NCBI GenBank assembly: GCA_001750925.1
Contig: MAXH01000255.1
Span: 1 to 34,053 of the forward strand
DNA length: 34,053 nt
DNA from: Desulfobulbaceae bacterium S3730MH12
GTDB lineage: Bacteria > Desulfobacterota > Desulfobulbia > Desulfobulbales > Desulfocapsaceae
Direction: 5' to 3'
The position numbers and the translations under genes were made by a program. The number at the start of each line of letters is the position of its first letter. The first letter of the stretch is position 1. The notes under the pieces are model-generated. The model saw nothing but the letters and a program-made list of their open reading frames with translations, had not been told where the DNA came from and searched no databases. Below are positions 1 through 34,053 of the stretch, piece after piece.

Positions 1-254
1 AAATAGACGGGATGGATAGTATCGCTCCCTTTCATAAAGCCGTCAACAATTAGAAGTTCAGGCACTATATCAAAGGCACCGCCTGTATGTCCTCCCAGCC
101 CTTTGACGTTTGCAAAGGCAGTAAAAAACACCAGGCTGTCACGGACAAGAGTGATATTATTTTTCAGACTCTGCAGCTGCTCATCAGTCAATTTTTCCTG
201 GTTTAAATCAAATTTCAGGGGAGTATATCTGCCCAGGTCTATAGGAAAATCCAT
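1..254 (-). CDS. Transketolase-like protein, N-terminal part (runs off the window)
   Basis: The minus-strand frame opens with ATG at 254 behind a GGAG ribosome-binding site and stays open to the window edge, giving about 84 residues. The translation begins MDFPIDLGRYTPLKF and contains KGLGGHTGGAFDIVPELLIVDGF. The GGHTGG(A/P)FDIVPE stretch resembles the thiamine-diphosphate-dependent transketolase N-terminal domain, where conserved glycines and histidines shape the cofactor site. By family it would transfer two-carbon units between sugar phosphates in the non-oxidative pentose phosphate pathway. The catalytic core and C-terminal domains lie outside the window. It is followed on the same strand by no other gene here; uraA lies upstream. 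The family call comes from a short segment and from memory of related proteins, so it is fairly confident but not certain. Confidence 0.7.
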   Translation of the reverse strand, partial: MDFPIDLGRYTPLKFDLNQEKLTDEQLQSLKNNITLVRDSLVFFTAFANVKGLGGHTGGAFDIVPELLIVDGFMKGSDTIHPVY

Positions 255-325
255 TTTTTTCTCCGAATAGAAGTAACAAGCAATTAATTACAAGTTGAGG
301 GATCTCAATTTTAACATCTCCTTGA

Positions 326-1651
326 TCAGGAGTTTTCTTCTCTCTCTTTCGGTAATATCAGGTTCAACAACAAGCCCAAAATTCCGGCAAGACCAATTTT
401 TTCGATGGCAAATGATCCCGCGGTGAACTTCATGCCGCCGATCCCGCAGACGAGGATCACAGCTACTATAATCAGATTCCTCGGCGTTGTAAGATCCTGT
501 CCGGATTTTACCAGAGTATTGATACCCACAACTGTTATCATACCAAAAAGCAGGATCATGATTCCACCCATCACAGGGGTTGGAATAGTCGCCAGCAAGG
601 CCCCGACTTTCCCTACAAGAGAGAGAAGAATAGCAGCAATGGCAGCCCAGGTCATGATTGCCGGATTATAGGCTTTAGTCAATGCCACCGCCCCACTCAC
701 CTCCGAATAGGTTGTATTTGGAGGGCCGCCGAGCATTGAGGCAAGGGTGGTTGCAATACCGTCACCCAGCATCGTGTTTTCAATACCCGGATCCTCCACA
801 TAGTCTTTACCAGTGATCGACCCAACTGCCAGCACATCGCCGAAATGCTCAATCGCAGGGGCGATAGCCACAGGAACAATAAATAAAACGGCCTCCCACT
901 TCCATTCGGGCATAACAAAAGCAGGCATCGCAAGCCATGCTTTATCCGCCAGAGGGGCCAGAGAGATCAGTGCAGGAGCGGTCCAGTTCTGCAGAGATCC
1001 CGGATCAAATGATGCCTGCATAGAAGCGGTAAATCCGGTAACGTCAAGAAGAAGAGCTGCCAGATAGCCGCCACAGATTCCACAGAGAATAGGAATCAGC
1101 TTTAGCCAGCCTTTGCCGAGCAGGGATACAAGCACCGTTGTGATAAGTGCGACACCGGCTATAATCATGGCGGTTTTTTCAGGAACCAGCCATGCCGACC
1201 CGTCTCCCGTGCGTCCAGCAGCCATATGTACAGCCACCGGAGCCAGAACAAGGCCGATAACCATAATTACAGGACCGGTAACAACAGGAGGAAGAATCCT
1301 GTGAAGTACATCAGAGCCAAAAAATCGGATAGCAAAACTCAAGACAATATAGAGGCCACCGGCAGCGGCAAGACCACACATAGTTGCAGGAATTCCCCAA
1401 GTCTGCACCCCATAGATAATTGGTGCAATAAAGGCAAAAGAAGAGGCCAGAAATACAGGCACCTTACCCTTGGTGATAATCTGGAACACCAAAGTCCCGA
1501 GCCCTGCGGTAAAAAGTGCTACATTGGGATCAAGGCCGGTTAATATCGGAACAAGAACCAGTGCACCAAAAGCCACAAACAGCATCTGTGCTCCGAGCAA
1601 ACCATCCCCCAATCTGAATTTATAGTCACTGCTCTGCGTCTCACCGGGCAT
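326..1651 (-). CDS. uraA: Uracil permease, NCS2 family (UraA)
   Basis: This is a hydrophobic protein of about 441 residues with a dozen or more membrane segments. It carries the NCS2 signature region: the AIEHFGDVLAVG and GDGIATTLASMLGGPPNTTYSEVSGAVALT stretches match UraA, where the glutamate of the AIEH-type motif and the second Glu (YSEVSG) bind uracil. It imports uracil with protons across the inner membrane. An ATG at 1666 could extend it by five residues. I prefer 1651 because a GGAGG lies eight bases before it and that site overlaps the upstream ATG; the longer start also has a weaker AGGA. The gene follows upp by about 120 bases on the same strand, the usual upp-uraA salvage operon. 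The stop codon lies inside a small CTCCT/AGGAG dyad at 317-331. Confidence 0.95.
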   Translation of the reverse strand: MPGETQSSDYKFRLGDGLLGAQMLFVAFGALVLVPILTGLDPNVALFTAGLGTLVFQIITKGKVPVFLASSFAFIAPIIYGVQTWGIPATMCGLAAAGGLYIVLSFAIRFFGSDVLHRILPPVVTGPVIMVIGLVLAPVAVHMAAGRTGDGSAWLVPEKTAMIIAGVALITTVLVSLLGKGWLKLIPILCGICGGYLAALLLDVTGFTASMQASFDPGSLQNWTAPALISLAPLADKAWLAMPAFVMPEWKWEAVLFIVPVAIAPAIEHFGDVLAVGSITGKDYVEDPGIENTMLGDGIATTLASMLGGPPNTTYSEVSGAVALTKAYNPAIMTWAAIAAILLSLVGKVGALLATIPTPVMGGIMILLFGMITVVGINTLVKSGQDLTTPRNLIIVAVILVCGIGGMKFTAGSFAIEKIGLAGILGLLLNLILPKEREENS

Positions 1652-1769
1652 ACTTATAACCTCCATTTAATAATTCCTGAAACTATTCGATAAACTCCAA
1701 CTTCGATCTAACACCCATGAAATGAATTTCACAACCCCTTTTCTTCCGGATAGTACATGACTTTCAGGG

Positions 1770-2396
1770 CTACTTTGTGCCAAAAATTTTATCTCCTGCA
1801 TCGCCCAGACCAGGTAATATATACCCCACCTCATTTAACCGATCATCCACCGAAGCAACATAAATTTCCACATCGGGGTGGGCTTCCGTCACTTTCTTTA
1901 TCCCTTCCGGTGCCGCGACAATAAACAGCCCCTTTATTTTCTCGCACCCCGCTTTCTTCAGGGTCTCAATAGTTGCTATAAGGGTACCGCCTGTGGCCAG
2001 CATCGGATCAAGTATCAGAGCAACACGCTCATCGATCTCTTTAGCTAATTTGACATAATACTCTACCGGCTGAAGAGTCTCTTCGTTTCGATAATACCCT
2101 ACAACGCTCACCTTGGCAGAGGGAATGAGATCAATAACACCATCCATCATGCCAAGGCCGGCCCGTAGAATCGGCACAATGGTGATCTTCTTTCCCTGCA
2201 ATGTCTCAACTTCAACTGATCCGGCCCAACCCTCGATCATTTTTTTCTGAACAGGAAGATCCTTCGTGGCTTCATAGGTCAATAACCTGGCGACCTCCGA
2301 GGAAAGATCCCTGAAATCTTTTGTTGAAATATCATGCTTCCGCATGAGACCGAGTTTATGTTTAATCAGTGGATGATCAGCTACATGGACGGTCAT
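1770..2396 (-). CDS. upp: Uracil phosphoribosyltransferase
   Basis: A cytosolic enzyme of 208 residues, the normal length for the family. It converts uracil and PRPP to UMP and pyrophosphate. The PRPP-binding loop is visible as [17 protein letters not shown] (roughly residues 128-144), and the uracil-binding C-terminus as [17 protein letters not shown]. The upstream [13 protein letters not shown] segment is also characteristic. Upstream of the ATG the minus strand reads GGGAGAAAATT, an adequate ribosome-binding site. It is the first gene of a two-gene unit with uraA, so imported uracil is trapped directly as UMP. Nothing looks unusual. Confidence 0.97.
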
Positions 2397-2517
2397 AATT
2401 TTCTCCCAAAATTATTGGCTCATAATTCTTACGATACAAAATATACGTGGGCTTCAGTTATAAAAAAAACCGGGGAAATAGCAAGGTATTTTCCAGATCA
2501 ACAGCAAGCTCCAGAGA

Positions 2518-3420
2518 TCAGTTTAAGATCCGCGCTTTACCAATTCTGGTATGGGGAAGAAGTTCTACAGCAATAATACTTGCAAAAATCAGAGCACCTC
2601 CCATAAACTGCATGGTGGTGAGTCGTTCTCCTAAAAACAGCATCCCGCTCAGTGCCGCAAATACTGTCTCTGAACTGAGAATAATTGCTGCATCCGGCGC
2701 CGGAGTATATCTCTGGCCGATAACCTGCAGGGTAAATGCCATTCCAACAGAAAAAACACCGACATAACAGATACCCCAGACAGCACCGAGGAAGTCAGCA
2801 GCCAGTGGGCTTTCAACAATATAGCCCAAAATCAATCCGAAGATTCCGCAAACAGTAAATTGCACCGCTGCAACAACAAGAGGAGCCCTGGTCTTTGATG
2901 CCATAGCTCCCACCAGTATGACGTGGACAGCCCAGAACAGGGTGCTTGAGATTACCCAGAGATCACCTTCGGCCAGCTCAACTCTCTGGGCCCCACTCAT
3001 GATATAAGTACCGATAAAACAGCAGATTGCTGCAGGCCATACAATAAAATGCACTTTTCGTTTTAAAAAAAGAAGGCCGAGGAATGGTACCATGGGGACA
3101 TAGAGCGCGGTGAGAAAACCTGAATTTGTTACAGTGGTGCGAAGGATACCATGTTGTTGCAGGGCTGCAGCGGTAAGGAGAACAGTGCCGGTGATTACAA
3201 GTTTCAGCCAATCTCCCCGCTGAAACTTCCTCTCTTCTCTCTCTACTCGTCTGAACTGTCTGAAGGCAAAAGGGAGAACAATAAGTGCACCCACCAGAAA
3301 TCGTGCTCCGGTAAAACTGATTGTACCGAGATCTCCAACACCTATCTGCTGAACCACAAAACTGGATCCCCAGATGACGGCGGCCAGAGTAAGGAGCAAA
3401 TTTGCCTGTAATCGACTCAT
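2518..3420 (-). CDS. EamA/DMT-superfamily transporter
   Basis: A protein of about 300 residues with ten predicted membrane segments in two homologous EamA halves. The first half starts LLLTLAAVIWGSSFVVQQIG and the second has the matching SSTLFWAVHVILVGAMASKT. The late SSETVFAALSGMLFLGERLT stretch is the hallmark E-x-x-F/P-A-L-x-x...GE motif of the family. Members export metabolites such as amino acids, and the substrate cannot be read from sequence. A longer frame opens at 3462. I chose 3420 because AGGA lies about six bases before it and the family's hydrophobic start follows at once. The gene ends 122 bases before upp on the same strand, so it could be co-transcribed with upp-uraA, but no functional link is apparent. 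Confidence 0.88.
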   Translation of the reverse strand: MSRLQANLLLTLAAVIWGSSFVVQQIGVGDLGTISFTGARFLVGALIVLPFAFRQFRRVEREERKFQRGDWLKLVITGTVLLTAAALQQHGILRTTVTNSGFLTALYVPMVPFLGLLFLKRKVHFIVWPAAICCFIGTYIMSGAQRVELAEGDLWVISSTLFWAVHVILVGAMASKTRAPLVVAAVQFTVCGIFGLILGYIVESPLAADFLGAVWGICYVGVFSVGMAFTLQVIGQRYTPAPDAAIILSSETVFAALSGMLFLGERLTTMQFMGGALIFASIIAVELLPHTRIGKARILN

Positions 3421-3560
3421 ATCTATCCTGTGAGTAAAACTCAACCCTTTGTTCGGCCGCAAGTATACACCGACAAGGCGATTTTACAACACTTTCAACA
3501 ATCGTCCCGGCTCTTAAGCCCAGCTCTATTTTTCATTTTAACCTATTTATTCATGTTTTG

Positions 3561-3591
3561 TGTTTCATATGAAACATATGGTGGCTATACT
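3561..3591 (+). promoter_or_regulatory. Operator-like palindrome on a putative glpR promoter
   Basis: A perfect 16-bp palindrome, TGTTTCATATGAAACA, covers 3561-3576. A -10-like TATACT lies at 3586-3591. With a 17-base spacer the -35 position falls on 3563-3568, inside the palindrome. A repressor bound here would block the promoter reading into glpR. Autoregulation by GlpR is plausible but not shown, since I did not find the same palindrome at the other glycerol genes. The rest of the 3421-3703 region between the divergent DMT and glpR genes shows no gene. Confidence 0.5.
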
Positions 3592-3703
3592 GAACGTTCT
3601 TTCAATGAATGATCCTGGTGAAATCGAAGAACTATTCTTCACGATCCTGTCATTCCCGTAGAGAAAACTTTTTTCCAGGCCATTAATCTTCCAGGGTTAC
3701 TTT

Positions 3704-4471
3704 ATGGATATTCTTTCTGAACGGCAAAACAAAATCCTCGCTCTTGCCGGACAAAATGGCCGGATCGATGTGGAGGAGTTATCCATCACTTTCGAAGTCT
3801 CTCCGCAAACTATCAGAAAAGATCTTAACACCCTCTGCGACAGACAACTCCTGCAAAGGATCCATGGCGGTGCTATTGTCGGCTCAGGTATTGAAAATGT
3901 GAGTTATGAAGCAAGACGTCTACTCGCTCCCGGTGCCAAAAAAGCAATAGGAAAAAAGGCGGCAGAACTGATCCCCGATAACAGCTCACTGCTTATTAAC
4001 ATCGGCACAACAACTGAGCAGGTCGCCCATGCTCTGAAAGACCACCGGGGATTGCTGGTGATTACCAACAATGTCAATGCTGTTGATATCATGAGGAATT
4101 TTCTTGGTATAGAGCTGATTATTGCCGGTGGCCAGGTACGACGTTCAGATGGTGGAATCGTAGGAGTTGCCGCAGTCGATTTCATCAACCAGTTCAAGGT
4201 TGACTATGCGGTCATCGGCGTCTCTGCTATTGATGAAGACGGCTCTCTGCTTGATTACGATTTCAGAGAAGTTCGTGTTGCCCAGGCAATAATAGAAAAT
4301 GCACGGCACATAATCCTGGTAGCAGATACCATAAAGCTCGAACGTACTGCACCGATTCGTATCAGCCATGTCTCTCAGATCAACACCATAGTCATCAATG
4401 CGAAACTGCCACGCAGACTCGAGGAAACCTGTAAAGAACACAGTGTCCGCATAGTTATCGCCGAAGAATAA
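3704..4471 (+). CDS. glpR: DeoR-family transcriptional regulator, glycerol regulon (GlpR-like)
   Basis: The 255-residue protein has the DeoR layout. An N-terminal winged helix-turn-helix (about residues 1-57, ILALAGQNGRIDVEELSITFEVSPQTIRKDLNTL) ends in the LQRIHGGAI motif. A sugar-phosphate-isomerase-like sensor domain follows, with INIGTTTEQVAHAL, VITNNVNAV, IIAGGQVRRSDGGIVG and a late LVADTIKL. GlpR proteins repress glycerol genes and are released by glycerol-3-phosphate. The assignment rests on this family plus glpD starting about 75 bases downstream on the same strand. An AGGG sits seven bases before the ATG. A different sugar phosphate cannot be excluded, but the glpD, glpK and glpABC neighbours make GlpR the best reading. 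Confidence 0.88.
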   Translation: MDILSERQNKILALAGQNGRIDVEELSITFEVSPQTIRKDLNTLCDRQLLQRIHGGAIVGSGIENVSYEARRLLAPGAKKAIGKKAAELIPDNSSLLINIGTTTEQVAHALKDHRGLLVITNNVNAVDIMRNFLGIELIIAGGQVRRSDGGIVGVAAVDFINQFKVDYAVIGVSAIDEDGSLLDYDFREVRVAQAIIENARHIILVADTIKLERTAPIRISHVSQINTIVINAKLPRRLEETCKEHSVRIVIAEE

Positions 4472-4548
4472 CAGCGATATGTAAGCGCCAAAAGAGAAGA
4501 GCCAAACCTGCCTGCAAAATACAAATGAATTTAAGCAAAGGTATAACC

Positions 4549-6078
4549 ATGAAAACTCCAGTTTTTGATCTTGCCATAATAGGCGGCGGTATTAACGGCT
4601 GCGGCATCGCCCGTGATGCCGCAGGACGCGGTTTATCAGTTTTTCTCTGCGAGCAGAATGACCTGGCCAGCGGCACATCATCAGCCAGCACCAAGCTTAT
4701 CCATGGCGGGCTGCGCTATCTTGAATATTATGAATTTCGCCTGGTGAGGGAATCGCTCCGGGAGCGGGAGGTGCTTCTCAATGCGGCCCCCCATATCATC
4801 TGGCCGCTGCGCTTTATACTTCCCCATCATAAGGGATTACGCCCGGCATGGATGATACGGTTAGGGCTGTTCCTCTACGATCATATCGGCGGCAGAAAAC
4901 TGCTGCCGGGTACAAGCAGCGTAAACCTTGCCACCGACGAAGCAGGGAAATCATTGAAAGGCAACTATAAAAAGGGTTTTGAATATTCCGACTGCTGGGT
5001 AATGGACAGTCGCCTGGTAATTCTCAACGCCATGGATGCAGCCGCCAACGGTGCCGAGATACGAGTTAGAACTCCACTCATCTCCGCTGAAAGAACTAAA
5101 GAGATCTGGACCCTGAAAATTCTGGATAAAAACAGCGGCAAAGAAAGTACGGTGAAAGCCCGGGCACTTGTTAACGCGAGCGGTCCCTGGCTTGACACTC
5201 TCCTCACCCACATTTCTCATACCAAAACAGCGGAACATATCCGCATGGTAAAGGGCAGCCATATACTGGTCAAAAAGCTCTTTGAACACGAACGTGCCTA
5301 TATCTTTCAAAATGACGATGACCGTATCATCTTTGCAATTCCATTCCAGAACAGATTTACCCTTATCGGCACCACAGATGTAGACTTTCACGGCAAGCCG
5401 GATGAAGTTAAAATCGATTCCGGCGAAATCAGCTATCTCTGTGAGGCCGCCAATGAATATTTTACCACACAGATTGGTCCTGAAAATGTAGTCTACAGCT
5501 ATTCCGGAATCCGGCCTCTCTTTGATGACGGTAAGAGCGATGCCAAAGCAGCCACCCGGGACTATGTGCTCAAGCGTGATACGGGTGATGGCGAACCGCC
5601 CCTGCTTTCGATTTACGGCGGCAAGATAACCACCTATAGAAAACTTGCCGAATCAGTACTGGACAAACTCAGCAATTTCCTACCTGAAATGAAAGCCCCC
5701 TGGACGGAAACAGCCAACCTTCCCGGCGGGGATTTTTCGCCCGATGGTTTCCAGGATGAGGTAACAAAACTCAACACAAACTGCCCGGCTATCTCGAAAA
5801 AGCATGCAACTCGGTTGATTAGAACCTATGGTACCTGCGCCCATGAAATGAGCAGAGATATTCAGACACAAGAACAGCTTGGCACACATTTTGGCCACCA
5901 GCTTTATGGTTTTGAAGTGGATTATCTGCTAGCACGGGAATGGGCACAAAGCGCCGAAGATATACTCTGGCGACGCACCAGAATGGGTCTCTTTTTAAAC
6001 GCTGAAGAAACTGGGCAGCTGGAAGACTATTTAAATAAGAAATTTCCTGAGCTGCAAACAACAAATAAGGAGAAATAA
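4549..6078 (+). CDS. glpD: FAD-dependent glycerol-3-phosphate dehydrogenase
   Basis: About 509 residues, the usual GlpD size. It oxidises sn-glycerol-3-phosphate to dihydroxyacetone phosphate at the inner membrane and passes electrons to quinone. The FAD-binding Rossmann motif LAIIGGGINGCGIARDAAGRG is at the N-terminus, followed by CEQNDLASGTSSASTKLIHGGLRYLEYYEFRLVRESLRER, the GlpD-specific substrate/FAD region. YSYSGIRPLFDD and the ISIYGGKITTYRKLAE-type stretch (LLSIYGGKITTYRKLAE) lie in the C-terminal half. A frame extension to an ATG at 4525 exists but has no ribosome-binding site; AAAGG lies seven bases before 4549. The gene follows glpR closely. Together with glpA at 28868 the window encodes two FAD-type G3P dehydrogenases, commonly the respiratory and the anaerobic enzyme. 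Confidence 0.96.
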   Translation: MKTPVFDLAIIGGGINGCGIARDAAGRGLSVFLCEQNDLASGTSSASTKLIHGGLRYLEYYEFRLVRESLREREVLLNAAPHIIWPLRFILPHHKGLRPAWMIRLGLFLYDHIGGRKLLPGTSSVNLATDEAGKSLKGNYKKGFEYSDCWVMDSRLVILNAMDAAANGAEIRVRTPLISAERTKEIWTLKILDKNSGKESTVKARALVNASGPWLDTLLTHISHTKTAEHIRMVKGSHILVKKLFEHERAYIFQNDDDRIIFAIPFQNRFTLIGTTDVDFHGKPDEVKIDSGEISYLCEAANEYFTTQIGPENVVYSYSGIRPLFDDGKSDAKAATRDYVLKRDTGDGEPPLLSIYGGKITTYRKLAESVLDKLSNFLPEMKAPWTETANLPGGDFSPDGFQDEVTKLNTNCPAISKKHATRLIRTYGTCAHEMSRDIQTQEQLGTHFGHQLYGFEVDYLLAREWAQSAEDILWRRTRMGLFLNAEETGQLEDYLNKKFPELQTTNKEK

Positions 6079-6130
6079 ATTCATTAACATCACTGCCCGC
6101 AGCCCACCAATCATTGTTTTTTTATTCCCC

Positions 6131-6167
6131 CCCCTCCACCTCTTGAGGGGAACCGCCACTAAGTGGC
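6131..6167. terminator. Paired hairpins between convergent glpD and gntR
   Basis: Two short dyads lie in the 122-base gap between convergent genes: CCCCTC (6131-6136) with GAGGGG (6145-6150), and GCCACT (6155-6160) with AGTGGC (6162-6167). A run of T and C precedes them. There is no clear T-tract after either stem on the plus strand, so termination is suggested by position more than by sequence. Confidence 0.35.
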
Positions 6168-6200
6168 AGTATTTCAGGAGTGAGCTGCTAACTCTGTCTT

Positions 6201-6950
6201 TTACAGAGGGCTACGTTCTGGTCTGCCCTTCAGTTTGACCTGATATTTGAATTTGTCACTTCTATAAAGGGCGGTCAATTTTTCAATTACTCGAGAATCA
6301 CTCAAGTAGGTCAATCTTTTAACGACCAGGATGGGTGATCCCTTTTCAATTTGGAGCCGGTTTGCATCTTTTCCTGTAATGGATCCAGCTTCTATGATTT
6401 CATCACTTTCTTTGAGTGTTAAATGATATATTTTTTCCAGAGTGTGATAGAGCGAGCTATTTTCAAACTTCACCCGGGCCAAATCCGGCACTAAATCCAT
6501 GGGTAGGTAACTACTTAATATTGCAACTGGTTCTTTATTGACGAGTCGCAGTCTTTTGATCTTGATAACACTAGCCCCTTTTTCTAATTCCATTTCTTTG
6601 CGCATAAGCTCAGGGGGCTTAATTTCCTTCTTTTCAATAAAGATAGTGGTGGGAATCATGCCTCGAGCGACGATTTCCTCATAGGAACCGTAAATATGGC
6701 CAACTCTGTGAACAATTTTTGGATAAGTTACAAAAGTACCCACCCCCTTTCTTTTCTCCACCAGGCCGGCGAAAACAAGATTGTTTATGGCTTTTCGAAC
6801 AGTTTCGCGAGAAACATTGAATTTTTCCTGGAGTTCAAGTTCTGTCGGGATTGACTGGTCTGGGAGATAGTTTTTATTGGCAATATCTTTGCGGATACAC
6901 GACTCAACCTGGTGGTATAATGGAAGCAAACTATTTTTATCAACCGACAT
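6201..6950 (-). CDS. GntR-family (HutC/UTRA) transcriptional regulator
   Basis: The 249-residue protein has an N-terminal GntR winged helix (LYHQVESCIRKDIANKNYLPDQSIPTELELQEKFNVSRETVRKAINNLVFAGLVEKRKGVGTFV). A UTRA effector domain covers about residues 90-240 (VIKIKRLRLVNKEPVAILSSYLP ... YHLTLKESDEIIEA ... SPILVVKRLTYLSDSRVIEKLTALYRSDKFKY). UTRA domains bind small ligands, often sugar phosphates. AGGA lies seven bases before the ATG. It is 89 bases behind the HAD phosphatase gene on the same strand, and both are divergent from the corrinoid/ABC/kinase operon, so it is the likely local regulator of that island. A 16-bp palindrome at 8034-8049 is its best candidate operator. The ligand is unknown. 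Confidence 0.92.
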   Translation of the reverse strand: MSVDKNSLLPLYHQVESCIRKDIANKNYLPDQSIPTELELQEKFNVSRETVRKAINNLVFAGLVEKRKGVGTFVTYPKIVHRVGHIYGSYEEIVARGMIPTTIFIEKKEIKPPELMRKEMELEKGASVIKIKRLRLVNKEPVAILSSYLPMDLVPDLARVKFENSSLYHTLEKIYHLTLKESDEIIEAGSITGKDANRLQIEKGSPILVVKRLTYLSDSRVIEKLTALYRSDKFKYQVKLKGRPERSPL

Positions 6951-7039
6951 AATGTCGTCCTGAGATAAATTTTTATTTTCAAAAAGACTCTTTGCAGCCT
7001 ACACAAAACAGAAGGAAAGGACAGGACAGGAGAAATGTT

Positions 7040-7828
7040 TCATGGAAGGAGGATTTTTGCCAGCTCGGCAAATCCAGCCCCTCCTTTTTCTCTTGTTATC
7101 CAGGCAGGCTTGAATACCAGGCTGTTCTGGAATGCCAGAACATTGGCAACACCGACAGCGTTAGGGAAATATTCAAACATGGGTTCATCGTTGGGGGAGT
7201 CTCCGGCAAAGATGACATTTTCCTTTATTGTATCCAAATCTATTTTAAAGACTTCCCTGAACATGAGTTTGGTCATGGAAAGCTTATCATAAGCCCCAAA
7301 CCATCCATTCACATGGATAGAACTTACCTTTGCTGATGCTCCATTCTTTTCAAAGATGTGAACAATTTTGTCAATCTCTGTTTGAGAAAGCGCTGGGACA
7401 TCTTCGGCAAAATCAATGGCAAGATCAGCCTCCCTGTACGGCTGATCAGCTGAGACCACACATCCAGGAACGGACTCGATAATTTTCTGTTTTATAGTGG
7501 TAAGTTTTATCTGATCCCGCGCTCTTTCCTGCGCTGTTTTGAAATATCTGCGTATCATTTTTTTTGCATGGAAATCATAAACAAAATAAAACGCACCATT
7601 TTCACCGACAATCCCGTCAACAGGCCACATTCTTGCGATATGGTCACACCATCCGGCAGGTCTGCCTGTGATAGGAATAACTTTAATATCGGCATTACTG
7701 AAGTCTTCCAATGCCTGGAAAGCAGATGCCGGAATCCTGCCCTCATGAGTTATGGTGTCATCAATATCTGTGAGAAGATAATTGATGGCAGAACTTTTTT
7801 CCTGTGGAAAATATTTTATCGGTTTCAT
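7040..7828 (-). CDS. HAD-superfamily (IIB) sugar-phosphatase-like hydrolase
   Basis: The 262-residue protein has HAD motif I as LLTDIDDTITHEG, with the nucleophile Asp21 and the acid/base Asp23. Motif II is probably IPITGRP, and motif IV is FAGDSPNDEPMFEYF. The layout, with the cap inserted between motifs II and III, is that of HAD-IIB (Cof/sucrose-phosphatase-like) enzymes. These usually remove phosphate from small sugar or polyol phosphates. The ATG has only a distant GAAGGG upstream, so the start is less certain than the family. It precedes gntR on the same strand and is divergent from an operon ending in a sugar kinase. It may adjust the pool of the phosphorylated intermediate or inducer made by that kinase, which is inference. 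Confidence 0.85.
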   Translation of the reverse strand: MKPIKYFPQEKSSAINYLLTDIDDTITHEGRIPASAFQALEDFSNADIKVIPITGRPAGWCDHIARMWPVDGIVGENGAFYFVYDFHAKKMIRRYFKTAQERARDQIKLTTIKQKIIESVPGCVVSADQPYREADLAIDFAEDVPALSQTEIDKIVHIFEKNGASAKVSSIHVNGWFGAYDKLSMTKLMFREVFKIDLDTIKENVIFAGDSPNDEPMFEYFPNAVGVANVLAFQNSLVFKPAWITREKGGAGFAELAKILLP

Positions 7829-8008
7829 AAGAACATAATACCCTTCGGGCAGGTTGAAGATTTTTAGGCTGAAAGCAAAGCATACTCTATATCAGGATTG
7901 GAAAGCTATATCAATTCATACACGAGTAACAAGACCGGTCTTCCTCCCCCCTGACCATCGATAAAGATTTCCACGAATCCTCTTTAATTTCAGGTTCCGA
8001 TAAATACC

Positions 8009-8062
8009 TTGACAAAAAACATATCATCCGTATATCATGACGTCATGATGAATATCACGGAT
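8009..8062 (+). promoter_or_regulatory. Promoter and operator of the corrinoid/ABC/kinase operon
   Basis: The -35 box TTGACA is at 8009-8014 and a -10-like TATCAT at 8033-8038, an 18-base spacing. A perfect 16-bp palindrome, ATCATGACGTCATGAT (8034-8049), covers the -10. It is nested in a wider dyad of ATCCGT (8026-8031) and ACGGAT (8057-8062). This is the arrangement expected for a repressor that blocks polymerase, and the adjacent GntR/UTRA protein is the obvious candidate. The rest of the 316-base divergent gap (7829-8144) holds no gene. A short imperfect stem around 8091-8118 lies in the leader, and I see no cobalamin riboswitch. Confidence 0.7.
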
Positions 8063-8144
8063 TGAGTGAAGTTTATGATTTTTTACAATGCATCCTATCT
8101 AGGGCCTGTCCATAGATGAGAAAAATTTTTCTGGAGAAATTGAT

Positions 8145-8780
8145 ATGAAAATGGAGGATTTGGTTAAGGCTGTAATTGAAGGAAATGCTCCCGTAGTAAG
8201 TGATCTTGTTGTTCAAGGACTGAATGAAGGCCTGAAAGCGACTGATATTTTGGCAGAAGGGCTGACACCTGGCATGTCTACTGTTGGGGATCTTTTCCAC
8301 CGGGGAGAATATTTTCTCCCGGAAATGCTTTTTTCAGCGAAAGCCATGAAGGGTGGCTTGGAACATCTCGAGACGATTCTTTCAACAGGCGGTTCAGATG
8401 CTCTGGGCACAATTGTGCTTGGGACCGTCAAGGGAGATCTCCATGATATTGGAAAGAACATTGTCGCTATGCTTATGAAAGGAGCTGGATTTAATGTAAT
8501 TGATTTGGGTGTCGATATTCCGGTTGAACGATTTGTAGAAGCCCTTACTGAAGAAAAGGCTGATATTCTCGCTCTGTCTGCACTTTTGTCAACAACTATG
8601 CCTGCAATGGAGAGTACCGTAAAAGCAATAAAGGAATCCGGGCTCAAAGACAAAGTTAAGATCTTAGTCGGAGGGGCCCCGGTCACTCCAGAATTTGCTG
8701 ATGAAATCGGTGCAGACGGATATTCCGAAGATGCTCCTGGTGCGGTTAACAAGGTCAACGAGTTATTAGAATTGGTGTAA
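8145..8780 (+). CDS. Corrinoid (B12-binding) methyl-carrier protein, MtaC/MtvC type
   Basis: The 211-residue protein has the two-domain methyl-carrier layout. A helical cap domain covers about residues 1-85 and includes the GEYFLPEMLFSAKAM signature at 54-68. A Rossmann-type cobalamin domain follows, with GTVKGDLHDIGKNIVAMLM. The D-x-H-x-x-G motif is at 98-103, and His100 would be the lower cobalt ligand. The SALLSTTMPAM and VGGAPVTPEFADEIGADGY motifs of the family are also present. Such proteins shuttle a methyl group on cobalt between two methyltransferases. GGAG is eight bases before the ATG. It is the first gene of the operon, and the UroD-fold methyltransferase gene starts 23 bases downstream, the usual pairing of carrier and substrate-specific methyltransferase. 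Confidence 0.95.
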   Translation: MKMEDLVKAVIEGNAPVVSDLVVQGLNEGLKATDILAEGLTPGMSTVGDLFHRGEYFLPEMLFSAKAMKGGLEHLETILSTGGSDALGTIVLGTVKGDLHDIGKNIVAMLMKGAGFNVIDLGVDIPVERFVEALTEEKADILALSALLSTTMPAMESTVKAIKESGLKDKVKILVGGAPVTPEFADEIGADGYSEDAPGAVNKVNELLELV

Positions 8781-8803
8781 CAAAATTCTATTAAGGAAAA
8801 CAT

Positions 8804-9970
8804 ATGACAAAAAATAAAAAAACGATGACGAGGCGGGAAAGGGTCGTTGCGGCTTTGAACCACAAAGAGCCTGATCGTGTACCTTTGAGCATGTCTATTA
8901 CCATTCACGCATATGAAAACCTGAAACAACATCTTGGAATTGATTTAAAAGAAGATCTCAACCCGGGCAGATGGACAGAGGTGCCAATCCACCCTTCGGT
9001 TGCTGAAAAGTTCGGGCTTGATGTTTTATGGCTGCCTACTGGAAAAGCTCACAAAAAACCAAGGCAATCTAATGATCCTGACAAATGGTATGACGGATGG
9101 GGTGTGGAATGGACAAAAATATCTTTACCCACCGGAGGGTACTATAACGAGATGAGCTGCGCTCCGTTGAAGGATGCTACCATCGAGGATCTTGAGGATT
9201 TTGATTGGCCAGACCCTGCTGATCCTGGAATTGTAGAGGGTGTAAGGGAATATTATAAGCATATCCATAATGATACTGACTTCGCAATTTTAACTAAATT
9301 CGGCGGCGCTGTTTTTGAGCAGGCCTGGTATTTACGGGGTATGGAAAAGTTTTTATTGGATATGGTGGAAAATCCGGAGTTTGTCGAAGTTTTATTGACA
9401 AAAATAGCCAAGGTTCAGATGGGTTTTGACGAAGTGCTGATAGAGGCAACAGGTGAATATGTGGATATTCTACGCCTCAGTGGAGAAGATATGGGAACTC
9501 AGGAAAATCCTATCATTTCTCTTCCAATGTTTCGTCGTATGGTCAGGCCTCATTTAGAAAAATTGTGGCTTTATGCCAAAGGTAAATTGCTGCAAAAGAA
9601 TCCGAATGCCAAAATAATGTTGCACTCTTGCGGGGCTGTGAGCTCGTTTCTTCCAGACTGGATAGATATGAAGCTGGATGTTTTGGATCCAATTCAACCT
9701 AAGGCTAAGGGCATGGATCCTTTTGGTTTAAAAGCTGATTTTGGCGACAAACTGACATTCCATGGTGGTATTGATGCACAGCATGTGCTGCCTTTCGGTA
9801 CAACGGAAGAGGTTCGTGAACATACCAGGAAGTATATCAAAGCATTAGCTCCGGGAGGTGGTTTTATCTGCGCGCCGGTTCATAATGTTCAAGGGGATGT
9901 GCCTCCTGAAAACCTCGTTGCCATGCGAGACGCGGTTGAGGAGTTTGGATATTATCCGATTAATTTATAG
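8804..9970 (+). CDS. UroD-fold corrinoid methyltransferase (MtaA/CmuA/MtvB-like)
   Basis: The 388-residue protein belongs to the uroporphyrinogen decarboxylase superfamily, with the entry motif RRERVVAALNHKEPDRVPLSMS and the late LDPIQPKAKGMDPFGLKADFGDKLTFHGGID. It keeps a zinc-binding pattern like that of the methyltransferase branch: His274-x-Cys276 in IMLHSCGAV and Cys356 in GGGFICAPVHN. True UroD decarboxylases lack this. In that branch zinc activates the methyl acceptor or donor while a TIM barrel presents the methyl group to cobalamin. The corrinoid partner is encoded directly upstream. It could be the substrate demethylase (MT1) or the transferase to a carrier such as tetrahydrofolate (MT2), and sequence alone does not decide. 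AAGGA precedes the ATG. No second methyltransferase or reductive activator (RACo/RamA type) is in the window. Confidence 0.9.
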   Translation: MTKNKKTMTRRERVVAALNHKEPDRVPLSMSITIHAYENLKQHLGIDLKEDLNPGRWTEVPIHPSVAEKFGLDVLWLPTGKAHKKPRQSNDPDKWYDGWGVEWTKISLPTGGYYNEMSCAPLKDATIEDLEDFDWPDPADPGIVEGVREYYKHIHNDTDFAILTKFGGAVFEQAWYLRGMEKFLLDMVENPEFVEVLLTKIAKVQMGFDEVLIEATGEYVDILRLSGEDMGTQENPIISLPMFRRMVRPHLEKLWLYAKGKLLQKNPNAKIMLHSCGAVSSFLPDWIDMKLDVLDPIQPKAKGMDPFGLKADFGDKLTFHGGIDAQHVLPFGTTEEVREHTRKYIKALAPGGGFICAPVHNVQGDVPPENLVAMRDAVEEFGYYPINL

Positions 9971-10089
9971 CAAATAAAACAAAAAAGGAATGCTTCAGGT
10001 GTCTGAGTACAAGACAGACTTTTACCATTAATAAGTGCCATAGTGGATTCACTTTCTACAGCTGTTATGTCAACAAAAAGGAGGAAAAA

Positions 10090-11280
10090 ATGAAGAGTAA
10101 ATTAGTTGGGTTGTTCCTGATTCTTGCAATGACGGGGTTTATTGCCGGTCAACATTCAAGTGAAGCCAAAGCCGGTCAGGATGACAAAACCATTAAAGTG
10201 GTCTGGTTAAGCTTTGGCCTCAGTCATGAATGGTTTCATTCGCTATCGATCTTTGCTGAACACGAGGCTCGGAAAATAGAAAAAGAGGATGGAGTAAAGT
10301 TTGAATTTGTAATCAAAGACGGTCAACGCAATTTGCAGACTCAATTGCAGCAGTTTGATCAATTAATTGCCCAAAAAAATGTTGATATTATTTATTTTGA
10401 GCCGATTGATCAGACAGCTCTGGCTAAAATGGTCAAAAAAGTCAACAAGAAGCTCAATATACCCATTGGTTCTGCGGGAATTATGACCAACGGCGGCAAG
10501 TATTTGTATGTTGGTCTGGATAATGTTGCGGCAACTGAACGTTGTGGCGAACAGCTCATCCGCTTACTCAATGAAAAATATGGCAAAGGTAAGTGGCCGG
10601 AAAATAGCGTAGTTATGGAAAACTGGGGGCCTCCAGGGATTTCAATTACAACGAACCGTCATGCAGGTTTCTGGAAAGCTTTTGAGCCGGCTCTCAAGGA
10701 AAATCCAACAGTGAAGATGGTTAACGCAACGGGGATGTGGGACCCCGCCACAGCTTTTAAGGCAGCAAGCGACCTGCTGACTAAATATGGTGATAAACTG
10801 ATTGGTGCCTATTCTCATGATGATCCATCTGCCACGGAAGGCATAGTACGTGCATTGGAACTGAAAAAACTGCAATATCCTGTGGGCAATCCAAAACATA
10901 TTCCGATAGTAACGTACGATGCGACGAAAACGGGTATGCAAGCGATACGAGATAAAAAAATTGATGTCATTACAGAACAGCCTGCCCGTGGTTACGCTCA
11001 TCTTGTTATGCGCTATCTGTATGAGTGGCATAAAAATGGCTATGAGTCTTTGCCAAAGGCCGGCACAGAGCTAAGCAAAGCACAATTGAAACAGATGTTC
11101 AGCGAGGAAACCGGTGTTGACAGCTGGTCCCCAGCCAAGGTTATGAAAGGCCAAAACTGGGATGGTATCTGGATAGCGCCCAAGAGCCCATTGATTCCTA
11201 ATGAAGTTGATCCATATGCAAAAAGCCAGTGGGGTAATTACATGTATTGGTTAGATAAAAATGAATGGCCGAAAAAATAA
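10090..11280 (+). CDS. Periplasmic sugar-binding protein of a ribose-type ABC importer
   Basis: The 396-residue protein begins with an export signal (MKSKLVGLFLILAMTGFIAGQHSSEAKA). A periplasmic-binding-protein type 1 fold follows: IKVVWLSFGLSHEWFHSLSIFAEHEA, LDQLI-like FDQLIAQKNVDIIYFEPID, and GAYSHDDPSATEGIVRALE. RbsB-type proteins bind monosaccharides, polyols or autoinducer-like furanosyl compounds. It is longer than RbsB (about 300), with an extended aromatic-rich C-terminus (NWDGIWIAPKSPLIPNEVDPYAKSQWGNYMYW). That could fit a larger or substituted ligand. A strong AAGGAGG lies before the ATG. It follows the methyltransferase gene by 119 bases and precedes the ATPase. The ligand is unknown; an O-methylated sugar or polyol is my inference from the neighbours. 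Confidence 0.88.
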   Translation: MKSKLVGLFLILAMTGFIAGQHSSEAKAGQDDKTIKVVWLSFGLSHEWFHSLSIFAEHEARKIEKEDGVKFEFVIKDGQRNLQTQLQQFDQLIAQKNVDIIYFEPIDQTALAKMVKKVNKKLNIPIGSAGIMTNGGKYLYVGLDNVAATERCGEQLIRLLNEKYGKGKWPENSVVMENWGPPGISITTNRHAGFWKAFEPALKENPTVKMVNATGMWDPATAFKAASDLLTKYGDKLIGAYSHDDPSATEGIVRALELKKLQYPVGNPKHIPIVTYDATKTGMQAIRDKKIDVITEQPARGYAHLVMRYLYEWHKNGYESLPKAGTELSKAQLKQMFSEETGVDSWSPAKVMKGQNWDGIWIAPKSPLIPNEVDPYAKSQWGNYMYWLDKNEWPKK

Positions 11281-11300
11281 CAGCTAGATTTTTTTTGATG

Positions 11301-11323
11301 GCGCGGGTGGGCACGTCCCGCGC
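11301..11323 (+). other. GC-rich hairpin between binding-protein and ATPase genes
   Basis: GCGCGGG (11301-11307) pairs with CCCGCGC (11317-11323) around a nine-base loop. It lies within the 63-base gap after the binding-protein stop. Such intercistronic stems often protect the upstream message or attenuate read-through, so that the binding protein is made in excess of the membrane parts. A T-run precedes rather than follows the stem, so a full terminator is unlikely. Confidence 0.55.
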
Positions 11324-11343
11324 TATCCTACTGCGGAGGCACT

Positions 11344-12975
11344 ATGAATAAGCTAGCCGTTGATGTGATACATGTGGATAACCATGCCTCATTTTCTGCC
11401 GGGAATAAAACGGCATACCGTGTACAGGGTGTTGGCAAAAGTTATTCTGGAACCGCTGTATTATCGGATATTAACCTGGATTTTTTAACAGGTGAAGTCC
11501 ATGGAATCATAGGTAAAAATGGTGCCGGAAAATCTACTCTGGTAGATATCATGCATGGCTCGGATACTCCTTCAGGTGGTACCTTGACGATCTTTGGCGA
11601 GACAATAACCAAACTTACTCCAACTCAGGCGCATGAGAAAAAAATCGTTTTAGTTCCCCAGAAAACCAACTATGCCAATGATCTGACCATCGCAGAAAGC
11701 CTCTATGTCGGGAGTTATCCAAAGCGGTTTTTGGGTTATGTCAGTGATCGGAAAATGATGTTGTTGAGTAAAAAATTATTACAAAAAGTTGGACTGCAGT
11801 TGGATCCGAGTTCCAGAATAGGGGATCTATCACTCGAGAAGCGACGTCTCATTGAGGTGATAAAAGCATTATGGTGTTTCGATGCACGGGTTTTAATTTT
11901 GGACGAAACAACGGCAGCTTTAGGCATTACATTCAGGAAAAAACTGTTTGAATTGATAAAAAAAGTCGTTACGGAAGAGAAACGTACAGTCATTTTTATA
12001 GGTCACAGGCTGGATGAAATAATGGAGATTTGTGATCGGATTTCTGTGCTGAGGAATGGTCGTTTAATTAAGACAGCCAATACAGATGATCTGGATATAG
12101 AAGATTTAGCGGAATTGATTATTGGAGGAAGTGAAAATGAGAAATCTGCTCATCAAACGTATACCCACCAGTCTTCTGGAAGGAGCAAACAGACCTGCTT
12201 TCAGATCTCTAACCTGAGTTACCAGGACGATTTTTCAAATGTCAGTTTTGAAGTTGAGATTGGAGAAGTCGTTGGCATAGTCGGTATGGTCGGCTCTGGT
12301 TATAGCGAACTTCTGCGTTATCTGGGAGGGTTGTTACCCGGTCAGGGCAGTGGCGAAATATTGCTGGACGATAAGAAGGTGATTCCACATAACCCTGCTT
12401 TTATGAAGGGGCATGGTTTAGGCTATTTGACCAATAAAAGAGAGGAAGAAGCTCTCTTTCACGGGCTTTCTATTACTGATAATCTGATAGGCAGTAATTT
12501 TAAAAAATATACGAACAGGCTTGGATTGATTCAGTATGGCAGAGTTTATCAGACCGTCAATTCAATCCAGCAGATACTTGATATTAAGATGCCCTGGGGC
12601 AGTGGATCAGTGATTGATGGCTTAAGTGGAGGCAACAAGCAAAAAGTGCTGGTAGGCAGACTGCTGGATTATGACCTCAGAGTGCTCTTACTGGATGAGG
12701 TCGCCGAAGGAGTGGATATCGGTGCGCGGCGCAAGCTACTGAAATTTATAAGTGAAGAAGTCAGCAAGGAAACGGCGGTGCTTATGGCCTCTAATGTTGT
12801 GATGGATTTAATGGATGTCTGTGATCGTATTCTGGTTATCTATCAGGGCCGTATTGTCGAGACTTTCAACCGTTCATATTTTAATGAAAGTGAAATTTAC
12901 AGCGCGTTGCAGGGAATTGGAGTCAATGGAGACCGGGGCAATTGTGGCGATAACGCTGCAAGGGGGAACTCATGA
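11344..12975 (+). CDS. Sugar ABC importer ATPase with two nucleotide-binding domains (RbsA/MglA type)
   Basis: The 543-residue cytosolic protein carries two ABC domains. The first has Walker A GIIGKNGAGKSTLVD, a divergent signature DLSLEKRRLIEV, Walker B VLILDETTAAL and the switch histidine region IFIGHRLDEI. The second has a degenerate Walker A, GIVGMVGSGYSELL, without the lysine. It keeps a good signature DGLSGGNKQKVLVGRLL and Walker B VLLLDEVAEGVDIGARR. One catalytic and one degenerate site is normal for RbsA, MglA and XylG. GGAGG sits just before the ATG. The gene overlaps the permease by four bases (ATGA), which implies translational coupling. It powers import for the binding protein encoded upstream. 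Confidence 0.95.
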   Translation: MNKLAVDVIHVDNHASFSAGNKTAYRVQGVGKSYSGTAVLSDINLDFLTGEVHGIIGKNGAGKSTLVDIMHGSDTPSGGTLTIFGETITKLTPTQAHEKKIVLVPQKTNYANDLTIAESLYVGSYPKRFLGYVSDRKMMLLSKKLLQKVGLQLDPSSRIGDLSLEKRRLIEVIKALWCFDARVLILDETTAALGITFRKKLFELIKKVVTEEKRTVIFIGHRLDEIMEICDRISVLRNGRLIKTANTDDLDIEDLAELIIGGSENEKSAHQTYTHQSSGRSKQTCFQISNLSYQDDFSNVSFEVEIGEVVGIVGMVGSGYSELLRYLGGLLPGQGSGEILLDDKKVIPHNPAFMKGHGLGYLTNKREEEALFHGLSITDNLIGSNFKKYTNRLGLIQYGRVYQTVNSIQQILDIKMPWGSGSVIDGLSGGNKQKVLVGRLLDYDLRVLLLDEVAEGVDIGARRKLLKFISEEVSKETAVLMASNVVMDLMDVCDRILVIYQGRIVETFNRSYFNESEIYSALQGIGVNGDRGNCGDNAARGNS

Positions 12976-13955
12976 GGTTTTTAAATAGTCACCACCTGAA
13001 ACTCGTTGTTGATAACTTTATCTGGGTATTGGTGGTTTTTTTTCTAGCGCTGGCCTCTATATCAATTGATGGCTTTTTCACTGTTGAAAATTTTATCAAT
13101 ATGCCTTTTCACAGCGCCTCGTTATCGATGATGATTCTTGGTATGGCGTTCTGTCTATTGTCCAAACAAATGGATTTGTCATTGGAATCCACTTACGTCA
13201 TTGCTCCGGCTATTGGTGTGCTGCTGGTTACTCGGTGGTTCCCTGGTATTCCAGGAAATTTTGCGGTGCTTTTTGCCATTATCGCCGGTGCATTAATTGG
13301 ATTAGTTAACGGTCTTCTGGTGGTCAAGCTGCGGATTAATTCGTTCCTGGCAACGCTGGCCATGTTGATTGTCCTGCGTGGCAGCGTTGAATTTCTGTTA
13401 CCTGTGGGCATATTTGAAGTACCGAGTCTTTTTGGCGTCCTGGGTGCGGATACTTTTTTACTCGGTGGTTTTGAAATTCCCTATACCATATTCATTTATA
13501 TAGCCATTTTTTATACAGCCGGATTCATAATACGAAATACAGTTTTTGGGAAAGATATTGTTGCCGTCGGAAGCAATGCTACAGCAGCATTCATTGCCGG
13601 TATAAGAGTGGAGAGAGTTCATATTCTTGTTTTTGTTGTTTCAGGAATGTGTGCTGCCTTTGGCGGGGTGCTGGCTGTAGGCAAAATGGGCAGTGTCATG
13701 AATCAACTGGGAAATGGCGATATCCTGTTTGTCTTTGCAGGCACTGTTTTGGGAGGAATCAGCCTGGATGGTGGAAAAGGGAAGATTATGAACGCTTTGG
13801 GGGGCGGGTTGCTGCTTACCATTATTACCACAATTTTAAACTATTCAGAAGTATCCCCCTACCTGATCAAATCTATTCAAGGATTGACCCTGTTAGTAGC
13901 CATGGTTTTGAATAATGTTATAGAAATATTTATAAAATCTCGTTTATCCAGATAG
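12972..13955 (+). CDS. Sugar ABC importer permease (RbsC/BPD_transp_2 type)
   Basis: The 327-residue integral membrane protein has about eight to ten hydrophobic segments. It shows the RbsC-family pattern: FLATLAMLIVLRGSVEFLLPVG, then NTVFGKDIVAVGSNATAAFIAGIRVERVHILVFVVSGMCAAFGGVLAVGKMGS, and the late GNGDILFVFAGTVLGGISLDGGKGKIMNALGGGLLLTII. The GxxxxAAxxAGI-type stretch contacts the ATPase. The start overlaps the ATPase stop in an ATGA, with a GGGGG-rich ribosome-binding site inside the end of the ATPase gene. Only one permease gene is present, so the channel would be a homodimer. The kinase gene starts 38 bases downstream. Confidence 0.95.
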   Translation: MRFLNSHHLKLVVDNFIWVLVVFFLALASISIDGFFTVENFINMPFHSASLSMMILGMAFCLLSKQMDLSLESTYVIAPAIGVLLVTRWFPGIPGNFAVLFAIIAGALIGLVNGLLVVKLRINSFLATLAMLIVLRGSVEFLLPVGIFEVPSLFGVLGADTFLLGGFEIPYTIFIYIAIFYTAGFIIRNTVFGKDIVAVGSNATAAFIAGIRVERVHILVFVVSGMCAAFGGVLAVGKMGSVMNQLGNGDILFVFAGTVLGGISLDGGKGKIMNALGGGLLLTIITTILNYSEVSPYLIKSIQGLTLLVAMVLNNVIEIFIKSRLSR

Positions 13956-13993
13956 GTTCGAGTGAGCGGAATAAGAGTAATAAAGGAAAGGAC

Positions 13994-15508
13994 ATGGTTG
14001 ATAAAAAAAAATATATTGTAGCTGCTGATTGCGGTACAACAGGCTCAAAAGCTGTGGTTTATGATATAACAGGTAAACCAGTGGGCTCTGGCTATCAGGA
14101 ATACGGTCTTGAATTTCCACAATCAGGCTGGGTGGATCAGGATGCCAAAATGCTTTTTGATACCTTGTTGTCAGTCGTCAGCCGGGCAGTCAAAGCTGCA
14201 GATATTTTACCCTCGGATGCCGCAGCGATCTGTTTATCTACACAGCGATGTACACTTATTTGTGTGGATCAGGACGGCAATCCCTTGCGAAAAGCCATCT
14301 CATGGCAGGATAACAGGACTGATCAGCAGTGTGAGTTGATCCGCCAGCGAATTGGTGCAGACAGGTTTTATGATACCACTGGATTACCCATTGCTAATGT
14401 CTGGACATTGCCTAAAATAATGTGGGTACAAGAAAATGAGCCAGACCTATATGAAAAAACATATAAATTTGTCAATGTGCAGGCTTATTTAAACCGCCTA
14501 TTGGGCGCAGAATATTTTTATGATGATTTTTCCAACGCCTCTTTGCATGGCCTGATGTCACTGACTCGAATGGAGTGGATTGATGATTTCATTCAAACCA
14601 TGGATATTGATAGCAGTAAACTTCCTCAACTTGTTGGTTCAGGGCAGCAAATAGGTGTGTTAAATAATGCTATTGCCGATAAGTTGGGATTGACTGCAGG
14701 TACGCCTATTATTTCGGGTGGCGGTGACCAGCAATGTGCAGCAGTCGGCTCCAATGTGATTGAAGAGGGAGACTGCGAAGTTACACTGGGCACTGCAGGA
14801 GTTACGATTTGCTCTTTGAATGAACCGCGCTTAGATCCTGAGCGTACCATTCCCTGTCTGGTGCATGCAGTTGACGGGAAATGGACCTGTGAGGGATTAC
14901 AAAATGCAGCTGGTGCTTCTTTAAAGTGGCTGAGAAACGTATTACAGGAAGGTCAGCCGGAGGGTAACATCGTTGACTATGATTATATGACAGGCCTGGC
15001 ATCCAAATCAACTATTGGTGCAAATGGTATTACTTTTTTGCCATATCTTGCCGGTGCGGCGGCTCCTTTATGGGATAGTTCCGCTCGCGGCATTTTATTT
15101 GGCATGGGGCTGATGACCAATTTGAGTGATGTTGCCCGAGCGGTACTGGAAGGGATCAGTTTTGAAACAGCATCAATTTTAGAGAACTTTGCCCGTCGTG
15201 AGATCAAAGTCAGTAAAATTCGTGTATCTGGAGGGGGGGCTAAATCCGCCTTGTGGGGGCAATTGCAGGCAGATATTTATGGTGTTCCGCTCCAGCGTCT
15301 GCTGGTAGATGATGCCACTATTCTTGGCGCCGCTGTTCTAGGGGCATTTGGCATTGGTATCTATGATTCTGTAGATGAGGCTGCCGGTGCGATGGTGCAT
15401 ACTACCACCGAGTACCAGCCGAATATGGGCCATCATAAGAAGTATATTGAAAAACGTGAAATTTTTGACAAGCTATACACAAGCATTAAATCCGGAGGAT
15501 TGTTTTAG
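13994..15508 (+). CDS. FGGY-family carbohydrate kinase (xylulokinase-like)
   Basis: The 504-residue protein has both FGGY domains. The N-terminal phosphate loop is YIVAADCGTTGSKAVVYDITG, and QSGWVDQDAKM and ISWQDNRTDQQ line the substrate cleft. ISGGGDQQCAAVGS and LGTAGVTICS follow, and the C-terminal ATP-site motif is IRVSGGGAKSALWGQLQADIYGVPL. The general-base aspartate is probably in ISWQDNR or GGGDQQ. The family phosphorylates sugars and polyols (xylulose, erythritol, glycerol, AI-2). The sequence looks closer to the xylulokinase/LsrK branch than to GlpK, but I cannot name the substrate. It is the last gene of the operon, so the imported compound is probably phosphorylated after or before demethylation. 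AAAGGA precedes the ATG. Confidence 0.92.
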   Translation: MVDKKKYIVAADCGTTGSKAVVYDITGKPVGSGYQEYGLEFPQSGWVDQDAKMLFDTLLSVVSRAVKAADILPSDAAAICLSTQRCTLICVDQDGNPLRKAISWQDNRTDQQCELIRQRIGADRFYDTTGLPIANVWTLPKIMWVQENEPDLYEKTYKFVNVQAYLNRLLGAEYFYDDFSNASLHGLMSLTRMEWIDDFIQTMDIDSSKLPQLVGSGQQIGVLNNAIADKLGLTAGTPIISGGGDQQCAAVGSNVIEEGDCEVTLGTAGVTICSLNEPRLDPERTIPCLVHAVDGKWTCEGLQNAAGASLKWLRNVLQEGQPEGNIVDYDYMTGLASKSTIGANGITFLPYLAGAAAPLWDSSARGILFGMGLMTNLSDVARAVLEGISFETASILENFARREIKVSKIRVSGGGAKSALWGQLQADIYGVPLQRLLVDDATILGAAVLGAFGIGIYDSVDEAAGAMVHTTTEYQPNMGHHKKYIEKREIFDKLYTSIKSGGLF

Positions 15509-15581
15509 GTCTTTAAATTGAAGTAAGCATAAAAGTAATGTAACCGGGATTCGAATAGTACAGGACTTTCATATAAATCAG

Positions 15582-15615
15582 CCAGAAAGCCCGGCCGACT
15601 GACCGGACTTTCTGG
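15582..15615. terminator. Long hairpin between convergent kinase and thiolase operons
   Basis: CCAGAAAG-C-CCGG (15582-15594) pairs with CCGG-A-CTTTCTGG (15603-15615). That makes 12 base pairs with one C/A mismatch around an eight-base loop. It sits in the middle of the gap between two convergent genes, where a bidirectional terminator is expected. A clear T-tract is missing on either strand. Confidence 0.6.
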
Positions 15616-15632
15616 AGGGTAACTAGCTATTG

Positions 15633-17825
15633 CTATTTTAACTTGAAGACGACCTTATCCGGGCCATCTATCTTTTTAGGTTTAACCAGCTTAACCGCTG
15701 ACCCTTCCTCAAATACATCGTCATCCTTGAGCTGAAGCAATCCAAAAATTGAACCGGCTACATCTGGGAACTCTACCTGAACAAGGACTTTCTTCTTGTC
15801 CAGCAGATCCCCCTGGCGGTCTTCACAAACAACCGTAAAAGAGCGGATATAGCCCGAGCCGGGATTGATAGTCCTGGCGTCCTTCTCCGGGTCCAACATT
15901 GTAAAGCTCTCCTCATCGAACATTGCCGGCGGTATCATCACTTCGTCCCTTTCGGCGCAATATGTTCCGTTTATCTCGCCGTTGGCCAGGTCTGTATAGA
16001 ATTTCGAACCTCCCACACCAGCAGTATAGCGGTATGACAGTGGGATCTTGCCCAGTTTTTGGGACATAGACAATACGTCTACTTCCACTGGCTTGATCTG
16101 CTCGATATTCAATTTGGCCTTTTTGCGCCCGAGCGGTGCGAAGTACTTGATATCCAGAATATCGCCGGTACGTTTGGATTCAGACTTCCAGACCGCCTTG
16201 ACGCGCATACCGATTTTAACTTTCTTGGGATCAATATCACCGAGTTTATGTACCAGCCCCATATCTTCAACGATGCCGTCAAGTGCGATCACAGCGAAGA
16301 TGTTGACCTTACCTTTTGGCAGTGGAGAACTGTCCCAGTTGACATGAGAAATAGTGAAAGTTTTCACCACTCCAGTATCGGGAATGTTAAAGTAGTTAGT
16401 GACAGGTGCCAGATCGGCAATTTCAGAGAATGGACGAGCCGGTACCATCATGCGATTAGTGCGACTATCAAAACTGCCACGGATTTTACCTTTTTTGAGG
16501 CCGTCCAGGTAGGTTGAGATGGCAAATCCGTTATCCCAGGCGTAACGCAGATCTGGGGCGTCAGATATATTCGGTACGTCATCAACCGACTTGATAGGAG
16601 TACCCGGCAGGTCTTCCGGCTTCATATCATTCCAGCGCGATTTGGTAACCGGTGAAGCTCCATCGGATCCCATCACCACCACTGTGCCGGCCTGCATTAG
16701 ATCACCCCAGGCCTGGGCGACACCACGACGCAGCCTCCTCTGTAACTGTCGCTTGCCAGCCTGGCCGGACAGTTGAAAGTAGAGCTCAGCAATTTTCATG
16801 AGACCAGTGGCCGCGATCGGGTTTCCTACTCCCAATGCACCACCAGAAGGACATAAGGGATGGCTGCCGTCACGGTGCAGATTGCCCGATTCGAACAGAT
16901 CTTTCACTGTACGACCACTCTTGTCCAGAAGCAGTGCATTAAGATGGTGCAATGCTTTATAGTCGAAAGGATCGTATGGCTCGAAGAAATCTATATCACG
17001 TGCCGGATCGACGACTCCGGCCATCTTGTAAGCGTCCCTGGCAGCCATTGCCACATAGTCCGGGTAACAAAGATCCCGCGCACACCAGTAAGCAGTTTCA
17101 AGACGAAAACCAACGCCTTCAATGAAGACTGGGGCTTTTTTCAAAGTACGGGCAATGCGCTCATTAACCATGATGATAGCGACGGCGGCATCGGAGGTTG
17201 GGCTTATGTCAAGCCGCTTGACAGGCGAGGAGAGCACCGGAGAATTAAGCACATCATCTGCAGTTATGTCTACCGCAATCTGGGCTGCAGGGTGGTTCAG
17301 CGCGTTACGTTTAATCATTGCCGAGATTTCGGCAAGGTCGCGTTCGCTGTACCCGTAAACATGCATGAAGCGAGCCATTTCCAAGGCAAAGATATGAATC
17401 AGCGTCAGTTCAAGCGGCTGCTCGGTGACGCGGTCAAAGATTGTGATAAAAGCACCGGCAGGATGTGGAGTGCACGGAGACATTTTCTCTTCGGCGACGA
17501 CCATGCAGGAATTATATTTGCCGGAGGCAACATGCATCCATCCGTGGATCGGGCTCATTACACCGGTGGCACCACCGATGAAATGGCGCATATACGGTTT
17601 ATTGGCACCACCTGCACCGGCAATCAGGTGCTCGCCCTTCATGTGGACGCCATCAAAGGCATCAGGTGCGGTACCGAGGGTTACAGCATCGATATCATCA
17701 ATACTGAGACCAGCATCTTCCAGGGCCATGCGGACCGCCTGGGCTGCCAGTTCGCCAGGAGCCTCTTTGGCACGGCGCATGAATTTTGTCATCCCTACAC
17801 CAATAACAGCTACGCGATTACTCAT
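15633..17825 (-). CDS. Thiolase-fold protein fused to two DUF35-like domains
   Basis: About 730 residues. Residues 1 to about 400 form an SCP2-type thiolase fold (RVAVIGVGMTKFMRR ... VRMALEDAGLSIDDIDAVTLG ... NPIAATGLMKIAELYFQL). Two DUF35-like segments follow at about 420-560 and 597-730. Near residue 88, where thiolases have the nucleophilic Cys, the sequence is IGGATGVMSP. The usual GHP histidine is replaced by Asn (GVGNPIAATG, about 334). The first DUF35 has lost its zinc-ribbon cysteines (GKIRGSFDSRTNRMMVPARPF), and the second keeps one. Thiolase-fold/DUF35 pairs are known as retro-aldolases (Ltp2-ChsH2) or CoA-ester enzymes (BbsAB), so a non-thiolase C-C bond reaction on a CoA ester is plausible. 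The frame opens at 17924, but AGGAGG before 17825 and overlap with the upstream stop (ATGA) fix this start. Confidence 0.85.
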   Translation of the reverse strand: MSNRVAVIGVGMTKFMRRAKEAPGELAAQAVRMALEDAGLSIDDIDAVTLGTAPDAFDGVHMKGEHLIAGAGGANKPYMRHFIGGATGVMSPIHGWMHVASGKYNSCMVVAEEKMSPCTPHPAGAFITIFDRVTEQPLELTLIHIFALEMARFMHVYGYSERDLAEISAMIKRNALNHPAAQIAVDITADDVLNSPVLSSPVKRLDISPTSDAAVAIIMVNERIARTLKKAPVFIEGVGFRLETAYWCARDLCYPDYVAMAARDAYKMAGVVDPARDIDFFEPYDPFDYKALHHLNALLLDKSGRTVKDLFESGNLHRDGSHPLCPSGGALGVGNPIAATGLMKIAELYFQLSGQAGKRQLQRRLRRGVAQAWGDLMQAGTVVVMGSDGASPVTKSRWNDMKPEDLPGTPIKSVDDVPNISDAPDLRYAWDNGFAISTYLDGLKKGKIRGSFDSRTNRMMVPARPFSEIADLAPVTNYFNIPDTGVVKTFTISHVNWDSSPLPKGKVNIFAVIALDGIVEDMGLVHKLGDIDPKKVKIGMRVKAVWKSESKRTGDILDIKYFAPLGRKKAKLNIEQIKPVEVDVLSMSQKLGKIPLSYRYTAGVGGSKFYTDLANGEINGTYCAERDEVMIPPAMFDEESFTMLDPEKDARTINPGSGYIRSFTVVCEDRQGDLLDKKKVLVQVEFPDVAGSIFGLLQLKDDDVFEEGSAVKLVKPKKIDGPDKVVFKLK

Positions 17826-18928
17826 GATATCCTCCTTTCGCTGTCCAAAATGGCCACAGCGCAGGAATCGGTTGGGACTCCACGCCAGGCATGTACCAGT
17901 ACTCGCTCGGCCTCTACCTGACATGCGCCGGCTTCACCACGAAGCTGTGACAATGCTTCGTAGAGGCGCGCGCCGCCTGTGGCTTCAAAAAGGTCGCCGC
18001 CACCCAGGGCACCACCATTGGGATTGACAACCAGACCCGGGCTGCCGTTTAGACCCAGGGCCTCCAGATGCATTAATTGCCGATGCGCATAGGCATCGGA
18101 GACAAAGTACGCATCGATTTCTTCCTGTGGGGCTTTAATGCCCGATTCTTCATAGGCTCGCTCGGCCGCAATTGCCGTACCAGCTGAAAGGCTGTGATCA
18201 CGACGCTCGAGAATAGAATTGCCTGACCCCCAGCCAATGCCCGCGAAATAGGCCGGTTTACGTGCATATTTGCGGGCGGCCTCATCGGTGCCCAGTACTG
18301 CAATGATTGCACCGTCGGCGTGCTGAGCAAACATCAGTTCCGTCAATGGCTGTGCCACTGGACGGGCGTTAATGATATCCTCAATCGAGAAAGTGTCGCC
18401 ATAAGGAGATTTAGTGTCGGCGATAGCGGCTGCACGGTTTTTGACCACAACTTCAGCCACATCATCAATAGTAAAACCCGATTCACTCAGGAAGGAATTG
18501 AGTTCCAACCCTGCCAGCCAATGTGGTGACAGGCCGAACCGATTATATATAGGGTCGTAAGCGAATCGAATCATTTCATCCTTGGTCAACATATTCGAGG
18601 CCTTACTGTAAGACTCGACCACCAGAATATCGTAGCGTCCTGTCTCGATCTGCATGGCTGCCGATGCCACGGCATGCATAAAATCGCCAGGTATGGTGTA
18701 CACAGGTTTGCGCACCATGCCTAGCTGATCAGGAACGTACTCGTCGGCAATTGAGTAGCCTGAAGGAAAATCTTCTTCTGCAGATACTGCGCCGTCTATC
18801 AGATCGATCGTGACGCCCGCATCCCTATAAGCCATTTTGGCAGCTTTAGCAATCATCTCACGATACGACAGACTTGTCGACGTGGGAGTGAAGCCGCAGA
18901 TGCCCATTCCTAACAACGCAACGCCCAT
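17822..18928 (-). CDS. Thiolase-fold protein (SCP2-type), partner of the DUF35 fusion
   Basis: The 368-residue protein has the thiolase-like layout: VALLGMGICGFTPTSTSLSYREMIAKAAKMAYRDAGVTIDLIDGAV, then HAVASAAMQIETGRYDILVVES, a central HADGAIIAVLGTDEAA, and the C-terminal VNPNGGALGGGDLFEATGGARLYEAL ... PTDSCAVAIL. Neither catalytic signature is intact. The Cys position near residue 80 lies in TIPGDFMHAVAS, and the GHP motif reads GGD. A retained Cys occurs near the C-terminus. It ends in an ATGA overlap with the DUF35-fusion gene, so the two proteins are probably made in fixed ratio and may form a heteromer, as in Ltp/Chs- or Bbs-type complexes. Acyl-CoA or sterol-like substrates are possible; none can be named. 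Confidence 0.82.
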   Translation of the reverse strand: MGVALLGMGICGFTPTSTSLSYREMIAKAAKMAYRDAGVTIDLIDGAVSAEEDFPSGYSIADEYVPDQLGMVRKPVYTIPGDFMHAVASAAMQIETGRYDILVVESYSKASNMLTKDEMIRFAYDPIYNRFGLSPHWLAGLELNSFLSESGFTIDDVAEVVVKNRAAAIADTKSPYGDTFSIEDIINARPVAQPLTELMFAQHADGAIIAVLGTDEAARKYARKPAYFAGIGWGSGNSILERRDHSLSAGTAIAAERAYEESGIKAPQEEIDAYFVSDAYAHRQLMHLEALGLNGSPGLVVNPNGGALGGGDLFEATGGARLYEALSQLRGEAGACQVEAERVLVHAWRGVPTDSCAVAILDSERRIS

Positions 18929-19239
18929 AGCTCAATCCTTTTTTCCCGGAATTCACCAATTTTATCATACTCAAAACATCACACTCTGAGCATAGCGCCC
19001 CGGAAAAGCCGCTCGAGGATTAAATGGTATAGAGTCTCTCCCTGGAGGAGAAACCGTCAGTTAGTGTCCTTCCATAAATGGCCCTTTTGGCCTATCTGTT
19101 TGCAGTGCTGTATATTGATGAAAATTTTCTGGTTAATTTTTTTATATAGGTTAACAATTAACTAATACTAAAAATCAACCAATGTCAATTATTTTTGTCG
19201 AAAATTAAGAGTGATGGGTGATAAGTAATCGCTTTTATA
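18929..19239 (-). promoter_or_regulatory. Upstream region of the thiolase pair with promoter-like blocks
   Basis: No gene is visible. On the minus strand TTGACA (19188-19183) could be a -35 box. A GTTAA/TTAAC dyad (19150-19162) lies at the place of the poor -10. Blocks here recur upstream of glpV: CAATGTCAATTAT (19180-19192 and 25667-25679), CGAAAATT (19199-19206 and 25864-25871) and GATAAGTAATCGCT (19220-19233 and 25872-25885). They occur in the same order and orientation. This suggests shared control or common origin. Confidence 0.45.
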
Positions 19240-19359
19240 GCTAACTGTCAGCGGTCACCTGAAACTGACTGCCGGAAAGCCAGTAAGGTTGCTTCTCAGA
19301 AACTAAAGCGTGTTCAGGAGTGGCGGAAAGAAAACCCCGGATACCGGCGTAGGGATTAA
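19240..19359 (+). pseudogene. Remnant of a small Cys-containing protein often found near mobile DNA
   Basis: One plus frame reads DCRKASKVASQ followed directly by KLKRVQEWRKENPGYRRRD and a TAA at 19357-19359. From memory, related full-length proteins have CRKASKAASQRRWL, a further segment, then VQEWRKANPGYWRR near the C-terminus. The middle seems deleted here, and no start or N-terminal zinc-ribbon part is visible. The family is common beside insertion sequences. I treat this as a decayed fragment. Confidence 0.45.
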
Positions 19360-19393
19360 GATGAACTCCTTCAGTCTATCTGCCGCAGCCTCA

Positions 19394-19411
19394 GAGTCTC
19401 GTTCCTCGCTT
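19394..19411. repeat. Short dispersed repeat, copy 1
   Basis: GAGTCTCGTTCCTCGCTT is matched at 33813-33830 with one difference (T to C). It continues as CCACGCAGAG, recalling the widespread CGTTCCCACGC...GCGTGGGAACG repeat family. A 10-bp inverted repeat AGAGTAAATT (19428-19437) and AATTTACTCT (19488-19497) follows. No gene lies between 19360 and 19518. Confidence 0.4.
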
Positions 19412-19518
19412 CCACGCAGAGCCTAGGAGAGTAAATTTCGGCTATATAGAAAGAATTTACGCAAGATAATTGAAATACTCGGACAGCAATTTACTCTAAA
19501 ATTTCCCTATGATTTAAT

Positions 19519-19800
19519 CTATACATATCTAAAGACAAATACAAACCAACCAATCGCCAACGCGAGTCCGCCCCACAATGGCGCACCGAAAAAGGCGAGC
19601 CAGCCGAGGTTGATAAAACCGGTGCCAAGCCAGGAAATAAACAGTCGGTCGCCCCGCGTGGTGTCCAGACCGAATACGCCGTGCCTTGGATTTCCACCGG
19701 GGCTGTAACGTTCCCATACGCCCATGGCAACAATCGATAAGAATAAAATTATAAAGAAAGCAGCTGTTGGCCAGGTCCAGGCCATCCAGGATAAACCCAT
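19519..19800 (-). CDS. DUF2160 small membrane protein of the glycerol ABC importer
   Basis: A 93-residue protein with two or three hydrophobic segments: WTWPTAAFFIILFLSIVAMGVWERY at the N-terminus, then FISWLGTGFINLGWLAFFGAPLWGGLALAIGWFVFVFRYV. The middle is polar, with GGNPRHGVFGLDTTRGDRLF. This is the DUF2160 pattern, normally encoded next to GlpPQ permeases of GlpSTPQV-type systems. It starts 15 bases after the glpQ stop and is the last gene of the operon. Its role is not established; an accessory subunit of the transporter in the inner membrane is the simplest reading. GAGGG lies seven bases before the ATG. Confidence 0.88.
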   Translation of the reverse strand: MGLSWMAWTWPTAAFFIILFLSIVAMGVWERYSPGGNPRHGVFGLDTTRGDRLFISWLGTGFINLGWLAFFGAPLWGGLALAIGWFVFVFRYV

Positions 19801-19815
19801 AACATTACCCTCTGG

Positions 19816-20619
19816 TTAAACCCGCCCGAGCGCAAAGCCCTTGGCGATATAGTTACGAACAAAATATATGACGATCGCGCCGGGCAGGATAGTCAGCGAA
19901 CCCGCCGCAGCCAGCAGACCCAACTCGTAACCCGAACTGCTCGCCGTGCGCGTCATTGTCGCTGCGATCGGCTTGGCATCGACCGAGGTCAATGTTTTCG
20001 CCAGCAGCAGTTCAACCCACGAATACATGAAACAGAAAAACATGGCTACTCCTATGCCTGCCGCAATGGTCGGAATAAAAATACGTATAAAGAATCTCGG
20101 GAACGAATATCCATCCAGGTAAGCAGTTTCATCCAGCTCTTTTGGAATGCCGGACATAAAGCCTTCAAGTATCCAGACTGTGAGCGGTATATTAAACAGA
20201 CAGTGTGCCAATGCCACGGCGATATGGGTATCGAACAGACCGATTGCTGAATAGAGCTGGAAAAACGGTAGTGCAAATACCGCCGGTGGTGCCATGCGGT
20301 TGGTCAGCAGCCAGAAAAACAGGTGCTTGTCGCCGAGAAAGCGGTAACGGGAAAATGCATAAGCGGCCGGCAAGGCAACCGACACAGAGATCACGGTGTT
20401 AATCACCACATATATAATCGAATTGATGTAACCGTTATACCAGGTCGGGTCGGTAAAGATAACCTTATAATTAGCCAACGTAAACTGTTGCGGGAAAAAC
20501 GAAAAACCGCCGAGTATTTCGCCCGTGGTCTTAAATGACATGGCAAGCAGACCGTAAATCGGTAACATTAAAAACAGGATATACAGTGTCGGTACAAGCC
20601 ATTTTCTTGGATGGGTCAT
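19816..20619 (-). CDS. glpQ: Glycerol ABC importer permease GlpQ (MalG type)
   Basis: The 267-residue inner-membrane protein has about six membrane segments. The binding-protein-dependent permease (EAA) loop reads ELDETAYLDGYSFPRFFIRIFIPTIAAGIGVA and contacts the ATPase. YAFSRYRFLGDK is the other characteristic carbohydrate-permease motif. It forms a heterodimeric channel with GlpP. The GlpP stop and this ATG are one base apart, with GGAG inside the end of glpP, so the two are coupled. Its order among glpS, glpT, glpP and glpV matches the rhizobial glycerol importer. The assignment to glycerol rests on this order and the neighbouring glpK. Confidence 0.92.
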   Translation of the reverse strand: MTHPRKWLVPTLYILFLMLPIYGLLAMSFKTTGEILGGFSFFPQQFTLANYKVIFTDPTWYNGYINSIIYVVINTVISVSVALPAAYAFSRYRFLGDKHLFFWLLTNRMAPPAVFALPFFQLYSAIGLFDTHIAVALAHCLFNIPLTVWILEGFMSGIPKELDETAYLDGYSFPRFFIRIFIPTIAAGIGVAMFFCFMYSWVELLLAKTLTSVDAKPIAATMTRTASSSGYELGLLAAAGSLTILPGAIVIYFVRNYIAKGFALGRV

Positions 20620-20620
20620 A

Positions 20621-21484
20621 TTACTGCTCCTCGTTACGCATCATGAGAGTGTAGAACACCCAGCAGATCAGCAAAACCACCAGGAAGTAAATCAGGGACA
20701 TCGCTGCAGCCGGCCCCAGGTCGAACTGACCGAGCGCGATCTTTACCAAATCAATCGACAGGAAGGTAGTTGTGTTGCCGGGTCCTCCACCAGTTAACAC
20801 AAACGGTTCGGTATAGATCATGAAACTGTCCATGAAACGCAACAGGATAGCAATTGTCAGTACCCGTTTCATTTTCGGCAGCTGGATATAACGAAATATC
20901 GCCCAGCGGCTGGCGCCGTCGATATTCGCTGCCTGGTAGTAGTCATCGGGGATAGAACTCAATCCCGCGTAACAGAGCAGCACGATCAGCGATGTCCAGT
21001 GCCACACATCCATAAGCACGGTGGTCATCCAGGCTGACACAGGCTGCCTGGTAAAATTGTAATCAATACCCATTGAATTCAGGGTGTGGCCCAGCAGGCC
21101 GATATCGGGCAGCGCGAAAATATTCCACATGGCACCAACCACGTTCCACGGAATCAGCAACGGCAGCGCCATCAACACCAGGCAGACCGACACCCAAGGG
21201 CCTTTACGCGGCATGGTCAGCGCAACACCGATACCAAGCGGCACCTCAATCGCCAGAATCATGCCGGTATACAGCAGTTGACGTATGAGGGCATCGTGAA
21301 AACGATCCGAGCGCAACACCTGTTCGAACCAGGTCGTACCCTCCCAGAAAAACACATTGTTGCCAAAGGTTTCCTGGAAGGCATAATTGACCACCGTCAT
21401 CAGCGGAATAAATGCATTGAAGGCGACCAGTACCAGTACCGGCGCCACCAGCCACCAGGCTTTTTGATTCAATGTTTTATTCAT
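20621..21484 (-). CDS. glpP: Glycerol ABC importer permease GlpP (MalF type)
   Basis: A permease of about 287 residues and six membrane segments, with LVLVAFNAFIPLMTVVNYAFQETFG at the N-terminus. The EAA-type loop is YYQAANIDGASRWAIFRYIQLPKMKRVLTIAILLRFMDSF. The YAFQETFGN and VLTGGGPGNTTTFLSIDL stretches match MalF-like sugar permeases. The true start is the ATG at 21484, because GGAGG lies eight bases before it; a frame start at 21502 would need TTG. The gene overlaps the end of glpT by eight bases (ATGAATAA). With GlpQ it would make the transmembrane channel of the importer. Confidence 0.92.
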   Translation of the reverse strand: MNKTLNQKAWWLVAPVLVLVAFNAFIPLMTVVNYAFQETFGNNVFFWEGTTWFEQVLRSDRFHDALIRQLLYTGMILAIEVPLGIGVALTMPRKGPWVSVCLVLMALPLLIPWNVVGAMWNIFALPDIGLLGHTLNSMGIDYNFTRQPVSAWMTTVLMDVWHWTSLIVLLCYAGLSSIPDDYYQAANIDGASRWAIFRYIQLPKMKRVLTIAILLRFMDSFMIYTEPFVLTGGGPGNTTTFLSIDLVKIALGQFDLGPAAAMSLIYFLVVLLICWVFYTLMMRNEEQ

Positions 21485-22556
21485 TCTGCCCACCTCCAAC
21501 AAGCCAGTCGTCGCAAAAAATTCGTGTCATATCCGGGTTCAATTGGATTTTCGGACTTTCTGTCGGTATCGGCCGGTCTTCGTCAACCACCATTTTGATC
21601 ACTTCGGATTCGTGTTTGACAGTGACAACCTGATATCGGCCTAGATCTTCAATACTTTCAATAACAACCGGGATGCCATCATCGGCAAATTCAACAAACT
21701 CCGGTCGAATACCGACTTCAATCCTGCCGCTCAAATCATTGCTGACCGGATGAGAGGTGCTAAGGAGATTGCTATGAAAAACAGGCTGTCCCCGGTCAAT
21801 TTTACAGGGCAGGAAGTTCATGCCCGGTGAACCGATAAAATAACCGACAAATTTATGCTTTGGCCTGTTGAACAGTTCCACCGGGGTACCTACCTGCACT
21901 ACTGTTCCCTCAAACATGACCACTACCTTGTCAGCAAAGGTTAATGCCTCCACTTGGTCATGGGTAACGTAAATCATAGTTACGCCAATCTGCTGGTGCA
22001 ATTCCTTCAGTTTCGAGCGAAGCTGCCATTTCAGATGTGGATCGATAACCGTCAATGGTTCATCGAACAGGATCGCATTGACATCAGAACGTACCAACCC
22101 CCGACCCAGAGAAATTTTCTGCTTACCGTCTGCTGTCAGGCCGGATGCCCTCTTGTTAAGATTGGCGGTCAGATCAAGCATCTCTGCAATCTGGTCGACA
22201 CGTAGTTTTACAGCGGTTTCATCCATTCCCCGGTTACGTAAGGGAAATGCAAGATTGTCAAATACTGTCATGGTGTCGTAGACCACGGGAAACTGAAACA
22301 CCTGAGCAATACGTCTGTCTGGAGTGGGCAGATGTGTCACATCCTGATCATCAAAATAGATTTCGCCTTCAGAAGGCGTCAGCAAACCGGAAATGGTGTT
22401 CAGCAGAGTTGTCTTACCGCAACCTGAAGGACCAAGCAGAGCATAAGCACCTCCATCTTCCCATATTTGATTGACTTCTTTAAGTGCATACACCGGTTTC
22501 TGACCCTTGGGTGGCGGGTAAGCATGCTGTACATTTTTAAATCTGATTCTTGCCAT
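21477..22556 (-). CDS. glpT: Glycerol ABC importer ATPase GlpT
   Basis: The 359-residue cytosolic ABC subunit has Walker A LLGPSGCGKTTLLNTISG, Walker B NAILFDEPLTVIDPH and the switch His in IYVTHDQVEALT. The signature is LTADGKQKISLGRGLV instead of LSGGQ. That variant is, from memory, typical of GlpT of glycerol importers, so it is not a defect. A C-terminal TOBE-type regulatory domain follows (VGIRPEFVEFADDGIPVVIESIEDLGRYQVVTVKH). It probably pairs with GlpS. It overlaps glpP and lies 53 bases behind glpS. The name is not to be confused with the G3P/phosphate antiporter GlpT. Confidence 0.9.
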   Translation of the reverse strand: MARIRFKNVQHAYPPPKGQKPVYALKEVNQIWEDGGAYALLGPSGCGKTTLLNTISGLLTPSEGEIYFDDQDVTHLPTPDRRIAQVFQFPVVYDTMTVFDNLAFPLRNRGMDETAVKLRVDQIAEMLDLTANLNKRASGLTADGKQKISLGRGLVRSDVNAILFDEPLTVIDPHLKWQLRSKLKELHQQIGVTMIYVTHDQVEALTFADKVVVMFEGTVVQVGTPVELFNRPKHKFVGYFIGSPGMNFLPCKIDRGQPVFHSNLLSTSHPVSNDLSGRIEVGIRPEFVEFADDGIPVVIESIEDLGRYQVVTVKHESEVIKMVVDEDRPIPTESPKIQLNPDMTRIFCDDWLVGGGQNE

Positions 22557-22609
22557 GTTACAACCTGTCTGAATTCGTCATGTCAGTCTAATCGAACGAA
22601 GATGGGGAA

Positions 22610-23662
22610 TTAGATAAGCTTATTATCAGCTCCGAAATACATACAGTGATCAGCATTAAAGACAAAACGAGCCTTTTCACCAAATTTGTAGGAATGAATG
22701 CCGCGAGTTTCGCAGACCCAGACATTGTCTTCCACATTTATACGAATAATACTGTCCGAGCCACTGATCTCAGCAATCTGGACAATACCTTTGACTTCGA
22801 CACCCTGCCCTTCAGGTAACAGATGGTGAGGCCGCAGGGCAATCTTGTAATTTCCATCAGGCAGAGACGCCAGTTGTCCCGTAAGTTTCCAGGAAACAGT
22901 TTCACCCAGATAAGCCATTTGTCCGCGTTTCTTAATGGCAGCAGTGTTAATCGGTGGATCTGAGAACACTTCTGCACTTTCAAGCGTTGCAGGCTTCCGA
23001 TAAATCGAGGCAGTCTCTCCAAACTGAACAACGCGGCCTTCTTTGAGTGTTGCAGTGTGACCACCCAACATCAAAGCCTCAAGTGGTTCAGTGGTGGCGT
23101 AAACCACGGTAGCCCCTGTATCAGCGAACAACTTTGGTAAATCGTCCCGCAATTCTTCGCGCAGCTTATAGTCAAGATTGGCTAACGGTTCATCCAGTAA
23201 TACGAGTTCAGTGCCTTTGACAAGTGCCCTTGCTAAAGCCGTTCTTTGCTGTTGTCCGCCTGAAAGTTCACTCGGCAGACGATTGAGCATGGGCGTCAGT
23301 TTTAACAGGTCGGCGAAGCGGTGAACCTTCTCTTTGATAGCATTTTTAGACAGGCCGGCAACTTTTAAAGGTGAGGCAATATTGTCATAGACCGAAAAAC
23401 TGGGGTAATTGATAAAAGCCTGGTAAACCATGGCAACACTGCGTTTCTGTACCGCAACTCCGGTCACGTTCCGATCTTTGGTCCAGATCTCTCCCGTCGT
23501 TGGTTTTTCCAGTCCTGCCATTAACCGCATCAGGGTAGTTTTACCACTGAGTGTAGTACCTAAAAGAATATTAAATCCACCGGGTTTAAGTACCAGATTC
23601 GTTTCATATATATGCGTCTCCGCCCCAACCCGAAATGTTACATCTCTTAATTCAATAGTCAT
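22610..23662 (-). CDS. glpS: Glycerol ABC importer ATPase GlpS
   Basis: The 350-residue ABC ATPase has a Walker A of the GlpS type, LLGTTLSGKTTLMRLMAGL. The signature ELSGGQQQRTALARALV is intact, and Walker B is LVLLDEPLANLDYKLREELR. The switch position reads VVYATTEPLEALM with Thr where His is usual, so this site may be catalytically weak and GlpT may supply the active histidine. A TOBE-like C-terminus ends the protein. AGGG is eight bases before the ATG. It is the second gene of the operon after glpV, separated from it by a 213-base gap holding a hairpin. Confidence 0.9.
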   Translation of the reverse strand: MTIELRDVTFRVGAETHIYETNLVLKPGGFNILLGTTLSGKTTLMRLMAGLEKPTTGEIWTKDRNVTGVAVQKRSVAMVYQAFINYPSFSVYDNIASPLKVAGLSKNAIKEKVHRFADLLKLTPMLNRLPSELSGGQQQRTALARALVKGTELVLLDEPLANLDYKLREELRDDLPKLFADTGATVVYATTEPLEALMLGGHTATLKEGRVVQFGETASIYRKPATLESAEVFSDPPINTAAIKKRGQMAYLGETVSWKLTGQLASLPDGNYKIALRPHHLLPEGQGVEVKGIVQIAEISGSDSIIRINVEDNVWVCETRGIHSYKFGEKARFVFNADHCMYFGADNKLI

Positions 23663-23812
23663 TCAGCCATCCCTTATGTGATATTATTAGTTATCACCAG
23701 CATATCACTGTGGTCTACTAAAAATTCCGCTACACGTTCTGTAGTTGTTCCAATGTTAATATACGTTGAAGAATTATCCGGGATGATTATATCGCAATGT
23801 TTTTAATAACCA

Positions 23813-23839
23813 TGGGGCCTGCTTTTATTACAGGCCCCA
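23813..23839 (-). terminator. Intercistronic hairpin between glpV and glpS
   Basis: TGGGGCCTG (23813-23821) pairs with CAGGCCCCA (23831-23839), a perfect nine-base-pair stem with a nine-base loop. It lies 37 bases after the glpV stop on the minus strand. An AT-rich but not pure-T stretch follows. Partial termination here would give more binding protein than transporter subunits. Confidence 0.65.
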
Positions 23840-23875
23840 CGGTCCCGACACTTATCTTTGGTTATTTACCGGATA

Positions 23876-25606
23876 CTATTTCTTCCAGCGTTTAACCAGT
23901 TCATCATAGCTGATGGTCTCTCCCTGTGGCTTTTCATTGTCAACCTTAGCCTTGGGTGAACCGGGCTTACTGAGCCATTCGTTCGGATCACTTTTCGGAT
24001 TCAGGCGCGGACCACAACCACCATAGGTGTTGGCTTTTTCATCTGCTTTCTGCATACGCGCCATAACCAGATCCATTTCTTCAGCCAGACGATCCATAGC
24101 CTGCTGTGGAGTAAATGCACCGGAGTTAACATCACCTATCTGCTGCCACCAGATTTGTGCCAACTTGGGATAATCAGGCACGTTGACACCGGTGGGTGAC
24201 CACATAACCCTGTCAGGTGAGCGATAAAATTCAACCAGCCCGCCAAGCTTAGGTGCACGCTCAGTAAATGAGTCATGATTGATGGTGCTTTCACGAATAA
24301 ATGTCAGGCCGACATGGCTTTTCTTGACATCCACGGTCTTAGAGACCACAAACTGTGCATACAGCCACGCAGCTTTACGACGGTCAACAGGCGTTGACTT
24401 GAACAATGTCCAGGAACCGGCATCCTGATAGCCCAGTTTCTGTCCTTCCACCCAGTAAGGACCATGTGGAGAGGGAGCCATGCGCCATAGCGGCTTACCA
24501 CTGTCGTCAACGGTATTATTACCTTCGGACTTAGGGGCCACCATGGATGCGGTGAATGCAGTGTACCAGAAAATTTGCTGAGCTACGTTACCTTGTGACA
24601 GGGCAGGCAGAGACTGATAAAAATCATAACTGGCCGCACCAGGAGGAGCATATTTACGAAGCCACTCATCCCATTTACGAATGGCGTAAACAGCGGCAGG
24701 TCCATTCGCAGCACCACCGCGTGAAACTGAAGCACCCACAGGGTTGCAGCTGCCTTTTTCCATACGAATACCCCATTCATCTACTGGGATACCATTGGGT
24801 AAACCTTTGCTGCCGGCCCCGGCCATGGATAACCATGCATCTGTCATACGCCAGCCAAGGTCTGGAGCACGCTTACCGTAATCCATATGTCCAAAAACTT
24901 TTACACCATCAATTTCTTTGACTTTAACCGAAAAGAATTCAGCAATATCTTCATAAGCTGACCAGTTAACGGGTACGCCTAGATCGTAGCCATAGATTTC
25001 TTTGAATTTCTTTTGCAGCTCAGGACGATCGAACCAGTCTTTACGGAACCAGTACAGGTTGGCAAACTGCTGATCAGGTAATTGATAGAGCTTACCATCA
25101 GGTCCGGTAGTAAATGATTTACCTACGAAGTCATCCACATCCAGCGATGGATTGGTGACATCTTTACCTTCGCCACCCATCCAGTCCGACAGGTTAACTG
25201 CCAGTTGCAGGCGAGAATGAGTACCAATTAAATCTGAATCGTTGATATAAGCATCATACAGATTTCGCTTGGTCTGCATCTGTGTTTGAACGGCCTGGAC
25301 TACTTCACCTTCACCAAGCAACTGGTGGTTGACTTTAATTCCGGTGATTTCTTCGAAGGCTTTGGTAAGTATTTTGGACTCATATTCATGTGTTGGAATC
25401 GTTTCCGATAACACATTAATTTCCATACCATTGAAAGGTTTGGCAGCGTTAACGAACCACTCCATTTCCTTCAGCTGTTCACTTTCAGATAAAGCTGATG
25501 GTTGGAATTCATCATTAACCCATTTTTTTGCCTCGTCCATACCGGCGTAGACATTTTGAACGCTCAGTGCAGCTACAGCAGCAATCAATGCAAACTTCTT
25601 CAACAT
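23876..25606 (-). CDS. glpV: Glycerol ABC importer substrate-binding protein GlpV
   Basis: A secreted protein of about 576 residues. The signal peptide is MLKKFALIAAVAALSVQNVYAG, cleaved around residue 22. The mature protein has an extracellular-solute-binding (family 1) fold, with MEINVLSETIPTHEYESKILTKAFEEITGIKVNHQLLGEGEV near the start and YQLPDQQFANLYWFRKDWFDRPELQKKF. The length of about 570 fits GlpV-type proteins and exceeds most sugar-binding proteins. The frame opens at 25675, but TAGGAGGAG lies six bases before the ATG at 25606 and the signal peptide begins there. It heads the operon, with its own promoter-like region upstream. Glycerol as ligand is inferred from the operon and from glpK. 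Confidence 0.92.
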   Translation of the reverse strand: MLKKFALIAAVAALSVQNVYAGMDEAKKWVNDEFQPSALSESEQLKEMEWFVNAAKPFNGMEINVLSETIPTHEYESKILTKAFEEITGIKVNHQLLGEGEVVQAVQTQMQTKRNLYDAYINDSDLIGTHSRLQLAVNLSDWMGGEGKDVTNPSLDVDDFVGKSFTTGPDGKLYQLPDQQFANLYWFRKDWFDRPELQKKFKEIYGYDLGVPVNWSAYEDIAEFFSVKVKEIDGVKVFGHMDYGKRAPDLGWRMTDAWLSMAGAGSKGLPNGIPVDEWGIRMEKGSCNPVGASVSRGGAANGPAAVYAIRKWDEWLRKYAPPGAASYDFYQSLPALSQGNVAQQIFWYTAFTASMVAPKSEGNNTVDDSGKPLWRMAPSPHGPYWVEGQKLGYQDAGSWTLFKSTPVDRRKAAWLYAQFVVSKTVDVKKSHVGLTFIRESTINHDSFTERAPKLGGLVEFYRSPDRVMWSPTGVNVPDYPKLAQIWWQQIGDVNSGAFTPQQAMDRLAEEMDLVMARMQKADEKANTYGGCGPRLNPKSDPNEWLSKPGSPKAKVDNEKPQGETISYDELVKRWKK

Positions 25607-25640
25607 GAGGTCTCCTCCTATATCTATTGGTTGATCTGAT

Positions 25641-25675
25641 TTGCGAAAAATACACTCGCTTTTTCGCAATGTCAA
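25641..25675 (-). promoter_or_regulatory. glpV core promoter with an operator in the spacer
   Basis: On the minus strand TTGACA is at 25675-25670 and a -10-like TATTTT at 25652-25647, a 17-base spacing. TTGCGAAAAA (25641-25650) and TTTTTCGCAA (25660-25669) form a perfect ten-base inverted repeat that fills the spacer. A bound repressor would block polymerase. GlpR is the natural candidate, not proven. Confidence 0.6.
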
Positions 25676-25680
25676 TTATA

Positions 25681-25848
25681 ATGAACTCGTAAAAAAGTCG
25701 ATTGCAGCTATAGATGGCTAAGTTAAAAAGTTTGATATACAAGGCGCAGTGTTTTTATCAGTGCTGAGACAATACATATGGTATGTCCCGGTGCTGATAA
25801 AAACCTGCAACGCCGTAGATCGAACTTTTTACGACGCCATCAATTATA
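25681..25848. mobile_element. MITE/REP-like palindromic repeat, copy 1, with 9-bp flanking direct repeats
   Basis: The ends are imperfect inverted repeats: AACTCGTAAAAAAGTCGAT at the left, and the complement of TGATGGCGTCGTAAAAAG at the right. A central dyad joins TTTTTATCAG and CTGATAAAAA. The nine bases TCAATTATA occur at 25672-25680 and again at 25840-25848, as for a target-site duplication. A shorter related copy lies at 30452-30570 in the opposite orientation. No coding frame is inside, so any transposase would act in trans. Confidence 0.7.
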
Positions 25849-25849
25849 C

Positions 25850-25870
25850 ATTTTCGAAATGTTCGAAAAT
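25850..25870. promoter_or_regulatory. Palindrome upstream of glpV, possible second operator
   Basis: ATTTTCGAA (25850-25858) and TTCGAAAAT (25862-25870) form a nine-base inverted repeat around ATG. It shares CGAAAA half-sites with the spacer dyad at 25641-25669. Without the inserted repeat the two centres would be about 37 bases apart. It could be a GlpR site or an activator site. Confidence 0.4.
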
Positions 25871-26202
25871 TGATAAGTAATCGCTCAATGAGTTCATTCT
25901 AACTTTTCCAGAATATCACTCCTTTCCCCATTAATCCCAAATAACCTATCATTTTTTTGCCGCTTTTCCCATAAGTTCTTTGCAAACTTCAACCACTCAA
26001 TACAAAAAACAGGTTGACGACATATACCGTAACCCGACAAGTCGGAAAACTTTTTAGTTACGCTGGTTAAGTGCCTTGATACAGAGATTAACCACTTGAA
26101 TTAAATAGCACTTTAGATTTTCTTGTTTTTTATTACAGCTTTTATTGAGTAAGGCACTAAACTGTTTTTGTATTTTACAGGAATTTTATCAGGAGAAATA
26201 CA
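25871..26202 (+). other. Leader region upstream of glpK
   Basis: No gene is visible. It begins with the GATAAGTAATCGCT block also found upstream of the thiolase pair. Further on are a CCGAC/GTCGG dyad (26034-26045) and inverted arms AGTGCCTT (26070-26077) and AAGGCACT (26151-26158) with 73 bases between. The arms may fold in a glpK leader RNA. No known riboswitch was recognised. Confidence 0.3.
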
Positions 26203-27699
26203 ATGCCGGCACATATACTTGCAATTGACCAGGGAACAACCTCCAGCCGTGCAATTATCTTTAATGATCAGTTTGAGATAATCGCATCAGCTCAGCAGGA
26301 ATTTGAACAGTTTTTTCCACAATCCGGCTGGGTAGAACATGACCCCGAGGAAATCTGGAGCAGTACTCTTGCCACCTGCCAAAAGGCGCTGAAAAAATCA
26401 GCCCTCTCTGTCATCGATATTGCAGCTATCGGCATCACAAATCAGAGAGAGACCACTGTCGTCTGGGATAGAGATACAGGAAAGACTATTCATAAAGCTA
26501 TTGTATGGCAGGATCGCAGAACCGCAGAGTTCTGTCGAAAGTTAAAGGACTCCGGACATGAGCAGATGATTACCTCGAAAACCGGACTCCTGCTAGACCC
26601 CTATTTTTCAGGCACCAAGCTCCACTGGATCCTTAATAATGTTGAAGGGGCTAAAGAAAATGCAGAAGCAGGAAAGCTCGCCTTCGGCACCATCGACACT
26701 TTTCTCCTCTGGCGGCTGACCGGCGGAAAAGAGCACTTAACGGATGCCACCAATGCCTCCCGTACAATGCTCTACAATATCCACGATAACAGATGGGATA
26801 AAGAACTCCTGGAACTCCTCGACATTCCACTATCACTTCTACCAGAAGTAAAAGATTCCTCTGCCGATTTCGGCGTCACTGATAAGACCCTTTTTGGTGA
26901 TTCAATCCCCATTCGCGGGATCGCCGGCGACCAACAGTCAGCGCTGGTAGGTCAGGCATGTTTTGAGCCGGGAATGATTAAGTCCACCTATGGCACCGGT
27001 TGCTTTATTGTGCTCAATACCGGTGAACAGGCTGTCATATCAACCAATAAATTACTCACTACCATCGGCTATCGATTAAACGGAGTCACAACCTATGCCC
27101 TTGAAGGCTCCATCTTTGTAGCAGGAGCGGCAGTCCAGTGGATGCGGGATGCAATGGGGCTTATTAAGACCGCCTCAGACACTGGTTCACTTGCCCGCCA
27201 GGCTGATGTTAACCAGGACGTTTATCTGGTACCTGCCTTTACCGGACTTGGGGCACCTCACTGGGATCCTGATGCCCGTGGAGCAATCTTCGGTATCACC
27301 AGAGCAACAGGCCCCGCGGAACTCTCACGGGCAGCGCTTGAATCTGTCTGCTACCAGACCCGCGACCTTCTTGACGCAATGCGGGGAGACTGGAAAGAGA
27401 TGGGGGAGACGGTACTGAGAGTGGATGGCGGCATGGTGGCCTCAAATTATACCATGCAGTTTCTCGCAGATATCCTCAGTGCGCCTGTTGACCGGCCAAT
27501 AGTTCTTGAAACAACAGCAGTGGGTGCAGCCTACCTTGCCGGGTTGTACGGGGGGATCTTCCCGCCTCCAGCAGAATTGGGTACTACATGGAAACGGGAC
27601 AGGCGCTTTGAACCTTCCCTGGCTGAAGAGCTGAGAATGAGAAAGTACAACGGCTGGAAGGATGCTGTCAGCAGGACTTTGACTGTCAAAGAAGAATAG
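26203..27699 (+). CDS. glpK: Glycerol kinase
   Basis: The 498 residues match the usual GlpK length. It phosphorylates glycerol to sn-glycerol-3-phosphate with ATP. The N-terminal FGGY loop is [16 protein letters not shown]. The glycerol-site motifs are [31 protein letters not shown] and [13 protein letters not shown], and the catalytic-base region is [26 protein letters not shown] and the C-terminal [20 protein letters not shown] complete the ATP site. AGGAG lies before the ATG. The glycerol ABC importer is encoded divergently upstream and glpABC downstream, so it is the metabolic link between import and oxidation. No glpF facilitator gene is in the window. Confidence 0.98.
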
Positions 27700-27757
27700 A
27701 ACTCATATAACTCATGATGCTATCTAGTGTATCACTGATGGAACCAGGTGTACCATA

Positions 27758-28582
27758 TTAACGACAGCTCGAGGCATCACCACGTTTCCCGCAAGCTCCC
27801 CTGGCATCACAGTTTACATAACCATTCGGACATGGCCTTTGTCGATCATAGTCCCAGAAAATATTTCCAGGAGGATGCCCGCCACTGCCACCTCCCCTAT
27901 TTCGACAGGTGGCCTCATTGCCCCGGCGCCCACAATCACCGGAAGCGTCGCAGTTCACGTAGCCGCGGGCACAAGGCCTGTTGGCACTGTAATCCCAATA
28001 GATATCTCCACGGGGATGAGAAGGAGCCCTGTCCCCTTCCCAGTTGCCATTGTTCTGACCACCCTGATTACAGTCAAAATTGGGGGTATACATAATGGAT
28101 GCATAGCGCCCCTGGGTGGTGCGAACGGCTATACACTGGCGGCTTCGATTATCACGCCAATAGCTGTAGGCACTGTAGCCCGACTTGTCGGTGCGAATCC
28201 ACCTGTACCCACGGTGCTCCATCTGTCTTTCGGCATCACGTCCTTTGGCACCGATCAAATCCTGCAAATTAGGGACCTGTCCCTGACCATAGTCGGCTCC
28301 AGGCGATGAATAACTTGAGCGGCCAACGGTAAACTCAGCACGACACCCCCTGTCAACCCAGATCCCACCTCGATCGTAGCCCCAGGTTCTCCCTTCAATG
28401 CACTCATGTGACGAAAGCTGCCGACTCAGCCTGACCTGATCTTCCGTATTAACCCGGCAGTATGTATATTGAGAGTCACGACTGCTACAGGTTATATAGC
28501 GTGAATCCGCCCAAAGCGGGTGAGAAAAAAGCAGTATAGCAATGGCAACAAAAAACACTTTAGATGACATATTAGAACTCAT
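27758..28582 (-). CDS. Secreted Cys-rich protein with a DUF3011-like domain and C-terminal repeats
   Basis: A 274-residue protein with a signal peptide (MSSNMSSKVFFVAIAILLFSHPLWA). A DUF3011-like part follows at about 30-90: ITCSSRDSQYTYCRVN, LSRQLSSHECIEGRTWGYDRGGIWVDRGCRAEFTVG. A middle region holds DLIGAKGRDAERQMEHRGYRWI and YSYWRDNRSRQCIAV. The C-terminus has two copies of a roughly 30-residue unit, G(D/N)I(Y/F)WDY..(N/Q)RPC..GYVNCDA.G.CG(R/K)RG, with four cysteines each. Its function is unknown; disulfide-rich periplasmic or outer-surface placement is likely. GGGGGG lies close before the ATG. It points against glpK and glpA, so it is an intruder in the glycerol cluster. A Fur-box-like site upstream suggests iron control. 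Confidence 0.75.
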   Translation of the reverse strand: MSSNMSSKVFFVAIAILLFSHPLWADSRYITCSSRDSQYTYCRVNTEDQVRLSRQLSSHECIEGRTWGYDRGGIWVDRGCRAEFTVGRSSYSSPGADYGQGQVPNLQDLIGAKGRDAERQMEHRGYRWIRTDKSGYSAYSYWRDNRSRQCIAVRTTQGRYASIMYTPNFDCNQGGQNNGNWEGDRAPSHPRGDIYWDYSANRPCARGYVNCDASGDCGRRGNEATCRNRGGGSGGHPPGNIFWDYDRQRPCPNGYVNCDARGACGKRGDASSCR

Positions 28583-28633
28583 TTAAGCCCCCCGACAAAA
28601 ATAATAAGAGACTGCTGCAGCAGCACATCTCAA

Positions 28634-28652
28634 TATAATGATAATCAATATC
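28634..28652 (-). promoter_or_regulatory. Fur-box-like site upstream of the secreted DUF3011 protein
   Basis: TATAATGATAATCAATATC matches the classical Fur consensus GATAATGATAATCATTATC at 17 of 19 positions. It lies 52 bases upstream of the minus-strand start at 28582, a normal distance for repression. It is about 215 bases from glpA, so that gene is the less likely target. Confidence 0.65.
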
Positions 28653-28774
28653 ATTCATACTATCGATTGAGTTTTGCAATGTCAAGAAGATTTAATTTTG
28701 GTAATTGATATTGCAGTAATGATCTTTGCCAATCATAATGGCGCCGTAAAAGTTTCGGCTACAGCTGAGTCTAC

Positions 28775-28786
28775 TTTCGAACGAAA
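28775..28786 (+). promoter_or_regulatory. Small TTTCG/CGAAA dyad upstream of glpA
   Basis: TTTCG (28775-28779) and CGAAA (28782-28786) flank AA, some 80 bases before the glpA start. The half-sites resemble those in the glpV dyads. It is a possible GlpR site, but short enough to occur by chance. Confidence 0.3.
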
Positions 28787-28867
28787 TTTATACGATTTTC
28801 ACTTGAACTATTCAGTTAACTGGATTACACATTATCAGAGATAAAAATTCTGCCACCCTTCAGCAAC

Positions 28868-30454
28868 ATGACACAAAAACCTAAAGAACAGAGAATTGAA
28901 ACTGAAGTCCTGATAATCGGTGCTGGTGTTACCGGTGCGGGTATCATGCGCGACCTTGCACTCAGGGGAGTGCAATCCCTTCTTATAGACAGAAAGGATC
29001 TGTGCGCAGGTGCATCCGGCGGAAACCATGGCCTGCTCCATTCAGGAAGCAGGTATATCTCCAGTGATCTTCATTCCGCAATTGAATGCAGGGAGGAAAG
29101 CACTATCCTCAAGCATGTCGCCTCTCAATGCATTGAAGAGACAGGGGGACTTTTTGTTGCTGTCGAAGGCGATGATCCCGGCTTTGCGGAGAACTTTGCT
29201 GCATTGTGCCAGCCGGCAGGAATAGCCTGTGATCAAATCTCCTGCGCTGATGCGAAAAAACTCGAACCGCTGTTATCCGATAGGCTCTTCAAAGCATACA
29301 GAGTCCCGGACGCAACTATCGATCCATTTCGTCTGGCACTGCTCAATGTAGCTCATGCTCAAATGCTGAATAACAGTTCTTTTCGCCCCCATACCGAAAT
29401 TCTCCTCTTCACTGTCAAAGATGGAAAAATAGAGAGTGCAACATGCAGGGATAACCGGACAAACACCACCCTAACTATTTACGCCAAACAGTATATAAAT
29501 GCAGGCGGAGCCTGGGCCATGAACATCGCTCAGCTGGCCGGCTGTAAAGATGTCAGTCTGCTCTACTCCAAAGGAACCCTGCTTGTCAGCCATGACCGTT
29601 TAACAACCCATGTGATCAACCGATTACGGCCTCCAGGTGACGGTGACATCCTGGTACCCGGAGGAACTGTATCCGTTCTCGGCACCACCTCGATACGTGT
29701 CGACGATCTTGAAACGGTCAAGCCGACTGTTGCAGAAATTGATATCAACGTCCGGGAAGGAGCCGCCATGATACCGACTCTTGCAGCAGCCCGGTATATC
29801 AGGGCATTTTCCGGAGTACGTCCCCTCCTGCAGTCCGCAGGCGGCAGTGACGACAGAGAAGCAACCAGGGGGTTTGCCCTCCTGGACCACTCCACACAAA
29901 ACCTTTCTAATTTCAGTACAATAACGGGTGGTAAACTGACCACTTACAGACTGATGGCTGAGAAAACATGCGACCTGGTTGCCGAACGACTGAATAACAG
30001 CGAGCCATGTCAAACCCATATAACTCCTCTGCCCGACGAAGAAAGTTGCAAATGGACTGAACCCGGAGCTTCACCAAAATACTGGTACAAAGCCAATGAC
30101 CCCGAAGACATGATTCTTTGTGAATGTGAAATGGTACCTCAGTCGGCAATAGATGAAATTGTCAAGGATGCACCCGGTGCCGAAAAAGAGATGACCCTTA
30201 AAGCCATTGCTCTCAGATCCCGTGCAGGCAAGGGTCCGTGCCAGGGTTCATTCTGCGGTATCCGTATTGCCTCCTACCTCTATGACCAGGGCCATTACCA
30301 CGATACAACAGGACTTATCCATATGCGTGATTTCTTTAACGAACGTTTCAAAGGAACACGCACCGTCACTTGGGGCCTGCAGGCTGCCCAGATGGAACTG
30401 GCGGAAGCATTGCATTGTGGGTTGCTGGGGCTGGATAATATCAATGATGATTGA
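28868..30454 (+). CDS. glpA: Anaerobic glycerol-3-phosphate dehydrogenase subunit A
   Basis: The 528-residue FAD enzyme oxidises glycerol-3-phosphate to dihydroxyacetone phosphate in the GlpABC complex. The FAD motif is VLIIGAGVTGAGIMRDLALRG, followed by IDRKDLCAGASGGNHGLLHSGSRYISSD, typical of GlpA. FSTITGGKLTTYRLMAEKTCDLV is the C-terminal substrate/FAD region. The tail carries a BFD-like [2Fe-2S] domain, with ILCECEMV and SRAGKGPCQGSFCGIR supplying four cysteines. Length agrees with E. coli GlpA (about 540). No good ribosome-binding site is seen before the ATG. The stop codon TGA is at the same time the first three bases of a palindromic repeat, so the gene end may have been set by an insertion. 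Confidence 0.93.
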   Translation: MTQKPKEQRIETEVLIIGAGVTGAGIMRDLALRGVQSLLIDRKDLCAGASGGNHGLLHSGSRYISSDLHSAIECREESTILKHVASQCIEETGGLFVAVEGDDPGFAENFAALCQPAGIACDQISCADAKKLEPLLSDRLFKAYRVPDATIDPFRLALLNVAHAQMLNNSSFRPHTEILLFTVKDGKIESATCRDNRTNTTLTIYAKQYINAGGAWAMNIAQLAGCKDVSLLYSKGTLLVSHDRLTTHVINRLRPPGDGDILVPGGTVSVLGTTSIRVDDLETVKPTVAEIDINVREGAAMIPTLAAARYIRAFSGVRPLLQSAGGSDDREATRGFALLDHSTQNLSNFSTITGGKLTTYRLMAEKTCDLVAERLNNSEPCQTHITPLPDEESCKWTEPGASPKYWYKANDPEDMILCECEMVPQSAIDEIVKDAPGAEKEMTLKAIALRSRAGKGPCQGSFCGIRIASYLYDQGHYHDTTGLIHMRDFFNERFKGTRTVTWGLQAAQMELAEALHCGLLGLDNINDD

Positions 30455-30570
30455 TGGCGTCGTAAAAAGCCCGATCTCCTGCGTTGTAGGTTTTTGACAG
30501 ATACTTGTATATCGAACTTTTTAACTTAGCCATCTATAACTTTGAATGACCTTTTTACGAGTCTATCATA
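30452..30570. repeat. MITE/REP-like palindromic repeat, copy 2, abutting the glpA stop
   Basis: It begins TGATGGCGTCGTAAAAAG and ends CTTTTTACGAGT...ATCATA, the ends seen in copy 1 (25681-25848), which lies in the opposite orientation. AACTTTTTAACTTAGCCATC is shared as well. The central stem of copy 1 (about 45 bases) is absent here. It fills most of the 151-base gap between glpA and glpB. A clear flanking duplication is not visible. Confidence 0.7.
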
Positions 30571-30605
30571 ACTGAACAACAAGGTTTTACCTGGAGATGT
30601 AGTAC

Positions 30606-31889
30606 ATGATTGAAGAAGACCGAAACTTTACTGCAGAACTGGCGGTTATCGGTACCGGTCTTGCCGGTTTTGCCGCATCGATCTTTGCCCTGAAACGAGA
30701 TATCAAAACCGCCCAGATCGGCAATACCGGTGCTGTGGCCTATACCACGGGATATCTTGATCTGCTGGGCTCCCTTTCCCCCGATTACCCTTCCTCAATA
30801 GAAGACCCGTGGCAGGGAATAGAACAGCTGAAAGATTCCCATCCGGGGCATCCACTTTGTCGCATTCCTAAAACTGATATTTTCACAGCTTTTGAACAAT
30901 TTACCAGTTTTCTGGGGGAATGCGGAATCACCTACACCCCTCCCGAAAAATCAAATATCCGTGTCCTCACGCCCGCCGGGACCCTCAAGCCCACCCTCTG
31001 TGTTCCCTCTACCATGAAGGTCGGTTCTACAGCCTTTTCTCAGAAAGAACCCTGTGTCATTATCGACTTCAAAGGCCTCAAAGGTTTCAGCAGTCGTCAG
31101 GTTGTGGCCAACTTGAAAGACAAATGGCCGAAACTCAGCAGCAGACGGGTAGAGTTCCCTGATATGGCTTCTGGTGAAATATACCCGGAGGTCATGGCAC
31201 GTTCTCTGGAAGTTCCTGCAACACGTGAAAAACTCGCCAAAATCTTGGTTGAAGCAGCGGAAGATGCAAAAATTATAGGTTTACCGGCAATTCTCGGGAT
31301 GCATACACCGGATCTGGTGAGAGAGAAGATGGAGCAGCTTACCGGGCTGCAGATATTTGAGATTCCAACAATGCCGCCATCTGTTCCCGGAATTCGGCTG
31401 CGTGAGATGTTCGAACAACTCCTTCCCCAAAAGGGAGTCATCCTTATCCCGCAACAGAAAGTAGACAAACTGGTATTTATTGAGGACGGCGCTCAACTTT
31501 CTCTGAGCGATTCATTTGGCCCAATAACAATTCATTCAAAGAGTGTTATTCTCGCCACCGGTCGTTTTCTTAGTGGAGGCCTGGAGGCAAGCATTGATGG
31601 TGTAAGCGAACCTCTGCTTAACCTCCCCGTTACTCAACCGGCTTCAAGGAGAAAATGGTACAGAGAAAAATATACAGACTATCGTGGTCATTCAGTCAAC
31701 AGTGCAGGCATTGAAGTTGATTCCAGCTTCAGACCACTTGATAGCCGCGGCCAACCTTACAGCAAAAACCTCTTTGCAGCTGGTGTTATTCTTGCCCACC
31801 AGGACTGGATTCGAGGGCGCTGCGGAGCTGGCGTGGCTATAGCCACAGCATATAAGGCTGTAGAAGAAGTGGAAAAACTCTTAACATAA
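30606..31889 (+). CDS. glpB: Anaerobic glycerol-3-phosphate dehydrogenase subunit B
   Basis: The 427-residue flavoprotein has the N-terminal dinucleotide motif AVIGTGLAGFAASIFALKRDIKTAQIGNTGAVAYTTGYLDLLG, as in GlpB. The protein closes with PYSKNLFAAGVILAHQDWIRGRCGAGVAIATAYKAVEEV, the usual GlpB end where the FAD-binding fold is completed. It associates with GlpA and relays electrons toward the membrane-linked GlpC. GGAG lies nine bases before the ATG. It is 29 bases upstream of glpC, and 151 bases from glpA because of the repeat between them. Confidence 0.92.
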   Translation: MIEEDRNFTAELAVIGTGLAGFAASIFALKRDIKTAQIGNTGAVAYTTGYLDLLGSLSPDYPSSIEDPWQGIEQLKDSHPGHPLCRIPKTDIFTAFEQFTSFLGECGITYTPPEKSNIRVLTPAGTLKPTLCVPSTMKVGSTAFSQKEPCVIIDFKGLKGFSSRQVVANLKDKWPKLSSRRVEFPDMASGEIYPEVMARSLEVPATREKLAKILVEAAEDAKIIGLPAILGMHTPDLVREKMEQLTGLQIFEIPTMPPSVPGIRLREMFEQLLPQKGVILIPQQKVDKLVFIEDGAQLSLSDSFGPITIHSKSVILATGRFLSGGLEASIDGVSEPLLNLPVTQPASRRKWYREKYTDYRGHSVNSAGIEVDSSFRPLDSRGQPYSKNLFAAGVILAHQDWIRGRCGAGVAIATAYKAVEEVEKLLT

Positions 31890-31917
31890 AAGGTTCCTGG
31901 CTTCACAAGGAAGTGGC

Positions 31918-33195
31918 ATGACGGAAACAACAATACCTATAATCAATTTTAAAGAAAAAGCTGAAGAACTGCTGCCTGAAGGTGCCAGCTTCGAAGCCTG
32001 CCTAACCTGCGGACTCTGCTCTTCCGGCTGCCCTGCATCCGGCATAGAAAACATGGATCCCCGTAAATTTATCCGCATGGCCATGCTTGGCATGGACAAA
32101 GAACTTTCCACCAGTAAATGGGTGTGGGCATGCACTCAATGCAAACGGTGTCAGCATGTCTGCCCCATGAGCATCGATGTCTCCCAGCTGGTTTTTCTTG
32201 CCCGCTCCAACTGGCCCCAGGAAAAAAAACCGGCCGGTATCGTGCGCTCATGCCAGCTCATCCAGTCAACCGACTCTACCAGTGCCATGGGGCTGCCTCC
32301 TGAGGATTTTGTCTTTGTGGTACAAGATGTCCTTGAAGAAGTCCGCGAACTGCAGCCGGAGTTTAAAAATTTGCAGGCACCGATGGATAAAAAAGGTGCA
32401 CATTTCTTCGTCAACCAGAATTCCCGTGAACCGATGAGTGAACCTGACGAAATGGTGCCGCTCTGGAAAATCTTCGATATTGTCGGTGCCGACTGGACTT
32501 ACTCATCCAGGGCATGGGCTGCGGAAAATTTCTGCATGTTTTCAGGCAATGAAGAGGCGTGGCGCGAGGTGATCCAGAAGAGAGTCGATGCAGTGAATGA
32601 GTTGGGTTGTGAGGTATGGCTGAACACCGAATGCGGCCACTCCTACTATACAATGTGGAATGGTATAAACAGGTTTGGTATGGAGGCGGATTTCAAGCTT
32701 GAAAGCCTTGTGACCTATTATGCCAGGTGGATCCGTGAAGGAAAATTACCCGTCAATTCAGATTGGAACAGGAAGAACATTATTTTCACCGTTCAGGATC
32801 CCTGCATGATTGTTCGAAAAGCTTACGGGGAATCGATTGCTGAAGATATGAGATTTGTAACAAAATCTCTGGTGGGTGAGGAGAATTTCATCGACATGCA
32901 GCCTAATCGCAGTGCCAACTATTGTTGCGGCGGAGGCGGTGGATTCCTGCAGGCGGGCATGACTGAACATCGCAGAACCTATGGCAAACGAAAATTTGAC
33001 CAGATTGCAGCAACCGGGGCGAGCTATGTGCTCACCCCCTGCCATAACTGTCATTCCCAGATGGAGGATATCGGTCATCACTATGGAGGCAACTACGGGG
33101 TCGTCCATTTCTGGACCCTTATCTGTCTCTCTCTTGGCATTCTGGGAGAAAACGAGAGAACCTATCTCGGTCCGGATCTGCTTGAATGTATATAA
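31918..33195 (+). CDS. glpC: GlpC-type iron-sulfur subunit with HdrD-like CCG motifs
   Basis: A 425-residue protein. Two [4Fe-4S] clusters are evident: Cys28-x2-Cys31-x2-Cys34-x3-Cys38-Pro (CLTCGLCSSGCP) and Cys72-x2-Cys75-x2-Cys78-x3-Cys82-Pro (CTQCKRCQHVCP). The C-terminal half has a CCG-domain pattern, DPCMIVRK ... NYCCGGGGGFLQAG ... TPCHNCHSQ. The first CCG repeat is reduced to NTECGHSYYTMW. GlpC passes electrons from GlpAB to the quinone pool. The CCG signature is like HdrD or TmcB of sulfate reducers, which act on disulfides or membrane carriers. No membrane helix is obvious. It is last in the glpABC unit. Confidence 0.88.
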   Translation: MTETTIPIINFKEKAEELLPEGASFEACLTCGLCSSGCPASGIENMDPRKFIRMAMLGMDKELSTSKWVWACTQCKRCQHVCPMSIDVSQLVFLARSNWPQEKKPAGIVRSCQLIQSTDSTSAMGLPPEDFVFVVQDVLEEVRELQPEFKNLQAPMDKKGAHFFVNQNSREPMSEPDEMVPLWKIFDIVGADWTYSSRAWAAENFCMFSGNEEAWREVIQKRVDAVNELGCEVWLNTECGHSYYTMWNGINRFGMEADFKLESLVTYYARWIREGKLPVNSDWNRKNIIFTVQDPCMIVRKAYGESIAEDMRFVTKSLVGEENFIDMQPNRSANYCCGGGGGFLQAGMTEHRRTYGKRKFDQIAATGASYVLTPCHNCHSQMEDIGHHYGGNYGVVHFWTLICLSLGILGENERTYLGPDLLECI

Positions 33196-33288
33196 GCCGA
33201 TAGCCTACAAGATGGTCTAAGTAAGTATCAATAATGCGAACCGGCAGTTTCTCTTCTTTCTCCAACAAAAAAATTAGAAAGGATAATC

Positions 33289-33324
33289 ATGGGACATATC
33301 TCTCCTATTAAAAGATATATATAA
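33289..33324 (+). other. Eleven-codon frame with a good ribosome-binding site
   Basis: AAAGGATAATC precedes ATG, and the frame reads MGHISPIKRYI before TAA. It lies between glpC and a convergent gene. It may be a degraded gene start or chance. No function is proposed. Confidence 0.2.
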
Positions 33325-33342
33325 ATGTAATTATTTGATTTT

Positions 33343-33798
33343 TTATTCTCTGTACTTGTGTAAAAACCCTTCTATAAAATCAACATTAAATAATACCGCC
33401 TGGCATGTAAATTCTTCGCAAAGGTGTGGCGGATTGTGAGAAGAAAAACCTTCCGGCCGCAAGACATCACATAACAAACTATTGTACCGGTTTTCAAATT
33501 GTTGAGCAAACTCGTTACAGGAATTTACAATATCATTGTCTGAAATATCCATTCTTCTTCCAAGAATACCCAGAAACATTAAAGTGCCTTCAACCAAACC
33601 ACATTGAGCCCCGTATTGTCCTGCACCATGCATCCCAAGAGCCGAATCTATAATTTGATCAGATAATTCAATGTCATATTTTTCTGATAAAATTTTAAGA
33701 TTAGTAGTGGCACAATTAATGTCATCATTCCAGTAATATTCTTTTACTTTTTTTTGTATAAATTCTATAGGTTCCATATGTTTATTCCAGGTTTTCAT
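33343..33798 (-). CDS. Cys-rich redox-type protein of the C_GCAxxG_C_C family
   Basis: The 151-residue protein has the spaced cysteine pattern of this family. Cys29 lies in DINCATTN, then GAGQYGAQCGLVEG, SLLCDVLRPEGF, and HLCEEFTCQAV near the end. Family members are small cytosolic or exported proteins of unknown function, possibly binding a metal cluster or taking part in electron transfer. They are common in anaerobes. An in-frame ATG at 33777 would remove seven residues, and neither start has a convincing ribosome-binding site. It converges on the glpC end and is divergent from the LysR gene. Confidence 0.75.
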   Translation of the reverse strand: MKTWNKHMEPIEFIQKKVKEYYWNDDINCATTNLKILSEKYDIELSDQIIDSALGMHGAGQYGAQCGLVEGTLMFLGILGRRMDISDNDIVNSCNEFAQQFENRYNSLLCDVLRPEGFSSHNPPHLCEEFTCQAVLFNVDFIEGFLHKYRE

Positions 33799-33812
33799 TT
33801 CAGAATCTCTTG

Positions 33813-33830
33813 GAGTCTCGTCCCTCGCTT
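33813..33830. repeat. Short dispersed repeat, copy 2
   Basis: GAGTCTCGTCCCTCGCTT repeats the 19394-19411 sequence with one change. It lies just upstream of the GCAxxG gene start. Confidence 0.4.
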
Positions 33831-33962
33831 ACCTGTTTCTTAGTTTCCAATAATCTGTTTTTTTGGTCTATTGCACTGTATGGACAATATGAAAAGAAAG
33901 CTAATCGTATGATGTGATTACGCTGATCAAATAATCTGATGACTTTTTGAGAGACAAAAAAT

Positions 33963-34053
33963 ATGGAGCTTTATCAACTTCGTACATTTGCAGCCGTTGC
34001 CAAAACAAAACATTTAACTCAGGCTGCTGAGCAGTTAGCTATCAGTCAGCCTG
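33963..34053 (+). CDS. LysR-family transcriptional regulator, N-terminal part (runs off the window)
   Basis: The frame begins MELYQLRTFAAVAKTKHLTQAAEQLAISQP and runs to the window end (30 residues). This is the LysR helix-turn-helix: the FxxVAxxxxLTxAAxxLxISQP pattern is almost diagnostic. A GAGAG lies nine to twelve bases before the ATG. The effector domain is outside the window, so target and ligand are unknown. It is divergent from the GCAxxG gene, which it might regulate. Confidence 0.92.
   Translation, partial: MELYQLRTFAAVAKTKHLTQAAEQLAISQP

Follow-up and report, generated by a model that had tools for sequence, protein, structure and literature searches.

Corrinoid-Dependent Methyltransfer by UroD-Fold Proteins

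Corrinoid methyltransferases set which methylated compounds anaerobes use, and many members of the UroD fold have no known substrate. The MtvABC, OdmABCD and MtoABCD systems for methoxylated aromatics consist of a UroD-type methyltransferase and a separate corrinoid carrier, from which the methyl group is passed to a folate-type carrier (PMC13222342; PMC8630106). In the CdmBCA chloromethane system, too, a corrinoid protein works together with a methyltransferase of the UroD superfamily, CdmB, which is reported to lack zinc (PMC13222342), and Type 1 mlp clusters combine UroD-type methyltransferases with a corrinoid protein and an activase (PMC10418091).

The window analyzed here, a whole stretch of 34,053 nucleotides from Desulfobulbaceae bacterium S3730MH12 (contig MAXH01000255.1), carries an operon that, on the evidence of its sequence, probably makes a small O-methylated polyol or sugar available to this anaerobe by corrinoid demethylation. 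Compared by descriptions, it shares with Mtv, Odm and Mto a UroD-fold methyltransferase I and a separate corrinoid protein with a D-x-H-x-x-G motif, but it differs in lacking a methyltransferase II and an activase and in being joined to a sugar importer and a kinase. CdmB, a relative, aligns only weakly with the window UroD protein (profile E 1.2e-6, C-terminal part). Type 1 mlp clusters differ as well, since the description consulted includes neither a kinase nor a sugar importer; contig 304 of the same genome looks closer to that cluster type than the window operon does. No description of a system combining a corrinoid/UroD pair with a sugar importer and a kinase was found among the papers listed by searches of an open-access library.

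Organization and Predicted Regulation of the Operon

Six tandem plus-strand genes occupy positions 8145–15508 (+) of the window, separated in order by 23, 119, 63, −4 and 38 nt. All six are intact open reading frames, and profile searches matched the families that a sequence-only reading had named for them; the same holds for the divergent GntR/UTRA and HAD-IIB genes. The six genes would be transcribed as one unit. A promoter-like site at 8009–8038 (+), TTGACA-18-TATCAT, agrees with the consensus at 11 of 12 positions; it is a consensus match only, and such sites show no excess in the whole region (19 vs 21.0 in shuffles). Overlapping it is a perfect 16-bp palindrome (8034–8049), a probable operator and the sole exact copy in its genome. 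The identical palindrome lies ahead of the carrier gene at a second locus (L069:709–724), and it was not found in the stretches read 5' of the carrier at L070–L073. A wider palindrome regulon was considered and rejected, the one extra site in the genome having 2 mismatches and lying within an open frame. Downstream, a hairpin at 15582–15615 (15-pair stem, fold z −3.94), which separates the kinase gene from a thiolase gene convergent with it, is a probable terminator. Rfam yielded no match in the window at gathering scores.

The regulator gene (6201–6950, −) encodes a HutC-type GntR/UTRA protein, with PF00392 and PF07702 over cut-off and scores under every NCBIfam equivalog cut-off shown; it is probably a local repressor. 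The HAD-IIB hydrolase (7040–7828, −; TIGR01484, 70.2 vs a cut-off of 41.8 bits) is perhaps a sugar-phosphate phosphatase, and no HAD-IIB gene was seen at the other loci of the UroD clade described below.

The Corrinoid Carrier and the UroD-Fold Protein

The first gene (8145–8780, +) encodes a corrinoid methyl-carrier protein with B12-binding_2 and B12-binding domains, in which D98, H100 and G103 of the D-x-H-x-x-G motif are invariant across 7 rows. It scores below the NCBIfam cut-offs for the glycine betaine carrier MtgC (221.7 vs 370 bits) and TIGR02370 (195.3 vs 215.3 bits). The second gene (8804–9970, +; PF01208, URO-D) encodes the UroD-fold corrinoid methyltransferase, the proposed O-demethylase, with a pattern of H274, C276 and H360. 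A predicted model of this protein (mean pLDDT 63.6, residues 1–78 poor), used for fold alone, gave 4ay7 as its top Foldseek match. As with MtaA, MtbA and CmuA, the UroD fold is present and the H-x-C residues line up with the H-x-C...C site of 4ay7; unlike them, the protein has H rather than C at the third ligand position, and its scores against the MtaA, MtbA and CmuA NCBIfam models (49.8 of 244, 43.5 of 400 and 38.5 of 235.4 bits) all fall far below cut-off. An H-x-C/D...H pattern is present in most of 41 UroD homologues, the rows used for the tree and residue counts (L057, L105, L106, L108, L117, L119, L030 and L051 not included). By alignment, the metal-site pattern resembles that of a methyltransferase. 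In-frame stops in distant UroD hits were considered as recoding and set aside, the L041 stop lying, by eye, off the metal-site positions.

Linkage of the Methyltransfer Pair to Two Types of FGGY Kinase

The window UroD protein falls within a tight seven-member clade (SH-aLRT 100). A tblastn count at E 1e-25 covered 48 UroD places, of which 7 belonged to the clade and the other 41, fetched as the best-scoring hits, are not a random sample; L051, L052 and L053 had no UroD at this threshold, and L073 and L102 were left out as repeats of L054 and L072. A corrinoid carrier lay beside UroD at 7/7 clade places vs 3/41 outside, and an FGGY kinase lay within 5 kb at 5/7 vs 0/41 (Fisher value 1.2e-5, relatedness ignored), the linkage of pair and kinase being seen in three gene orders. 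Several outside places (e.g., L062, L064, L104, L110, L112, L113, L120, L121, L030 and L076), and L069 within the clade, are near a contig or fetch edge, so that the count may have overlooked a kinase there; mis-binning is possible for L072, a contig of 3 kb. The association of carrier, methyltransferase and kinase is not accidental, and pairing with a kinase is more frequent than expected by chance.

Among 192 other genomes of the order, one had a relative at E 1e-30, outside the clade. No relative was found in viral contigs, and the 7 plasmid records were all below 60% identity; in the two best, neither a carrier nor an FGGY kinase was matched within 5 kb.

The window kinase (13994–15508, +; PF00370, FGGY_N, and PF02782, FGGY_C) is XylB-like and scores under the cut-off of the XylB model TIGR01312 (352.5 of 380.25 bits). 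Two unrelated FGGY types accompany the clade UroD: XylB-like kinases in the window and L072, and GlpK-like kinases in L071, L054 and contig 25 of the same genome, the two types being 26–29% identical. Contig 25 carries a second copy of the UroD–kinase pair, in which catalytic-type residues have been lost. The L054, L071 and contig 25 kinases pass the GlpK subfamily model NF000756 (628.6, 621 and 562.7 vs 498 bits), L054 alone passes the GlpK equivalog TIGR01311 (596.2, 584.2 and 535.4 vs 590.35), and all three are 44–49% identical to the GlpK encoded in the window. They differ from ordinary GlpKs at E84 and Y135, which we take to be glycerol-contact residues: both are kept in 12/12 ordinary GlpKs and are replaced by A/A/S and V/V/M in L054, L071 and contig 25, respectively. 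Across 395 genomes of the phylum, proteins at least 70% identical to the L071 kinase occurred only in G285 and the window's own genome, in both cases adjoining a clade UroD, and the 12 remaining matches at E 1e-150, the ordinary GlpKs in which E84 and Y135 are kept, were 46–50% identical.

The Importer and the Surrounding Genes

Between the pair and the kinase lie genes for a ribose-type ABC importer: a substrate-binding protein (10090–11280, +; PF13407, Peripla_BP_4) far under the RbsB cut-off (32.9 of 337 bits), an RbsA/AraG-type ATPase with two ABC_tran stretches (11344–12975, +; NF008442, 334.3 of 689 bits), and an RbsC/AraH-type permease (12972–13955, +; PF02653, BPD_transp_2; NF008441, 153.7 of 378 bits). 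A predicted model of the binding protein was set aside (mean pLDDT 41.3, built from two sequences). The binding protein recurs at one further locus, L069 (88%), under the identical palindrome, and thus accompanies the pair at 2/7 clade loci. An earlier proposal to check whether pair, importer and kinase co-occur thus finds them doing so only in part: the kinase recurs beside the pair, while the importer, with the weaker link, is tied to it at two loci.

The operon sits between glpD and the glpK/glpA genes. Flanking GlpD, GlpK and GlpA score over an NCBIfam cut-off, a GlpR-like gene and two UgpC-like ATPases score under cut-off, and three flanking importer genes had no NCBIfam match at E 1e-40. 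Assignment of 31918–33195 as GlpC was rejected, as it matched only HmcF/TmcB, below cut-off. Candidates for the second methyltransferase and the activase, absent from the operon itself, are found elsewhere in the genome, which encodes a RACo-type activase and three proteins of the tetrahydrofolate:corrinoid methyltransferase family, one of them beside an ACDS/CODH gamma subunit gene.

Proposed Function and Alternative Explanations

We infer the substrate skeleton, the attachment of the methyl group to oxygen, the order of steps, metal binding, the fate of the methyl group and the regulation as follows. The ABC importer would take up the methyl ether, and the UroD-fold protein, probably metal-bound, would move its methyl group to the carrier's Co(I). 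Phosphorylation of the carbon skeleton, before or after demethylation, would be the task of the FGGY kinase. A methyltransferase encoded elsewhere would pass the methyl group from the corrinoid to tetrahydrofolate and into Wood-Ljungdahl metabolism, a reductive activase, also encoded elsewhere, would regenerate Co(I), and the GntR/UTRA protein would control the operon at the palindrome. The sequence-only reading had proposed import, demethylation and phosphorylation; it is supported in part, by the repeated pair–kinase linkage, which involves two FGGY types and three gene orders, and by the methyltransferase-like metal-site pattern. The importer's binding protein accompanies the pair at two of seven loci.

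Alternatively, the operon may serve two substrates of shared origin: a plain polyol or sugar handled by the importer and kinase, and a different compound demethylated by the carrier/UroD pair. Such a division is consistent with the scarcity of the importer, with L070, where the pair is present and no kinase lies within 5 kb, and with reports that the substrates of UroD relatives span several classes of compound (PMC10418091; PMC13222342). It is nonetheless unlikely given the recurrence of two kinase types beside the pair and the confinement of the GlpK-like subfamily to positions next to the clade UroD.

Less probable still is that the pair removes an S-methyl group from a sugar such as methylthioribose. 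No MtnK- or MtnA-like gene was seen in the operon by profile search, and its kinase is of the FGGY type, to which, to our knowledge, the known methylthioribose kinase does not belong. This must be set against the S-demethylases of the UroD superfamily and some mlp clusters that adjoin methylthioribose genes (PMC10418091). That the pair runs in reverse, as a methylating system, or releases some other alkyl group is also improbable, slightly more so: a single-sequence search at E 0.001 found no PDB relative, but the metal pattern is methyltransferase-like and the importer and catabolic-type kinase suggest uptake and breakdown. A chance landing of the pair next to a sugar operon, which would fit the presence of importer genes at two loci only, is very improbable in light of the kinase counts and the recurrence of the binding protein and palindrome in L069.

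Under the preferred reading of corrinoid demethylation of an imported methyl ether, the GlpK-type kinases at other loci and the position of the operon between glpD and glpK/glpA make a small polyol at least as likely a substrate as a hexose or cyclitol. More specifically, and only tentatively, the system may be a dedicated anaerobic route for O-methyl glycerol or similar small methylated polyols, in which the methyl group would enter Wood-Ljungdahl metabolism and the skeleton, via a re-tuned GlpK-like or XylB-like FGGY kinase, glycerol-phosphate-type metabolism. This route, if true, would provide a first function for part of the large UroD subfamily with the H-x-C...H pattern. The question is testable, as expression and assay on a defined panel are feasible for carrier, methyltransferase, binding protein and kinase individually. 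If the proposed function is correct, methylated polyols or sugars would join the known anaerobic methyl donors, which would suggest an anoxic sink for them and represent a previously unrecognized feeding mode of oxygen-free microbes.

Linkage of the methyl-transfer genes to a kinase

The eight genes named in the sequence-only reading have intact open reading frames, lie where they were placed and, by domain and family profile matches, belong to the families proposed. The six plus-strand genes span 8145-15508, from the corrinoid methyl-carrier protein (carrier, 8145-8780) and UroD-fold protein (8804-9970) through the importer to the FGGY kinase (13994-15508), with intergenic gaps of 23, 119, 63, -4 and 38 nt. 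Ahead of them, positions 8009-8038 resemble a promoter and overlap a perfect 16-bp palindrome (8034-8049); behind them, a hairpin at 15582-15615 separates the mutually convergent kinase and thiolase genes. The latter are two thiolase-like genes on the minus strand (15633-18928), one carrying a fused OB-fold domain, whose reading frames overlap at 17822-17924. As contig 255, the window belongs to a draft assembly whose 319 contigs total 3.13 Mb, at 82% completeness.

The nearest relatives of the window UroD come from records labelled Deltaproteobacteria, Desulfobacteraceae, Desulfobacterales and Candidatus Zipacnadia. A clade of seven UroD proteins (SH-aLRT 100) unites the window, contig 25 of the same genome and the fetched loci L069, L070, L071, L072 and L054, the last lying on one contig with locus L073. 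A tblastn search placed a carrier within 5 kb of UroD in 7/7 members and an FGGY kinase in 5/7 (window, contig 25, L071, L072 and L054), while outside the clade a carrier was found near 3/41 UroD places and a kinase near 0/41. As for the two remaining members, the L069 contig stops inside the binding-protein gene, and tblastn found no FGGY kinase within 5 kb of the L070 pair. Gene order varies from carrier-UroD-importer-kinase in the window to carrier-UroD-kinase in L071 and L054 and kinase-carrier-UroD in L072, a 3-kb contig for which mis-binning is possible. Carrier, methyltransferase and kinase are firmly linked, and their co-occurrence is the strongest argument that the kinase and the methyltransferase serve one pathway. 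Co-occurrence of all six genes was only partly borne out: among five clade genomes, a relative of the binding protein (88%, cut by the contig end) was found in that of L069 alone. The importer, the chemistry and the substrate rest on less than does this linkage.

Two kinase types and the substrate

Two FGGY types, with 26-29% identity between them, lie next to the pair. The window kinase is XylB-like, scoring below the family cut-off; those of L071, L054 and contig 25 share 69-79% mutual identity and 44-49% with the window's own GlpK. Among 395 genomes of the phylum, the L071 kinase has matches at E 1e-150 in 14. Those in G285, a sampled genome that is apparently the L073 record (79%), and in the own genome (70%) both adjoin the clade's UroD; the other 12 show 46-50% identity, and all keep the equivalents of E. 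coli GlpK R83, E84, W103, Y135, D245 and F270. In the UroD-linked kinases, the E84 position is A in L054 and L071 and S in contig 25, and the Y135 position is V, V and M, respectively. Because these two residues, which we take to be glycerol contacts, are replaced, the aligned sequences suggest a substrate larger or less polar than glycerol.

A small polyol is favoured by the GlpK-like kinases that adjoin the pair at other loci and have an altered yet recognisable pocket, and by the location of the operon between genes for GlpD (4525-6078) and for GlpK (26203-27699) and GlpA (28868-30454), all three over cut-off. A pentose-like sugar is favoured by the window's XylB-like kinase and ribose-type importer. 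Our reading is a small polyol or sugar bearing an O-methyl group, with the skeleton left unnamed.

Importer and upstream palindrome

The binding protein (10090-11280) is of ribose type by domain search, and none of the other 394 genomes in the phylum sample has a relative at E 1e-15. Since the D-R pair of 2ioy, presumably ribose-site residues, aligns to G130-I131, plain ribose would be an unlikely ligand. An identical 16-bp palindrome occurs at L069:709-724, 41 bp upstream of that carrier gene; together with the ribosome-binding region, it forms the strongest match between the upstream stretches of the window and L069.

Upstream of the L070 carrier-UroD pair, genes judged by eye to encode a phosphonate-type ABC importer occupy L070:172-3686. 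On the Chloroflexota plasmid CP069395.1 (L074), the genes around a distant UroD homologue encode sugar-phosphate isomerases, Gfo/Idh/MocA oxidoreductases and ROK kinases, with a sugar ABC importer ~5 kb further along; these surroundings suggest a possible role in sugar metabolism for other UroD branches as well.

The methyl-transfer pair and other UroD genes

Both B12 domains of the window carrier were recovered by domain search, and D98, H100 and G103 are invariant across the seven aligned rows. A single-sequence search found no PDB relative of the UroD-fold protein at E 0.001. The top Foldseek match of its model (mean pLDDT 63.6) was methylcobalamin:coenzyme M methyltransferase 4ay7; VIA-align gave Z 17.0-19.2 for uroporphyrinogen decarboxylases (rmsd 3.6-4.2 A, 267-297 residues) and Z 16.0 for 4ay7 (4.4 A, 286 residues). 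In a profile alignment, H274 and C276 line up with the H-x-C motif of 4ay7, and H360 lines up with its third C; we take these 4ay7 residues to be its zinc ligands. Position 274 is H in 40/41 UroD homologues, 276 is C in 35/41 and D in 6, and 360 is H in 38/41. The window protein is inferred to bind metal.

On contig 25, a second UroD-kinase pair (L050:6027-8726) retains an open frame, with Y replacing H274 and H360 in UroD and D10 and D245 lost from the GlpK-like kinase, reflecting either decay or a new role. This pair precedes a peptide-type ABC importer, another UroD and a xylose-isomerase-like TIM barrel. Contig 304 of the same genome carries a UroD-like gene (L052:7055-8087) flanked by genes for, among others, a carrier, a RACo-type activase and a CobW-like GTPase. 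Its in-frame TGA (7988), by eye at the third metal-ligand C of MtaA, possibly encodes selenocysteine; a downstream hairpin scored z -1.0 and -1.4, many shuffles scoring at least as well. UroD homologues are strikingly numerous in the phylum of the sampled genome G575 (137/251 genomes at E 1e-30; up to 140 first-look candidates per genome), and many matches contain in-frame TGA or TAG.

Methyl group fate and relation to known systems

The operon contains no second methyltransferase or activase. Outside it, the genome encodes a RACo-type activase and three members of the methyltetrahydrofolate:corrinoid methyltransferase family, one adjoining the gene for the acetyl-CoA decarbonylase/synthase gamma subunit (over cut-off). 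Transfer of the methyl group to tetrahydrofolate and on to the Wood-Ljungdahl pathway is possible, the components being encoded elsewhere and the route not tied to the operon.

According to published accounts, the UroD superfamily includes O-, S- and halogen-demethylases (PMC10418091); MtvB, OdmB and VdmB are demethylases of methoxylated aromatics, MtoB is an O-demethylase of archaeal origin and CdmB has haloalkanes as substrates (PMC13222342); and Mto proteins transfer methyl groups from methoxylated aromatics (PMC8630106). The window system seems to function like a corrinoid O-demethylase. Unlike the Mtv, Odm and Mto clusters, it lacks a second methyltransferase; for this reason, and because its substrate is only proposed, it is not filed under them. 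Searches of the open-access literature found no report in which a corrinoid/UroD pair is combined with a sugar importer or a kinase. Within the scope of those searches, the system represents a recurrent, undescribed variant of corrinoid demethylation.

Follow-up and report, generated by a model that had tools for sequence, protein, structure and literature searches.

What reaction, if any, is left to thiolase-fold proteins that have lost the catalytic residues of a thiolase? The question is raised by two genes in the window (the whole 34,053-nucleotide stretch of Desulfobulbaceae bacterium S3730MH12 DNA analysed here), both on the minus strand. The upstream gene, thl2 (17822..18928), encodes a 368-aa partner subunit with a Pfam Thiolase_C_1 match. 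The second gene (15633-17825, 730 aa) is a fusion of a thiolase-fold domain, thl1 (residues 1-392, 16650..17825), with the domains DUF35a (residues 393-560, 16146..16649) and DUF35b (residues 561-730, 15636..16145). The listed first-ATG open reading frame of the fusion (15633-17924, 763 aa) starts too early, and we corrected its start to the ATG at 17825 (MSNRVAVIG...), a start context that recurs in relatives. With this start, the thl2 stop and the fusion ATG share the ATGA overlap (17822..17825) that the first-pass annotation had claimed.

The glycerol and sugar transport genes around the pair give no functional hint. The segment at 19519-33195 looks like a glycerol uptake/oxidation system, in which a sugar/glycerol-3-phosphate-type ABC transporter with two ATPases and a membrane protein ORF of 93 aa comes before glycerol-kinase-like and glycerol-3-phosphate-dehydrogenase-like genes. 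In the segment at 8145-9970, genes for an MtgC-like corrinoid protein and an MtaA/CmuA-like methyltransferase come ahead of a ribose-type ABC transporter and an FGGY kinase, a set that suggests a one-carbon or methylated-compound uptake module.

Alignment with relatives confirmed the initial impression that both proteins have lost the nucleophilic cysteine and the histidine of the GHP motif. In thl1 the cysteine site is a glycine (GGATG in the fusion, GG[A/G]TG across relatives) and GHP has become GNP, with Asn335 at the His348 position invariant in 23 archaeal and bacterial relatives. The window thl2 has no cysteine at the site, and GGD, with Asp, at the GHP position. The Cys and His expected of a thiolase acting as an acyltransferase are thus absent from the pair. 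Other parts of thl1 are also strongly conserved: Y284-D-P-F is invariant in all 23 aligned sequences, and the motifs Y284-D-P-F-D-Y-K-x-L-H293-H294, L-G-V-G-N335-P-I-A-A and W373-G-D are invariant or nearly so, with H293, H294, K290, R250 and W373 as further invariant residues. Tyr284 aligns with the catalytic tyrosine of the steroid retro-aldolases Ltp2 (YDHF) and Sal (YDCY), and N335 with Ltp2 Tyr344, Sal Gln352 and the His348 position. Both residues were mapped through an Ltp2-like plasmid protein, and it is because this protein has the correct Tyr-Tyr spacing of 50 that Y284 is placed at the base position and N335 at the Tyr344/Gln352/His348 position. Ltp2 and Sal use this YDHF/YDCY tyrosine as the base to deprotonate the beta-hydroxyl, with Tyr344 as the general acid of Ltp2 and Cys304 as that of Sal (PMC12329534). 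Neither acid is kept in thl1, which has Asn335 at the position of Ltp2 Tyr344 and Pro286 at that of Sal Cys304.

The partner subunit is more diverged. It scores 322 bits against NCBIfam PRK06066, under the cut-off of 516, and its AlphaFold model (pLDDT 78) has SCP2-thiolase, the thiolase of the HMG-CoA-synthase complex, Ltp2 and Sal as close folds. Its histidine position varies among relatives, with Asp as a trait of the Desulfobulbales and of a more distant deltaproteobacterial MAG (L012), and H, N, Y, W or R elsewhere. Because this active-site position varies, thl2 resembles a pseudo-enzyme and is probably a mostly structural, non-catalytic partner.

The DUF35 domains had been described as two in number with mostly lost zinc cysteines, and this is what we found: DUF35a retains none of the four and DUF35b only C622. 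The CxxC...CxxC pattern is kept in 55 of 57 unfused DUF35 relatives; the zinc ribbon of the DUF35 partner is intact in these and in L012 and lost in the Desulfobulbales fusions. For the window fusion, Pfam detects one OB domain, the first (OB_ChsH2_C, 8e-11), and DUF35b was placed by BLAST alignment with unfused DUF35b proteins. DUF35a is 40-47% identical to several unfused DUF35a proteins. The structure model of the whole fusion is of low confidence (pLDDT 47 for the thiolase part), and the DUF35 part of this model matches the DUF35 structures 3irb and 6ok1_B.

An assembly error as the source of the fusion can be ruled out. The same fusion, with the partner gene directly upstream, occurs in nine other Desulfobulbales MAGs at 85-98% identity (in one of them, L014, the contig ends inside DUF35a), and L012 also has it. 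The thiolase domain has a dN/dS of 0.02-0.03, and the values for the DUF35 domains range over 0.02-0.12. The recurrence in MAGs and the low ratio in the thiolase domain argue that the fusion is due neither to chance nor to misassembly. The L012 homologue (64%) has both zinc ribbons intact, with two OB_ChsH2_C and two zinc-ribbon matches in Pfam. Its fused thl1-DUF35a-DUF35b gene (L012:8001-10199) is intermediate between separate genes and the zinc-less Desulfobulbales form, and likely shows that fusion came before zinc loss.

Elsewhere the parts are unfused: in SAR324, Chloroflexota, Thaumarchaeota, Bathyarchaeota, Sulfolobales-like and other Thermoproteota, and other Desulfobacterota, where the Sulfolobales label rests on a Sulfolobus acidocaldarius control match and match scores. 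The unfused genes usually stand in the order thl2-thl1-DUF35a-DUF35b, and nearly all complete loci include DUF35 partners. This distribution is most simply explained by an ancestral four-gene operon, followed by fusion and then by zinc loss. At a threshold of E up to 1e-100, a search for thl1 gave matches in 50 of 250 sampled Thermoproteota and in 18 of 395 Desulfobacterota. The architecture that the first-pass annotation called distinctive, a double-DUF35 fusion, is therefore real but is a derived form of a widespread four-gene system, so that the enzyme is not peculiar to the fusion.

We then placed the pair among known thiolase-fold proteins. In a phylogenetic tree thl1 and thl2 are sister paralogue clades next to NP-motif plasmid enzymes, and form a separate branch inside a Cys-less clade (support 99/94) that includes the Ltp2-like protein, a proxy for Ltp2 that sits on a long branch, and lies apart from the Cys thiolases. 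By score thl1 belongs to NCBIfam PRK06065 (NF004721; 539 bits, cut-off 455), so the thiolase subunit is already catalogued; however, that family has no function attached and omits the partner, the DUF35 genes and the fusion. The steroid side-chain aldolase Ltp2-ChsH2 (PDB 6ok1) has in common with thl1 the thiolase fold, the replacement of Cys by Gly, the YDxF catalytic-Tyr motif, a DUF35 partner (ChsH2) and acyl-CoA dehydrogenase neighbours, but it has one thiolase subunit and one DUF35, a steroid context, and YDHF and Tyr344 where thl1 has YDPF and Asn335. The bile-acid aldolase Sal-Shy (PDB 9myr, PMC12329534), in which Shy is the DUF35 protein, is likewise Cys-less with a Tyr base in YDxx, and has an amide residue, Gln, at the thl1 Asn position. 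It differs in its steroid substrates, in having no second thiolase subunit, and in the acid Cys304 of YDCY, which is Pro in thl1.

Also related are heteromers on plasmids of Rhodococcus qingshengii (pLP1) and Simplicispira suum, the sister clade of thl1/thl2, in which a thl1-like protein with the NP motif occurs with a DUF35 protein and a short thiolase-like partner (~303 aa) just upstream. They are 33-38% identical, have a truncated partner and a single adjoining DUF35, and are uncharacterised. The Rhodococcus enzyme also adjoins two acyl-CoA dehydrogenases and two MaoC hydratases, in the ACAD-hydratase-aldolase order. On the Simplicispira plasmid (L130, 5084-9319), the NP-motif pair neighbours an Ltp2-like YDHF protein, both having a DUF35-type gene of their own, together with SDR and branched-chain transporter genes in what is probably an undescribed catabolic cluster. 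The BbsAB benzoylsuccinyl-CoA thiolase, the PhlABC acyltransferase and the archaeal thiolase/HMG-CoA synthase complex also combine thiolase-fold subunits with DUF35, but they use a catalytic Cys that thl1 and thl2 lack. We consider the system a new branch of Cys-less, DUF35-dependent thiolase-fold enzymes composed of two paralogues and two DUF35 domains, probably retro-aldolases. A retro-aldolase had been suggested at the outset, and the tyrosine of YDPF, the glycine in place of cysteine and the position in the tree all point that way.

Acyl-CoA dehydrogenases are the most constant neighbours of the complex, occurring beside it in Desulfobulbales, Anaerolineae, Thaumarchaeota, Sulfolobales-type and other Thermoproteota, and other Desulfobacterota. 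The one in Desulfofustis is an isovaleryl-CoA dehydrogenase (620 bits to 4o5m), at a locus that also has an acetoacetate-CoA ligase and an XRE-type regulator; those of most other lineages are of short-chain rather than isovaleryl type. In the window genome, a separate contig (L033) carries the acetoacetate-CoA ligase as well as a dehydrogenase of short-chain type. A true acetoacetate-CoA ligase, a dehydrogenase and the complex form a single gene run in L096-L098, while Sulfolobales-type loci have an acetate-CoA-ligase-like enzyme and one Anaerolineae locus a CoA transferase. Most of the operons encode no hydratase. A hydantoinase-like gene near the complex (L087) was not recurrent at the loci. 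In one Desulfobacterota group the complex lies within a mutase cluster (adenosyltransferase, mutase large and small subunits, MeaB), and the adjoining mutase subunits have a Phe and a Gln that we take to be the isobutyryl-CoA mutase pattern. Clusters of this type are known (PMC5017805).

We propose, as a reading with about an even chance of being correct, that the thl pair is a heteromeric, Cys-independent retro-aldolase of the Ltp2/Sal kind acting on short branched beta-hydroxyacyl-CoAs. In this scheme thl1 would be the catalytic subunit, and Tyr284 of YDPF would act as the base, deprotonating the beta-hydroxyl group of a 3-hydroxyacyl-CoA, after which the C2-C3 bond would break to give acetyl-CoA (or propionyl-CoA) and a ketone or aldehyde. 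As a diverged and mostly structural partner, thl2 would complete the heteromer, and the two DUF35 domains, fused and zinc-less in the Desulfobulbales, may staple the complex together and shape the acyl-CoA cleft. The substrate would most likely be a short branched acyl-CoA formed by the acyl-CoA dehydrogenase next to the complex and by a hydratase from elsewhere in the genome. The strongest single candidate is 3-hydroxyisovaleryl-CoA, cleaved to acetone and acetyl-CoA, which would provide an isovalerate/leucine route that needs neither methylcrotonyl-CoA carboxylase nor HMG-CoA lyase. The lack of a hydratase in most operons counts against a retro-aldolase, as does the Pro of YDPF where known aldolases have His or Cys. 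The short-chain rather than isovaleryl type of the dehydrogenases in most other lineages is a further point against the proposal. The recurrent acetoacetate-CoA ligase neighbour would be more in keeping with acetoacetate than with acetone, which counts against the acetone route, and the choice of 3-hydroxyisovaleryl-CoA leaves both this ligase and the mutase neighbours unexplained. Acetone carboxylase gamma (PF08882) was detected in none of 30 genomes, but controls were equally silent, so this result is uninformative. A literature search turned up no link between a DUF35/thiolase complex and either HMG-CoA cleavage or acetone.

One alternative is a different Cys-independent acyl-CoA reaction, for example one in concert with the adjacent B12-dependent mutase, a decarboxylation or an isomerisation. 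The complex adjoins isobutyryl-CoA-mutase-like subunits, an adenosyltransferase and MeaB in other Desulfobacterota and in the Bathyarchaeota-like L090, and the invariant H293, H294, K290, R250 and W373 of thl1 suggest a distinct active site. However, the YDxF tyrosine is retained, the tree groups thl1 with aldolases, and most other loci have no mutase cluster; we regard such a reaction as unlikely, if still a serious contender.

A non-orthologous HMG-CoA lyase, cleaving HMG-CoA from leucine breakdown to acetyl-CoA and acetoacetate that the neighbouring ligase would activate, was the leading idea as long as only the ligase and isovaleryl-CoA dehydrogenase neighbours were considered. Desulfobulbales, Thaumarchaeota and L096-L098 have the ligase beside the complex, and it scores over the cut-off in 15 of 21 complex-bearing genomes versus 0 of 14 controls; the isovaleryl-CoA dehydrogenase of Desulfofustis is also a neighbour, the classical lyase is missing from 16 of the 21, and methylcrotonyl-CoA carboxylase lies beside the complex in two Chloroflexi. 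The carboxylase survey, in which the query was the beta subunit from L018, verified as the methylcrotonyl-CoA type, disfavours this idea. The beta subunit was not found in 88 of 93 distinct complex-bearing genomes, a count that rests partly on incomplete MAGs and related genomes. In the first set 5 of 21 genomes had it, whereas it was absent from all 9 further complex-bearing Anaerolineae and from all of 64 other genomes; one genome is counted in two of these three sets. Without methylcrotonyl-CoA carboxylase there would be no HMG-CoA from leucine, which argues against an HMG-CoA lyase. Moreover, 35 of 36 carboxylase-bearing Anaerolineae genomes are without the complex, the carboxyltransferase tested from the Desulfobulbales (Desulfofustis) is of propionyl type, and no intact thl1 frame was found in the two Chloroflexi with an adjoining carboxylase. 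We now think an HMG-CoA lyase improbable.

Some further observations concern HMG-CoA lyase itself. About 26 of the 36 carboxylase-bearing Anaerolineae genomes have no recognisable HMG-CoA lyase, and all but one of these also lack the thl complex. L024 has a CitE-like gene in the vicinity of its carboxylase genes. A SAR324 methylcrotonyl-CoA carboxylase operon contains an AtuA-family (PF07287) gene (L111:14225-16003), in a genome with no HMG-CoA lyase over the family cut-off. In Desulfofustis and relatives (L028-L032), an HMGL-like enzyme is encoded apart from the leucine genes, accompanied by a ThDP enzyme, an IclR-like regulator and a gene resembling aldehyde dehydrogenase.

Finally, a binding or scaffold complex without catalysis is very unlikely in our judgement. 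The loss of both the thiolase Cys and His, and of the zinc ribbons in the Desulfobulbales lineage, would fit it, but thl1 pocket residues are invariant across two domains of life while those of thl2 drift, and dN/dS in the thl1 domain is 0.02-0.03.

Returning to the retro-aldolase, the isovalerate route of Desulfococcus multivorans uses the carboxylase and HMG-CoA lyase (PMC5109826). Since the carboxylase is missing from most complex-bearing genomes, branched acids there need another route. A tentative and rather doubtful possibility is that isovaleryl-CoA and other beta-methyl acyl-CoAs are degraded by a route avoiding both biotin carboxylation and HMG-CoA lyase. Here an enzyme of two thiolase and two DUF35 parts, common to archaea and bacteria, would act after dehydrogenation and hydration and split the tertiary alcohol by a retro-aldol cut into acetyl-CoA and a methyl ketone (acetone). 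The system is annotated only as 'thiolase domain-containing protein'; it occurs in about one fifth of the sampled Thermoproteota and, in scattered fashion, among anaerobic bacteria. Should the aldolase proposal be correct, the system would supply a missing step in the breakdown of protein-derived branched acids in these organisms, and would extend steroid-type retro-aldol chemistry to central catabolism.
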